A DNA stretch of 64,000 nucleotides from the NCBI RefSeq assembly GCF_032854445.1, contig NC_088303.1:4845501-4909500 (forward strand), in the 5' to 3' direction. Of the stretch, positions 1 to 64,000 are shown in pieces (position 1 is the stretch's first letter; each line of letters starts with the position of its first letter). Below the pieces are notes generated by a model. It saw only the letters and a program-made list of their open reading frames with translations, made no database searches and was not told the DNA's origin. This stretch comes from Liolophura sinensis (taxonomy: Eukaryota; Mollusca; Polyplacophora; Chitonida; Chitonidae). A program made the position numbers and the translations under genes.

Positions 1-107
1 ATCACATCGAAAACCATTTACCATCCATGTTCTCGCCACTAAATAGTTACACTAAAAACACAAAATGGCATGATTAGGCCATAATTATTAATTTATTCAT
101 ACATTCA

Positions 108-490
108 TGTACATGTGCAGAGCTGGTGCATGTACATGTGCATGTGCAGAGCTGGTGCATGTGCATGTGCAGAGCTGGTGAATGTACATGTGCAGAGCTG
201 ATGCATGTACATGTGCAGAGCTGGTGCATGTACATGTACATGTGCAGAACTGGTACATGTACATGTGCAGAGCTGGTGCATGTACATGGGCAGAGCTGGT
301 GCATGGACATGTGCAGAGCTGGTGCATGTACATGTGCATGTGCAGAGCTGGTGCATGTACATGTGCAGAGCTGATGCATGTACATGTGCAGAGCTGGTGC
401 ATGTACATGGGCAGAGCTGGTGCATGTACATGTGCAGAGCTGGTGCATGTACATGTGCAGAGCTGGTGCATGTACATGTGCAGAGTGTAG
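108..490. repeat. Minisatellite, 23-bp unit
   Basis: About 15 units with core CATGTGCAGAGCTGGTGCAT, some 6 bp longer through extra CATGTA. Reading frames in it are spurious, open on both strands. Confidence 0.95.
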
Positions 491-2079
491 GTACTCTTCC
501 CTACAGACTGACATCATGTTTACACCAGGCCACTGCTGCTTCTGAACGAAGACATAACTGTGTGTTTAAACTGAGCTGGTACACAAGAAACGATCTAATT
601 ATTGTGCTGTAGCACCCGGGTCAAGTCTTGCTGTTCCTCTTTAAATTGTTTCTCCTGAGGAGATGGCAAACCCATCAGTCAGCTAAGCAGGCCAATTGTG
701 CCGCCCTGATCACCTATAAGCTACACCGCACAAGCTTCTGCCTGGGTCCAGTGAAGAATCAATTTTCTTATACACATACATGTAACTGGCAAAAACAGCC
801 GAAGAAGATTTATACAGTTACGCTTCACAGAGATGCTAGCTCACTCTGGCTGCTTCAACAGAAACGCACATAACTGGAAGTGATTAAATGTCACCCACAC
901 CAACCAAAACCTTTCTGCTCGCAGGGAGAATGTGTAATTACATGAACATGTGCAATGTCGCAATACATGTAGCTCTATATGTTCCCTGTGTGACAATCAG
1001 TAAATACCAATTTAACCAATAATGTGGCAGTGCCATAATGCATACATGTATACATGTAATACAAGCATTTTTATTATCACGATCAGGAACAATTTGTCAC
1101 AAATATTAACCGAGGCCATATTCATGTTCAGTATTTTTACTTTCATGATCATGAACAACAACACAAGAAATTTCCCCAATGCTTACCGTTGTGTAGAATG
1201 GTCAAATCAGCGTCACAATTCTGTCATCAATGACACTATAATACTGTAATTTACAAGTACCTATCTCAACTTCACAGACTGCACTGGAACAGTCTTAACC
1301 ACTATAGATGTCTGAAGATAGACTACACACAAGGACAGAAATAAACACAAGGATGATACTGGCTGCCCTACAAACGGTGGAGTCCAATTTCAGTTTACCT
1401 TATCCTAGTTCACATGGGCCAGACTCACTTTTTCCAAATAGGGTTGAAAGGTTGACTCCTCCAACCTACTGTAGCATGGCATGTGTATGCCAGACTCTGC
1501 TCAAGGGGATGAATGCAGATCTACAGACTTGCACAGAAAATTGATTGATTTAAGTATTGAACCATACCGGCCTTCTGCCTAGATTAGACTGTATCTACAT
1601 GTAGAGGCTTCGCTCTATTATACACACAATGACAGGGCAAGCCAGGCATGGCTACATAATACATTTGTGGGGGGTCAATCCATAAAGCTTCATGTAAAAC
1701 CAGTCTATCACATAATGTGTACATACACAGGTAATAAATAATACTACGATAGAAAAAAACAACAACTTATATATGCTAGCTGTAATTCTTCCTACAATGA
1801 CAAAGTATCAATGACATTTACATGTAGCCAACAACATGTAAAATCATAAGCTGCACGAATTAACTGTTGAATGATTAATTAGGAGTTGTGAAATATTTAC
1901 ATGCACACATGTAGTTTATCCTGGAAATCTTTGTAACGCAACAACTGAACATGTACAAAATGAAAAGAAAAACCACATGCTTTATTTTAAATATTTGATA
2001 TTAATTTAAAAACTGTTTTAGGCAATGTTTTATCAACTGGTGTTCATGTATTAACCATTTCTTTAATTCCTGAGATTTA
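491..2079. other. Non-coding, no recognisable feature
   Basis: AT-rich unique sequence. Short open frames here lack domain similarity and splice support. I see no gene. Confidence 0.6.
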
Positions 2080-2093
2080 TAGTTTTAAGGGAA

Positions 2094-2472
2094 TGAGTCA
2101 GTGAGTGCTTGGGGTTTAATGTCGTACTCAACAATTTTTCAGTCATATGACGACGAAGGAATCCTTAGGGTGCATGTACGTGTAATGTGCCTCCTTGTTG
2201 CAGGACGGATTTCCACCGCTCTTTTATTTAGTGCTGCTTCACTGAGACGACTTACCGAAGGCAAGTAAGCCGCCCCGCCCGATCCATTATACTGATACGG
2301 GTCAACCAGTCGTTGCACTATCCCCTTCATGCTGAATGCCAAGCGAGGAAGTTACAACTTCCTCTTTTAAAGTCTTAGGTGTGACTCGATCAAGGATTGA
2401 TCCTGGATCTACCGCTCCTGGATCTACCGCTCCCAAAGCGGACGCTCTACCAACTGTGCTATCCGGGCCGGT
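2094..2472 (-). mobile_element. Full-length tRNA-derived SINE, family B, with target-site duplication
   Basis: Read on the minus strand, the element starts with a tRNA-like head whose A box is TAGCACAGTTGGTAGAGCG, followed by a GATCGAGTCACACC B-box region and a body ending in TTAAACCCCAAGCACTCACT. It is flanked by identical 14-bp copies of TAGTTTTAAGGGAA at 2080-2093 and 2473-2486, showing target-primed insertion. Confidence 0.85.
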
Positions 2473-2486
2473 TAGTTTTAAGGGAA

Positions 2487-3879
2487 AGGGTGGCCTTTTC
2501 AGATATGCTGTCAAATGACACAGTACAGAAAATGCAAAAGCTTAAGCGTCCGTGAAAACAAAATTCTAATTTAACGCCATTTTTTTTTCTTCAAACATTT
2601 GTAGTTGTGCCTTTTTATAGAATTGTTTAGCAAATTTTCTAGGCAGCCCTAATTTGCACATCATTATATAGCCTGTATAGGGCCGTGCATGGATATGTAC
2701 ATATCTATATTCATGTAAGCATGGCTGATGTATGGATGTGATGTCCATGTACATTACTGGTACCATGTATTCCTACACATCCAGCTAGCCTATGCGCTTG
2801 GCGAGAATTTACAATTGAACAACCAAGCCTAAGAAAACCATGATCCTTCCATCAAATCAATATTGCACTGAAAATTTAAATTTCTCTACAAAACCATTAA
2901 TTTAGAACTGTACAGAAAAATGAAAGAACTTGGCACACATGTACATGCTTTTCTTTCACCTTGGGGAATGAACTAACGAGCAGTAGCCATTCGCTTTAAT
3001 TCTAATTTTTTTGCAGTTATACCCAACACCAGCTTTTCACAAGTTTTTGTCACTGCATGAATTAGACCTCTCAGAGAATGAGATGACATTTTCTCATCTT
3101 GTTTAGAATTTTACAATATAGAGCGCTCTACTAGTGTGTACGGCATTATGCCATGTAAGTCCAACATACATCTAAAGCAATTTGAAACAAACTTCATGGA
3201 AGACTGTCTTATTATTTATTTATATACCAGATTGGTGTTTTACTTAGTACTCAGTACTCTTATTAAATAGCCACACAAAAATTGTTATTACTAAATAAAA
3301 AAAATAAAAAAATTTAAAAAAAAGAACCTGCAGGCAGAGAAATCATCTTAATGCATTATGCAGTAAGGATTACAAAAGACACACTGCATGCCCTAGCCAC
3401 TGAATGATAAACATCTGAAACAAGCAACCACTAACTCACTCACCAAACCCCTCATCAACTCCTCTGCTCTCCTCCTCCCACCATAGACACATGTGTATAC
3501 AATGAGCTGGCAATGCACTAGTTCACAGATAATCTCCCTTAAGATACACGCCTGAGCATATCAGAGTTAAACGGTTTTAACCTACTGAAATGAAAGATTG
3601 TTTAGATTTGAGAGGACTGACAATAATAAACACTATAAACACCAATAACTTCAAGTATACCTTCTCAAGCTACCTATATGCTTAATCTCTGACAAACCAA
3701 CGCAACATGTAGTTAATCTGAATGTATGAATGTGAATGTGTCTGCATTTCATTTTACCAAAAGTCAATACCTCTGGCAATCCAAGAGTTACACATGTATG
3801 TTACCGTAAAAGCTTACAAGGTTTGTTGGGGGATGGGAGTAGGGTTTGTGTGGATATCACAGTTGTGCAAAACACAGTT
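2487..3879. other. Non-coding, mostly unique sequence
   Basis: AT-rich, apart from the SINE tail remnant near 3205 and an A-rich run at about 3295-3325. No supported gene. Confidence 0.6.
3205..3260 (-). mobile_element. Degenerate SINE family A tail remnant
   Basis: TTATTTATTTATATACCAGA then TTGGTGTTTTAC and a TACTCAGTACTC segment resemble the inverted family-A 3' end. Only the tail is recognisable. Confidence 0.35.
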
Positions 3880-4395
3880 TTCACACATACAGAACAGTAC
3901 ATCCACAATTTTACACATGCAGTACACTACATGCACCTTTTTCACACAGAGAACAGTACATGCATATTTTTCACATATACAGAACAGTTCATTCTCATTT
4001 TTCACACATACTGTATAGTACAGCACATGCACAATATTCACACATACAGTACAGTACATTCACATTTTTCACACATACAGTACATTCACATTTTTCACAC
4101 AGACAGAACAGTACATTCAAATTTTTACACATACAGTACATGCACATTGTTCACACATACAGTACACTACATGCACATTTTTCACACATACAGAACAGTA
4201 CATGCACATTTTAAACACATACAGAACAGTTCATTCACATTTTTCACACATACTGTATAGTACAGTACATGAACATTTTTCAGACTTTCAGTACAGTGCA
4301 TTCACATTTTTCACAAATAGAGTACAGCACATGCACATTTTTCACACATACGGTACAGTGTATGCACATTTTTCACCCATACAATACAGTACACT
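3880..4395. repeat. Minisatellite, 26-31-bp units
   Basis: Core TTTTTCACACATACAGTACA, with 5-bp slippage of AGTAC giving two unit lengths; about 17 units. Apparent ORFs rich in His, Thr and Tyr are repeat artefacts. Confidence 0.93.
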
Positions 4396-4789
4396 GGAAA
4401 TTACATTAAATGGGCATTGCAATTTTTGCATTTCCCTTTGTTCATAGGTTCAACAGATCAATGTAGAACTAAAACGATGAACATTTGACCGATGAACAAA
4501 CACATTATAAGTGCAAAGTGTCAAATGAATTAAAACAAAGAGTAAGAGCCACATTAGTTTCTAACGATTAGTTTCAATGAACAGAGACCAAAGAAGTACA
4601 TGCACAGTGCTGAACCACTACACACCAATGGACTATGACATTTCAGAGCCACACTGAAAAACGAAGACCAATGAACAAAACTTGAACATTATCTGACCGA
4701 TTATCTTGGATTGATGAATGAACAAAACGAAACCAATCCGACAGCAATAAATGAGATAATGCAAATTCACGAGATATTGTGAGAACATA
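4396..4789. other. Spacer with decayed repeat traces
   Basis: Lies between two arrays. ACCAATGAAC, ACCGATGAAC and GATGAACAA motifs suggest a worn repeat; nothing else is visible. Confidence 0.5.
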
Positions 4790-6600
4790 GTTTAATCTAC
4801 AAGGCCACCAACCACTGATCACAAAGACACTGACTATGGGTAACAAGACCATTAACCACAGATCACAAAACCATTAACCATGAACCACAAGGCCATTAGC
4901 CATGGATCACAAGCCCATTAGCCATAGATCACAAGGCCATTACCCTGGATCACAAGGTCAATCACCATGAACCACAAGACCATCTTAACCACAGATCACA
5001 AGGCCATTAACCACGGATCACAAGGCCATTAACCACGGACCACCAGGCCATTAACCACGGACCACCAGGCCATTAACTACAGACCACAAGGCCATTAACC
5101 ACACACCACAAGGCCATTAACCACACACCACAAGGCCATTAACCACAGATCACAAGGCCAGTAACCACACACCACAAGGCCATTAATCATAGATCACAAG
5201 GCCATTAACCACGGACCACCAGGCCATTAACCACGGACCACCAGGCCATTAACCACAGACCACAAGGTCATTAACCACAGACCACAAGGCCATTAACCAC
5301 ACACCACAACACCATTAACCATAGATGACAAGGCCATTAACCACAGACCACAAGACCATTAACCACGGACCACAAGGCCATTAACCACGGACCACCAGGC
5401 CATTAACCATGGATCACAAGGCCATTATCCACACACCACAAGGCCATTAACCACAGACCACAAGGTCATTAACCACAGGTCACAAGGCCATTAACCATAT
5501 ATCACAAGGCCATTAACCACACACCACAAGGCCATTAACCACAGATCACAAAACCATTAACCATGAACCACAAGGCCATTAGCCATGGATCACAAGCCCA
5601 TTAGCCATAGATCACAAGGCCATTACCCTGGATCACAAGGCCAGTAACCACACACCACAAGGCCATTAATCATAGATCACAAGGCCATTAACCACGGACC
5701 ACCAGGCCATTAACCACAGACCACAAGGTCATTAACCACGGACCACAAGGCCATTAACCACACACCACAACACCATTAACCATAGATGACAAGGCCATTA
5801 ACCACAGACCACAAGGCCATTAACCACGGACCACAAGGCCATTAACCACGGACCACCACGCCATTAACCATGGATCACAAGGCCATTAACCACACACCAC
5901 AAGGCCATTAACCACACACCACAAGGCCATTAACCACAGACCACAAGGCCATTAACCACAGGTCACAAGGCCATTAACCACAGATCACAAGGCCATTAAC
6001 CACAGACCACAAGGCCATTAACCACAGATCACAAAACCATTAACCATGAACCACAAGGCCATTAGCCATGGATCACAAGCCCATTAGCCATAGATCACAA
6101 GGCCATTACCCTGGATCACAAGGTCAATCACCATGAACCACAAGACCATCTTAACCACAGATCACAAGGCCATTAACCACAGATCACAAGGCCATTAACC
6201 ACGGACCACCAGGCCATTAACCACAGATCACAAGGCCATTAACCACACACCACAAGGCCATTAACCACACACCACAAGGCCATTAACCACACACCACAAC
6301 ACCATTAACCTCGGATCATAACACCATTAACCATGGATCACAAGACCATTAACCACGGACTACAAGGCCACTGACCACAGACCAAAAGGCCACTAACCAC
6401 AGACCACGAGGCCATTAACCACAGACCACAAGGAAATTAACCACAGACCACAAGGCCATTAATCACAGATCACAAGGCCATTAACCACAGATCACAAGGC
6501 CATTAACCACATACCACGAGGCCATTAACCACACACCACAAGGCCATTAACCACAGACCCCAACGCCATTAACCATGAACCACAACGCCATTAACCAAGT
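4790..6600. repeat. Minisatellite, 22-bp unit, with higher-order copies
   Basis: About 80 units with core CACAAGGCCATTAACCACAG. A distinctive run of variant units starting at GATCACAAAACC recurs at 4861, 5543 and 6027, spacings of 682 and 484 bp, exactly 31 and 22 units. Confidence 0.95.
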
Positions 6601-7260
6601 GTGAACTGATAAATAAGATATGGCTATTTTGTTTTTATTTACACATCTCTAACATTTTCTATTCCTTCTGTACCTTAATTAGAGTTGGTGCACAAAAGAG
6701 TGTGTTTGTGGCACTGCCAGTTCAGTCTGAGATTCAGAGCTGACTTATTATTGTGATGACAGCCCAGCGTTGTTGTTGTTGCTGTTAACAACACTCACTG
6801 GCGCAAAACATGAAAATATAAACACATTTGAAGCAGATCAAACGATACGCAATCACTTACAACAGCTACATGGAATATAGTCATCACTGATTTACCTTGG
6901 TCATTCCAAAGAGATAGTCATAAGAATTTTTGGGAGAAAAAAATAAGTGCCCGAGGTTCCATCGATTGAACAACCGAGAACTGATGTGAAAGGGGCAGAT
7001 AACTCCCTCGGTTGAATAATCCCATTCGGCTCCAATGAATTTTGCAACCGGCACTCTCGTATCCCTGCCGCATGTAAGTCAAGCTAGGTCTACAGCAAAT
7101 TTTCCAAAATGACACACAATAAAACATTAAGAGAAATTAAAGAAAAAATGCTTTCATTAAAATTAAACTAATTGATTTAATCCAATCAGCGTAAATGCCG
7201 CTGGAAACTCTATTTTTACACAGCTTCAACAGGTGATACTCTGCAGGGAGTTTGGTTAAA
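6601..7260. other. HPS3 5' flank
   Basis: Unique sequence between the 22-bp array and the promoter motifs. The two short minus-strand frames here (6918-7127, 7137-7340) show no family signature. No TATA box was recognised at a convincing position. Confidence 0.5.
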
Positions 7261-7268
7261 TCATGTGA
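7261..7268 (+). promoter_or_regulatory. TCATGTGA E-box/M-box (MiT/TFE-type) upstream of HPS3
   Basis: TCATGTGA, the core preferred by MITF/TFEB-class bHLH-Zip factors, lies 116 nt before the HPS3 ATG. Those factors control lysosome and lysosome-related organelle genes in animals. The motif is seen; its function is inferred. Confidence 0.35.
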
Positions 7269-7281
7269 CGCGAGTGATGAG

Positions 7282-7292
7282 AAAATGGCGGC
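7282..7292 (+). promoter_or_regulatory. YY1-like AAAATGGCGGC element near the presumed HPS3 start site
   Basis: AAAATGGCGGC matches the YY1-type element often found just downstream of transcription starts of animal housekeeping promoters. It lies about 92 nt before the HPS3 ATG. The start site itself is not visible. Confidence 0.35.
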
Positions 7293-7383
7293 AGCTGTAA
7301 ACTTGGGCTGACTATTTATCAGCATTGTTAAACCCGACACCTCAACGGCGATGGTAATGTGCGCATGAATAACACCAGCAACT

Positions 7384-7597
7384 ATGGTTAAGGTGCTACG
7401 ATGTTATCATTTCAAATCGCAGGCTGTTATACCTTGTGATGGCGAACCCGTCGCCTTGCACGCCTCTCCAGGCCGCCTGTTCGTGGCAACAGCTGATCGT
7501 CAAGTTGAGGTCTACGAACTGGGAAAGGCAGGATTTCCAAAGCTCTGCAGATTTTCAACAGAGGCATCTGTCACTCAGATCATCTACAATGCTGCCG
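7384..7597 (+). CDS. HPS3: HPS3 exon 1 (residues 1-71)
   Basis: Starts at ATG 7384 (A at -3, G at +4) with [20 protein letters not shown], matching the start of vertebrate HPS3 in order and spacing (first strands of the beta-propeller-like domain). It ends in phase 1 at donor GTAAAT (7598). Confidence 0.93.
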
Positions 7598-10500
7598 GTA
7601 AATGTGGGAGTTTGGATCAGAATGTATTATAGAACGTAAATATGATCGAAAGGCCCGCCCCTAATAAAGAAGTCTGGGGAGTTGTTCTGCACAATTTTAG
7701 GGCTAGCCTTTACAAGTTTTATAGGCTAACCGCACCACATCGCTATGCTTTAACCTGGTGGAGTGCTTGGAGCAGTGTAACAAACTTATGCTCTGAATGT
7801 TTCTACATGTATTCTTAATATAACCCAGATATTGTTTGGTCATAGGCTGTCCTTATTAGAAAGAAAAGCGAAGGCAAACATCAAAACTCAGGCTCGATGT
7901 TCTCCTCCACCACCAGACTTATGCTGTGAATGTTCCTTTACATGTACTCTTAGTAAAACCCACATATTGTTTAATTGTTGGCCAGCATTGTTAGAAAGAA
8001 ACCCCATGATAAATCAGAACTGTGGCTCGACATTTTTCCTCGACGCTATGTTTCACTTTGCTTTGATGTCGGTATATCTGATCTGGGAAAACATTGAATT
8101 CTACACCCTGGAACAAATGTTTCTAATGTACAACACAACTTAATGTAGCAGGTTCGTAACGACTAGCATTCTAAGCGTAACAATTAATAATACAGGGGTA
8201 GCACAGTTGGTAGAGCGTCTGCTTCACGAGTGATAGATCCAGGATCAATTTTGGGTCGAATCACACCTAAAACCTTAACGCTTGGTGTTCAGCATGAAGG
8301 GGATAGTGCAACGACTGGTTGACCCGTATCAGTATAATGGCTTGGGCGAGGTGTCTCAATTGTCTTTGGTAAGCCATCTCGTGTGAAGCAGCACTAGATA
8401 AAAGAGTGATGGAACTCTGTCCTGCACCTTGACAAGTTGAAATGTTTTAACCAACTCGGTGATCTTGTGCAAAACATTCTTCGTTTGTGCGTTGAAGTTC
8501 CTATCTTGCATCCATCTTGGATGCTGCTATCTCATTGATTTCATTGGCAATTTAATTCCTTTCTGCACAATAAATATGTGCTAGCAGATGTCTACATATA
8601 AAAACATCACATAATATATGCACCAATACTTAATGCGAGCAACATTTCAAACAATTTACACTCCAACCTATGCTCAAATCGAGAATGCTCGTTTGCCTCC
8701 GGTGTTGTTGAGTACACGGTTTTGTCTCCCTGAAGAAATAGAACTTTCCTACCTTCATTAAAGATCCTACCGCGAAGCTACAAGTCATATGCAAATAAGC
8801 ACTGAGAAAAATCTCCTTAATCTTTACAAACCAAGTGTTAAGGTCCTGGGTGTGTACCTGGTGTAGGTGGGTGGTTGTTCATGTTCCTGGTGTAGGTGGG
8901 TGGTTGTTCATGTACCTGGTGTAGGTGGGTGGTTGTTCATGTACCTGGTGTAGGTGGGTGGTTGTTCATGTACCTGGTGTAGGTGGGTGGTTGTTCATGT
9001 ACCTGGTGTAGGTGGGTGGTTGTTCATGTACCTGGTGTAGGTGGGTGGTTGTTCATGTTCCTGGTGTAGGTGGGTGGTTGTTCATGTTCCTGGTGTAGGT
9101 GGGTGGTTGTTCATGTTCCTGGTGTAGGTGGGTGGTTGTTCATGTTCCTGGTGTAGGTGGGTGGTTGTTCATGTACCTGGTGTAGGTGGGTGGTTGTTCA
9201 TGTTCCTGGTGTAGGTGGGTGGTTGTTCATGTACCTGGTGTAGGTGGGTGGTTGTTCATGTACCTGGTGTAGGTGGGTGGTTGTTCATGTACCTGGTGTA
9301 GGTGGGTGGTTGTTCATGTTCCTGGTGTAGGTGGGTGGTTGTTCATGTACCTGGTGTAGGTGGGTGGTTGTTCATGTACCTGGTGTAGGTAGGTGGTTGT
9401 TCATGTACCTGGTGTAGATGGGTGATTTTCTCTCAGCATCCGCCCATGAAACTAACCACTGTCTTATAAGTGAAAAATTCTTGAGTGTAACGTGTTTAAT
9501 GCCCATCAAACAATCGATCAATATTTATGTTACTCTTGTACTCTGCCGGAGAAATCTTAATATGTTAAAAGTGGATTGACAAATCATCTGACTGCATTAG
9601 ACTACCCTATTTCTTCTAATTCTTGGGACACTTGGTCTGCTCATTTTAGGCAGTGTACATGAAATTGTAGCAGGAGTATTTAGTTTCTTTTTTCTCACAT
9701 GGTTAGTCCCTCTAATAAACAACATACTCATATCTTTACTTTTCGCAAAAGCTGAGAAAGAAATATAATATTCTGTTTTCAGGGCTAGTAAAGTCTGTTC
9801 AAAAATTAGCAGAATTATAGTAGTTTAATGAAGTCCACACAGTGTTTTTTATGCAATAATTTAGTAACAGAAGCATGGATGTGATGAATGAGGAAGTTCT
9901 GTTTTAACTTTGTGTTAATATTTACCACCCTATACCTCAACCATTTTGCATATGAAAGAGCAACTTTCAATGCAATTTATACAAAACTACATTGGTTGGA
10001 TTGGCCAGTTTCAGGGCTTCACAAAAAGTATAAGTTTATCAGTCTACAGTGAATATTGCCTTCATAATATGCTTGAATAAGTGAATACAGTGAATATTGC
10101 CTTCATAATATGCTTGAATAAGTGAATACAGTGAATATTGCCTTCATAATATGCTTGAATAAACACCTTGCAACAAGTGAAATGTTGAAGAATTGCAGTA
10201 GATCTGTTTCATATTTTTTTTGTAAGCTGATTTCAGAACTGAGTTTCACATGTAACTGAATAACGTTAACATTCTGATGTTTGCATTTCAGGTGATTACA
10301 TTGCAACGGTGGAGACAAAGAAGTCAATTCTGGGTGAATACAAGTTTGTCAAAGTGTACTTGAGGTGGTATGTAGATCAGGGGAGACAACCTGTGAAAGT
10401 GAGAGTGGCTGGGAAACCACCCAGTTTGAATACTAAGGAGATGAAGGGAGAGAAGGCCGAGGTGATTGATGTGCCAGTGTCTGAGAACATCCTGTCAATC

Positions 10501-13500
10501 ACGTCATGTCACACCACATCAAACTTAGCTGTTATTGCAGAGAACAAAGTCTTCCTCTACCACCTTGTTAATAAGCAAGCCCATGGTATGGAACGTGGCT
10601 ATCAGGTGAGACTTTGTGTGGAATCTGTCGAGGTTGATTTACACTGTGTTAGTTTTTGTCAGAAATATTTAATATTTATTGGTTCATCTGATGTTTAAGA
10701 CCAAATAAATCAAGACTGTCATAATTTTTGCTGTTTTGCAAAAGCAGTTCAATCTGAATGTCCTCTGGAAATGAAGATGACCATCAGACATGCTGTGGTC
10801 TTCATGAATGCAGGATGTATCATTGCCATTTTGATCTTGTCTTTGTCTTTTTGTGACAGTTTTTCTGGTGTATTTGCAATATTTCTTTTTAACTCTTCCA
10901 TTCTTGTTTTTTTTTTTTTTTCTTCGTTTCTTTTCAGGACATTTTGTTGTTTTTGCAACTGAACTGGGACTGTGCAGTATTAAGTGTGTCTCTATGTCAG
11001 GAGTACTTGGCATGTTTGAATTCAAAGTGTGCTCAGTTAGTCAAGATATGGTACAAAGCTCCACCTGGTGAGGAAAAGCTTCCAACAGTTGCCAGCAATG
11101 AATCTGATGATGTGGAGACTCAGGGAGATTGTCCCATAGAGGAGAAGTCAAACGATAATGAAACAAAGACAGATAATAATCAGAAAGATGAAGAGCCCTT
11201 TAGGGGGTTTTCAGTAGACCATTCTGATTCGCCGAATATGTTGAGTTTCGTGGACCATCTGAAGTATTCCACCATTGGAATGAGAGCCTCTCCAAGCCTG
11301 TCAAACTTGGCACCTGAAAGCACATCCAGCAAAACAGGAAAAGGGGAATGCGAAACCATCAGCGATGGGGAGGACTTTGTTCTTTGGGACTTCAGTGAAG
11401 ATACGATCAGTTTGCAGTTTGGGGGAGAAGATTCACAGCCAAGAGCCCCATCTGTGATCAAACCTATGTCTAAGACAATTTTTCTGAAGGGGTTTCATGC
11501 CCCGTCTGGTGGAATGTCTCCCATGAGTGTTCCCTTACAGGGGAAGCCAGTACCTCCCCACATTGTTGATCACAGAGGTGAGGTGTGTTTGTATATATGC
11601 ACTACACGTGTATGATACTTGGTTTACATTTTATTTTATAGCCCAGTTGACTTTAAACATCAGTGTCATTTAAAGAAATCCAAATTTATCTCATGCTGAT
11701 TTCTTATAATTTTATCCATAAGAGTAAGCAGCCTTCAGAGGATTAACATGTTTTTTGTACCCATTTGGCTTATAATTTGAGATTCACCGTGAGTGAAGCT
11801 CATACGGTAGCATTTCAGTCTGAAGTTATGAATGTAATGGATGGGTCAATAGTCTTATTACTAAGCCAATGATGGTAGGGTATAAATGTACATTACATGG
11901 ACACATGCATGTAAATCACAGACAGAACATGTAGTTGTAAAACAGGTAATTAAGGTAATCTAGATGCTACCAGAAAATCAGTTTTGTTGGTAATTCTCTA
12001 ATGGCAGCCTGCAAAAAACTCTGACCTCAAAGTGTTGGATGGCTGGGTTTGTTTTACTGGCCATCCTACTTGAAAACGAGCTTTTTCACGAAAATTTCAA
12101 AATATCTTTGCTTTTGTGAGTATAATGTATATTTGTTTCAGAAGATTTCTCCCAGAGAGATCAAGTTCAGATCAGCGTCATTATCCAAGTGAAACAACGC
12201 CATAACAGCCTATTTAAAGGAATCCAACTGATCCCAACCTATCGCAACAAGCACCACAGTATGTCCGCAGGCTTTAACACACTGTTTAACCATGGTACTC
12301 TCTCTGCTGAAAAAGTCTGTTGACTTGTCTGTCTGTTGTCTGAGAGGAAATCTTGTCAGTTTCTCAGAATGTTTTGTTTTCGTCAGTACCACAAATCATT
12401 GCCAGCCCTGCCACATTTATACTACTCTACGTAGAACATCAAGCAATATCAAATAATTATATCTTTTAAATATACTCATTTTTTTGAGGGCATCAGTAAG
12501 AATATGTTTTGTTGGATATAAAACCTGCCCATTTATATTTCATTCAATGTCAGTTTCTTTAAAATCTATCTTTTACATTTGCCTGAATAAAAGAGAATTC
12601 CCGGCTGATCGACCCTATGTATTTCTTAACTCTGTTCTACAGATACCAAAGAAGATGAGATAAACAAACAAACTGACCCCCAGGGCGATGCATCTGCTCT
12701 ACCACCTCCAGGGATCAGTGCCCCCTCCTCTCAGCCCTCTACCTTGGGAGGACTGAGTTGCTTCCTAGAGGCGGGGTATAATGGGGTTATGTACTCCGTC
12801 TTACCCACACCACACCTTCTATCACACTACAAGTTCGCATCAGAAGCCTTAAAGGTAAAGGCCATAGATCCAAGAATGTGGCTAGGGGTCTATTGGAAAA
12901 AACTGTTTCCTGGATATGACATTGATAATGTATTTGTAGAGGTATATGTGGGTGTTGACATCTTCATTTGTAGAGGTACATGTGGGTGATGACGTGTTCA
13001 TGTTCATTTGTAGAGATACATGTGGGTGTTGACATGTTCATTTGTAGAGGTACATGTGGGTGTTGACATGTTCATTTGTAGAGGTACATGTGGGTGTTGA
13101 CATGTTCATTTGTAGAGGTACATGTGGGTGTTGACATCTTCATTTGTAAAGGTACATGTGGGTGTTGACGTGTTCATCTTCATTTGTAGAGGTACATATG
13201 GGTGTTGACATGTTCATTTGTAGCGGTACATGTGGGTGTTGACAGGTTCATGTTCAATTGTAGAGGTACATGTGGGTGTTGACATCTTCATTTGTAGAGG
13301 TACATGTGGGTGTTGACGTGTTCATGTTCATTTGTAGAGGTACATGTGGGTGCTGACATGTTCATGTTCATTTGTAGAGGTGCATGTGGGTATTGACATG
13401 TTCATGTTCATTTGTAGAGGTACCTGTGGGTGTTGACAAGTTCATGTTCATTTGTAGAGCTACCTGTGGGTGTTGACAGGCTCATGTTCATTTGTAGAGG

Positions 13501-16500
13501 TACCTGTGGGTGTTGACAGGCTCATGTTCACTTGTAGAGGTACATGTGGGTGTTGACATCTTCATTTGTAGAGGTACATGTGGGTGTTGACGTGTTCATG
13601 TTCATTTGTAGAGGTACATGTGGGTGCTGATGTGTTCATGTTCATTTGCAGAGATACATGTGGGTGTTGACATGTTCATGTTCATTTGCAGAGATACATG
13701 TGGGTGTTGACATGTTCATGTTCATTTGTAGAGGTACATGTGGGTATTGACATGTTCATGTTCATTTGCAGAGATACATGTGGGTGTTGACATGTTCATA
13801 TGTAGAGGTACATGTGGGTATTGACATGTTCGTGTTCATTTGTAGAGGTACATGTGGGTGTTGACATGTTCATGTTCATTTGTAGAGGTACCTGTGGGTG
13901 TTGACATGTTCATGTTCATTTGTAGAGGTATCTGTGAATATTGACATGTTCGTGTTCATTTGTAGAGGTACCTGTGGGTATTGACATGTTCATGTTCATT
14001 TGTAGAGGTACCTGTGGGTGTTGACAAGTTCATGTTCATTTGTAGAGGTACATGTGGGTATTGTTCATAATTCATAGTATTGCAAACTACATGTTCATAG
14101 TTTAAGTGCTTCTTTAAGGCTGCCATAATGGTGATATACTTCCCCCTGGCATAACATCTGTGATCAGCAACCAGATTATAATGTGTGAATTTAACAGTTT
14201 CCGTAAGTTTGTGTCTCCGTATGTTCTTCTGCCCCCTGGCTGGTTTAAATAACAGGGTCCAGAAGTTTGTGCCTGCAAATCTTCTTCTGACCTCTGACAT
14301 GTTTATATTATAGTTTCCACAAGTTTGTGCTTCCTTATCTTCTGACCGCTGACATGTTTACCTATCAGTTTCCACAAGTTTGTGCTTCCTTATCTTCTGA
14401 CCTCTGACATGTTTATCTATCAGTTTCCACAAGTTTGTGCTTTCTTATCTTCTGACCTCTGACATGTTTATATCTATCAGTTTCTACAAGTTTGTGCTTC
14501 CTTATCTTCTGACCTCTGACATGTTTATCTATCAGTTCCCACAAGTTTGTGCTTTCTTATCTCCTGACCTCTGACATGTGTACCTATCAGTTTCTACAAG
14601 TTTGTGCTTCCTTATCTTCTAACCTCTGACATGTTTATCTATCAGTTCCCACAAGTTTGTGCTTTCTTATCTCCTGACCTCTGACATGTGTACCTATCAG
14701 TTTCTACAAGTTTGTGCTTCCTTATCTTCTAACCTCTGACATGTTTATCTATCAGTTCCCACAAGTTTGTGCTTTCTTATCTCCTGACCTCTGACATGTG
14801 TACCTATCAGTTTCCACAAGTTTGTGCTTCATTATCTTCTGACCTCTGACATGTTTATCTATCAGTTCCCACAAGTTTGTGCTTCCTTATCTTCTTCTAA
14901 CCTCTGACATGTTTATATCTATCAGTTTCCACAAGTTTGTGCTTCCTTATCTTCTGACCTCTGACATGTTTACCTATCAGTTTCCACAAGTTTGTGCTTT
15001 TTTATCTTCTGACCTCTGACATGTTTATCTATCAGTTTCCACAAGTTTGTGCTTTCTTATCTTCTAACCTCCAACATGTTTATACAACAGTTTCCATAAG
15101 TTTGTATCTCCATATGTTCTTCTGACACCTGGCATTTTACCTATCAGTTTCCACAAGTTTGTGCCTCCGTATCTTTTACAGACCTCTTATTTTTGCCTCA
15201 TTGTATTCCTCAGGTGGTGTGCAGTCCCAGTGTGATACATGTCATCACCGGGGTGGGTGTGGAAACCTACACATCAAGGTGTAATGTCGCAGCATTGCAC
15301 AACATGGAGACGTTTGACAACATTACCAAAGTAAGGAATTCTTCATTTATAAATTGATATGCCCAGTTTATAAAAATTTATTTATTTTATTGATTTTTTA
15401 TGCCATGCTTAAGAATATTTTACTTATATGACGGCAGCCAGCATAAAGGTCGGAGGAAACCTGGTAGAGCCTAGGGGAAACCTGCAGCCATCCATAATTT
15501 GATGGCAGACCTTCCCATGTACAACCAGAGAGGGAGCTAACTTGAGCTGGGTTTGAACTCCAAGCAGCTACATTAGCGAAAGGCTCCTGGGTCATTGTGC
15601 TGCACTATCATGCTAACCCTTAGGTCATAAAGACCCACAAATAAATAAAAAAGAAAACATTTTAAAAACAATAATTTGTGATAAACAAAGGCGTCAAATG
15701 CCTGTATTTATGGGTGTAATAAAAATATAGTGCCAGTGAATATTTTGTAAATTTCCTGAAGTAACAAAAATGTACATGGACATGGACATACAGTCAAAAA
15801 CTCACAAAGTAACCCTCGGATTTGATTTGATGTGATTTTTAATCCACTGTGTAGAAGTAGGGAAGAAATGTGTACAAGAAATGCATTGACATGGCAGGAA
15901 GAAAACCACATGGGCATGTTTTATTTTACAGCTTTCATTGTTGGAGATTATTAATTATAGCCATTTGTTTCCCCTCCAACTTATCCGCATAAGTAAACAC
16001 TTGTATTACCAGTATGTACATTTAACGTGTTCTTTGCTGCCAGGTTTTCTTCACTATGAGTGTTCATTCCACTGTCATTATATTCCTTACATATTCACTT
16101 TGATGCTGATGTATTCACTTTTCTGCATGTATTCACTGTGAATCTCCTTTCCACTTTCCAGTCTCCATTTCATTGTCAGTTTGTTCTATGGGCTGATGTA
16201 TTCACTTTTCTGCATGTATTCACTGTGAGTCTCCTTTCCACTTTCCAGTCTCCTTTTCATTGTCAGTTTGTTTTATGGGCTGATGTATTCACTTTTCTGC
16301 ATGTTTTCACTGTGAGTCTCCTTTCCACTTTTCAGTCTCTTTTTCATTGTCAGTTTGTTCTATGGGCTGATGTATTCACTTTTCTGCATGTATTCACTAT
16401 GAGTCTCCTTTCCACTTTCCAATCTCCTTTTCATTGTCAGTTTGTTCTATGGGCTGATGTATTCACTTTTCTGCATGTGTTCACTATGAGTCTCCTTTCC

Positions 16501-19500
16501 ACTTTTCAGTCTCCTTTTCATTGTCAGTTTGTTCTATGGGCTGATGTATTCACTTTTCTGCATGTATTCACTGTGAGTCTCCTTTCCACTTTCCAATCTC
16601 CTTTTCATTGTCAGTTTGTTTTATGGGCTGATGTATTCACTTTTCTGCATGTATTCACTGTGAGTCTCCTTTCCACTTTCCAGTCTCCTTTTCATTGTCA
16701 GTTTGTTCTACGGGCTGATGTATTCACTTTTCTGCATGTATTCACTATGAGTCTCCTTTCCACTTACCAGTCTCCTTTTCATTGTCAGTTTGTTTTACGG
16801 GCTGATGTATTCACTTTTCTGCATGTATTCACTATGAGTCTCCTTTCCACTTTCCAGTCTCCTTTTCATTGTCAGTTTGTTCTATGGGCTGATGTATTCA
16901 CTTTTCTGCATGTATTCACTATGAGTCTCCTTTCCACTTTCCAATCTCCTTTACGCTGTCATTCTGTTCTATGGGCTGCTGCTGTCCGTATTCGCTATGA
17001 GTCTTCTCTCTGCTGTTATTCCACGACCTTATGTAATTCCTTTGCTGCCTGTATTGACTACTATTAAATATTTTTCCACTCTCAGACTATTCCCCCACCT
17101 GATCTGGAGACGTGCCTGGTCAGCATTCAGCCATTCATTGGCACCAGACAGGCAGCCATGTCAGACCGTCATCTTCACCTTTTGACTAAAGTGGAGAGTC
17201 ACTTTCCAGCTACCAAACCATCCAAGTGAGTGTTTTCTTTATATGCCAAAGGTCATATCCCTTCATCTTTTCAGAGTTAGCTCTTTTGACTGGTGGGTCA
17301 TTCAAGATGAGTTTAAATACACATATATGTAGCACATTTCGATCAACGAAGCGCTAAAGCAAAGGAGCAGCTAGGATCAGTATGATTATTCTTGTATGAT
17401 ACAAGACTTGGACTTGTATAGGAACAAATGTGACTGAAGATGTACTCAGAGATTTCATTCAATGACCTAGTGTAGACTAACCAGTAACCTTGTTCAAACT
17501 ATTTGCAATGTTCTTTTCAGTGAAAGGTTTTACTGCGGTGAGCAAAGAGAATTGTTGAAATAGCAAAGTTGAAAGGGGGGTGGGGGGGGTGGCATGCGAG
17601 CAGGGGTGAGCTGGGTGGCCAAGCTAGAGTGGTGAGTGACAACTGTGTGGTCATCATGGAGTATTGCATTTAACATCAGCCGTTCAGAAGGTTAAACTGT
17701 TCATTCGTGTGGTGCTGGGTAATTGCATAGTCCAGTATATGTGCATTAAAAACTTCTCTTTGATATCATCATGGACTAGTTTTATAGAGATGTAGTAGAA
17801 GAAATATCTGCTTGCAAGATGGCAATGATGTTTTCTACTTTCACAGGGGGTGAAATTATTTTCTATATATCTAGACATGACTTTCAATAAAATCATTTTG
17901 GCAAATTATTATATTCACAGAAGACGAGAAACCAATTGGAGCTTGTATGTGCTGGAGCCAAGTTTAGTCTCGGACCTTTATAAAGATATGGTAAGTGCTG
18001 CTCCACCCCCGCACCCCCCCCCCTCCTCTACTTCCTGACACACAGAAACTCTTGTGTTTTACCTGTGATACTTGTATAAACATGTGGGTATGATAGTTAT
18101 TGTCTTATCAATGTCACTTTTCCTGGTGTTTGTGGGGTGTCACTTTTCCTGGTGTTTGTGGGTTTCACTTTTCCTGGTGTTTGTGGGGTGTTACTTTTCC
18201 TAATGTTTGTGCAGTGTCACATTTCCTGTTTTTTGTTGAGTGTCACATTTCCTGGTTTTTGTGGGGTGTCACTTTTCCTGGTGTTTCTTGGGTGTCACTT
18301 TTCCCGGTGCTTGTGGGGTGTCACTTTTCCTGGTGTTTGTGAGTTTCACTTTTTCTGGTGTTTCTTGGGTGTAACTTTTCCCGGTGCTTGTGGGGGTGTC
18401 ACTTTTCCTGGTGTTTCTTGGGTGTCACTTTTCCTGGTGTTTGTGGGGTGTCACTTTTCCTGGTGTTTGTGCAGTGTCACTTTTCCTGGTGTTTGTGGGG
18501 TGTCACTTTTCCTGGTGGTTTGTGGGGTGTCATTTTCCTGGTGTTTGTGGGGTGTCACTTTTCCTGGTGTTTGTGCAGTGTCACTTTTCCTGGTGTTTGT
18601 GGGGTTGGCCAACTGGGCAGTTAGCTTTTTGAAATTTTGAGAATTATTCTTTTTAATCATTAGAAAGTGTAACCATAATATTGTGGGCCAGCTACAGAGC
18701 AAATCTACTGACACTTAACATTACCATTGAACCTAGTGCAAAAGTAGGTCAACTCTAAAAACTGCACAATTAGATTAACCATCTTGACCTCAGGAGAGTG
18801 AATTTCAAAGAATTATTCCAACTGTGGTTTTTACACAATATTCTCGAAAGTTTGCTCTGCAGTTTACCATGGGATCAGGCATCAACTTTACAATATTGTA
18901 TTTTCTTTCTGTCTTTTGTTCTCAGCTATTATTGAATGTTGTTGAAATTTGGTGATTGAAGGATCAAGGTCACAAGGCAAATTTTGACTTTTTTTGGTTA
19001 ACTTTGGTCACATGACATGGCTGCCATCTTGGATTTTTATCATAACTTTTATAAATCTTCTTCTCAAGAATCAGTGAACGGATTCTTTTGACATTTGACA
19101 TCTTGGACATTCTTCAAAAGCTTTGGAAGCTAGACTTTTTTCGAAGTTATGACATCATAGAAAGTGTCCAATTTTGATTATGTTTTCATGTATTCTGATG
19201 TATATAGCAATGCTGATTCCAAATCTGCTTTCAGATTTTGCCTGTCTTTGTAACTTTTTGAAATGTAGTCAAAAAACTTTTTTCAGTTACATAATTTCAA
19301 CGACCTGTAACTCGAGAACTATAGTTGCTAGAAATGTTGCTAGAAACTTGCACCAAATTGTAGCCCAAGACGTAGTTTCTGGTCAGCGTCAAGGGATTTG
19401 AACTACGATCAGCAGTGTTCTCGCTAGAAATGTTTAAATGACGCCATCGTACTTCAGAAATAGAAGTGTAAGCCTGTGTATTTAACATAGACTTCAGAGG

Positions 19501-22500
19501 TAACTGTATTACTATACATGTGCTGCAGGTAGCTTGCCACATAGGTGGCCGCTTGTCACTCAGACCGAGAAATGAACAACTCTCCCTCCTATCCAAAGAT
19601 ATCAACAGACAATTTTGAATGTTTGGACGTATGATAGGCCTGTTTGCAATGCATTATGGGTAATTCTCAACAATCACAACGGCATTCCCCCATACCTATG
19701 TGCCATGTCCAAATATACCAACAAGTTCTGTCGACATGTGTAGCTTGTGTCATGACGAGCACAAAAAATGTAACTCTTATTATGCTAAATTCAACCGTTA
19801 AAGAAATATCGCGGTTTCCTGTTTTATTTCACCTTACATACCCATAAGGAAGAGACGGACTTTAGGATGCCGTACAGAAATGTAACTACGAAACCATATG
19901 CCATGGCTTTAGACTTACAATTTTTTTTAAACAAAACAACACACAACACGGCTTATTCCTTCTAATTATTTAGACCAAAATTTCATATCTTTATCTTTAC
20001 ATTTCCTGTCAGCTGCATGCACTCTGTCCTCACCTGCTGTCAGAACTGACTTGACAAATGTAAACCAGATGGGACACTAGAGTGGGGTGATTGCACACCA
20101 TGTCTCAAGCAACCTGAAGGATATGTACTGAACCAGGTGCGGTGGTTGCAAAGGACTAATAAGGGCTAGATGCTGTGGTGGTCTTCAGCACTGAACACAT
20201 TGTATACGATATCTGATAGTTTAGGCTTCTAACCCAGTTGATTTTTTATTTTTGTTATGCTTTTTCTCGATGTTGTTTGTAAATACGGTTACAGTTTGTA
20301 CATGCAGGTTGAAGTTGTTGAATTGTCCATTGTCTATGTACTTTGACAGTTAAATCGAGCCATTTGTCGTTTTGTGTGTTAGCATATGTTGTAACGCAGA
20401 TGTTTGCCATAGCTTAACTTTTCTGGCAAATTAGTTTAGAACATTACTTTCATAGTGTTTTTTTATTTGACGTTCAGTTGGGCCTTGATGATTGGCCACC
20501 GGTATCCCTGTAAGGAACTTTAACAGCTTTAATTTTATTTATGTGTGGTCAAAGAAATCTATTTTTCTTCATGCAGGTTATGTTGGGTACAAAGAACCAA
20601 GAGTCGTCTCCCCCTACTTACCTTCATCTTCTGCTAGAGGGATTCATAGCGCTAAAATCGTATCTAATGGAGAGTAACACTGATGAGCTTAAGGTGTTAG
20701 ATTTGTTGTCTGAGTGCTGTGCCTTGCTAGGGGATTACTACTCACAGTAAGTACATGTGAACCATTCCTGTATAATAAGAACCTTGGGTAAACTCGCCTG
20801 CAACAGTGCTGTCCAGGATTGATCAAATTAGTGCAGTTTGATTGGTGGAGAGGCTTTTTAAATTGCTAGAATTTTTTTCCGGGTTCATTTTATCTTTCCC
20901 TTTTAAACGGATGAATTAATTAATCAGCGGTGAAGAAATAGGATGCCTGCGACAGGTAATTTTTCTGAATGACAGTTGTCTGTCACAGGGTCACACTTGT
21001 GTATTAGCATGCTATTCATTAAAATTGCACAAATATTTTGGAGTCGAAATTCAGAATATCGAAACTAGAACTGGAGTTTTGTCGTTGTTAGAAAAAAGCA
21101 TGGTATTTAGACCTTTAAACAGATGCGAAACACATATGTACCTGCGGAGAAATTTTTGCCCAGGAAAAAAAATCATATTTCAATACCTGATTAGTCCTGG
21201 TGGATATTTAAACTTTCAGCAACTGATGTGTCCAGAAATAATAATTCCAATTCTCTGACATGACAGGCCTGGGTGTGGGGAGTGGAGGCTGGCCTTACCC
21301 TACTACCTGATGTCAGGTCTGACCCCTGAGGATATACTCAGACAAGCCGTCCTCCACCAACAGATCAGCAAGGTAACTCCCACATCAGACACAGGTGTTA
21401 AGTAGCTGACAGGGTTATCGAAAACTAGCACAGAGGCAGGTGTTGTACAGGTGTAGCTGACAGGGTTATCAAAAGGTAGCACAGAGGCAGGTGTTACACA
21501 CGTGTAGCTGATCGCGTTATCAAAAGGTAGCTCAGAGGCAGGTGTTGCACAAGTGTAGCTGACTGCGTTATCAAAAGGTCGCTCAGAGGCAGGTCTTACA
21601 CACCTGTAGCTGACCGCGTTATCAAAAGGTGGCTCAGAGGCAGGTCTTACACAAGTGTAGCTGACTGCGTTATCAAAAGGTAGCTCAGAGGCAGGTGTTA
21701 CACTAGTGTAGCTGACCGCATTATCAAAAGGTAGCTCAGAGGCAGGTGTTACACACCTGTAGCTGACCGCGTTATCAAAAGGTAGCTCAGAGGCAGGTGT
21801 TACACACCTGTAGCTGACGGCGTTATCAAAAGGTGGCTCAGAGGCAGGTCTTACACACCTGTAGCTGACCGCGTTATCAAAAGGTAGCTCAGAGGCAGGT
21901 GTTACGCACCTGTAGCTGACCGCGTTATCAAAAGGTAGCTCAGAGGCAGGTGTTACACACCTGTAGCTGACCGCGTTATCAAAAGGTAGCTCAGAGGCAG
22001 GTGTTACACACGTGTAGCTGACCGCGTTATCAAAAGGTGGCTCAGAGGCAGGTGTTACACACGTGTAGCTGACCGCGTTATCAAAAGGTAGCTCAGAGGC
22101 AGGTGTTACACTAGTGTAGCTGACTTCGTTATCAAAAGGTAGTTCAGAGGCAGGTGTTACACACGTGAAGCTGACCGCATTATCAAAAGGTAGCTCAGAG
22201 GCAGGTGTTACGCACCTGTAGCGGACCGCATTATCAAAAGGTAGCTCAGAGGCAGGTGTTACGCACATGTAGCTGACCGCGTTATCAAAAGGTAGCTCAG
22301 AGGCAGGTGTTACACACGTGTAGCTGACCGCGTTATCAAAAGGTGGCTCAGAGGCAGGTGTTACACACCTGTAGCTGACCGCGTTATCAAAAGGTGGCTC
22401 AGAGGCAGGTCTTACACACCTGTAGCTGACCGCGTTATCAAAAGGTAGCTCAGAGGCAGGTGTTACACTAGTGTAGCTGACTGCGTTATCAAAAGGTAGT

Positions 22501-25500
22501 TCAGAGGCAGGTGTTACACACGTGAAGCTGACCGCATTATCAAAAGGTAGCTCAGAGGCAGGTGTTACGCACCTGTAGCTGACCGCATTATCAAAAGGTA
22601 GCTCAGAGGCAGGTGTTACACACCTGTAGCTGACCGCGTTATCAAAAGGTAGCTCAGAGGCAGGTGTTACACACGTGTAGCTGACCGCGTTATCAAAAGG
22701 TGGCTCAGAGGCAGGTGTTACACACCTGTAGCTGACCGCGTTATCAAAAGGTAGCTCAGAGGCAGGTGTTACGCTAGTGTAGCTGACTGCGTTATCAAAA
22801 GGTAGTTCAGAGGCAGGTGTTACACACGTGAAGCTGACCGCATTATCAAAAGGTAGCTCAGAGGCAGGTGTTACGCACCTGTAGCTGACCGCATTATCAA
22901 AAGGTAGCTCAGAGGCAGGTGTTACGCACGTGTAGCTGACCGCGTTATCAAAAGGTAGCTCAGAGGCAGGTGTTACACACGTGTAGCTGACCGCGTTATC
23001 AAAAGGTGGCTCAGAGGCAGGTGTTACACACCTGTAGCTGACCGCGTTATCAAAAGGTGGCTCAGAGGCAGGTGTTACACACGTGTAGCTGACCGCGTTA
23101 TCAAAAGGTGGCTCAGAGGCAGGTCTTACACACCTGTAGCTGACCGCGTTATCAAAAGGTAGCTCAGAGGCAGGTGTTACACTAGTGTAGCTGACTGCGT
23201 TATCAAAAGGTAGTTCAGAGGCAGGTGTTACACACGTGAAGCTGACCGCATTATCAAAAGGTAGCTCAGAGGCAGGTGTTACGCACCTGTAGCTGACCGC
23301 ATTATCAAAAGGTAGCTCAGAGGCAGGTGTTATGCACATGTAGCTGACCGCGTTATCAAAAGGTAGCTCAGAGGCAGGTGTTACACACGTGTAGCTGACC
23401 GCGTTATCAAAAGGTGGCTCAGAGGCAGGTGTTACACACCTGTAGCTGACCGCGTTATCAAAAGGTGGCTCAGAGGCAGGTCTTACACACCTGTAGCTGA
23501 CCGCGTTATCAAAAGGTAGCTCAGAGGCAGGTGTTACGCACGTGTAGCTGACCGCGTTATCAAAAGGTGGCTCAGAGGCAGGTCATACACACCTGTAGCT
23601 GACCGCGTTATCAAAAGGTAGCTCAGGGGCAGGTGTTACGCGCATGTAGCTGACCGCGTTATCAAAAGGTAGCTCAGGGGCAGGTGTTATGCACGTGTAC
23701 GAAGTATCATTCTACCTTATTCTGGATTCTAAAAATGAGCAAACCATGGACCTTACATGAGGAGACCAGACATGACATACATGTACAGATATGCATGTGT
23801 TTGGCTATTGTCTTGCAGAGCCAACAAAAACAGGCTCCAACACCATACAGTACATACAATAATAATAATGAATATGATAATAATATTAGTTAAATGAAAG
23901 AATAATAAGGTAAAGTCAAAAGTAATGAAAAAAATAATGGAAAAAATAGAAAGTAAATGATTTAAATAAATAGCGGATAAAGTTTGTACTGCATGTACAA
24001 AAAGAAGTGGAATTTACAAAGTATCGTAAGCAGATATAAGTGTCCTGACAATGACATGTGGTCAGCATTTGTAGCATTTGTATAATGCTGGACAAAGCTG
24101 TTTGGTACATATACCACATTGTACGATAAGTTTGCCAAATTATTTGTTTCAGACTTCTATAGATGGCTTTGGACAAGGACTGATGAATTACCTGAACTAT
24201 ATTCTGTTTGAAGACAAATCAGAGCGAGAAATAAAAACAGTAAGTTTGAAATATATGTTGAATGATAAAATCTACATGGGATATGCATGTTCAACTAGGG
24301 ACTCCATATTTATGGTTTCCGTGAGAATCTTTAAAGTCAGAGCTGAAAATTTTAATATGATACACCAACGTGACACAGACATAAACATTTGCATTTAGTA
24401 CCATACTTTTTCTGCTTATAAAATAATTTATATCTTATTAGGCCTCCTGCAAAATAACTTAAATAACTCCATGATTTCAACTGTTCTGTTATACATGAGC
24501 TTACCCTTCTTCCTCAACCGTTCTGTTCCACATGAACTTACCTTCATTCCTCACCCATTCTGTTCTACATAAGCTTACCTTGGTTTCTTAACTGTGCTGT
24601 TCCACATGAGGTTACCCTCATTCCTCAATCATTCTATTCCACATGAACTTACCTTCATTCCTCACCCATTCTGTTCCACATGAGCTTACCCTCATTCCTC
24701 AACCGTTCTGTTCCACATGAGCGCACCCTCATTCCTCAACCGTTCTGTTCCACATGAGCTTACCCTCATTCCTCAACCGTTCTGTTCCACATGAGCTTAC
24801 CCTCATTCCTCAACCGTTCTGTTCCACATGAGCTTACCCTCATTCCCCGACCGTTCTGTTCCACATGAGCGTACCCTCATTCCTCAACCGTTCTGTTCCA
24901 CATGAGCTTACCCTCATTCCTCAACCGTTCTGTTCCACATGAGCGTACCCTCATTCCTCAACCGTTCTGTTCCACATGAGGTTACCCTCATTCCTCAACT
25001 GTTCTGTTCCACATGAGCTTACCCTCATTCCTCAACCGTTCTGTTCCACATGAGGTTACCCTCATTCCCCGACCGTTCTGTTCCACATGAGCGTACCCTC
25101 ATTCCTCAACCGTTCTGTTCCACATGAGCGTACCCTCATTCCTCAACCGTTCTGTTCCACATGAACTTACCCTCATTCCTCAACCATTCTGTTCCACATG
25201 AGCGTACCCTCATTCCTCAACCGCTCTGTTCCACATGAGGTTACCCTCATTCCTCAACCGTTCTGTTCCACATGAGCTTACCCTCATTCCTCAACCGTTC
25301 TGTTCCACATGAGCTTACCCTCATTCCTCAACTGTTCTGTTCCACATGAGCGTACCCTCATTCCTCAACCGTTCTGTTCCACATGAGGTTACCCTCATTC
25401 CTCAACCGTTCTGTTCCACATGGGGGTACCCTCATTCTTCAACCGTTCTGTTCCACATGAGCTTACCCTCATTCCTCAACCGTTCTGTTCCACATGAGCT

Positions 25501-28500
25501 TTGCTCATTCCTCAGCTATTCTGTTCCACATGAGCAATGCGTCAGTATAATGGGACTTGGTGTCATAGATTTAGGCAGCCTTTGAGGCCCTCCTTGTAAG
25601 TTACATGCACCTAGCACTGTTCAGTCCAGTGTCAGTATAATGGGACTTGGTGTCGTAGATTTAGGCAGCCTTTGAGGCCCTCCTTGTAAGTTACATGCAC
25701 CTAGCACTGTTCAGTCCAGTGTCAGTATAATGGGACTTGGTGTCGTAGATTTAGGCAGCCTTTGAGGCCCTCCTTGTAAGTTACATGCACCTAGCACTGT
25801 TTAGTCCAGTGTCAGTATAATGGGTCTTGGTGTCATAGATTTAGGCAGCCTTTAAAATCACGTCGTCTCATTTCCAATTTTCTCCTATTTCCTTTGTTTT
25901 GTCAGAATAGGCCATCTCAAAGACACTGAGACACCCCACTAGCTAAAGCTATGATTGGTGTATTGTTATTTGGTGTCTCCAACATGGTGTATTGTTATTT
26001 TGGTGTCTTCAACATGGTGTTTCAGTGTGGCAGCACTGTAAGTATGTTTGCAATGGGTCTGACCTGCTACAAGGAGAAACGGCCAGGACATGACTGGAAG
26101 AATGTTGAATGTGAGGTTAAATCCTGATTCAACAAATAAACAAGCAAATACTGTGTGTCAGACAACTCCTGTTGATAAGGTTTGCTACAATTGCCAGGAA
26201 TCAAAAACCAGGCTCTTGTTATTTTGTGCTAATTGAGGCAGACCCTTTAAACCTCTCTCATCCCCTGTGTGACAATATTGTCTTTGACAGGAGTACTGTG
26301 ACACGATCCTCAAGCACTACACTGAGTCTCCTTCCCCTGTCCTGTCCAATCTTCTGTATCATAATATTGTCTTTGACAGGAGTACTGTGACACAATCCTC
26401 AAGCACTACACTGAGTCTCCTTCCCCTGTCCTGTCCAATCTTCTGTATCATAATATTGTCTTTGACAGGAGTACTGTGACACGATCCTCAAGCACTACAC
26501 TGAGTCTCCTTCCCCTGTCCTGTCCAATCTTCTGTATCATAATATTGTCTTTGACAGGAGTACTGTGACACAATCCTCAAGCACTACACTGAGTCTCCTT
26601 CCCCTGTCCTGTCCAATCTTCTGTATCATAATATTGTCTTTGACAGGAGTACTGTGACACAATCCTCAAGCACTACACTGAGTCTCCTTCCCCTGTCCTG
26701 TCCAATCTTCTGTATCATAATATTGTCTTTGACAGGAGTACTGTGACACAATCCTCAAGCACTACACTGAGTCTCCTTCCCCTGTCCTGTCCAATCTTCT
26801 GTATCATAATATTGTCTTTGACAGGAGTACTGTGACACAATCCTCAAGCACTACACTGAGTCTCCTTCCCCTGTCCTGTCCAATCTTCTGTATGACAATA
26901 TTGTCTTTGACAAGAGTACTGTGACACAATCCTCAAGTACTACACTGAGTCTCCTTCCCCTGTCCTGTCCAATCTTCTGTATCATAATATTGTCTTTGAC
27001 AGGAGTACTGTGACACAATCCTCAAGTTATACTCTGAGTCTCCTTCCCCTGTCCTGTCCAATCTTCTGTATCATAATATTGTCTTTGACAGGAGTACTGT
27101 GACACAATCCTCAAGTACTACACTGAGTCTCCTTCCCCTGTCCTGTCCAATCTTCTGTATTATAATATTGTCTTTGACAGGAGTACTGTGACACAATCCT
27201 CAAGCACTACACTGAGTCTCCTTCCCCTGTCCTGTCCAATCTTCTGTATCATAATACTGTCTTTGACAGGAGTACTGTGACACAATCCTCAAGTACTACA
27301 CTGAGTCCCCTTCCCCTGTCCTGTCCAGTCTTCGGTATCATAATATTGTCTTTGAGAGGAATACTGTGACACAATCCTCAAGTACTACACTGAGTCTCCT
27401 TCCCCTGTCCTGTCCAATCTTCTGTATCATAATATTGTCTTTGAGAGGAGTACTGTGACACAATCCTCAAGCACTACACTGAGTTTCCTTCCCCTGTCCT
27501 GTCCTGTCCAATCTTCTGTATGACAATATTGTCTTTGACAAGAGTACTGTGACACAATCCTCAAGCACTACACTGAGTCTCCTTCCCCTGTCCTGTCCAA
27601 TCTTCTGTGTCATAATATTGTCTTTGACAGGAGTACTGTGACACAATCCTCAAGCACTACACTGAGTCTCCTTCGACTGCCCTGTCCAATCTTCTGTATG
27701 ACAATATTGTCTTTGACAGGAGTACTGTGACACAATCCTCAAGCACTACACTGAGTCTCCTTCCCCTGTCCTGTCCAATCTTCTGTATTATAATATTGTC
27801 TTTGACAAGAGTACTGTGACACAATCCTCAAGCACTACACTGAGTCTCCTTCGACTGCCCTGTCCAATCTTCTGTATTATAATATTGTCTTTGACAGGAG
27901 TACTGTGACATAATCCTCAAGTGCTATGCGGAGGCTGATCCTTCCAACCTCTCCAAAGTAATTATGTTCGGCAAATACCAAAACTTTGATACTGGTAAGT
28001 TGTCTTTGTATTCTGAAAATCAACAACCTTACATTGGAGTTTATTGTTTATAGTTAAATCATGTCTTGTCTTTTCACCATAAATATTTTTTTTGCTGATG
28101 AAACAATGAGAGTTTGCAGTTCTTAGCTTTGAGTGATATTTTGTTTCTTTTTTTGTAGCAACTTTGGTGATTCTCCCCCCATAACAAACTGTGTTAATAG
28201 TCAGCCATCCTTGTATGTAAAGTTACAATTACATAGAGCTGTTGTCTTCTGTGTATGTGTCTATTCTCCCCCCATTTCAGCAAATGCGAGGCTACACATT
28301 CCTTGGGTTTCTGTGCAGTAACTCTTCCAATATGTTGACCAATTTTGAAGACATTTTATGTGGAGGTTCACTTTGTGAAACCTGAACCCAAGCTGGTGGT
28401 ATAAATTTCTCTGAATATGCTTGTTATTCACTCTCTTCAGTGCCATTTGACCTTACTCATGCACCTTACTCATTTGCATTTTCAGCTAAAGCCATTTCAC

Positions 28501-31500
28501 TAGTAGAGGATAACATACGTGACAGTGCTAATGTTGAGAAGAAACACAGGTACTTCCTAAAAATAATGTGAAATCTATGATATACATTTGGTGTTGAAGT
28601 ATTGTATTGTACAGAGTAGTGACATGAGCCTTGTACAGTAATAGATTTTATGCCCTGCAAAGGTTTTTGATCTACTGAAAGTTATCAGATTAACTACATG
28701 AAGTTGATCGACCAGAAACAAACTGCACAAATTTGGACCGGGTATAAGTTACTCAAAACACAATAGCTTATTTTTTTGTTAGTACATGAAATACTCACAA
28801 CAATAGTAATGTCACAACGTCCTAGAAACAAAGATAGATGAATGATGCACATTTTCAATACAGCATTGCATTAAACAGTTATAAAGGTTTATAATAACAA
28901 TACTGAATGAATATATTCACAAAGGATACTTTGATGATCTTATACAATAACAGGAGAAGACTGTGGACAACAGATGGCTGCACTGCAGAACACCCGTTGG
29001 TATAAAAGACAGATTTGAAACTTTGACACTCATTCTTGACAGAGAGTTAGATATCCTACATCATGCACACAAACGGTAAATTAGACTAAATTGTTGTTTA
29101 TGGAAGAGACACAATTTTCTTGACTTTTACCAGATGAAAAATTCTGATTTTAGATTATGTGTTTTTGTCAACAGGATTTATTTTGTTGAAAAGTTCAGTC
29201 AGTAGTACCACATTAGTTTTTATTTCTATGCAGAAAGTTTGTAAGTTTTTCTTTACTTGCCTCATGCTGATTACCCTTTATTGTACAAGAGAGTGGAAAA
29301 ACCTGTACAGTATATTCATCGATGATGTCAGCTAGCCCTGATGTTTACCGACAGTTACTTACAAAAATACTTTTTTCATTCTTCAGTTGCTCTAGATTTG
29401 GACATTCTGCAAGCAGTTATTTGTTCTAAATCTTGTGATTGTGTCCATTTCTATTGCAAGGTGATAACATTTTGCTGTGTGTGGTACCAGCTTGAGTAGC
29501 CAGTCTGTGTCTCTATTTTTGTGATATTGATAGGTGTACTGATTTGCTGTGTGTGGTACAGGCTTGAGTAGCCAGTCTGTGTCTCTATTTTTGTGATATT
29601 GATAGGTGTACTGATTTGCTGTGTGTGGTACAGGCTTGAGTAACCAGTCTATGTCTCTCTGTTTTTGCAGTATTGATAGGTGTACTGATTTGTTGTGTTT
29701 GGTACCAGCTTGAGTAACCAGTCTGTGTCTCTCTGTTTTTGCTGTATTGATAGGTGTACTGATTTGCTGTGTGTGGTACAGGCTTGAGTAGCCAGTCTAT
29801 GTCTCTCTATTTTTGCAGTATTGATAGGTGTACTGATTTGCTGTGTGTGGTACAGGCTTGAGTAGCCAGTCTATGTCTCTCTATTTTTGCTGTATTGATA
29901 GGTGTACTGATTTGCTGTGTTCAGCTGTCCTTAACCTGAGGCTGTGTGAACCTGACAAAGCTCTGTCTGCATTAAGTACTGTCTCAAAGGTGAGTGTAAC
30001 TCTAAAACATGCAAATGAATGAAATGATGACAGATGGCTAGATGTGTAGATTCTCAAACTGAAATTAAATGAATTTAATATAAACCTGATCAACATATAC
30101 CAGCTGTTATTGTGTCACTCTGCTTTGCAGAAAATTGCTATGTAATATTTACATAGTAAGTGGCAAGTAAATCATTAAAAGAAAAATGAGAAATGTGAGT
30201 ATGATTATTTAAAAGCAGTGTTACACATTCATGATTTATGTTGCAGGCTGATGTCATCCGAATGTGTGTAGAAAATCCACAACTTCTCCACACAGGCACC
30301 ATGGAGTTATCTCCCTTGTCCCAAGTAAGGCCTTTTCTTCTCTGGAGTTTCCATATCTGTCTTACATACCTTTATATTTTGATGAAATTTGGGAAATAGG
30401 ATGGAGTCATGTGACAAATCTTTTAAGCTCAGCAGTACAAAGTACAGTCAGAGCTAATGACATGCCCTGAGCATAGACATGGGTGTACTACATGCATACA
30501 GGTTAACAGAATGTTAAGGTAAATGTTAAAGGTGGTATCTCAGGCCTCACATACTTGTAAAGCAAAATACTGCAGAGGGGAAATTTTATTGTTGAGTCCC
30601 TGCATGAGGTAATCTTGTGTATTGGAATCAATGTTTTATTAAATGTCAGAGGTAAATGTTGGAGATGTTATCTGAAAATGTCCAAAATGTATTGAGCTTA
30701 GATTTTTGCATTCATGTAAGCACAGTCACGTGAAAGGGGTATTCCATTTACATTGCACTTGTGTGGTATTTTTAGGGTAAATAAAAAGATTTGTCTCAAG
30801 AAACGTTAAGAATGGTAACACGTGCACAAACATGAATTGCATTTTTTACGCGCACTGAAGGGAGTAAAACATGAGATTTATAGTCTTTGATCAACTTTTT
30901 ATGTAATACCAAAATGGTCAAGGGTAGAAATTTTTGTTGATGAACCACCTGTGAGACCTAAAACTCTATTGATCTTGTTCAGTTTTTAAACCAGTCAAGC
31001 ATGCAAGAACACTGAGTAAGTACTATTAACACATTGAGGCTGAAATCATTTCATACATCTGTTCTATGGCGTACAGATCAGAGTCTTGTGGTGTATATTG
31101 AATGTATGAATTGTTCATTAGCCCTTCCAAATCATCGTATACTGTGGAGACATCTAGCCAAAAAAATTGTGCCTACATGTGAGCACACAATGCAGTGTTT
31201 GGAGTTCTGTTTTAAGTCAGCCATTTGCCTAAACTCTAGTCACTACATGTCATGTGCTAACTCATTGTTTTCAAACCTAACTGAATCTCTGTGTCATTTA
31301 CAGTTGATGAGGCAGCATTTTTCTCCGGTTTTCATCACAATCCTTGTGGCGCTTCAGGACTCAGCCATTATTCCTGTTGACATGGCGCTGACTTTACTCA
31401 AGGTAGGAATCCTTGATAAGTACAGTTATTTTTTAGTCAGTTTGAATTTATTTATTTATTTGAATGGTGTTTTATGCCGTACTCAAGAATATTTGACTTT

Positions 31501-34500
31501 ACGATACGATAGCAGCCACAGTTACAGTGGGAGAAAACCGGGCGCAGCCCCAGGGAAACCCACGACCATAGTCAGGTTGAGAAGTCAAAGTTTACATACC
31601 TTGGAATAAGTGTTATGAAGGTTCGTGTACAGTAAGATTACATTCCCCCGTCTTACTCAACAGTTAATTCTGATGAATGGCTACATAAAAATGTTGAGAA
31701 ATTAATGTGACCCGACAATATTGAGCAGTAAATAGCAAACCGTGAGAAGTTCCATACAAAAGTTGACCTTCACTATATAACATAGCTTCAGATCTGTCTA
31801 CATTTTTATAGTGATCTCTGCCATGTTCCTTGAAAAGACGTTTCTGGATGACCACAAATCTCATCTAAAACTTTAACATGTAGAAAGCTAAAAGAAACTG
31901 TACCAAAATTTCTGATAAACATAGTTAATATTTCTGTGTTAAGTGTGTAATTTTGTTTCTTTGTTTTTCACTCAGAGTAATGTTTACCAGTCAGAAGTCC
32001 ACAGGAATACTCATGTGAAGGAGTACTTGGAAACTCTGATAAATGGTGAGCCCATGCAATCTGTATAATAATAATAATTATAATAATAACAAAAATATCT
32101 ATATTTATTGAAAGTAGCTCATAATGAAAGTCTTCTTCCCCAAGGCCTTCGCAGAGAAAACAGTATATAAGACACATGTACTTCAGAGTCCAATCAACAA
32201 ATACATGTACATCAGTATATAGAAAACCGGATAAATCATCGCATAGTTGGAAAGGTAAAGTGACACACATTCATACATACAAAAAGCAACAACAAAACAA
32301 CAAATAGAGCTGCTCCACAGCTGTCCCAACCAGCAGGAAACACACCACTTCAAGCTAATGTTTGCCTTATCTGATGTGTCTGATATTACAGCCTGCAGTG
32401 CTGTGTATGATACTACAGCCTGCAGTGCTTTGTCTGATATTGCAGCCTGCAGTGCTGTGTCTGATATTACAGCCTGCAGTGCTGTGTCTGATATTACAGC
32501 CTGCAGTGCTGTGTCTGATATTACAGCCTGCAGTGCTGTGTCTGATATTACAGCCTGCAGTGCTGTGTATGATACTACAGCCTGCAGTGCTTTGTCTGAT
32601 ATTACAGCCTGCAGTGCTGTGTCTGATATTACAGCCTGTAGTGCTGTGTTTGATATTACAGCCTGTAGTGCTGTGTTTGATATTACAGCCTACAGTGCTG
32701 TGTCTGATATTACAGCCTGCAGTGCTGTGTCTGATATTACAACCTGCAGTGCTGTGTCTGATATTACAGCCTGCAGTGCTGTGTATGATACTACAGCCTG
32801 CAGTGCTTTGTCTGATATTACAGCCTGCAGTGCTGTGTCTGATATTACAGCCTGCAGTGCTGTGTCTGATATTACAGCCTGCTGTGCTGTGTTTGATATT
32901 ACAGCCTACAGTGCTGTGTCTGATATTACAGCCTGCTGTGCTGTGTCTGATATTATAGCCTGCAGTGTTGTGTCTGATATTACAGCCTGTAGTACATCTT
33001 AATGACAGGCTCTTGTACATGTGTAATAAAAGGAGAATAAAGTTTACAGTATGTGGCAGTTTCTATGAACATAAATCTATTTGCAAATGGATACTCAGTT
33101 TTGTATAGCTGTATATTTCGGATATATTATGACATATTGTAAAATTAATTGTTTTCTGAATTTGTTGTGTATTTAATTTCTGAATGTTGAAGTAAAACTA
33201 AAATTAAAATGTTGGTTTCGTATCTATACTTTTCACTCTTTACCGACATGTCATGCTGTTAATAGTGTGCCATTTTCTTTATAGGTACTTATAAACTGTC
33301 ATTATTTCTGTCAACAGATGAAAGGCGACAAAAAATATTTGATGAAGCAGCGGTACGTAGCATTTTAGTACAAACCTTTTATTGATAACTTTTGGTACAG
33401 TTTAAAGAAATCAGCCTCATATTGTTAGAGTTATTTGAAAAGCTATTTTACCTGATTCAACTTGGAGAGGTGTGAGAAGATTCAGTAGGAAGATAGATAT
33501 CCTCCTGGAATAATGTCAGTTTTAGCACCAAAATTAACAAATTTCTATTTGCTTTTAAAAATGCACTATTCTGTTTGGTCATTTGTCATTGTTTTCATTG
33601 TAGACATTGCTTTGTGACATCTATCTGATGAGGCTGATGGAATGGAAGCCACCTAAATCCAGAAACTTTCCTGTTCCACAGTTCACTATGGTACCCATCT
33701 GTCTTTCTTCAGTTCAGTGAAAAACTTACAACAGTACATCTTCAGATGTGTTCAGTAAACCCCAAGCACTCACTCAGATGTGATCAACGCCAGCTAACTG
33801 ATTATGTGATCAACACCAGTTAACTGATTATGTGATCAACACCAGTTAGCTGATTATGTGATCAACACCAGCTAACTGATTATGTGATCAACACCAGTTA
33901 ACTGATTATGTGATCAACACCAGTTAGCTGATTATGTGATCAACGCCAGCTAACTGATTATGTGATCAACACCAGTTAGCTGATTATGTGATCAACACCA
34001 GCTAACTGATTATGTGATCAACACCAGTTAACTGATTATGTGATCAACACCAGTTAGCTGATTATGTGATCAACACCAGCTAACTGATTATGTGATCAAC
34101 ACCAGTTAGCTGATTATGTGATCAACACCAGCTAACTGATTATGTGATCGACACCAGCTAACTGATTATGTGATCAACACCAGTTAACTGATTCAACACC
34201 AATTAACTGATTATGTGATCAACACCAGCTAACTGAATATGTGATCAACACCAGCTAACTGAGTATGTGATCAACACCAGCAAGCTGATTATGGCCTAGT
34301 ATTTAAAGCAAAATGTTCCTGAGGGAAATATTAGGAAAAACTAAACCAGACAATCAAATACATGTAAATTAAAAACGCAGAGGAAACAACCAGCTCTTGA
34401 TCGAAAACTTGTACATAGTAATACACTTTGCCCCGTATCATCCAGTATTTACATTGGACAGCACAGGGCATGTGGGGGATGTGTATATTGCCGTATCTAT

Positions 34501-37500
34501 CTATAGAGTGACCATGTAACTACACATAATAGTGCAGGTAGCTTTGATGCAACAAGTATCAGAAGCATGTCTGTAGTCTGTATAATATACGCTGTATATG
34601 CTCCAATTCTTTGTTCTCCTGGCCTATAAATACATGGTTTTCAATATCACATGATTTCTACTCCTGTGGTTTAAGATGTCATTTTAGAGGGATCTTATCT
34701 AAGATGACACCCGCCTCCCTCCCCTGCACAAAACTAGTTTTTGCATTTAATTTCTTAAAAATTTCTTCCAAATAAAAGCAACATTCACAAGCCATTCATG
34801 CGGATCAACGCAGCTCAAAAAATTGTTGGGCACAAAGTCAGGGGCTATGGCACAAAGTCAGGGTCTGTGGCACAAAGTCAGGGTCGATGGCATAAAGTCA
34901 GGGGCAATGGCACACAAAGTCAGGGGCTGTCGGGCTATGGCACAAAGTCAGGGGCAATAGCACACAAAGTCAGGGGCAATGGCACACAAAGTCAGGGGCT
35001 ATGGCACAAAGTCAGGGGCTATGGCACAAAGTCAGGGGCGATGGAACACAAAGTCGGGATATGGCACAAACTCAGGGGCTATGGCACAAAGTCAGGGGCG
35101 ATGGAACACAAAGTCGGGATATGGCACAAAGTCAGGGGCGATGGCACAAAGTCAGGGGCTATGGCACAAAGTCAGGGGCGATGGCATAAAGTCAGGCGCA
35201 GTGGCATACAAAGTCAGGGGCTATCAGGGGCGATGGCACAAAGTCAGGGGCTGTGGCACAAAGTCAGGGGCAATGGCACAAAGTCAGGGGCTATGGCACA
35301 AAGTCAGGGGCAATGGCACAAAGTCAGGGGGGATGGCACACAAAGTCAGGGGCTATGGCACAAAGTCAGGGGCTATGTCACAAAGTCAGGGGCAGTGACA
35401 CAAAGTCAGGGGCAATGGCACAAATTCAGGGGCAATGGCACACAAAGTCAGGGGCGATGGCACACAAAGTCAGGGGTGATGGCACACAAAGTCAGAGGCT
35501 ATGGCACAAAGTCAGGGGCTATGGCACAAAGTCAGGGACTATGGCACAAAGTCAGGGGCAATGGCATAAAGTCAGTGGCTATGGCACAAATTCAGGGGCA
35601 ATGGCACAAAGTCAGGGGCTATGGCACAAATTCAGGGGCTATGTCACAAAGTCAGGGGCAATGGCACACAAAGTCAGGGGCTATGGCACACAAAGTCAGG
35701 GGCTATGGCACAAAGTCAGGGGCAATGGCACACAAAGTCAGGGGCTATGGCACAAAATCAGGGGCGATGGCACAAAGTCAGGGGCTATGGCACAAAGACA
35801 GGGACTATGGCACAAAGTCAGGGACTATGGCACAAAGTCAGGGGCAATGGCACACAAAGTCAGGGGCTATGGCACAAAATCAGGGGCGATGGCACAAAGT
35901 CAGGGGCTATGGCACAAAGACAGGGACTATGGCACAAAATCAGGGGCTATGGCACACAAAATTAGGGGCTATGGCACAAAGCCAGGGGCTATGGCACAAA
36001 GTCAGGGTCTATGGCACAAAGCCAGGGGCTATGGCACAAAGTCAGGGGCAATGGCACAAAGTCGAGCTATGTCACAAAGTCAGGGGAGATGGCACAAAGT
36101 CAGGGGCTATGGCACAAAGTCAGGGGCGATGGCACAAAGTCGGGCTATGTCACAAAGTCAGGGGCTATGGCACAAAGTCAGGGGCTATGGCACACACAGT
36201 CAGGGGCTATGGCACAAAGTCAGGGGAGATGGCACAAAGTCAGGGGCGATGGCACAAAGTCGAGCTATGTCACAAAGTCAGGGGCGATGGCACAAAGTCA
36301 GGGGGTATGGCACAAAGTCAGGGGCTATGTCACAAAGTCAGGGACTATGGCACAAAATCAGGGGCTATGGCACAAAGTCAGGGACAATGGCACACAAAGT
36401 CAGGGGCGATGGCACACAAAGTCAGGGGCTATGGAACACAAAGTCAGGGATGATGGCACACAAAGTCAGAGGCTATGGCACAAAGTCAGGGACTATGGCA
36501 CAAAGTCAGGGACTATGGCACAAAGTCAGGGGCAATGGCACAAAGTCAGTGGCTATGGCACAAATTCAGGGGCGATGGCACACAAAGTCGGGCTATGGCA
36601 CACAAAGTCAGGGGCGATGGCACACAAAGTCAGAGGCTATGGTACAAAGTCAGGGTCTGTGGCACAAAGTCAGGGTCGATGGCATAAAGTCAGGGGCAAT
36701 GGCACACAAAGTCAGGGGCTGTCGGGCTATGGCACAAAGTCAGGGGCAATAGCACACAAAGTCAGGGGCAATGGCACACAAAGTCAGGGGCTATGGCACA
36801 AAGTCAGGGGCTATGGCACAAAGTCAGGGGCGATGGAACACAAAGTCGGGATATGGCACAAACTCAGGGGCTATGGCACAAAGTCAGGGGCGATGGAACA
36901 CAAAGTCGGGATATGGCACAAAGTCAGGGGCGATGGCACAAAGTCAGGGGCTATGGCACAAAGTCAGGGGCGATGGCATAAAGTCAGGCGCAGTGGCATA
37001 CAAAGTCAGGGGCTATCAGGGGCGATGGCACAAAGTCAGGGGCTGTGGCACAAAGTCAGGGGCAATGGCACAAAGTCAGGGGCTATGGCACAAAGTCAGG
37101 GGCAATGGCACAAAGTCAGGGGGGATGGCACACAAAGTCAGGGGCTATGGCACAAAGTCAGGGGCTATGTCACAAAGTCAGGGGCAGTGACACAAAGTCA
37201 GGGGCAATGGCACAAATTCAGGGGCAATGGCACACAAAGTCAGGGGCGATGGCACACAAAGTCAGGGGTGATGGCACACAAAGTCAGAGGCTATGGCACA
37301 AAGTCAGGGGCTATGGCACAAAGTCAGGGACTATGGCACAAAGTCAGGGGCAATGGCATAAAGTCAGTGGCTATGGCACAAATTCAGGGGCAATGGCACA
37401 AAGTCAGGGGCTATGGCACAAATTCAGGGGCTATGTCACAAAGTCAGGGGCAATGGCACACAAAGTCAGGGGCTATGGCACACAAAGTCAGGGGCTATGG

Positions 37501-40500
37501 CACAAAGTCAGGGGCAATGGCACACAAAGTCAGGGGCTATGGCACAAAATCAGGGGCGATGGCACAAAGTCAGGGGCTATGGCACAAAGACAGGGACTAT
37601 GGCACAAAGTCAGGGACTATGGCACAAAGTCAGGGGCAATGGCACACAAAGTCAGGGGCTATGGCACAAAATCAGGGGCGATGGCACAAAGTCAGGGGCT
37701 ATGGCACAAAGACAGGGACTATGGCACAAAATCAGGGGCTATGGCACACAAAATTAGGGGCTATGGCACAAAGCCATGGGCTATGGCACAAAGTCAGGGT
37801 CTATGGCACAAAGCCAGGGGCTATGGCACAAAGTCAGGGGCAATGGCACAAAGTCGAGCTATGTCACAAAGTCAGGGGAGATGGCACAAAGTCAGGGGCT
37901 ATGGCACAAAGTCAGGGGCGATGGCACAAAGTCGGGCTATGTCACAAAGTCAGGGGCTATGGCACAAAGTCAGGGGCTATGGCACACACAGTCAGGGGCT
38001 ATGGCACAAAGTCAGGGGAGATGGCACAAAGTCAGGGGCGATGGCACAAAGTCGAGCTATGTCACAAAGTCAGGGGCGATGGCACAAAGTCAGGGGGTAT
38101 GGCACAAAGTCAGGGGCTATGTCACAAAGTCAGGGACTATGGCACAAAATCAGGGGCTATGGCACAAAGTCAGGGACAATGGCACACAAAGTCAGGGGCG
38201 ATGGCACACAAAGTCAGGGGCTATGGAACACAAAGTCAGGGATGATGGCACACAAAGTCAGAGGCTATGGCACAAAGTCAGGGACTATGGCACAAAGTCA
38301 GGGACTATGGCACAAAGTCAGGGGCAATGGCACAAAGTCAGTGGCTATGGCACAAATTCAGGGGCGATGGCACACAAAGTCGGGCTATGGCACACAAAGT
38401 CAGGGGCGATGGCACACAAAGTCAGAGGCTATGGTACAAAGTCAGGGGCTATGGCACAAAGTCAGGGACTATGGCACAAAGTCAGGGGCAATGGCACAAA
38501 GTCAGTGGCTATGGCACAAATTCAGGGGCAATGGCACAAATTCAGGGGCTATGGCACAAAGTCAGGGGCTATGTCACAAAGTCAGGGGCAATGGCACACA
38601 AAATCGGGCTATGGCACAAAGTCAGGGGCAATGGCACAAAGTCAGGGGCGATGTCAAAGTCGGGGGCAATGGCACAAAGTCAGGGGCGATGTCAAAGTCA
38701 GGGGCAATGGCACACAAAGTCAGGGGCTATGGCACACAAAGTCAGGGGCGATGGCACAAAGTCAGGGGCTATGGCACACAAAGTCAGGGGCAATGGCACA
38801 CAAAGACAGTTAAAACTTGTCATTATTTCCATAACAGGTGGAGCGGCTTACTTGCCTTCGGTAAGGTGTCTCAGTGAAGCAGCACTAGATACAAGACTGG
38901 TGGAAATCCGTCATTACATTTACTCTAATGATTCCTTCATCGTCATATGAAAAACTGTTCAGTACTACGTTAAACCCCAAGTACTTACTCCCTCTTTATA
39001 CCATTACAAGTCTTCATAGTATGCTGCAGCAATGTTGCTACACTGCTCTCTCATTGTAACACACTTCATTCATACAGCATGCAATTCAGCACAACACGAT
39101 CAAATATGTGTTTACCAAATTGTTCACAGGGTCTCCATGGCTCGGTTGGTTAGTGCGTTAGAAAAGCATAATGACCCAGGAGTCTCACCAATGTGGTCGC
39201 TGTGAGTTCAAGTCCAGCTCATGCTGGCTCCCTCTCTGGCCGTACGTGGGACGGTCTGCTAGCAACATGCGGATGGTCATGGGATTCCCCTGGGCTCTGT
39301 CCGGTTTCCTCCCACCATAATGCTGGCCGCCGTCGTATAAGTGAAATATTCTTGAATACGGCGTAAAACACCAATCAAATAAATAAATAACCATATTGTT
39401 CACAAAATTGACATTGCACACATCTGTACATACTTTAGGTTTAGTTTAAGTGAAGAAAACCTACAGACTTTGTTTATTCCTTGCAGTCAGAAGTTTGGTT
39501 ATTATGTAATTATTAAAGGGAAAATGTAGTATTGATTTGACTTACCATGACTTAACATCCGGCATCACACAATGTCTGGTCTGTTTCTGTGACCTAATGC
39601 TTAGAGTATCCGCATCAAAGTAGGAAGACTTTAAAAGTGATACTTATAATAATGTGAATGTGTTGGGTGTCATGTCTGGTGTCTGCGACATGATACTTCA
39701 GTGGCATGAACTGCCACAAGAAGACACAGTACATGCACGCACACCTAATGAAAAGTTGTTATGCACATTGTAAAAACCCAAGCATGCATACATGTACATG
39801 CTTCTGTAGCTAACAACCTTCATGCAACATGCTACGATTTAAATCACAAGGTAGGCAGTTTCTTCCCCAACGACTGAGGTTTATCCCAGAATGTAGGTAA
39901 CCGGATTTATGTGATATTTTATTGATGTACCATGTCCTCTGCTGTGTTTTCAGCCCAAAGGGTCTGGGTTTTTTGGTGCCCGATTCAGCTGGTTGGATCA
40001 CATGCCTCCATTTTATTGTCCAGACAATATGAAGCAGCCATGTCAGTATCTACAGTTCTCCAAACCAGGGCTTGGTTTAAGGGCAAAGGTCATGTCGCAG
40101 CCAATCAGAATTGATCAGCAAACTATGAGCAAAGATGGCTGCCCATGTTGTCTTTGTAATGAGGATCTTCTCAAACTGCAGGTATATTCTTACTCTTATT
40201 TTCATGTACTTATTTGATTGGTGCTTAACAGTGTACTTCACCCAAAAAGCTGAATGGCATCAGGGAGAAAACAGAGAGTTTGGAGAGCATTTGACTATCA
40301 TGAGAAACCTCCTGACTTGAATTCACTCATATCAGTTAATCAATCTTTGATGTCTTTAACATACCCTACGTTCTCAATAATTTCAGATGCTTTTTTAGAA
40401 AGTGTTTACCATGATGCCTTGCAGTGGCTGTTGTCTTAAGTCATACCCTCTCTGTGGGGAGTAAGGGATTAGTGACAGTAGTTCACATCTCCATCACTCC

Positions 40501-43500
40501 TCAGTGAGCCTCACCAGCTTGGCAAGAAGGGGAGAGACACTGCCTTTGAAAAGATTTAACTTTTTGTGTGATTGGACAGCTTTTCCACTCTAGAGATAAT
40601 TGATGAGAAACAACAACAGCAACACAACTCGATATAAAACTTTCATGAAGAAAATCAAAGTTTGGCACAGTTTGACATATGTACACAGCTACTTACATAT
40701 TTCAGGATGTTCCCGAGCCCATAATATCGGCCTTGATATGTGGTGTAACATACTTTATGTTTTTAGGTCCTAGGTTTGGACAGTTGTGGAGGTTTTGTAG
40801 CTTACTGGCTGGGGTTAGTGTACACTTGGTGTTGAAATCTGTTTTGTGTAATGTGTGTTTGCCCAAATATGAGTAAATCTTGGCTTGGAATCTAATTTAG
40901 AATACCAGTGTTAATATTCTGTGTCCATTCTTGGGACTCTTGAAGTGACCAGAGGCATCTGTTGTTGGCGTTCAAACCCTGTTTAAAAGCTTTTATTGCC
41001 ACATTAAAATTAAAAGCCGCTTCAAAAGTTTTTTCTTAGTAGGTAATCGTTGATGATTTAGGAAAGCTACTTAAAAATATATTATCAGCGGGATACATAC
41101 AAACTGTAAATTTCTAAAATATTTTAATCCTGGTTTTTGTTGTGAGTTTGTTATCTGGAGGTAATTTGTAAAAACCAGTACCTTTACAGTGTGTTGTGCA
41201 TGAGGACTTAACTTTTGTACTCCACATAGACATTGCATATTTTGTCTCACTCAGATTAAACTGAGGAGTTTGTCAAGATACTTCAGTTTAATAGAAGTCT
41301 GAATGAACTGAGGTTTCCGAGGGATGGGTGTTGCGGTACCTGGTAATATATTTACAGAGGCCATGTCTTACAGTGCATCATTCGTATCTTTTGAGCTTAC
41401 TTTTAGAGTGATTAGGAGATAAATACACATGGGCATTTGACAATTCTTCTCTCTAATCTAGACATTTATTAGGACACTGAACAAATGGTGTGTATGGTTT
41501 TGCATCTGCAAATGACCTTCCAGAGCCTCGCATCTCCCAGACCTGCAGGTGCCAGATGAAATCTACATGGTTAGTATTGTCGTCAGGGAACTGGAAAATC
41601 AGGCCTTTCATCTTTTCAGTTGAATCTAACTACTTGAACCACTTGTTTTCTGAGTGAACATAGTTTATATATTTTCTGTGAAATTACCGATGCCATCCAC
41701 AGCAAAACGCACTCCTCAGAGCTCGATATTCTCTCAGGGTCGTCTGGTACGTATATCAGTGGGTTTTGAAGGCATTTGTATGGTAAAGTTTAAAGCCCGG
41801 TTTAGCTAATTTAAAGACATATATAGATGAACTTACATGTATTACTAACTTTTTCTTGAAATGGTAATATGTTGCAAAGTATCTTTTTAAAATTAATCTA
41901 AATAGAGTGTAGCTCCTCCCTCCCCCACCTGCCCCTCCTCAGTAAGACTCAGTTGTCGGATTTGTCATGTTTCCACCAAAGTAGACACATGGTCTGTAAT
42001 AAATGTAAAGCCTGCGTTCAAATCGACACACGTGTTTTATCATCATGGTGTTTCATCCGTATATGCAAGGCAGCATTATTATTTCAATGACAATTATTTG
42101 CAATCAATGTTCCATTCTTGTATGGACCCCATACATGAGTGGGGAGGAAGACAAGCGGTCGGTAGATTAAAGACAATCCTGCGTATATAATGCCTAATGC
42201 GGTGGGGTGTTGAATGCTTCCCTGTAAATAATGCCACATATTGGTTAGCGTAGTTTGTAGAACACAACCCGGAAAATGGCAAGGTAAGTGTTTTGGGAAG
42301 GGAAATTGCAAAGATTTATTTCACGAGATAGATATTCCGGCATCATTATTTTTATATTTTTTGAACAAGCGCGCATACTGAAAAATGACGTTTTGAGTTG
42401 CCTTGTACAAGCTGTTAGGAAAGCCGGGCTTTATAGGCCAGGGTAGGTCTATACCCCAGCTGGGCCAGCTGGCAGGGCGATGTCACCTGCGGCGAGTGCT
42501 TCACGGGAGACTTCTCTGATCTACCCCCTTACTTTCAGTCTGTCTCAATGAGCAAATGTCTGTAATTATTGAGAAGGTAGGGTACTTCATATGTAAATGA
42601 TGTATTTAGTTTGTGTTCATTGCCTTTAGTTGCTGTTCTCCATGTGTTCTGGATGTAATATTATAATTGTGCTAACCACGGTCTTGCACTTCTTGAAGAC
42701 CACTTCTCTAATTGTTTTCCACAAATATGGTATGCAAGTCTGTGGGTCACATGTCCGAAAGCTTCATCGTACAAAGCCGAAAGTTCAATGGCTTGTCCCC
42801 CAGACACATTGATTTGCTCCACCCATAAAACTGACCACAGTTGTAGAATCGAAAAGCTCTTGAGTATGGCAACCCTTACCTGTATAAGGTGGACTGGAGG
42901 TATACTTGAGGTAGATACCACTAAGGTGTAGCATATCTGATCTGAGGTACAGTTGATCTGCGGTATAGCTGTGGTGTAAGCTTATGGTGGATCTTCCTGA
43001 GTGTAACTTACATTTAACTCACTGTTTTCACTTTCGTTTTGATAGAGAACAAGATCTAAATACTTACATACTGACCTTATAACTTATAGATAAATTTAAG
43101 TTGTAAGTTGCTAAGTGCATGCAGTTTTTTGCTTACAGTATCTGTAAATTGATGCTGATTTACAACAACAACAGTAGTAAACATTTACATGTACATGAGG
43201 CTTTTTAGCTGCTTTATTAAAATTTAGTGTTACTATTTGTATGCTCTTTAGAACTTTTTATGTGCCCACACTTGTTACAAATTCTGTCCCAGGAAGTATG
43301 AATCAGTGCATAATTAGGTTGTCTTCCCAAGGCCTGGAACATGCACATTATTAAGGGCTGCCATCTTGGAATAGGGGTACGGTCAATTTCCCTCCCGCAC
43401 ATATGCCCCTCTCCCCCCCCACCCCACCCCCCCTGGCATTTTTCCATCTGGATATTTTCTCCTCCTTACATTTTTTCACTCCCTATATATCTACATATAT

Positions 43501-46500
43501 ATATGATCATTGGGAAATATAAATATGATCTTCTAAGTGAGGTGTTTTGTAACGAATAGCCCAGGGGGTCAAAATAAGCTAATTTTTTTTACATATTCAC
43601 AAAATTCAGGTATTTGTCTTCACTTGGTGAAGAGTTTAAGGCCTCTGTAGCTTATCAGGGGCTCAAAACAGTCATTTTTTTATTTTTATATATTCACAAA
43701 ATTCAGATAGTTGTCTGTATGTGGTGAAGATATTATGTTGATAATCAAAGTGGAACATCCCATAATAGTGCTGGGTGTCATCATATGAAAGGAAGATACA
43801 CATTTGGTACATAAAACCATTCAGTGAAACTGTATAGTGAAGAAAAAGGTAAAACAGTATTCTGATAAAAGTTTAATGAATAGACCTGGTAGACGGACAA
43901 GTGCAGGAAACACTAAGAGCAGTGGGCCATTGCATCAGACCGTAACACATGAACTGTGTACTATAATGTATTTCACTAAGAAACTGATAAACAATACATG
44001 TTCTCAGCCTGTTGTTGCAAATAATAAAACATCTATTTATCATGAATAAGCTTTCCGTTTATTTTGTCTACTCTCTTTTTCTCATATAAGACCTAATTTA
44101 TATCGACAGATTGTATTACCAGGTGTTGATTTAAGTTAATTGAACGCCACACAGGGAAAAAAAACTGCTGCAAGCTTTTGCCAAAACTTTCCAGTTGGTA
44201 ATGTTTTACTGATTAAGATCCGCTCTTGACTATGGATAATGGAGGACTGACCTCAGAAGATTCTGTTCACATATTCTAGGGGAAAGTGTCTGGTGGGGAA
44301 AAGTCCCCAGAGGGGAAAATGTCCCAGAGGAATAAATGTCCAGAGGGGAAGGGGGAAGATGTCGGGGAGGGGGGGTCTGTCCAGGGGTGAAAATGTCCTG
44401 CATTCCTTAAAATAATAAGAGGCAAATATATCCATGCTCTGCAATAGGCCAGTGAATGGCAGATCAGTATAGGGTGAGACAAAAGCTTATATTTATGTAG
44501 TAAACATTTTTTTTTTTGCACAAGAAACATTTGCAATTTTGTTTGAAGTAAAATGCCTGAATCTGATGTCGTATGATGACGTAATTATATTAAGCAATAT
44601 AATTAACCTCTCAAAGTTTCTACCAGGTGCCTGAGGTATATCATTCATTGTTTTCTTAACTTTCATTGTTTCTGGAGTGAGCCTGAGGTACATCGTCTAA
44701 GTGTTGATTTGATTCAAAGTTGGTGAGGTGTATTTGAGGTACATGGTCTGATATTCAAAAACTGAAAAAAAGCACTGTATATCTCAGATAATATAGATGG
44801 GGTGAACACCTCAGTGTGAAGTGGCCAGTAGTTACTCTGCTCAGTTGTCTGTGATCAGCAGTCTTCACCTAGGTCAAAGAGGTACAGGCTGTAAGTGATC
44901 TGCAAACCAAACAGCAGAGTGAAGTGGTCTGTAGTTACTCTGGTCAGTTGTCTGTGATCAGCAATCTTCACCTAGGTCAAAGAGGTACAGACTGCAGGTG
45001 ATCTGCAAACCAAACAGCAGAGTGAAGTGGTCTGTAGTTACTCTGCTCAGTTGTCTGTGATCAGCAATCTTCACCTAGGTCATAGAGGTACAGACTGTGG
45101 GTGATCTGCAAACCAAACAGCAGAGTGAAGTGGCCAGTAGTTACTCTGCTCAGTTGTCTGTGATCAGCAATCTTCACCTAGGTCATAGAGGTACAGACTG
45201 TAAGTGATCTGCAAACCAAACAGCAGAGTCAAGGGACCTATAGTTACTCTGCTCAGTTGTCTGTGATCAGCAATCTTCACCTAGGTCATAGAGGTACAGA
45301 CTGTAAGTGATCTGCAAACCAAACAGCAGAGTGAAGTGGTCTGTAGTTACTCTGCTCAGTTGTCTGTGATCAGCAATCTTCACCTAGGTCAAAGAGGTAC
45401 AGACTGTGGGTGATCTGCAAACCAAACAGCAGAGTGAAGTTGTCTGTAGTTACTCTGCTCAGTTGTCTGTGATCAGCAATCTTCACCTAGGTCATAGAGG
45501 TACAGACTGTAAGTGATCTGCAAACCAAACAGCAGAGTGAAGTGGCCAGTTGTTACTCTGCTCAGTTGTCTGTGATCAGCAATCTTCACCTAGGTCATAG
45601 AGGTACAGACTGTAAGTGATCTGCAAACCAAACAACAGAGTGAAGTGGTCTGTAGTTACTCTGCTCAGTTGTCTGTGATCAGCAATCTTCACCTAGGTCA
45701 AAGAGGTACAGACTGTGGGTGATCTGCAAACCAAACAGCAGAGTGAAGTGGTCTGTAGTTACTCTGCTCAGTTGTCTGTGATCAGCACTCTTCACCTAGG
45801 TCATAGAGGTACAGACTGTAAGTGATCTGCAAACCAAACATTAGAGTGAAGTGGCCAGTTGTTACTCTGCTCAGTTGTCTGTGATCAACAATCTTCACCT
45901 AGGTCATAGAGGTACAGACTGTAAGTGATCTGCAAACCAAACAGCAGAGTGAAGGAGCGAGTAGTTACTCTGCTCAGTTGTCTGTGATCAGCAATCTTCA
46001 CCTAGGTTGTAGAGGTACAGAGTGTAAGTGATCTGCAAACCAAACAGCAGAGTGAAGTGGCCAGTAGTTACTCTGCTCAGTTGTCTGTGATCAGCAATCT
46101 TCACCTAGGTCATAGAGGTACAGACTGTAAGTGATCTGCAAACCAAACAGCAGAGTGAAGTGGTCTGTAGTTACTCTGCTCAGTTGTCTGTGATCAGCAA
46201 TCTTCACCTAGGTCATAGAGGTACAGACTGTAAGTGATCTGCAAACCAAACATCAGAGTGAAGGAGCCAGTAGTTACTCTGCTCAGTTGTCTGTGATCAG
46301 CAATCTTCACCTAGGTCAAAGAGGTACAGACTGTAAGTGATCTGCAAACCAAACAGCAGAGTGAAGTTGTCTGTTGTTACTCTGCTCAGTTGTCTGTGAT
46401 CAGCAATCTTCACCTAGGTCATAGAGGTACAGACTGTGGGTGATCTGCAAACCAAACAGCAGAGTGAAGTGGTTTGTAGTTACTCTGCTCAGTTGTCTGT

Positions 46501-49500
46501 GATCAGCAATCTTCACCTAGCTCAAAGAGGTACAGACTCCAAGTGATCTGCTAACCAAACAGCAGAGTGAAGTGGTCTGTAGTTACTCTGCTCAGTTGTC
46601 TGTGATCAGCAATCTTCACCTAGGTCATAGAGGTACAGACTGTGGGTGATCTGCAAACCAAACAGCAGAGTGAAGTGGTCTGTAGTTACTCTGCTCAGTT
46701 GTCTGTGATCAGCAATCTTCACCTAGCTCAAAGAGGTACAGACTGCAAGTGATCTGCTAACCAAACAGCAGAGTGAAGTGGTCTGTAGTTACTCTGCTCA
46801 GTTGTCTGTGATCAGTAATCTTCACCTAGGTCATAGAGATACAGACTGTAAGTGATCTGCAAACCAAACAGCAGAGTGAAGTGGTCTGTAGTTACTCTGC
46901 TCAGTTGTCTGTGATCAGCAATCTTCACCTAGGTCATAGAGGTACAGACTGTAAGTGATCTGCAAACCAAACAGCAGAGTGAAGGAGCCAGTAGTTACTC
47001 TGCTCAATTGTCTATAGTTACTCTGCTTAGTTGTCTGCTCAGTTGTCTATAGTTACTCTGCTCAGTTGTTTATAGTAGCTTTGCTCAATTGTCTGTAGTT
47101 ACTCTGCTCAGTTGTCTATAGTTACTCTGCTCAATTGTCTTATAGTTACTCTGCTCAATTGTCTGTAGTTACCCTGCTCAGTTGTCTATAGTTACTCTGC
47201 TGAATTGTCTGTAGTTACTCTGCTCAGTTGTTTATAGTAACTTTGCTCAATTGTCTGTGGTTACTTTGCTCAGTTGTCTATAGTTACTCTGCTCAGTTGT
47301 CTATAGTTACTCTGCTCAATTGTCTGTGATCGTCTATTTTCAGCTCATTTGCTGCTAATGTTTGTCCCAAATTTATTAAGCCTCTCTCTCTCTCCTCAGG
47401 CAATTCTCAGCAGCCGATTTGTTACAGAAAAAATTGTCCGACTGGTCTTAGACAGACTACAGGGTTGGGAGGCAAGCAGCATGTACGAGTCGCTATGGTT
47501 ACTCTGCATGACTTACATTGATTTTCGACAGTCAGTTGACATCCTGGTGGAAAAATACCCCTCTGTCCTGCCAGAGTTTCTTGTGGGATGCATAGGCAAG
47601 AACACGGACAAAGTTAGTATTATCAGTTCAAAAAAATATTTGCACATATGTTTGTTTGCTGATGATAAATGCGCCTGTGCATGCCTGTGCATGTGTACTA
47701 AAACTGTCCACTGTTTGGTATTCAGACCAAAAATTGATTTGTTCGTGTCACTCAAGATGCACACTTCATAAAACTGTGCAGATTATTTCTCTACGCTCTG
47801 TAATTCTCTCAGAATGTTTCAAAATATTTCTGGCATGTTAGTGGCTAAGGGCAGGGGTTTATTTCCAAGCTCTGTCTGGATTCCTACGCCCACAAGCCGA
47901 GGAAATACATGTTAAACCCTAATAATGGAATCAATACGGAACAAAGAACGAGGATATAAAACTGCAGACTGATTGTCACAAAGTTATGAGGAACTTTACC
48001 TGCGATAAACAAATCAGCCTCAAACTCAGCTGAATTGGGAAACTTTGTCCACCTAAACAAGTAAGGTCCAAACAGTGTACGTGTAAACACACATTGTTCT
48101 CTTCTGTGACAGCACAATGTTTGTAAACCTGCTCATGCTCCATGAGCAAAACTGTGCAAAATGTGTGCATGTGTCACTGAAGAGAATAAAAGAGTGCACC
48201 GCTTTGACTGATGTATTTTTAGGTGGGTGATATTCCTCCATTAATCTCATCCCTAGAAAGAAGAAAATTGAGCGAGGCTTTAGATTAGCATGGTCCATTA
48301 GATTAGCTTGATCCATTAGATTGGCTTGATCCATTATATTAGCCTGATCCATCAGGTTACAACCCCTGTATCTTCACCCTGATGATTACAGCTGCGGTAT
48401 ACCCTGGAGTCGCTGATCTGTGCCCTGCGTAAAGCCGCTGCTCTCCCCACTCCAGAAGACAACAGTTATGTGGACTCCGTCAAAGGTAAGGCCTTAGTAA
48501 CCTGGACAACCAGCTAGTCGGGCTTCAGGAGTCCTTATAGAGGAAACAGCTCAGAATTTAGACAGATTAGCCCAGACTGAGGGAGAGAAGGGGACCTGCA
48601 CTGAAGATAAACCTTGTTAGCAAAACCCTCTGGGCTGTTCACTGTTGTCATTAATTTGTGCGAGATTTGTCTCGTTTTATAACAACTTGCAGTCACTTCA
48701 GGTAGCCTTTTATATGTTTTGAGATCAAGGCACCAGTAATCCTTTGTAGTTTGAGTTGAATGCCAATCACAAGAGGAGTGCTCCAAGCTACTTGTACATA
48801 CATGACAGGATCAATAAGGTGTAAAAACTCCACTGAAGACTGCTATATGGAGAATGAAACAGGAGAAAAAATTTACTGTGCAGTATGATTCATATTAGGT
48901 AATTGTCACAAAGAAAGGCAATTAAAACTTAGGTGAAAATATTTTCACCCACTTTCACCCCTTAGCCAAAAAGTGGCCTCGGGGTGAACCTGGGTAGGTT
49001 TTAGTCTGTCCTTCCATCCATCCGTCTCTCTGTCCTTCCATCAATCTCTCTGCCCTTCCATCAATCTCTCTGTCCATCCATCTGTCTCTCTGTCCTTCCA
49101 TCAATCTCTCTGTCCATCCATCCGTCTCTCTGTCCATCCATCAGTCTCTCTATCCATCCATCCGTCTCTCTGTCCATCCATCCATCTATCTCTCAGTCCA
49201 TCCGTCTGTCTGTCCATCCATCCATCTCTCAGTCCATCCGTCTATCTGTCTGTCCATCCATCCATCTGTCAGTCCATCCATCCATCTGTCTGTCCATCCA
49301 TCCATCTGTCAGTCCAACCATCCATCTCTCTGTCCATCCATCCATCCATCTGTCAGTCCAACCATCCATCTCTCTGTCCATCCATCCATCTTTCTGTCCA
49401 TCCATCAGTCTCTCTGTCCATCCATCCATCTCTCTGTCCATCCATCAGTCTCTCTGTCCATCCATCCGTCTCTCTGTCCATCCATCCATCTATCTCTCAG

Positions 49501-50727
49501 TCCAACCATCCATCTTTCTGTCCATCCATCCATCTGTCAGTCCAACCATCCGTCTCAGGTCCTCCGTGGCCGAGGGAGTTAGCACACCAGTGCAACACAA
49601 AAGCGGGTGTCAGTCCTTCAATGCATCCATCCATCTCTCTGTCCATCCATCCATTTCTCTGTCCATCCATCCATCTCTCTGTCCATCCATCCATCCATCT
49701 GTCAGTCCAACCATCCATCTCTTTGTCCATCCATCCATCTCAGGTCCTCCGTGGCCGAGGGAGTTAGCACACCAGTGCAACACAAAAGCGGGTGTCAGTC
49801 CTTCAATCCATCCATCCACCCATTCATCCACAAAAATTGTCACAAAATAATAAATAAATTATGTTTATTTAGGCATACATGTATTTTATTGGTCTTTCTT
49901 ATCAGATTGGCGGTTGTTTTATTGAAAATGATTTAATTAAGTGACAGTACTAGTATCATTATTTGGGACTACACTTCCTATATATAGGACAAATCTTCAG
50001 GAGTAGCGAAATCATTTCCAGAGTGGTGGAGAAGGGAATTAAAGCATCAAAGTAGACAAGGGTTGGGAAACCTTTTCAAAATTTGAAATGTTGTTAACCT
50101 GTTTTAAGAATTAAATCTGTATTAAACCTAGAAAGTTCAAATCCCCAAAACTGTGCACACCAACACTAAAAAATCTAAAGACAGAATATAATAATATTGA
50201 AAATTCACCTTTCTGTTTTGTCCGATCTATATATCCTGTGGAAAAATTTGAGGTTAGCAGCAAATTTCCAGAAAGAGTGTGGGCCAGTGATAATACAGGT
50301 CTCTCCTATTATGTTCATTTCAGTTTTGAATGATGTTTAAATGTACCTTTTACTGAAGGCATGTATGTTGTAGAAATTGAATTTACTCACTTTGTGAAGG
50401 TGAAGCCAGAATGTGTTGTGGAAAATGGCTTCAGTTTAATAGCTTGTTTATATGTAGCTGAAAATATGAAGAATTGAGCGTTTATGATGTCATTATTGAC
50501 ATGTTATGGTCTCTCAGGTTATATCTCTGTCCATTTTCCACCTGACAGGTGTACTGGGTATGATGGCAGGTCTGCTTCCTGTTGATCAGTTCATCCAATT
50601 GCTCCCAACAGACGGCAGCCTGCTCGCCTTCCTTCCTTACATCATCAAGTGTTGTCAGACTGAAGAATTACACCACCTGGCCTCACAGATAACAGGAAAG
50701 GGAGATAACTTAAGATCAGGGGTGTGA
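7384..50727 (+). CDS. HPS3: HPS3, BLOC-2 complex subunit (gene span, 24 coding exons)
   Basis: Orthologue of Hermansky-Pudlak syndrome 3 protein, a BLOC-2 subunit acting with HPS5 and HPS6 in cargo delivery to lysosome-related organelles. Recognised from collinear similarity to vertebrate HPS3 recalled from memory: the N-terminal end of the beta-propeller-like half (exons 1-6), the LPYYLMSGL segment (exon 10), the DILVEKYP helix (exon 22) and the C-terminal [16 protein letters not shown] segment (exon 24). Exons join at 7384-7597, 10292-10605, 10938-11577, 12142-12294, 12643-12854, 15214-15330, 17086-17225, 17921-17990, 20577-20746, 21267-21372, 24153-24239, 27898-27994, 28486-28549, 29043-29075, 29902-29989, 30247-30324, 31304-31402, 31976-32045, 33318-33352, 33604-33690, 39954-40181, 47400-47612, 48392-48485, 50549-50727. 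All introns are GT-AG, phases agree throughout, and the total is 3588 nt (1195 aa plus stop). The human protein is about 1004 aa; the extra length is mainly a polar linker in exon 3 and a Cys-bearing insertion in exon 21. 5' UTR exons, if any, were not identified. Confidence 0.95.
8193..8440 (+). mobile_element. SINE family B copy, 3' truncated
   Basis: Same family as the element at 2094-2472: TAGCACAGTTGGTAGAGCG head, GGGTCGAATCACACCTAAAA B-box region, and the body segment ending GAAGCAGCACTAGATAAAAG. It lies in HPS3 intron 1. The 3' tail is lost or diverged. Confidence 0.75.
8852..9428. repeat. Minisatellite, 29-bp unit, in HPS3 intron 1
   Basis: About 20 highly uniform copies with core GTAGGTGGGTGGTTGTTCAT; the main variable site is CATGTACC versus CATGTTCC. 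Confidence 0.96.
10047..10165. repeat. Three-copy 41-bp tandem repeat in HPS3 intron 1
   Basis: Units begin at 10047, 10088 and 10129 with CAGTGAATATTGCCTTCATA; they are near identical. Confidence 0.93.
10292..10605 (+). CDS. HPS3: HPS3 exon 2 (residues 72-176)
   Basis: Acceptor TTTCAG before 10292; completes a Gly codon and reads [12 protein letters not shown], as in the GDY segment of vertebrate HPS3, on to [10 protein letters not shown]. Donor GTGAGA, phase 0. At the place where human HPS3 carries its clathrin-binding LLDFE motif, this protein reads QAHGMERG, so that motif is not conserved here (placement by eye). Confidence 0.92.
10938..11577 (+). CDS. HPS3: HPS3 exon 3 with long polar linker (residues 177-390)
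   Basis: Acceptor TTTTCAG follows a long T-rich tract. The first roughly 40 codons continue the propeller ([20 protein letters not shown]). A low-complexity, Ser/Glu/Asp-rich stretch (about residues 220-345, with many SD, ES and NE pairs) follows and is longer than in vertebrates. It is probably a disordered loop or phosphorylation region. Donor GTGAGG, phase 1. Confidence 0.9.
12142..12294 (+). CDS. HPS3: HPS3 exon 4 (residues 390-441)
   Basis: Acceptor TTTCAG; reads [16 protein letters not shown] to [16 protein letters not shown], matching the LHSLQLLPIYQ region of vertebrate HPS3. The donor GTACTC is weak, but the next exon is in matching phase (1). Confidence 0.88.
12643..12854 (+). CDS. 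HPS3: HPS3 exon 5 (residues 441-511)
   Basis: Acceptor TTCTACAG. A Pro/Ser-rich start leads into [18 protein letters not shown] and [14 protein letters not shown], matching the end of the propeller-like half. The donor is GTAAAG at 12855. The frame stays open past it for about 130 nt into the 34-46-bp array, but the splice is supported by the in-phase match of exon 6. Confidence 0.9.
12931..14062. repeat. Minisatellite, 34/40/46-bp units, in HPS3 intron 5
   Basis: Core TTTGTAGAGGTACATGTGGG followed by TGTTGACATGTTCA; unit length varies by multiples of about 6 through TGTTCA slippage. About 28 units. Confidence 0.94.
14195..15180. repeat. Minisatellite, 55-bp unit, in HPS3 intron 5
   Basis: About 17 units with TTTCCACAAGTTTGTGCTTC and TTCTGACCTCTGACATGTTT; the first and last units are the most diverged. 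It abuts the 34-46-bp array and ends about 35 nt before exon 6. Confidence 0.93.
15214..15330 (+). CDS. HPS3: HPS3 exon 6 (residues 512-550)
   Basis: Acceptor CCTCAG; encodes [20 protein letters not shown] and [13 protein letters not shown], matching the FLHVIT...CFTVRC segment of vertebrate HPS3. Donor GTAAGG, phase 0. Confidence 0.92.
15370..15608 (-). mobile_element. SINE family A copy, near full length
   Basis: The minus strand shows the tRNA-like B-box region (GAGTTCAAACCC), the GGTTTCCTCCGACC body, and the tail ending in AATAAATAAAT. It lies in HPS3 intron 6, just after exon 6. Confidence 0.8.
16102..17010. repeat. Minisatellite, 87-bp unit, in HPS3 intron 6
   Basis: About 10 copies with GCTGATGTATTCACTTTTCT and CTCCTTTCCACTTTCCAGTC. 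Since 87 is divisible by 3, one frame stays open for 335 codons (16060-17067). This is a by-product: its frame runs into exon 7 sequence out of register and its composition is non-protein-like. Confidence 0.94.
17086..17225 (+). CDS. HPS3: HPS3 exon 7 (residues 551-597)
   Basis: Acceptor CTCTCAG; encodes [20 protein letters not shown] and [13 protein letters not shown], matching the IQLFIG...ILLTKAE segment. Donor GTGAGT, phase 2. Confidence 0.92.
17921..17990 (+). CDS. HPS3: HPS3 exon 8 (residues 597-620)
   Basis: Acceptor ATTCACAG; encodes [23 protein letters not shown] (matches GWNLYIVN...LYKEM). The donor is a perfect GTAAGT, phase 0. Confidence 0.93.
18108..18608. repeat. Minisatellite, 26-bp unit, in HPS3 intron 8
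   Basis: About 19 units with core GTCACTTTTCCTGGTGTTTG. Several frames are open on both strands, as expected for a T/G-rich repeat. Confidence 0.94.
18609..20576. other. HPS3 intron 8, unique part
   Basis: AT-rich sequence without coding signal, apart from the possible dispersed repeat at 18955-19160. Confidence 0.55.
18955..19160. mobile_element. Possible dispersed repeat of unknown class
   Basis: GAAGGATCAAGGTCACAAGG, the CACATGACATGGCTGCCATC segment and CTTCTTCTCAAGAATCAG resemble a dispersed sequence I associate with molluscan introns. There is no second copy in this window, so this rests on recognition only. Confidence 0.25.
20577..20746 (+). CDS. HPS3: HPS3 exon 9 (residues 621-677)
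   Basis: Acceptor CATGCAG; encodes a helical stretch with [16 protein letters not shown] and [13 protein letters not shown], matching the start of the alpha-solenoid half (HLLSEAHLLVRAAL, GHLGDCYS). Donor GTAAGT, phase 2. Confidence 0.94.
21267..21372 (+). CDS. HPS3: HPS3 exon 10 (residues 677-712)
   Basis: Acceptor ATGACAG; encodes [18 protein letters not shown], a near match to LPYYKMSGLSMAEVLAR in vertebrates. Donor GTAACT, phase 0. The 51-bp tandem array begins within about 30 nt of the donor. Confidence 0.95.
21392..23695. repeat. Minisatellite, 51-bp unit, in HPS3 intron 10
   Basis: About 45 copies with GTTATCAAAAGGTAGCTCAG and AGGCAGGTGTTACACACGTG. Because 51 is 17 codons, the minus strand shows a 678-codon open frame of a 17-residue repeat ([17 protein letters not shown]). 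It runs through the antisense of exon 10 and has no promoter or domain evidence, so it is not called as a gene. Confidence 0.95.
24153..24239 (+). CDS. HPS3: HPS3 exon 11 (residues 713-741)
   Basis: Acceptor TGTTTCAG; encodes [20 protein letters not shown], matching the GLIFYINHSLYEN segment. Donor GTAAGT, phase 0. Confidence 0.93.
24490..25530. repeat. Minisatellite, 37-bp unit, in HPS3 intron 11
   Basis: About 28 copies with core CATTCCTCAACCGTTCTGTT followed by CCACATGAGCTTACCCT. The first units are more diverged. Confidence 0.95.
25532..25855. repeat. 90-bp tandem repeat, 3.6 copies, in HPS3 intron 11
   Basis: Units start at about 25541, 25631, 25721 and 25811 with GTCAGTATAATGGGACTTGG; near identical. 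Confidence 0.94.
26250..27897 (+). repeat. 89-bp array of the intron 11/exon 12 boundary (about 19 serial splice acceptors)
   Basis: Each unit has a pyrimidine-rich stretch (CTCCTTCCCCTGTCCTGTCC), ATTGTCTTTGACAG as a 3' splice site, and GAGTACTGTGACACAATCCT, homologous to the start of HPS3 exon 12. Acceptors fall at 26290, 26379, 26468 and so on, the last at 27897 leading into the real exon. Units translate as [20 protein letters not shown] against [20 protein letters not shown] in exon 12, so about 60 nt of each unit is exon-derived. No unit but the last has a donor. A few units have the junction altered (GACAAG, GAGAGG). Confidence 0.93.
27898..27994 (+). CDS. HPS3: HPS3 exon 12 (residues 742-774)
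   Basis: Acceptor TTTGACAG; encodes [20 protein letters not shown] and [10 protein letters not shown], matching VVQMFYVAEPKQVP in vertebrates. Donor GTAAGT, phase 1. The intron end plus the first part of this exon has been copied about 18 more times directly upstream (see the 89-bp array). I chose the last copy because only it is followed by true exon sequence and a donor. Confidence 0.92.
28486..28549 (+). CDS. HPS3: HPS3 exon 13 (residues 774-795)
   Basis: Acceptor TTTTCAG; encodes [20 protein letters not shown], a solenoid helix pair element. The donor GTACTT is weak; it is supported by phase (2) and by the continuing match to vertebrate HPS3 in the next exons. Confidence 0.82.
29043..29075 (+). 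CDS. HPS3: HPS3 exon 14, 33-nt micro-exon (residues 795-806)
   Basis: Acceptor TTCTTGACAG, donor GTAAAT. It encodes only [10 protein letters not shown] plus split Arg codons at both ends. Without it exons 13 and 15 still join in phase, because 33 is a multiple of three, so it could be skipped without frameshift. It is included because it fills the gap against vertebrate HPS3 (LRKLDTSGFSSILV). Confidence 0.72.
29466..29921 (+). repeat. 74-bp array of the intron 14/exon 15 boundary (6 serial splice acceptors)
   Basis: The unit is TATTGATAG plus GTGTACTGATTTGCTGTGT (acceptor and first 19 nt of exon 15) plus GGTACAGGCTTGAGTAGCCA. Acceptor/exon starts fall at 29534, 29606, 29680, 29754, 29828 and 29902; the last is the one used by the reading frame. 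Confidence 0.92.
29902..29989 (+). CDS. HPS3: HPS3 exon 15 (residues 806-835)
   Basis: Acceptor TATTGATAG; encodes [20 protein letters not shown] and SALSTVSK (matches LTKAAVALKMGDLDMHRNE). Only this acceptor keeps the frame: the nearer TTCAG at about 29920 gives an immediate stop. The acceptor plus about 19 nt of exon is tandemly repeated upstream. Donor GTGAGT, phase 0. Confidence 0.88.
30247..30324 (+). CDS. HPS3: HPS3 exon 16 (residues 836-861)
   Basis: Acceptor GTTGCAG; encodes [20 protein letters not shown], matching CGFILEPRLLIQQ. Donor GTAAGG, phase 0. Confidence 0.92.
30325..31303. other. HPS3 intron 16
   Basis: Unique AT-rich sequence; no repeat array or SINE seen. Confidence 0.6.
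31304..31402 (+). CDS. HPS3: HPS3 exon 17 (residues 862-894)
   Basis: Acceptor ATTTACAG; encodes [20 protein letters not shown] and MALTLLK, matching [20 protein letters not shown]. Donor GTAGGA, phase 0. Confidence 0.92.
31448..31575 (-). mobile_element. SINE family A, 5'-truncated copy
   Basis: The minus strand shows CCCGGTTTTCTCCCACTGTA, the CGGCATAAAACACC-like tail box and AAATAAATAAA. It lies in HPS3 intron 17. Confidence 0.75.
31976..32045 (+). CDS. HPS3: HPS3 exon 18 (residues 895-918)
   Basis: Acceptor TCACTCAG; encodes [23 protein letters not shown]. Donor GTGAGC, phase 1. It aligns with the KDEDTIPQLLVDFWEAQ region. Confidence 0.87.
32380..32998. repeat. Minisatellite, 27-bp unit, in HPS3 intron 18
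   Basis: About 23 copies of GCCTGCAGTGCTGTGTCTGA plus TATTACA. Because 27 is 9 codons, open frames of about 200 codons appear on both strands; none is a credible gene. Confidence 0.95.
33318..33352 (+). CDS. HPS3: HPS3 exon 19, 35-nt micro-exon (residues 918-929)
   Basis: Acceptor TCAACAG; encodes [12 protein letters not shown]. Donor GTACGT, phase 0. Skipping it would shift the frame, so it is required to join exons 18 and 20. Confidence 0.85.
33604..33690 (+). CDS. HPS3: HPS3 exon 20 (residues 930-958)
   Basis: Acceptor TTCATTGTAG; encodes [21 protein letters not shown], matching [20 protein letters not shown]. Donor GTACCC (weak), phase 0. The 6.26-kb intron that follows holds the 26-bp and 20-bp satellites. 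Confidence 0.9.
33780..34290. repeat. Minisatellite, 26-bp unit, in HPS3 intron 20
   Basis: About 19 copies with core ATTATGTGATCAACACCAGT. TTAACTG and TAGCTG/TAACTG variants alternate in a partly regular order, suggesting multi-unit duplications. Confidence 0.95.
34830..38812. repeat. Satellite-like array, 20-bp unit (22-bp variant), in HPS3 intron 20
   Basis: About 195 units of GGCACAAAGTCAGGGGCTAT; a 22-bp form has CACACAAAG. Variant positions split it into two higher-order copies, 34861-36652 and 36653-38444, followed by further single units. Open frames of 499-744 codons (repeating [16 protein letters not shown]) arise because the common units lack stops in these frames. Confidence 0.96.
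38832..38990 (+). mobile_element. SINE family B 3' fragment
   Basis: GGAGCGGCTTACTTGCCTTC through TTAAACCCCAAGTACTTACT matches the 3' half of the family-B SINE. It begins within about 20 nt of the end of the 20-bp satellite in HPS3 intron 20. Confidence 0.75.
39129..39390 (+). mobile_element. Full-length tRNA-derived SINE, family A, with target-site duplication
   Basis: A box TGGCTCGGTTGG (39138-39149), B box GTTCAAGTCC (39206-39215), a conserved body (GGTTTCCTCCCACCATAATG), and a tail ATCAAATAAATAAATAA. Flanked by 10-bp repeats ATTGTTCACA at 39119-39128 and 39395-39404. This is the best-preserved copy of the family in the window. Confidence 0.88.
39954..40181 (+). CDS. HPS3: HPS3 exon 21 with Cys-rich insertion (residues 959-1034)
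   Basis: Acceptor TGTTTTCAG; reads [18 protein letters not shown] to [15 protein letters not shown]. The end matches vertebrate EDLSKLQ. The remainder is about 40 residues longer than the vertebrate segment and carries six Cys (C980, C988, C1021, C1023, C1024, C1026). Donor GTATAT, phase 0. Confidence 0.9.
40205..40320 (-). mobile_element. Degenerate SINE family A tail remnant
   Basis: TTATTTGATTGGTGCTTAAC followed by diverged body sequence resembles the reverse complement of the family-A 3' end. It lies just after HPS3 exon 21. Divergence makes the limits uncertain. Confidence 0.4.
40321..43569. other. HPS3 intron 21, unique left part
   Basis: No exon is needed here by phase and spacing. 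A C-rich run lies at 43403-43436 and short frames at 42084-42311 and 42661-42921 (minus) have no recognised similarity. Confidence 0.55.
43570..43735. repeat. Two-copy diverged repeat of about 115 bp in HPS3 intron 21
   Basis: The segment ATATTCACAAAATTCAG followed by TATTTGTCT/TAGTTGTCT and TGGTGAAGA occurs twice, each preceded by a T-rich run. Confidence 0.6.
44276..44400. repeat. Short purine-rich repeat (about 18-20 bp) in HPS3 intron 21
   Basis: Six or so diverged copies of AGGGGAAAATGTCC. It contains the G-run cluster at 44345-44375. Confidence 0.7.
44815..46995. repeat. Minisatellite, 103-bp unit, in HPS3 intron 21
   Basis: About 21 copies with CTCAGTTGTCTGTGATCAGC, AATCTTCACCTAGGTCATAG and TGATCTGCAAACCAAACAGC. 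Units begin 103 bp apart (44842, 44945, 45048 and so on). CAAAG and CATAG variants are intermixed. Confidence 0.95.
46990..47335. repeat. Minisatellite, 23-24-bp unit, derived from the 103-bp array
   Basis: About 14 copies of AGTTACTCTGCTCAGTTGTC plus TAT. This sequence is one part of the preceding 103-bp unit, so the short array seems to have budded from it. It ends about 65 nt before exon 22. Confidence 0.93.
47400..47612 (+). CDS. HPS3: HPS3 exon 22 (residues 1035-1105)
   Basis: Acceptor CTCCTCAG; encodes [20 protein letters not shown] and [19 protein letters not shown], matching ECIDILLERCPEAVIPY. The spacing from exon 21 to the DIL motif equals the vertebrate spacing, so no exon appears to be missing in the 7.2-kb intron. 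Donor GTTAGT (T at +3), phase 0. Confidence 0.92.
47613..48281. other. HPS3 intron 22, unique part
   Basis: The exon 22 frame stays open for about 160 nt past the donor, but this intronic extension departs from the HPS3 alignment. No other feature. Confidence 0.55.
48282..48357. repeat. 18-bp repeat, about 4 copies, in HPS3 intron 22
   Basis: ATTAGATTAGCTTGATCC with substitutions; it ends about 35 nt before exon 23. Confidence 0.8.
48392..48485 (+). CDS. HPS3: HPS3 exon 23 (residues 1106-1137)
   Basis: Acceptor GATTACAG; encodes [20 protein letters not shown] and NSYVDSVK. Donor GTAAGG, phase 1. It lines up with YQLYLSSLKETLSIVAVE in vertebrates. Confidence 0.91.
49556..49620 (+). mobile_element. 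tRNA-like SINE head fragment inside the TCCA array (copy 1)
   Basis: TCCTCCGTGGCCGAGGGAGT followed by TAGCACACCAGTGCAACAC resembles a tRNA-type A-box region (TGGCCGAG...TTAG). It is embedded in the TCCATCCATC array and repeated at 49742-49803. Confidence 0.5.
49742..49803 (+). mobile_element. tRNA-like SINE head fragment inside the TCCA array (copy 2)
   Basis: Essentially identical to the fragment at 49556-49620, including the flanking CAGTCCTTCAAT, so fragment and flank were duplicated together with the array. Confidence 0.5.
49831..50548. other. HPS3 intron 23, unique 3' part
   Basis: AT-rich; nothing but the terminal acceptor is recognised. Confidence 0.55.
50549..50727 (+). CDS. HPS3: HPS3 exon 24, terminal coding exon (residues 1137-1195)
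   Basis: Acceptor CCTGACAG; encodes [32 protein letters not shown] and a C-terminal tail of about 23 residues before TGA at 50725. It matches the vertebrate C terminus ([20 protein letters not shown]), followed by a short lineage-specific tail. Confidence 0.94.
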
Positions 50728-51168
50728 ATATTAATGTTTACATGCTCAAGACTGGAGAAAGTCAAGAACATGCTGGGTGGAAATAACCTGCAATGCAGCA
50801 GGTGAAAAGTTAATTTTACCAGGTTCAACTGTTGGTTTGGTTGAGGCTGTGTGAAAACCACCAACCTTTGGGAAGTTACTGAGTGACCTTCCCACATGTG
50901 ATGTAGAGATATCCATTTTAGTGGAGCCTCACTGGACACTTACTGTTACCAAGGGCCCACCTGTAGTGAGAACGAATTAATTTTGTTCATCTGCATTAAA
51001 TTCAACTTATTTATGATGTTGACATTCTCTGCTTGTATAACACTATGAGTTTTCTTCCCTTAAGAAATTGGTTCTTTATTTATGCATATGCAGAAATATA
51101 CGAATAATTTTATATATTCATCTTGTACAAGTAACATGTCACTGAAGACATGTGTTTATCAAGTCATC

Positions 51169-51174
51169 AATAAA
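51169..51174 (+). terminator. Candidate HPS3 poly(A) signal AATAAA
   Basis: A canonical AATAAA lies about 440 nt after the HPS3 stop in AT-rich sequence. It is the first clear hexamer I noted in the 3' flank. Confidence 0.45.
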
Positions 51175-51737
51175 ATATTGTGAACATTGAAAATATGTTG
51201 ATCAAGTACATCAAAATATAAATATAAATTAAAATATGTGAAAAGCCTTGTGCCATAATATTATGCCACTTAAGTTATTGAAATGATTGTTAGAGAATGT
51301 ACACATTTGTACCTAAATTTGAATTTTAACTGTGGGTTTTAGTGATTGTGATGTAAGACTTCAATGTTGAATGACCTAACACAGACGGTTACACTGAAGT
51401 GACAAAATAGAGATCAGTTTGGATTACATATACATGTACTGTCCTTCAGATTATGTTCGTGTAAGTTCATATATACAAAGATTTTGGGTGATTTTTATTT
51501 TTGTACATGTCAATCCATGTATTGAAATGAAAATAATTTTTTCTCTGGAAAAGTCGTCATGGAACTCTTGGATTTCTGTTGTTATTGTGCTCTGCTCTAG
51601 CCATGTTGTAGGTGCATGGGAATATCTGTTTTAAGGCTTCATTGTGTTAAATGATAAATTTGACATGCTTGTCGTATCTGTTATTATTTCCCTCAGAAAA
51701 CAAGATAAAACAAAAGGCTTTTGTGGGCTGAATCACA

Positions 51738-51893
51738 CAGAGCCAGGCTGCTGTCAGTATTCCCAGACATTGCATGCTTGAATGCTGTTGTCAGTATTCC
51801 CAGACATTGCATGCTTGAATACTGCTGTCAGTATTCCCAGACATTGCATGCTTGAATGCTGTTGTCAGTATTCCCAGACATTGCATGCTTGAA
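51738..51893. repeat. 37-bp tandem repeat, 4 copies, downstream of HPS3
   Basis: GTCAGTATTCCCAGACATTG then CATGCTTGAATGCTGTT; near identical units in the intergenic region. Confidence 0.93.
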
Positions 51894-52861
51894 TCCAGTT
51901 CTGGGTGATTTTGCTGCAACTTCGAGTCAGGAAGTTTCGATCCTGACAGAAAGCCTTGATCCATAAACGTGACCACAGTTAAATGTGAGGAGGGTTTTAA
52001 ACCCCCAAAGAGAAGAGAAAGTTTTGTCAACGGTTGTATTTCCTGTGAGAGAATCAATGAAACAAAGTAGCAACTTTTGACCATTGTGTAAGTCACTTTC
52101 CTGACTTGAAAAATTCGGGCCAGATCTGTGTAGTATATATTGTTATTATGGTTTTTGCAATGATGATTGGAGGGCAGATATAACGGGAACACAAGTGGTG
52201 AGGCTAACCTTAAACAAGCCTACGTGCCTCTCACAGCCTCCAAAGGTCAAACTTGCCTAATTGTGGCTATGATGTCTAGTGAGCTTACAGAGAGGCACAG
52301 GTGTTGTAAGTATTTGAAGTATTTCTCATTCATTGCACAATGGTCAGTTTAGCTTGGAAAAGGTACTGTCATTTGCCAGAAGTCTAAAAAATGTGCTGAA
52401 AAAAAAGATACTCGGAACCGAAAAGGCAAGATACGAGTGGTAGACCTCAAGTCATGGATGTCGGCCATCTGTCCTGTAAAGTTTGTACCAATATTTATTG
52501 TCATGTTGGTGCTTTTCTCTTTTATACACTGCAAGTTCTTGCAGACATCCCTATCCAGGAAAGACTCCGGTAGAGTGTGGAGTATGTGGAACACATATTA
52601 ATGCCTCACCTTAGTTCTGTACTAGGCCAAGACTGGTAATAAGTCTGGCTTAACTTTTAACACACTGTTCAATAAGGGGAACCGGATTATTGGAGCTTCA
52701 GTGAGTCCTCAATACACGGACCAGTGCTCATGTAAAACTCTAGGTTAAATTGTCAGCATTGTCCAAGCGTTAAAATGATACGCTGTGAAAGCTGAATGCC
52801 AACCTTTAAGTTTTAAAATGTTGCTGTGGGTAATGATTGTTGCAAGCTGTAACAACGTTAC

Positions 52862-53060
52862 AGGTTACAGTTTCTCGCTATGAGTTCAAATCCAGCTCAT
52901 GGGGACTTTTTCACCTGTCGTACATGAGAAGGTCTGCCAGAAATCTGTGGATGGTCGTGGGTTTTCCCCGGGCTCAGCCTCACGCAACAATACTGGCTGC
53001 CGTCGTTTAAGTAAAATATTCTAAGTACGGCGTAATATTCATATTCTAATCAAATAAATT
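52862..53060 (+). mobile_element. SINE family A copy, 5' truncated
   Basis: Starts near the B box (GAGTTCAAATCC) and shows GGGTTTTCCCCGGGCTCAGC, the TACGGCGTAATATTC box and an ATCAAATAAATTT tail. Intergenic, between HPS3 and the vanin-like gene. Confidence 0.8.
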
Positions 53061-54177
53061 TAACCTGTCAGTTTTAAGAGATCATCAGTGGGTTGCGGCT
53101 TTGTGTCAGGAGGTTTGTCACCTACCTGCACTAAGAAGAGTGTGGAAAAGTGTTGTAAAACTGCAGTTGTTAAAACGTGTACAGTCGTTGAAACCTGCAC
53201 AGTGCGGAGTAGGGAAGTGTGTTGGAAAATTACAGTTTTTGGAAATCTGTAGGAATAGGGAAAAATGAAAAGGAGAGTAAATAACAGCTAGCAAGAAACG
53301 GAAAAAAGGAATGACAGTGTCCAGTAGACAAGACGTGGAAGGGCAATAGTTGTCGATAAAAAAAGGAAGGAAAGTCTAATGGCGTCCACAATAAATAAAT
53401 GAACAAGGTACATGGAAAACTTAAATTCCATTGGGCCCATTCTGCCGCGAGGTAACAGTGTCACTGCAACCTGGTCGAAAGAAAGGCACGTCACAGCCGA
53501 GGCAAACCAGTGAGAGAGCCACGACATGGACTGAAGCAGACAACGTCTTACTATATTGGTAATACATTGGCTGATCAGTGTTTGACCAATATTATATAAG
53601 GAAGAATGTATATGTGCCCAGACTGCCAATTTTGGACATCTTGTAAGCATACATTGACATGATCAGTGACCATTTTGCCCCGTTTCCGTTGTCTTATGGA
53701 GACTTTTTGTGGTTCTCTTGCCGAGATTTTTCTGACGTGTTTGATAGTAGGAACTTTTGATATATTTTGGGGTATACAGGCAGATTCTTTTCCTCTCCTT
53801 TTCATCAGAACACACATACCTTCTTAAAAACAATTAAGTATAGAGCACCCATTTCTTTGGAAGTTAACATTGCGCCCTTACTAGCAGGATCGTCTTCATT
53901 TAGTTATCGAAATTTAAATCAATGGAGCGTAATTCATTTCTGTCCATTGAATCTACTTGTAGCAATGCCAGAAATGTCGATGCAATTTTATACACATTTT
54001 TAAGCTGTCAGTTTGCACTACTATTTGTAGTTTAATACAGCTGATGCAGGATGACCATCCTCATTTAGCGTTGTATATATTTTACATTGGAGTGCTGGGG
54101 CATGTTTTTTTCAAAGAAACTTGCTGTTACGTCATGGACAGTTTTGCCATTGACACTATAAAATGTTACAGTCGCCG

Positions 54178-54262
54178 TCATAACGAGGTCGGGACATGAG
54201 GCCCGGCATAACGAGGGCGGGGCATCAGACCCGTCATAACGAGGTCGAGGAACAAGGCCTGT
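54178..54262. repeat. About 29-bp repeat, 3 copies, intergenic, GC-rich
   Basis: CATAACGAGGTCGGGACATG and two diverged copies; it is locally GC-rich against an AT-rich background. Confidence 0.75.
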
Positions 54263-54620
54263 CCTGTATTAGGATTTCTCTAACCCATGAATGAACTCGT
54301 GCCGATCTCTGATCTCGCGAATGTCGCTGCTTACCGATTGCTAATTTGTCAGATATACTCCACGATGTGATTATTCTTACAAATGTGACAGAAGTCTGCT
54401 TTATCTTTGGTTTTTATCTGTGATTGTTTCAAGAATAAAACTGCAATTGTTAAGATAAATAGGTGTCCACGTCTGAAGGCTTCGGACAGCTCATGGCGAT
54501 TGATTGATGTAGGAAGTGAATGATTTTCATCAAACCGATTCAGATTCAGATAAACATTCATTAGATGTAGGAATGAATATTTGGAGCCACCCAGGTCAAA
54601 TAGATGAAACAAAACTCTAC

Positions 54621-54668
54621 AAATCTGGTCAACCGATGTATTTTAAACAATTCCGGTTGACCAGATTT
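54621..54668. repeat. Perfect 15-bp inverted repeat with 18-nt loop
   Basis: Left arm AAATCTGGTCAACCG (54621-54635), right arm CGGTTGACCAGATTT (54654-54668). Imperfect pairing continues outward (ACAAAAC against GTTTTAT), so it may be the core of a small non-autonomous element. Confidence 0.75.
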
Positions 54669-55617
54669 AGTGTTTTATTTGATTCATTGCATGCATTCAT
54701 AAAAGCTGAAGTATAAACTATGTATTTTCAGCTTCGATTCAAATGCCCATACTCATCAAATGCTCATGCATTGCACGAGATAAACTCCACCACACAGCTT
54801 GGACCCGATTCGCCATAGCACGAGAAAAGGTAGGCACAGGCTTGTAATGTTTTCAGTAATTCATGGTGTTTGTATACCGTTTTGATTAGCCTATAACTTC
54901 ATAGAGAGATGACTAAATATGAAAGCTGGTAACAGTTACAGCACAACACGTGTGATGTACGGAGTGACGATCGTTTCCGGCCTGAAGTAAGCCGGAATTG
55001 AGAAAGAGGGTTTGTGAACACACTAGTGACGTAAGACTCGTGTATCTTCAAGAGAAAAGTGATCAGTTTGGTGGATAATTGTACGAATTTTGATAAACCT
55101 GGTGATTCGCGGTAAGATATTTCAGTAAAAGAAAACGGCTTAGAACGCACGGCATGATGGTATATGCGAAACTAACTCGCCGATGCCACTGTGTGCATGT
55201 ACACCAAAAGAAAAGAAACAGCCTGGAATCTGGATTACCGCATATTTCACCCAGTCACTGAATATGCATGGCTGGAACTAGGTATAGGTTAGCCTCCTCT
55301 GTTCTTTCTTCTCAACTCGGTTAGTCCTTTAATAATCTATGAAAGGCAATGACTTTGTACACAGTGTGAAACATCAGTTTGTATTCAGCGCCATTTTAAG
55401 TTTACATACTGTACTTCAACCCGATATATAACCACATTTCCTCTTCAGATATCGGTGAAAGTACAAGAGATCGAGATAGACATTCCATCATTTTTGAAAC
55501 CTGCGAGACAGAAAATATGTCTCAGTTTAGGCTGAATAAATGGATGGAGTTTTTGCCTCACAGGTAAACACGAAGTTGAGAGCTGCCAGGATGGATAAAC
55601 AGCACAGGTAAAAATTT

Positions 55618-55765
55618 CTCGGTCTTTCAGCAACCTGCGGATGGTCGTGGGTTTCCCCCGGGCTCTACTCGGTTTCCTCCCACCATAATACTGGCTTCCG
55701 TCGTATAAGTGAAATATTATTGAGTACGGCGTAAAACCCCAATCAAGTAAATAAATAAATAAAAA
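55618..55765 (+). mobile_element. SINE family A 3' half
   Basis: GGATGGTCGTGGGTTTCCCC through GTACGGCGTAAAACCCCAAT and an AATAAATAAATAAA tail. The tRNA head is absent, typical of 5' truncation. Confidence 0.82.
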
Positions 55766-56850
55766 ATTCTCTATAGTATTTTTCAGTGCCGGCAAATGTA
55801 TAGCATATATAGCTTCATTCAGATCATAATTGACATGCAGGATATCTGATTATAGCTGGCCCCCTATTCTATACAGCTGAGCGCATTGTGTTGTCAGTGG
55901 GTTAAATACTTCGTCAACGCTTTTGTTTTGTCACATATACTTTTCACTCATATCGTTCATCCTGTCAAGTTATGTCAATCAAACAGGCCTTGGATAAAGG
56001 TTACAGTTAACGATATCACAATGTGTATAGTTGATAGACAATTCGTGATCTGTGAGTGACTGTGTAACAATGCTGTATAAATAGGTAAAAAAAAAACAAT
56101 CCGCAGTTACACAGATTTACGTTAGCTGCGTGCGTTGGCGTACATGTTCTTACGAGATATTGTTGAGGCCATACCTTGGAGGTGCGTGAGTGTTACGCGA
56201 GTGCATTTTTGGAAATACGATCGAGTGTTAGTATTAAAAGACTAGACTAGAACGTTTTGTGGATAAAGATGAATCGTGCGGAGGTGGGGGTTGTCCTGAG
56301 AAAATAGGAGCCAGGGACGGGTGGGGGAACAGGAGCATGAAAGATTCCATTCATACATCTGGTATCGACACATATGTTCACGCTTCGATCTATTTTTAAC
56401 TCAACCATCGTACGCCTTAATACTGTATAGGGTCTCTCGGCTGTATCTTGATACCAAAAACCAGGCCAAAGTTTGGGGCCTGGAGAAGATCGAGGCGAGT
56501 AAACCGGAGGGTCAAGTTTGTTAGCGTGTAATCTACATTCCACCGCCAATCGAGGGACTATACAAACACCAGATCGGCTATTTCTGGACGAGGCAAACAT
56601 GACGCCATAATCGAGTTTCGTAGCCGGTTGTATAGATGAGCAATTTAGCCAGGGAGTTGTAGTAAGTCCAGATTATACATGGGTAGAGCACGTCGCACGT
56701 CTTCCGATGAAGCCCTATGTTTATGCAGGCGATGTTAAATTAGAAGACCTTTGAACATTGTTTGATTTGGTGACATGAAGAGATCGGAAGTATAGCTGAG
56801 ATCAGATTGTACTGGTACTGCAGACAGCGCCGTACGTGCTGAGGAGAAGA

Positions 56851-57093
56851 ATGTCGCTGGTTAAGACGCTCGAGTTTGTGTGGGGACTAACCATCACTCT
56901 GCTGTGCTTGGTCGTTCCCCTTGGGTACGGCACCCAACAGCCTGCCCGTGACACCTTCACGGCCGCCGTGTACGAGCATCGTGTCCGAAATCCTCCCGAC
57001 CCCGAAGCTGTGGTGACGAGAGACGAAGCCATAGCCTGGTCCTACAGAAACCTCCGAGTGTATAGGGAACAGGCTAAGATTGCCGCCAGGAAG
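56851..57093 (+). CDS. Vanin-like gene exon 1 (signal peptide and start of the nitrilase domain, residues 1-81)
   Basis: ATG 56851 (A at -3) is followed by a signal peptide and TAAVYEHRVRNPPDPEAVVT, the N-terminal vanin motif. The donor GTATAC at 57094 is in phase 0 with exon 2. An upstream in-frame GTG at 56836 is not needed as a start. Confidence 0.9.
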
Positions 57094-60000
57094 GTATACT
57101 ACCTATGTACGACAATAGCCATAGCACTGTCTCCTCTTTAGCAGCTAATAGCCTTTCATGTCCTCCCAGAGCACTTGTTAGAGCAAATGGCCACATGATT
57201 ACCTACAGTCAAAAAGCTAGCTGTGTCTCCCAATAGGCTGCCTAGGGCTTTATACTGTATGGTTAAGTTATAGCTGTAGGTAGGGCTATTTTAACATGGG
57301 CAATCCCCTTATACAAACGCGGATATCTTAGACATACGTGTTAAGACATAAGACCAATTTACCCACCTCATATTAACACAAATGCTCATTTCAAACTGCA
57401 CGAATACTGACTGTGTGTAACTGGTCTTACGAGTAATTCATGTAAATTTTCACGGTGTAACCGTAACCTGGTCACCGTGTCCGGTAAGGGCCTTCAACTC
57501 GTCTCTAAGTATTCCAGGTACACTACAAAAATAAGCTCTTAAGCTATTTCAGCTGAAGGAATAGGCTTGTTGAGATTTCGTCGTGACATCAGAATGGATT
57601 GTCATTGCTAAATTATATTATGTTATATATCCTCCCCTTATTCTGTTATCCCAACAGAATTCTTTGTTGGTGTAACGGGGATTCCATTTGCTTTAGACAT
57701 TATTCCATAAGTCAAAAAATATCCCACAAAAAGCGTTGTACGCCAAGCTTAACAGATTCGTATGTAGAGTGTAGGCCTGAACCTGCATGAACACAAATAC
57801 TTTTGAACTTTGTGAAGTACATCGCTTATCTGAAGGCTGACCCATACCTCTTGTTATCGTATAGGAGTCCTGTGATTCAGAGCTGTTGACAGTTTTATCG
57901 TGTCTTAAGGCGGGAGATAAACACATACCGAGTCACCAAGTTCGTTTAGTCACTTGCTCTGATTACGTGGAATGTTACATCGGAAATAGGGCGGCAGAGT
58001 GTGAGCAGATGTGTATAGGCGTACACAGTGTTGTTAATACTGGGAGTTGTCAGCCAGGCTTTAATATGGAGCTAGCTCAGATGTATGTAGGCCCACATGT
58101 ACATGCTTTTAGGCGGAAAATATGTCCTACTTACTGAACAATGTACTACCTGCGTGTCATAAAAAAAAAGGTATGGTGTAAGCAGGCCAAACATTCTTAT
58201 GCCCATGACATTGCGTTCTTCACAAAACACATCTATAAGTATAAACAGTAATTGGAGAGGGTGATTAAGTCCATGTGTTTTTCATACTAACGTTACGTTC
58301 TTCACAAAACACGTCTATAAGTATAAACAGTAATTGGAGAGGGTGATTAAGTCCATGTGTTTTTCATACTAACGTTACGTTCTTCACAAAACACGTCTAT
58401 AAGTATGTAAACAGTAAAGAGTAGTAGGAGAGGGTTTTAAGTCCATATGTTCTTATATCCAACGATACGTTGTTCACAGAACACACCCGTAAGTATATAA
58501 ACAGTAAAGAGTAATGGGAGAGGGTTTTAAGGCCATATTTTCTCATGTCCAACGTTACATTCTGCACAAAACATGTCCGTAAGTATATAAACAGTATAGA
58601 ATAATAGGGGAGGGTTTTAAGGCCATATGTTCTCATATCCAACGTTAAGTTCTTCACAAGACACGCCCGTAAATATAAGCAGTAAAGAGTAATAGAAGAG
58701 GTCTTTAAGGCCATATGTTCTCATATCCAACGTTACGTTCTTCACAAAACTCATCCGTAAGTATATAAAAAGTAAAGAGTAATAGGAGAGGGTTTTAAGG
58801 CCATATGTTCTCATATCCAACGTTAAGTTCTTCACAAGACACGCCCGTAAATATAAGCAGTAAAGAGTAATAGAAGAGGTCTTTAAGGCCATATGTTCTC
58901 ATATCCAACGTTACGTTCTTCACAAAACTCATCCGTAAGTATATAAAAAGTAAAGAGTAATAGGAGAGGGTTTTAAGGCCATATGTTCTCATATCCAACG
59001 CTATGTTCTTCACAAAGCACATCCGTAAGTATATGAACAGTAAAAAGTCATAGGAGAGGGTTTTAAAACCATATGTTCTCATATCTAACGTTATGTACTT
59101 CACAAAACACATCCGTAAGTATATGAACTGTAAAGAGTAATAGGGGAGGGTTTTAGGGCCATAAGGTCATATCCAACGTTGCGTTCTTCACAAAACACGT
59201 CCGTAAGTATAAGCAGTAAAGAGTAATAGGAGAGGGTTTTAAGGCCACATGGTCTCATATCCAACGTTACGTCCTTCCCAAAACACGTTCGTAAGTATAT
59301 AAACAGTAAAGAGTAATAGGAGAGGGTTTTAAGGCCACAGAACATTGATCGGAATGGTGTGATTTAGGGTAAACAGAACATTGATCCGAATAGTGTGACT
59401 TAAGGGAAACAGAATAGTGGTTTGAAAAGTGTGACTTAGGGGAAAGGGAACACCGATTCGAATAGTGTGAGCTGGGGAAAACAGACCATACATCCCAATG
59501 TGTGAGACACAGAAAAACAGAGCACTCATCCGACATGTGCAAGTTAATGAAATCAAAACGGTGTTCAGAGCGTATTGTAAGTTATGCGAACACGGACCAG
59601 TGAGACGTGTATTTTAAGTTAAGGAAACACGGACCAGTGGACCAGTGAGACGTGTATTGTAAGTTAAGGGAACACGGACGAGTGAGACATGTATTTTAAG
59701 TTAAGGGAACGCGGATAGGTGAGGTGTGTAGTGTAAGTTAAACAGTGAAATGTGTTTGGCAAGTTATGGGGAAACGGACCAATGAGAAGTGTAATGTAAG
59801 TTACTTCGCTGCGAGTTCAAGCCCCACTCCTGCTGGATTCCTCTGCACTCGCACGTGGGAGGGTCATCCACCAGCTGATGACCATAGGTTTCCCCCGGGC
59901 TCTCCCCGGTTTCCTCCCACCAGAATGCTGGTCAGCGTCGTACAAATGAAAAGTTAAGGGAACACGGACCAGGGTGATGAGCATTGCCAGTTAAGGGAGA

Positions 60001-61928
60001 AGTACCACAGTGTTCTGACAGTTAATAACCGGCATTGTAAGTTAACGAAGAGCGAACCAGTGAGACGGGCGTTGTAGAAAGTCGTGAAGCACATTTACAG
60101 TACATTTTCACAGAGCCGCTTTCGGGGGGGGGGGATATTTGTAATTTTAGCAAGATTTGAACTTGCTCTATGGTCCCCCATCTTACAAGTACACAGAAGT
60201 CGTCATTCTATAACCGGGTGGTCCTATACTACGCACAAACCGTATTAGTTAACCTAAAAGGGAACATTTGTTCAGAAGCTTGAGTTACTCTCACAGTGGA
60301 AGTATTTGGCATTACGATTTGGCATTAGTTGGTCGGGATTAGTCCAATGAAAAGTCCAATAAAAAACTACATTACATGTACAATACCATTCTGACCATTT
60401 CTTAAAACTGATAATGATTAAATTTGAAACTGTGCGATATAGTTATTATTATAAAGCCTTGTCATGTTAACCATCCCCAGATGTACAGCAGTGAATGGAC
60501 TTTGTTTATCTGCTTTATTCCACCCAGGGTGCTGACATCATCGTTTTTCCGGAAAATGGAATTTTGGGCTATGACAAGACAAGGGCGTCCATAAGGCCTT
60601 ATCTGGAACTTATCCCCGAACCGAGAGGTCCGAGTTCAAACCACACAGTGGTACCATGTAAGGACAAGAAGCTGAGCAGAAATACCTCAAAACTGAAGAA
60701 CCTAAGCTGTTTAGCTCGTGACAATAGCATTTACGTAGTGGCCAACATGGCCGAAAAGTTGCCGTGCGATTCAGGCTATGATCTCAACTGTCCATACGAC
60801 GGCCAGTATCAATTTGATACAAATGTAATTTTTGATACAAAAGGAGAATTAGTGGGGAAGTACCACAAGAAATATCTCTACTGGCAGCCAATGTTTGACA
60901 CCGCGCCTGTGCCAGAGATTGTCGTGGTTCCCACTCCATTTGGAATTCTGGGAACGTTCGTGGCAGGCGATATCTACTATCAGTCTCCGGCATTGGAGCT
61001 AATAGAAAAAAATGGCGTTGATACTATCGCCATGACAACAACTTGGGATAACACTTTTCCATACCCGCGCGCGGTCGCAGTTCAAGAAGGATTTGCCCTG
61101 CGCATGCACGTGAATTTATTGGCTGCTAATACTCAGGCTATTAAGTATGACATAGGAGGCAGTGGGATCTATTCCAGTGCAGGAGCTGTAGTTTATCGAT
61201 ACAACACAACACATGACCATGGGCAACTTCTGATTGGTACGTTACCCACGAAACCAAGAGCGCAGACGCCCCAACCACTTCCGTCTTGGGTGGAAGATAA
61301 TCCAGAAGTTAAAGAGAAAAGTTTCCAAGCGACCATCTCTGGAAATACTGTTGAATGTCTTCCGTTAACACATTTAGAAGGCCGAGTAAGGCTATGTCAG
61401 AAGGATTTATGTTGCTCTTTGTCATATAGTTTCAAGAGGAAGAACGAAAATGAGTTGTTTGTTTTTGGAGTGTTTAATGGTTTACATTCCGAATTAATTT
61501 CCATGTACACCCAGACGTGTGGAGTTTTTAAATGCTCGAGTAAGCAGCCGGAGAGCTGTGGCATCGCTCCGACGACCAGTTCGTCAATCATCGGGGAATT
61601 CCGTATGTGGGGTACGTTCTCAAAATCCACGTATGTGTTCCCGTATGTTACAACTCAGGGTACCAGTGGGATTTGCTTGGCTCCAGGACAATTTGTCTTC
61701 CGTGACAATGTTCTCCATAGCGTGGACGGGTTAACGGACCCGTTGCTGTCCGCCATTTTGTTCGGCAGGAATTACTACCGGGACGATTTCACTGCTAGCG
61801 TTAACCCTCCGTACTCCACCGTTCCTCCCACCACAAAGCAAAACGGTGCTGCTGTCATTATTACGGCATCTACCTCAGCCTTTATCATAGTGTTTGCCTT
61901 GACATTTCGGACAATGATGCAAAAATGA
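56851..61928 (+). CDS. Vanin/biotinidase-like secreted nitrilase-superfamily protein, probable pseudoenzyme (2 coding exons, 547 aa)
   Basis: Joined from 56851-57093 and 60528-61928. Vertebrate relatives (VNN1-3, BTD) are extracellular amidohydrolases that release pantothenate from pantetheine or biotin from biocytin, using a Glu-Lys-Cys triad. Here residues 1-27 form a signal peptide (hydrophobic core TLEFVWGLTITLLCLVVPLG). The family's YEHR motif, the Glu loop IIVFPENGILGY (E90), YVVAN, and the Lys loop GKYHKKYLYW (K195) are present. At the nucleophile position the family has GIFTCFDI; here it is GTFVAGDI, so the Cys is Ala (A227, codon 60963-60965). The C-terminal domain is Cys-containing. 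A hydrophobic tail (about residues 520-541) before RTMMQK suggests GPI addition or one membrane span. The length fits VNN/BTD (about 510-545 aa). A binding or scaffold role is more likely than amidase activity; the substrate is unknown. Confidence 0.92.
57094..58189. other. Vanin-like gene intron, unique left part
   Basis: Unique AT-rich sequence, no array. Short open frames without similarity. Confidence 0.55.
58190..59340. repeat. About 90-bp tandem array in the intron of the vanin-like gene
   Basis: About 13 copies with CCAACGTTACGTTCTTCACA, AAACACGTCCGTAAGTATAT and AATAGGAGAGGGTTTTAAGG. A two-unit subset is itself repeated about 178 bp apart (58617 and 58795). Confidence 0.94.
59337..59545. 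repeat. About 39-bp repeat, 5 copies, vanin-like gene intron
   Basis: ACAGAACATTGATCCGAATA then GTGTGACTTAGGGGAA, increasingly diverged to the right. Confidence 0.8.
59560..60065. repeat. About 37-38-bp repeat, interrupted by a SINE
   Basis: AAGTTAAGGGAACACGGACC then AGTGAGACGTGTATTGT, about 6 units before and 2-3 after the SINE at 59803-59953. Confidence 0.8.
59803..59953 (+). mobile_element. SINE family A copy, both ends damaged
   Basis: B-box GAGTTCAAGCCCC, body GGTTTCCCCCGGGCTCTCCC and CCGGTTTCCTCCCACCAGAA, ending near GTCGTACAAATGAAA. It interrupts the 37-38-bp array in the intron of the vanin-like gene. Confidence 0.78.
60528..61928 (+). CDS. Vanin-like gene exon 2 (nitrilase and C-terminal domains, residues 82-547)
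   Basis: Acceptor TTCCACCCAG, then GADIIVFPENG, which directly continues exon 1 against the vanin family (AADQGAHIIV). A single uninterrupted 1401-nt exon ends at TGA 61926. The ATG at 60495 lies in the intron and is not the start. Sequons NHT, NTS and NLS near residues 119-141 fit secretion. Confidence 0.93.
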   Translation, partial: GADIIVFPENGILGYDKTRASIRPYLELIPEPRGPSSNHTVVPCKDKKLSRNTSKLKNLSCLARDNSIYVVANMAEKLPCDSGYDLNCPYDGQYQFDTNVIFDTKGELVGKYHKKYLYWQPMFDTAPVPEIVVVPTPFGILGTFVAGDIYYQSPALELIEKNGVDTIAMTTTWDNTFPYPRAVAVQEGFALRMHVNLLAANTQAIKYDIGGSGIYSSAGAVVYRYNTTHDHGQLLIGTLPTKPRAQTPQPLPSWVEDNPEVKEKSFQATISGNTVECLPLTHLEGRVRLCQKDLCCSLSYSFKRKNENELFVFGVFNGLHSELISMYTQTCGVFKCSSKQPESCGIAPTTSSSIIGEFRMWGTFSKSTYVFPYVTTQGTSGICLAPGQFVFRDNVLHSVDGLTDPLLSAILFGRNYYRDDFTASVNPPYSTVPPTTKQNGAAVIITASTSAFIIVFALTFRTMMQK

Positions 61929-61969
61929 GGACGGGGAAGATTAGAGGTGTGCGTTTTGCAGTGTAAATT

Positions 61970-63310
61970 TAAATCTTTCATATCAGATGTAGGACGTCCG
62001 ATCAACATGGGTCTCATATAGGATGTATGATCAAAATGGGTCTCCTGTAGGATGTATGATCAACATGGGTCTCATATAGGATGTATGATCAACATGGGTC
62101 TCATGTAGGATGTATGATCAGCAAGGGGCCGGGGGAAGGATGTATGGTCAACATGGATCAGATATAGGATGTATGATCAACATGGGTCAGATGTAGGATG
62201 TACGATCAACATGGTCTCCTGTAGGATGTATGATCAACATGGGTCTCATGTAGGATGTATGATCAGCATGGGTCAGATATAGGATGTATGGTCAACATGG
62301 ATCAGATATAGGATGTATGATCAACATGGGTCAGATGTAGGATGTACGATCAACATGGGTCAGATGTAGGATGTATGATCAGCATAGGTCAAATGTAGGA
62401 TGTATGATCAGCATGGGTCAGATGTAGGATGTATAATCAGTATGGGTCAGATGTAGGATGTAGGATCAGTATGGATCAGATGTAGGACCTATGGTCAGCA
62501 TGGGTCTCATGTAGGATGTATGATCAAAATGGGTCTCTTGTAGGATGTATGATCAACATGGGTCTCATATAGGATGTATGATCAACATGGGTCTCATGTA
62601 GGATGTATGATCAGCAAGGGGCCGGGGGAAGGATGTATGGTCAACATGGATCAGATATAGGATGTATGATCAACATGGGTCAGATGTAGGATGTACGATC
62701 AACATGGTCTCCTGTAGGATGTATGATCAACATGGGTCTCATGTAGGATGTATGATCAGCATGGGTCAGATATAGGATGTATGGTCAACATGGATCAGAT
62801 ATAGGATGTATGATCAACATGGGTCAGATGTAGGATGTACGATCAGCATAGGTCAAATGTAGGATGTATGATCAGCATGGGTCAGATGTAGGATGTATGA
62901 TCAGTATGAGTCAGATGTAGGATGTATAATCAGCATGGGTCAGATGTAGGATGTAGGATCAGTATGGATCAGATGTAGGACCTATGGTCAGCATGGGTCT
63001 CATGTAGGATGTATGATCAGTATAGGTCACATGTAGGGCGTATGATTAGCATGGGTCAGATGTAGGATGTACGATCAGTATGGGTCAGATGTAGGATGTA
63101 TGATCAGTATGAGTCAAATGTAGGATGTATGATCAGTATGGGTCAGATGCAGGATGTAGGATCAGTATGGGTCACATGTAGGACAATGATCAGCATGGGT
63201 TAGATGCAGGACATATGATCAGCATGGGTCAGACGTAGGACGCATGATAAGCTTGGGTCAGATGTAGGACGCATGATCAGCATGGGTCAGATGTAGGACG
63301 AATCGTCAGC
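61970..63310. repeat. Minisatellite, 29-bp unit, between the vanin-like gene and the 94-aa ORF
   Basis: About 46 copies with core CATGGGTCAGATGTAGGATG. A variant-rich block (with GCAAGGGGCCGGGGGAAGG) occurs at 62121 and 62614, 493 bp apart, exactly 17 units. The array begins about 45 nt after the vanin-like stop codon. Confidence 0.95.
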
Positions 63311-63595
63311 ATGGGTGATGATGATGACAATTGGCAAATGACCCAGTTTTTAGATGAACGACCAGATACCCTCGATTATGAGAATTACCTCGCACAACTC
63401 CGACTGGATGCAAACAGAATAGATAAGCTTCTGGGGGTGTGGGAAGGACCAAAATACTCACTGAGAATTGTATGTGCTGATGACTTCAAATTAATTCTTG
63501 GTGGGAAATGTGAAATGCGATACGCTTCCCACTACGTACGGGCCTACTGCTTACAGCCCACCACACCCGCCCTGCTACTGGATGCCATCTTGTAA
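63311..63595 (+). CDS. Hypothetical 94-aa ORF or terminal exon
   Basis: Reads MGDDDDNWQMTQFLDERPDT and continues through an amphipathic segment (LDYENYLAQLRLDANRIDKL) and GVWEGPKYSLRIVC to a TAA. I do not recognise the family. The codon pattern looks coding and two AATAAA signals follow (63698, 63728), so it is a plausible small gene or last exon. The ATGGGT start is contributed by the final unit of the 29-bp array, so the true 5' boundary may instead be a splice acceptor at the adjoining CAG (63307-63309). Confidence 0.45.
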   Translation: MGDDDDNWQMTQFLDERPDTLDYENYLAQLRLDANRIDKLLGVWEGPKYSLRIVCADDFKLILGGKCEMRYASHYVRAYCLQPTTPALLLDAIL

Positions 63596-63697
63596 AGAAA
63601 AGAACACCCTTATTTCAGTTAATACTGGAAATTGAAAGCCGATCGCCTCTAGTCCTTATTGCAATAAGTGTCCTTTGTAAGAAAATGAAGCTCCTAA

Positions 63698-63733
63698 AAT
63701 AAATATAGATAGGGGGCTTATATACAAAATAAA
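63698..63733 (+). terminator. Two AATAAA poly(A) signals after the 94-aa ORF
   Basis: AATAAA occurs at 63698-63703 and again at 63728-63733, 103 and 133 nt after the stop of the hypothetical ORF. This spacing is typical for a short 3' UTR. Confidence 0.45.
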
Positions 63734-64000
63734 GCATCTGGTTATACAAGTCAAAGATATCTGCTAATATATTTACAATGCAAATCTAAAAGTGATAGAA
63801 CTCTATTAACTGTAAAAAAAAGAAGAAACTGAAGGCTCCAGACATTTAAGAGCTCAAGGTCCAACTACCCGAAGATGACCCCCCTTCCACCCGTCTTCAA
63901 CCCACTCACCCTCGCCAACACAGATTTTGTACCCGTATCTCTCATGTGCTTTAGTGTACCATTATTAGTCGCTCACAAGAAAATCACAAAGAAAAGAGTA

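Follow-up and report, generated by a model that had tools for sequence, protein, structure and literature searches.

The DNA analyzed here, referred to as the window, is a stretch of 64,000 nucleotides from an assembly of 609,464,459 bases in 632 contigs, all of which were searched as well. Liolophura sinensis is the name later given to the species of this assembly by its authors (PMC12441733). The forward strand of the window carries an HPS3-like gene, one exon of which is preceded by a long tandem array that resembles the beginning of that exon. The features concerned, numbered from the first letter of the window, are as follows.

7393..10686, + strand: 5' part of the gene, with HPS3_N (PF14761) matches at 7393-7599 and 10282-10686
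24153..24239, + strand: preceding exon, joining in open frame
26274..27921, + strand: 89-bp tandem array (very probably a mirage, see below), 18.5 copies by TRF
26291..27897, + strand: 18 upstream copies, each running from an exon-like GAGTAC start to an acceptor end
26914..26915, + strand: AG of copy 8, displaced by one base (ACAA/G, the slash marking the boundary), acceptor score below 0
27542 and 27809, + strand: displaced AG also in copy 15 and in copy 18, the copy closest to the exon
27896..27897, + strand: native acceptor AG, score 11.43, 86th percentile of 58 sampled acceptors
27898..27994, + strand: native HPS3-like exon, 97 nt, ending in a split codon, in open frame with both neighbours
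27995..28000, + strand: native donor GTAAGT, score 9.63
28486..28550, + strand: following exon, coordinates approximate to a base, CTAAAGCC running into donor GTACTT

A profile search of the genome with PF14761 (HPS3_N) gave two matches, both within the window. In a tblastn search with an unverified human HPS3 sequence as the query, 9 of the 14 rows follow the order of the protein along the + strand, spanning 7384 to 50670, and the other five are chance-like. No match to PF14763 (HPS3_C) was found in the genome at E <= 0.001, and the three exons, once joined, had no match in the PDB; the name HPS3 thus depends on the N-terminal family and on the rows obtained with that query. The exon flanked by the array has no match of its own and is assigned via the single open frame that it shares with its two neighbours. 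An earlier interpretation made from the letters alone (the sequence-only reading) had named it exon 12 of HPS3; the profile matches and the order of the tblastn rows bear out an HPS3-like gene, but the exon number is provisional. Neither a DNA search nor the PF14761 profile search of the genome found a second HPS3 copy.

TRF makes a single call at 26274-27921, with a period of 89 and 95% matches. When the array is cut at its acceptors, 18 upstream copies result, of which the 14th has 94 bp and the other 17 have 89 bp, so that the exon-like starts fall at 26291 + 89n through copy 14 and then at 27542, 27631, 27720 and 27809. Each unit consists of the 3' end of the intron (consensus AATCTTCTGTATCATAATATTGTCTTTGACAG) and about 36 nt of exon (consensus of the exon start GAGTACTGTGACACAATCCTCAAGCACTACACTGAG). 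Fifteen of the 18 copies have the AG at the expected position; in copies 8, 15 and 18 it is shifted by one base, to ACAA/G. Both the TRF call and the acceptor-anchored cut therefore confirm, down to the coordinates, the claim of about 18 tandem copies of the exon's own acceptor and start; likewise, only the last unit is joined to the full exon (27898-27994) and its donor, as had been proposed. A whole-genome DNA search with 27800-28100 as the query gave at least 18 matches, and those listed all fall within the array and the exon.

The 18 copies differ at 38 of 1386 cells, with 21 variant states in 77 columns, and the first 36 nt of the native exon are 81-86% identical to the units (14-19% difference); for the 32 nt 5' of the native exon, the identity is 81-100%. 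Minisatellites that span an intron-exon boundary have been termed mirages in lancelets, where they reportedly leave regular splicing undisturbed, according to the available text of the two reports (PMC3087553, PMC3902484). The array at HPS3 has the anatomical features of such elements: it contains the boundary, with the native boundary as the last copy; the splice signals are kept in the copies (15 of 18 with AG in place); and the copies have evolved in concert next to a divergent boundary copy. The near-identity of the inner copies and the greater divergence of the exon copy suggest that the array arose by tandem duplication and was subsequently homogenized. Two other serial arrangements do not fit. 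AGs of a NAGNAG tandem acceptor are 3 bases apart, and those of adjacent copies here are 88-94 nt apart; a recursive splice site reads AG/GT, and the junctions here read AG/GAGTAC or AG/GAATAC nominally and AG/AGTAC where displaced.

The consequences of using an upstream AG were predicted by joining the preceding exon to each one and reading through the native donor into the next exon. All 18 decoys bring a premature stop, 86-1515 nt upstream of the exon's 3' junction; the frame is open from the native AG only, and skipping of the exon likewise shifts it. Earlier statements that 89 is not divisible by 3, that one unit frame holds GTA CTG TGA and that extra units truncate the protein are all correct, the last for every upstream AG. 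Nonsense-mediated decay usually follows a 50-55 nt rule, and since the stops lie 86-1515 nt before the junction, all 18 decoy products would be expected targets.

Site strength was scored with position weight matrices. These were built from exons sampled in this genome (58 acceptors and 61 donors), with boundaries predicted by iteration; mirage exons were excluded, as was the HPS3 exon. Thirteen of the 18 decoy acceptors reach 9.2 or higher, against a median of 8.89 for the 58 sampled acceptors, and site strength alone thus cannot explain the choice of acceptor. The remaining decoys are weaker (5.2 and 5.9 in two copies, below zero in copies 8, 15 and 18). The donor-like GTs of the array all score 2.08 or less, 2.08 being the 2nd percentile of the 61 sampled donors, and the units therefore cannot be exons by themselves. 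A poison exon, that is a cassette with its own acceptor, donor and stop, would need all three, and the units provide stops but no donor. Because the AG of copy 18, which adjoins the exon, is broken, the closest intact decoy lies 178 nt upstream and would make an exon of 275 nt. Damaged decoys number 4 among the last 6 copies vs 1 among the first 12 (Fisher p = 0.022, for copies that share descent and a split chosen post hoc), and this clustering near the exon could reflect selection against near decoys rather than plain neutrality; it is given no weight in what follows.

Arrays that repeat an exon's own splice site are also found elsewhere in the genome, at 9 of 128 sampled exons (3 at acceptors and 6 at donors). 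By family, these are 6 of 60 myosin exons, 3 of 60 kinesin exons and none of 8 exons of Adh3, the classical lancelet mirage gene. The myosin exons, 60 of the 81 myosin-head matches listed, are those in 16 chosen clustered regions and, with 8 collinear Adh3 exon matches, make up a sample of 122,815 bases; the kinesin exons are the first 60 stop-free rows among 132 matches listed, in 84,849 bases. These choices could bias the mirage rate either way. The counts cover arrays with a TRF score of at least 50, and exon boundaries outside HPS3 are predicted ones. The nine arrays, with coordinates in their own pieces of sequence, are the following.

L008, 1646-3006: acceptor side, 32-bp unit x 42.9 (TRF)
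L018, 856-1151: acceptor side, 95 bp x 3.1
L025, 2-729: acceptor side, 64 bp x at least 11.4, running to the edge of the piece
L005, 8042-8233: donor side, 31 bp x 6.2
L014, 5578-6133: donor side, 31 bp x 18
L014, 8119-8643: donor side, 66 bp x 8.1
L020, 140-441: donor side, 140 bp x 2.1
L048, 2505-2576: donor side, 30 bp x 2.4, the weakest case at 78% matches
L053, 9-765: donor side, 63 bp x at least 11.9, nearly at the edge of the piece

The most extreme of these, more so than HPS3, is L008, at a myosin exon located at 2998 of its piece (contig C2). Its 32-bp unit reads TTTGTAG/GTTTGAGCG, and all 39 of the upstream acceptors identified by pattern would bring a stop. Over the nine mirages, 94 decoys were read, of which 90 bring a stop, 2 shift the frame without a stop in the extension and 2 are in frame and open. 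Within 1 bit of the native site are 62 of the 94. The exceptions, with weaker decoys, are the first L014 array (5578-6133; 1 of 17 within 1 bit) and L053 (0 of 11), and at these two site strength may matter. Both in-frame open decoys belong to L048, at a kinesin exon, where donors 30 and 60 nt further on would, if used, lengthen the protein by 10 or 20 residues and bring no stop; mirages are thus not uniformly silent or poisonous. Three further candidates were set aside. Arrays at L015 and L052 lie close to an exon without containing its splice site, and at L012 the array touches the exon core by 5 bases only and does not repeat the donor.

Tandem arrays are abundant in this genome: those with a period of at least 10 occupy 37.8% of the window, 16.8% of the 122,815-base sample and 12.6% of the 84,849-base sample. 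An enrichment of arrays at exons was looked for by random placement of the 34 arrays with a period of at least 20 in the 122,815-base myosin and Adh3 sample, and was not found. The arrays overlap 7 of 68 exon cores (L012 included), where 12.0 +/- 2.6 are expected, and only 4% of random placements give 7 or fewer. If anything, arrays are somewhat rarer at exons than chance predicts, as would be expected if selection removes many such events and tolerates the cases in which one good copy stays attached to the exon.

Chance acceptor-like units were also considered as a full explanation of the HPS3 array. Other arrays in the window do hold acceptor-like sites, at 12932-14063 (9), 16105-16978 (8), 29471-29920 (7) and 32375-32993 (3); only that at 26274-27921 was seen to repeat exon sequence too. 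In the array at 29471-29920, which has a 74-bp unit and 6 copies, none of the 7 acceptor-like sites scores below the sample median. About 14 bp separate the end of this array from what appears by eye to be the acceptor of the next HPS3 exon, which has the donor GTGAGT.

The explanation preferred here, taken as a whole, is given a probability of about 0.85. It holds that the array is a mirage, that the exon-proximal site is used, that products of the decoys decay and that the array has grown almost neutrally. In a genome this rich in minisatellites, tandem duplication may sometimes capture the edge of an exon. At HPS3, a block spanning the intron-exon boundary would have been duplicated in tandem, giving a minisatellite, and then expanded and homogenized, while the copy nearest the exon would have remained continuous with the remainder of the exon and with the donor, leaving the gene functional. 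Growth of the array within the intron, by slippage or unequal exchange, would be nearly neutral.

That the array is a mirage is the firmest part of this explanation, and very probably correct. The account of splicing, which appears likely, is somewhat less secure. Exon definition is established for metazoans and would probably favour the exon-proximal acceptor, as the native site lies within a normal exon length of the donor and the only other choices would be decoys 178 and 267 nt further up. Leakage to a decoy would introduce an early stop, and nonsense-mediated decay would clear the resulting transcripts. The array is thus probably harmless clutter that the splicing machinery ignores. Three options had been offered by the sequence-only reading, and the third of them, an array that is tolerated while the exon-proximal acceptor wins, is the one favoured here.

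The other two options, a splicing sink or a rheostat, amount to a model in which decoys divert transcripts to nonsense-mediated decay and the copy number sets the output of HPS3. The early stops of all 18 decoys, well upstream of the junction, and the 13 decoy acceptors as strong as a typical native one speak for such a model. However, an array whose regulatory effect is driven by its acceptors should conserve their core, and the opposite is seen: positions -3 to -1 have 5 changes in 54 cells, as against 33 in 1332 for the other 74 columns of the 18 copies, and this much variation or more is found in 9% of random three-column stretches. The decoys thus give no sign of being kept. In addition, the array has no usable donor, a similar arrangement recurs at myosin and kinesin exons unrelated to HPS3, and random placement gives no sign of an enrichment of arrays at exons (7 of 68, against 12.0 +/- 2.6 expected). 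Such a regulatory role is accordingly improbable.

Still less probable is an early stage in the gain of an intron or exon, by which a unit becomes a new exon or moves the boundary. A model of this kind has been proposed for lancelet globin genes (PMC3087553, in the available text), and elsewhere in this genome L048 has two in-frame decoy donors, but the HPS3 units have no donor and every HPS3 decoy leads to a stop. The least likely of the alternatives, if only slightly behind that one, is that the assembler multiplied the copies. According to the available part of its description, the assembly was built on 14x HiFi data (PMC11068029), and the head-to-tail mitochondrial DNA in one contig suggests that some repeat artefacts exist. 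Against this, the 18 copies are not identical (21 variant states in 77 columns), the mean HiFi read given there, 8,347 bp (PMC11068029), exceeds the 1.65 kb of the array, and comparable arrays occur at nine other sampled exons.

The closest known systems are the lancelet mirages. As in those, the chiton array is tandem and contains a splice site with the start or end of an exon, its unit is of minisatellite size, AG or GT is kept in many copies, the inner copies are nearly identical and the native copy lies on the side of the exon. The host here is, unlike theirs, a mollusc. A lancelet source for the DNA had been considered on account of the term mirage; a GFP family search, in which one candidate was scored, gave no match, which is weak evidence against it. 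Copy numbers also differ. In lancelets, as far as the available text of the reports extends, BflGb6 has two haplotypes with 6 and 3 repeat units (PMC3087553), and among further mirages, in PGBD5 and troponin C, versions of PGBD5 have 2-7 and 3-6 units (PMC3902484); against these 3-6 and 2-7 units, the chiton has 18 (HPS3) and 39 (myosin) upstream acceptors. Lancelet mirages have been tested for undisturbed splicing and for instability of length, according to the same text, whereas the chiton array is known from genome sequence, in one haploid assembly.

Two human systems are more distant. Tandem repeats at splice boundaries that are able to alter splicing have been described in human gene duplicates (PMC2812944); in the available text, the repeats vary among young paralogues located in segmental duplications, and new introns are formed in their transcripts, while for chiton HPS3 no second genomic copy was found. 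The VNTR of ABCA7 (PMC5954066) is also an intronic minisatellite with a claimed effect on splicing, but the accessible part of that report gives no indication that its units repeat the exon's own acceptor.

Uniqueness had been suggested for an array with this many serial 3' splice sites. That suggestion does not hold, as 9 of 128 sampled exons elsewhere in the genome are alike, one of them with 39 upstream acceptors, and the lancelet term is years old. The HPS3 array alone is one case of a known thing, and the wider pattern matters more. No earlier report of mirages in a mollusc or chiton was found in open-licence literature, among the matches listed, and as far as these searches show, what is new is the presence of mirages in a mollusc, at 7% of sampled exons. 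Boundary-spanning minisatellites, otherwise found described only from lancelets, are here present at 9 of 128 sampled mollusc exons, on both acceptor and donor sides. Competition experiments with duplicated splice sites were reportedly performed in the 1980s; mirage loci are natural versions of them, at copy numbers that nobody would build, and published RNA data from the same animal could reveal which site wins. Gene models in such genomes may err at exon edges, and the genome-wide pattern merits a separate study.

A much bolder and rather doubtful extension is that thousands of chiton splice sites are serial with near-identical decoys, that a positional rule, which takes the exon-adjoining site with a partner, ignores up to 39 equal rivals, and that lancelets converged on the same state independently. 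In that case strong exon definition would be selected for in genomes rich in minisatellites, and the chiton genome would offer a ready-made set of competition experiments that differ in how many rivals a site has.

Several other repeats were observed. A 20-bp array at 34829-38800, with 195 copies, holds a 1,792-bp tandem duplication whose halves (34896-36687 and 36688-38479) are 99.7% identical, which could be a recent duplication or an assembly effect. On the - strand at 21303-23582, a 51-bp array has a 759-residue open frame of repeats, probably only because the array is intronic and its period is a multiple of 3. In contig C99, COX1 matches recur about every 15.5 kb (at least 7 are listed), corresponding to head-to-tail copies of the mitochondrial genome, either a concatemer artefact or a real insert. 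In an order that fits a mollusc, the mitochondrial COX1 region has the reading frames ND3, ND2, COX1, COX2 and ATP6.
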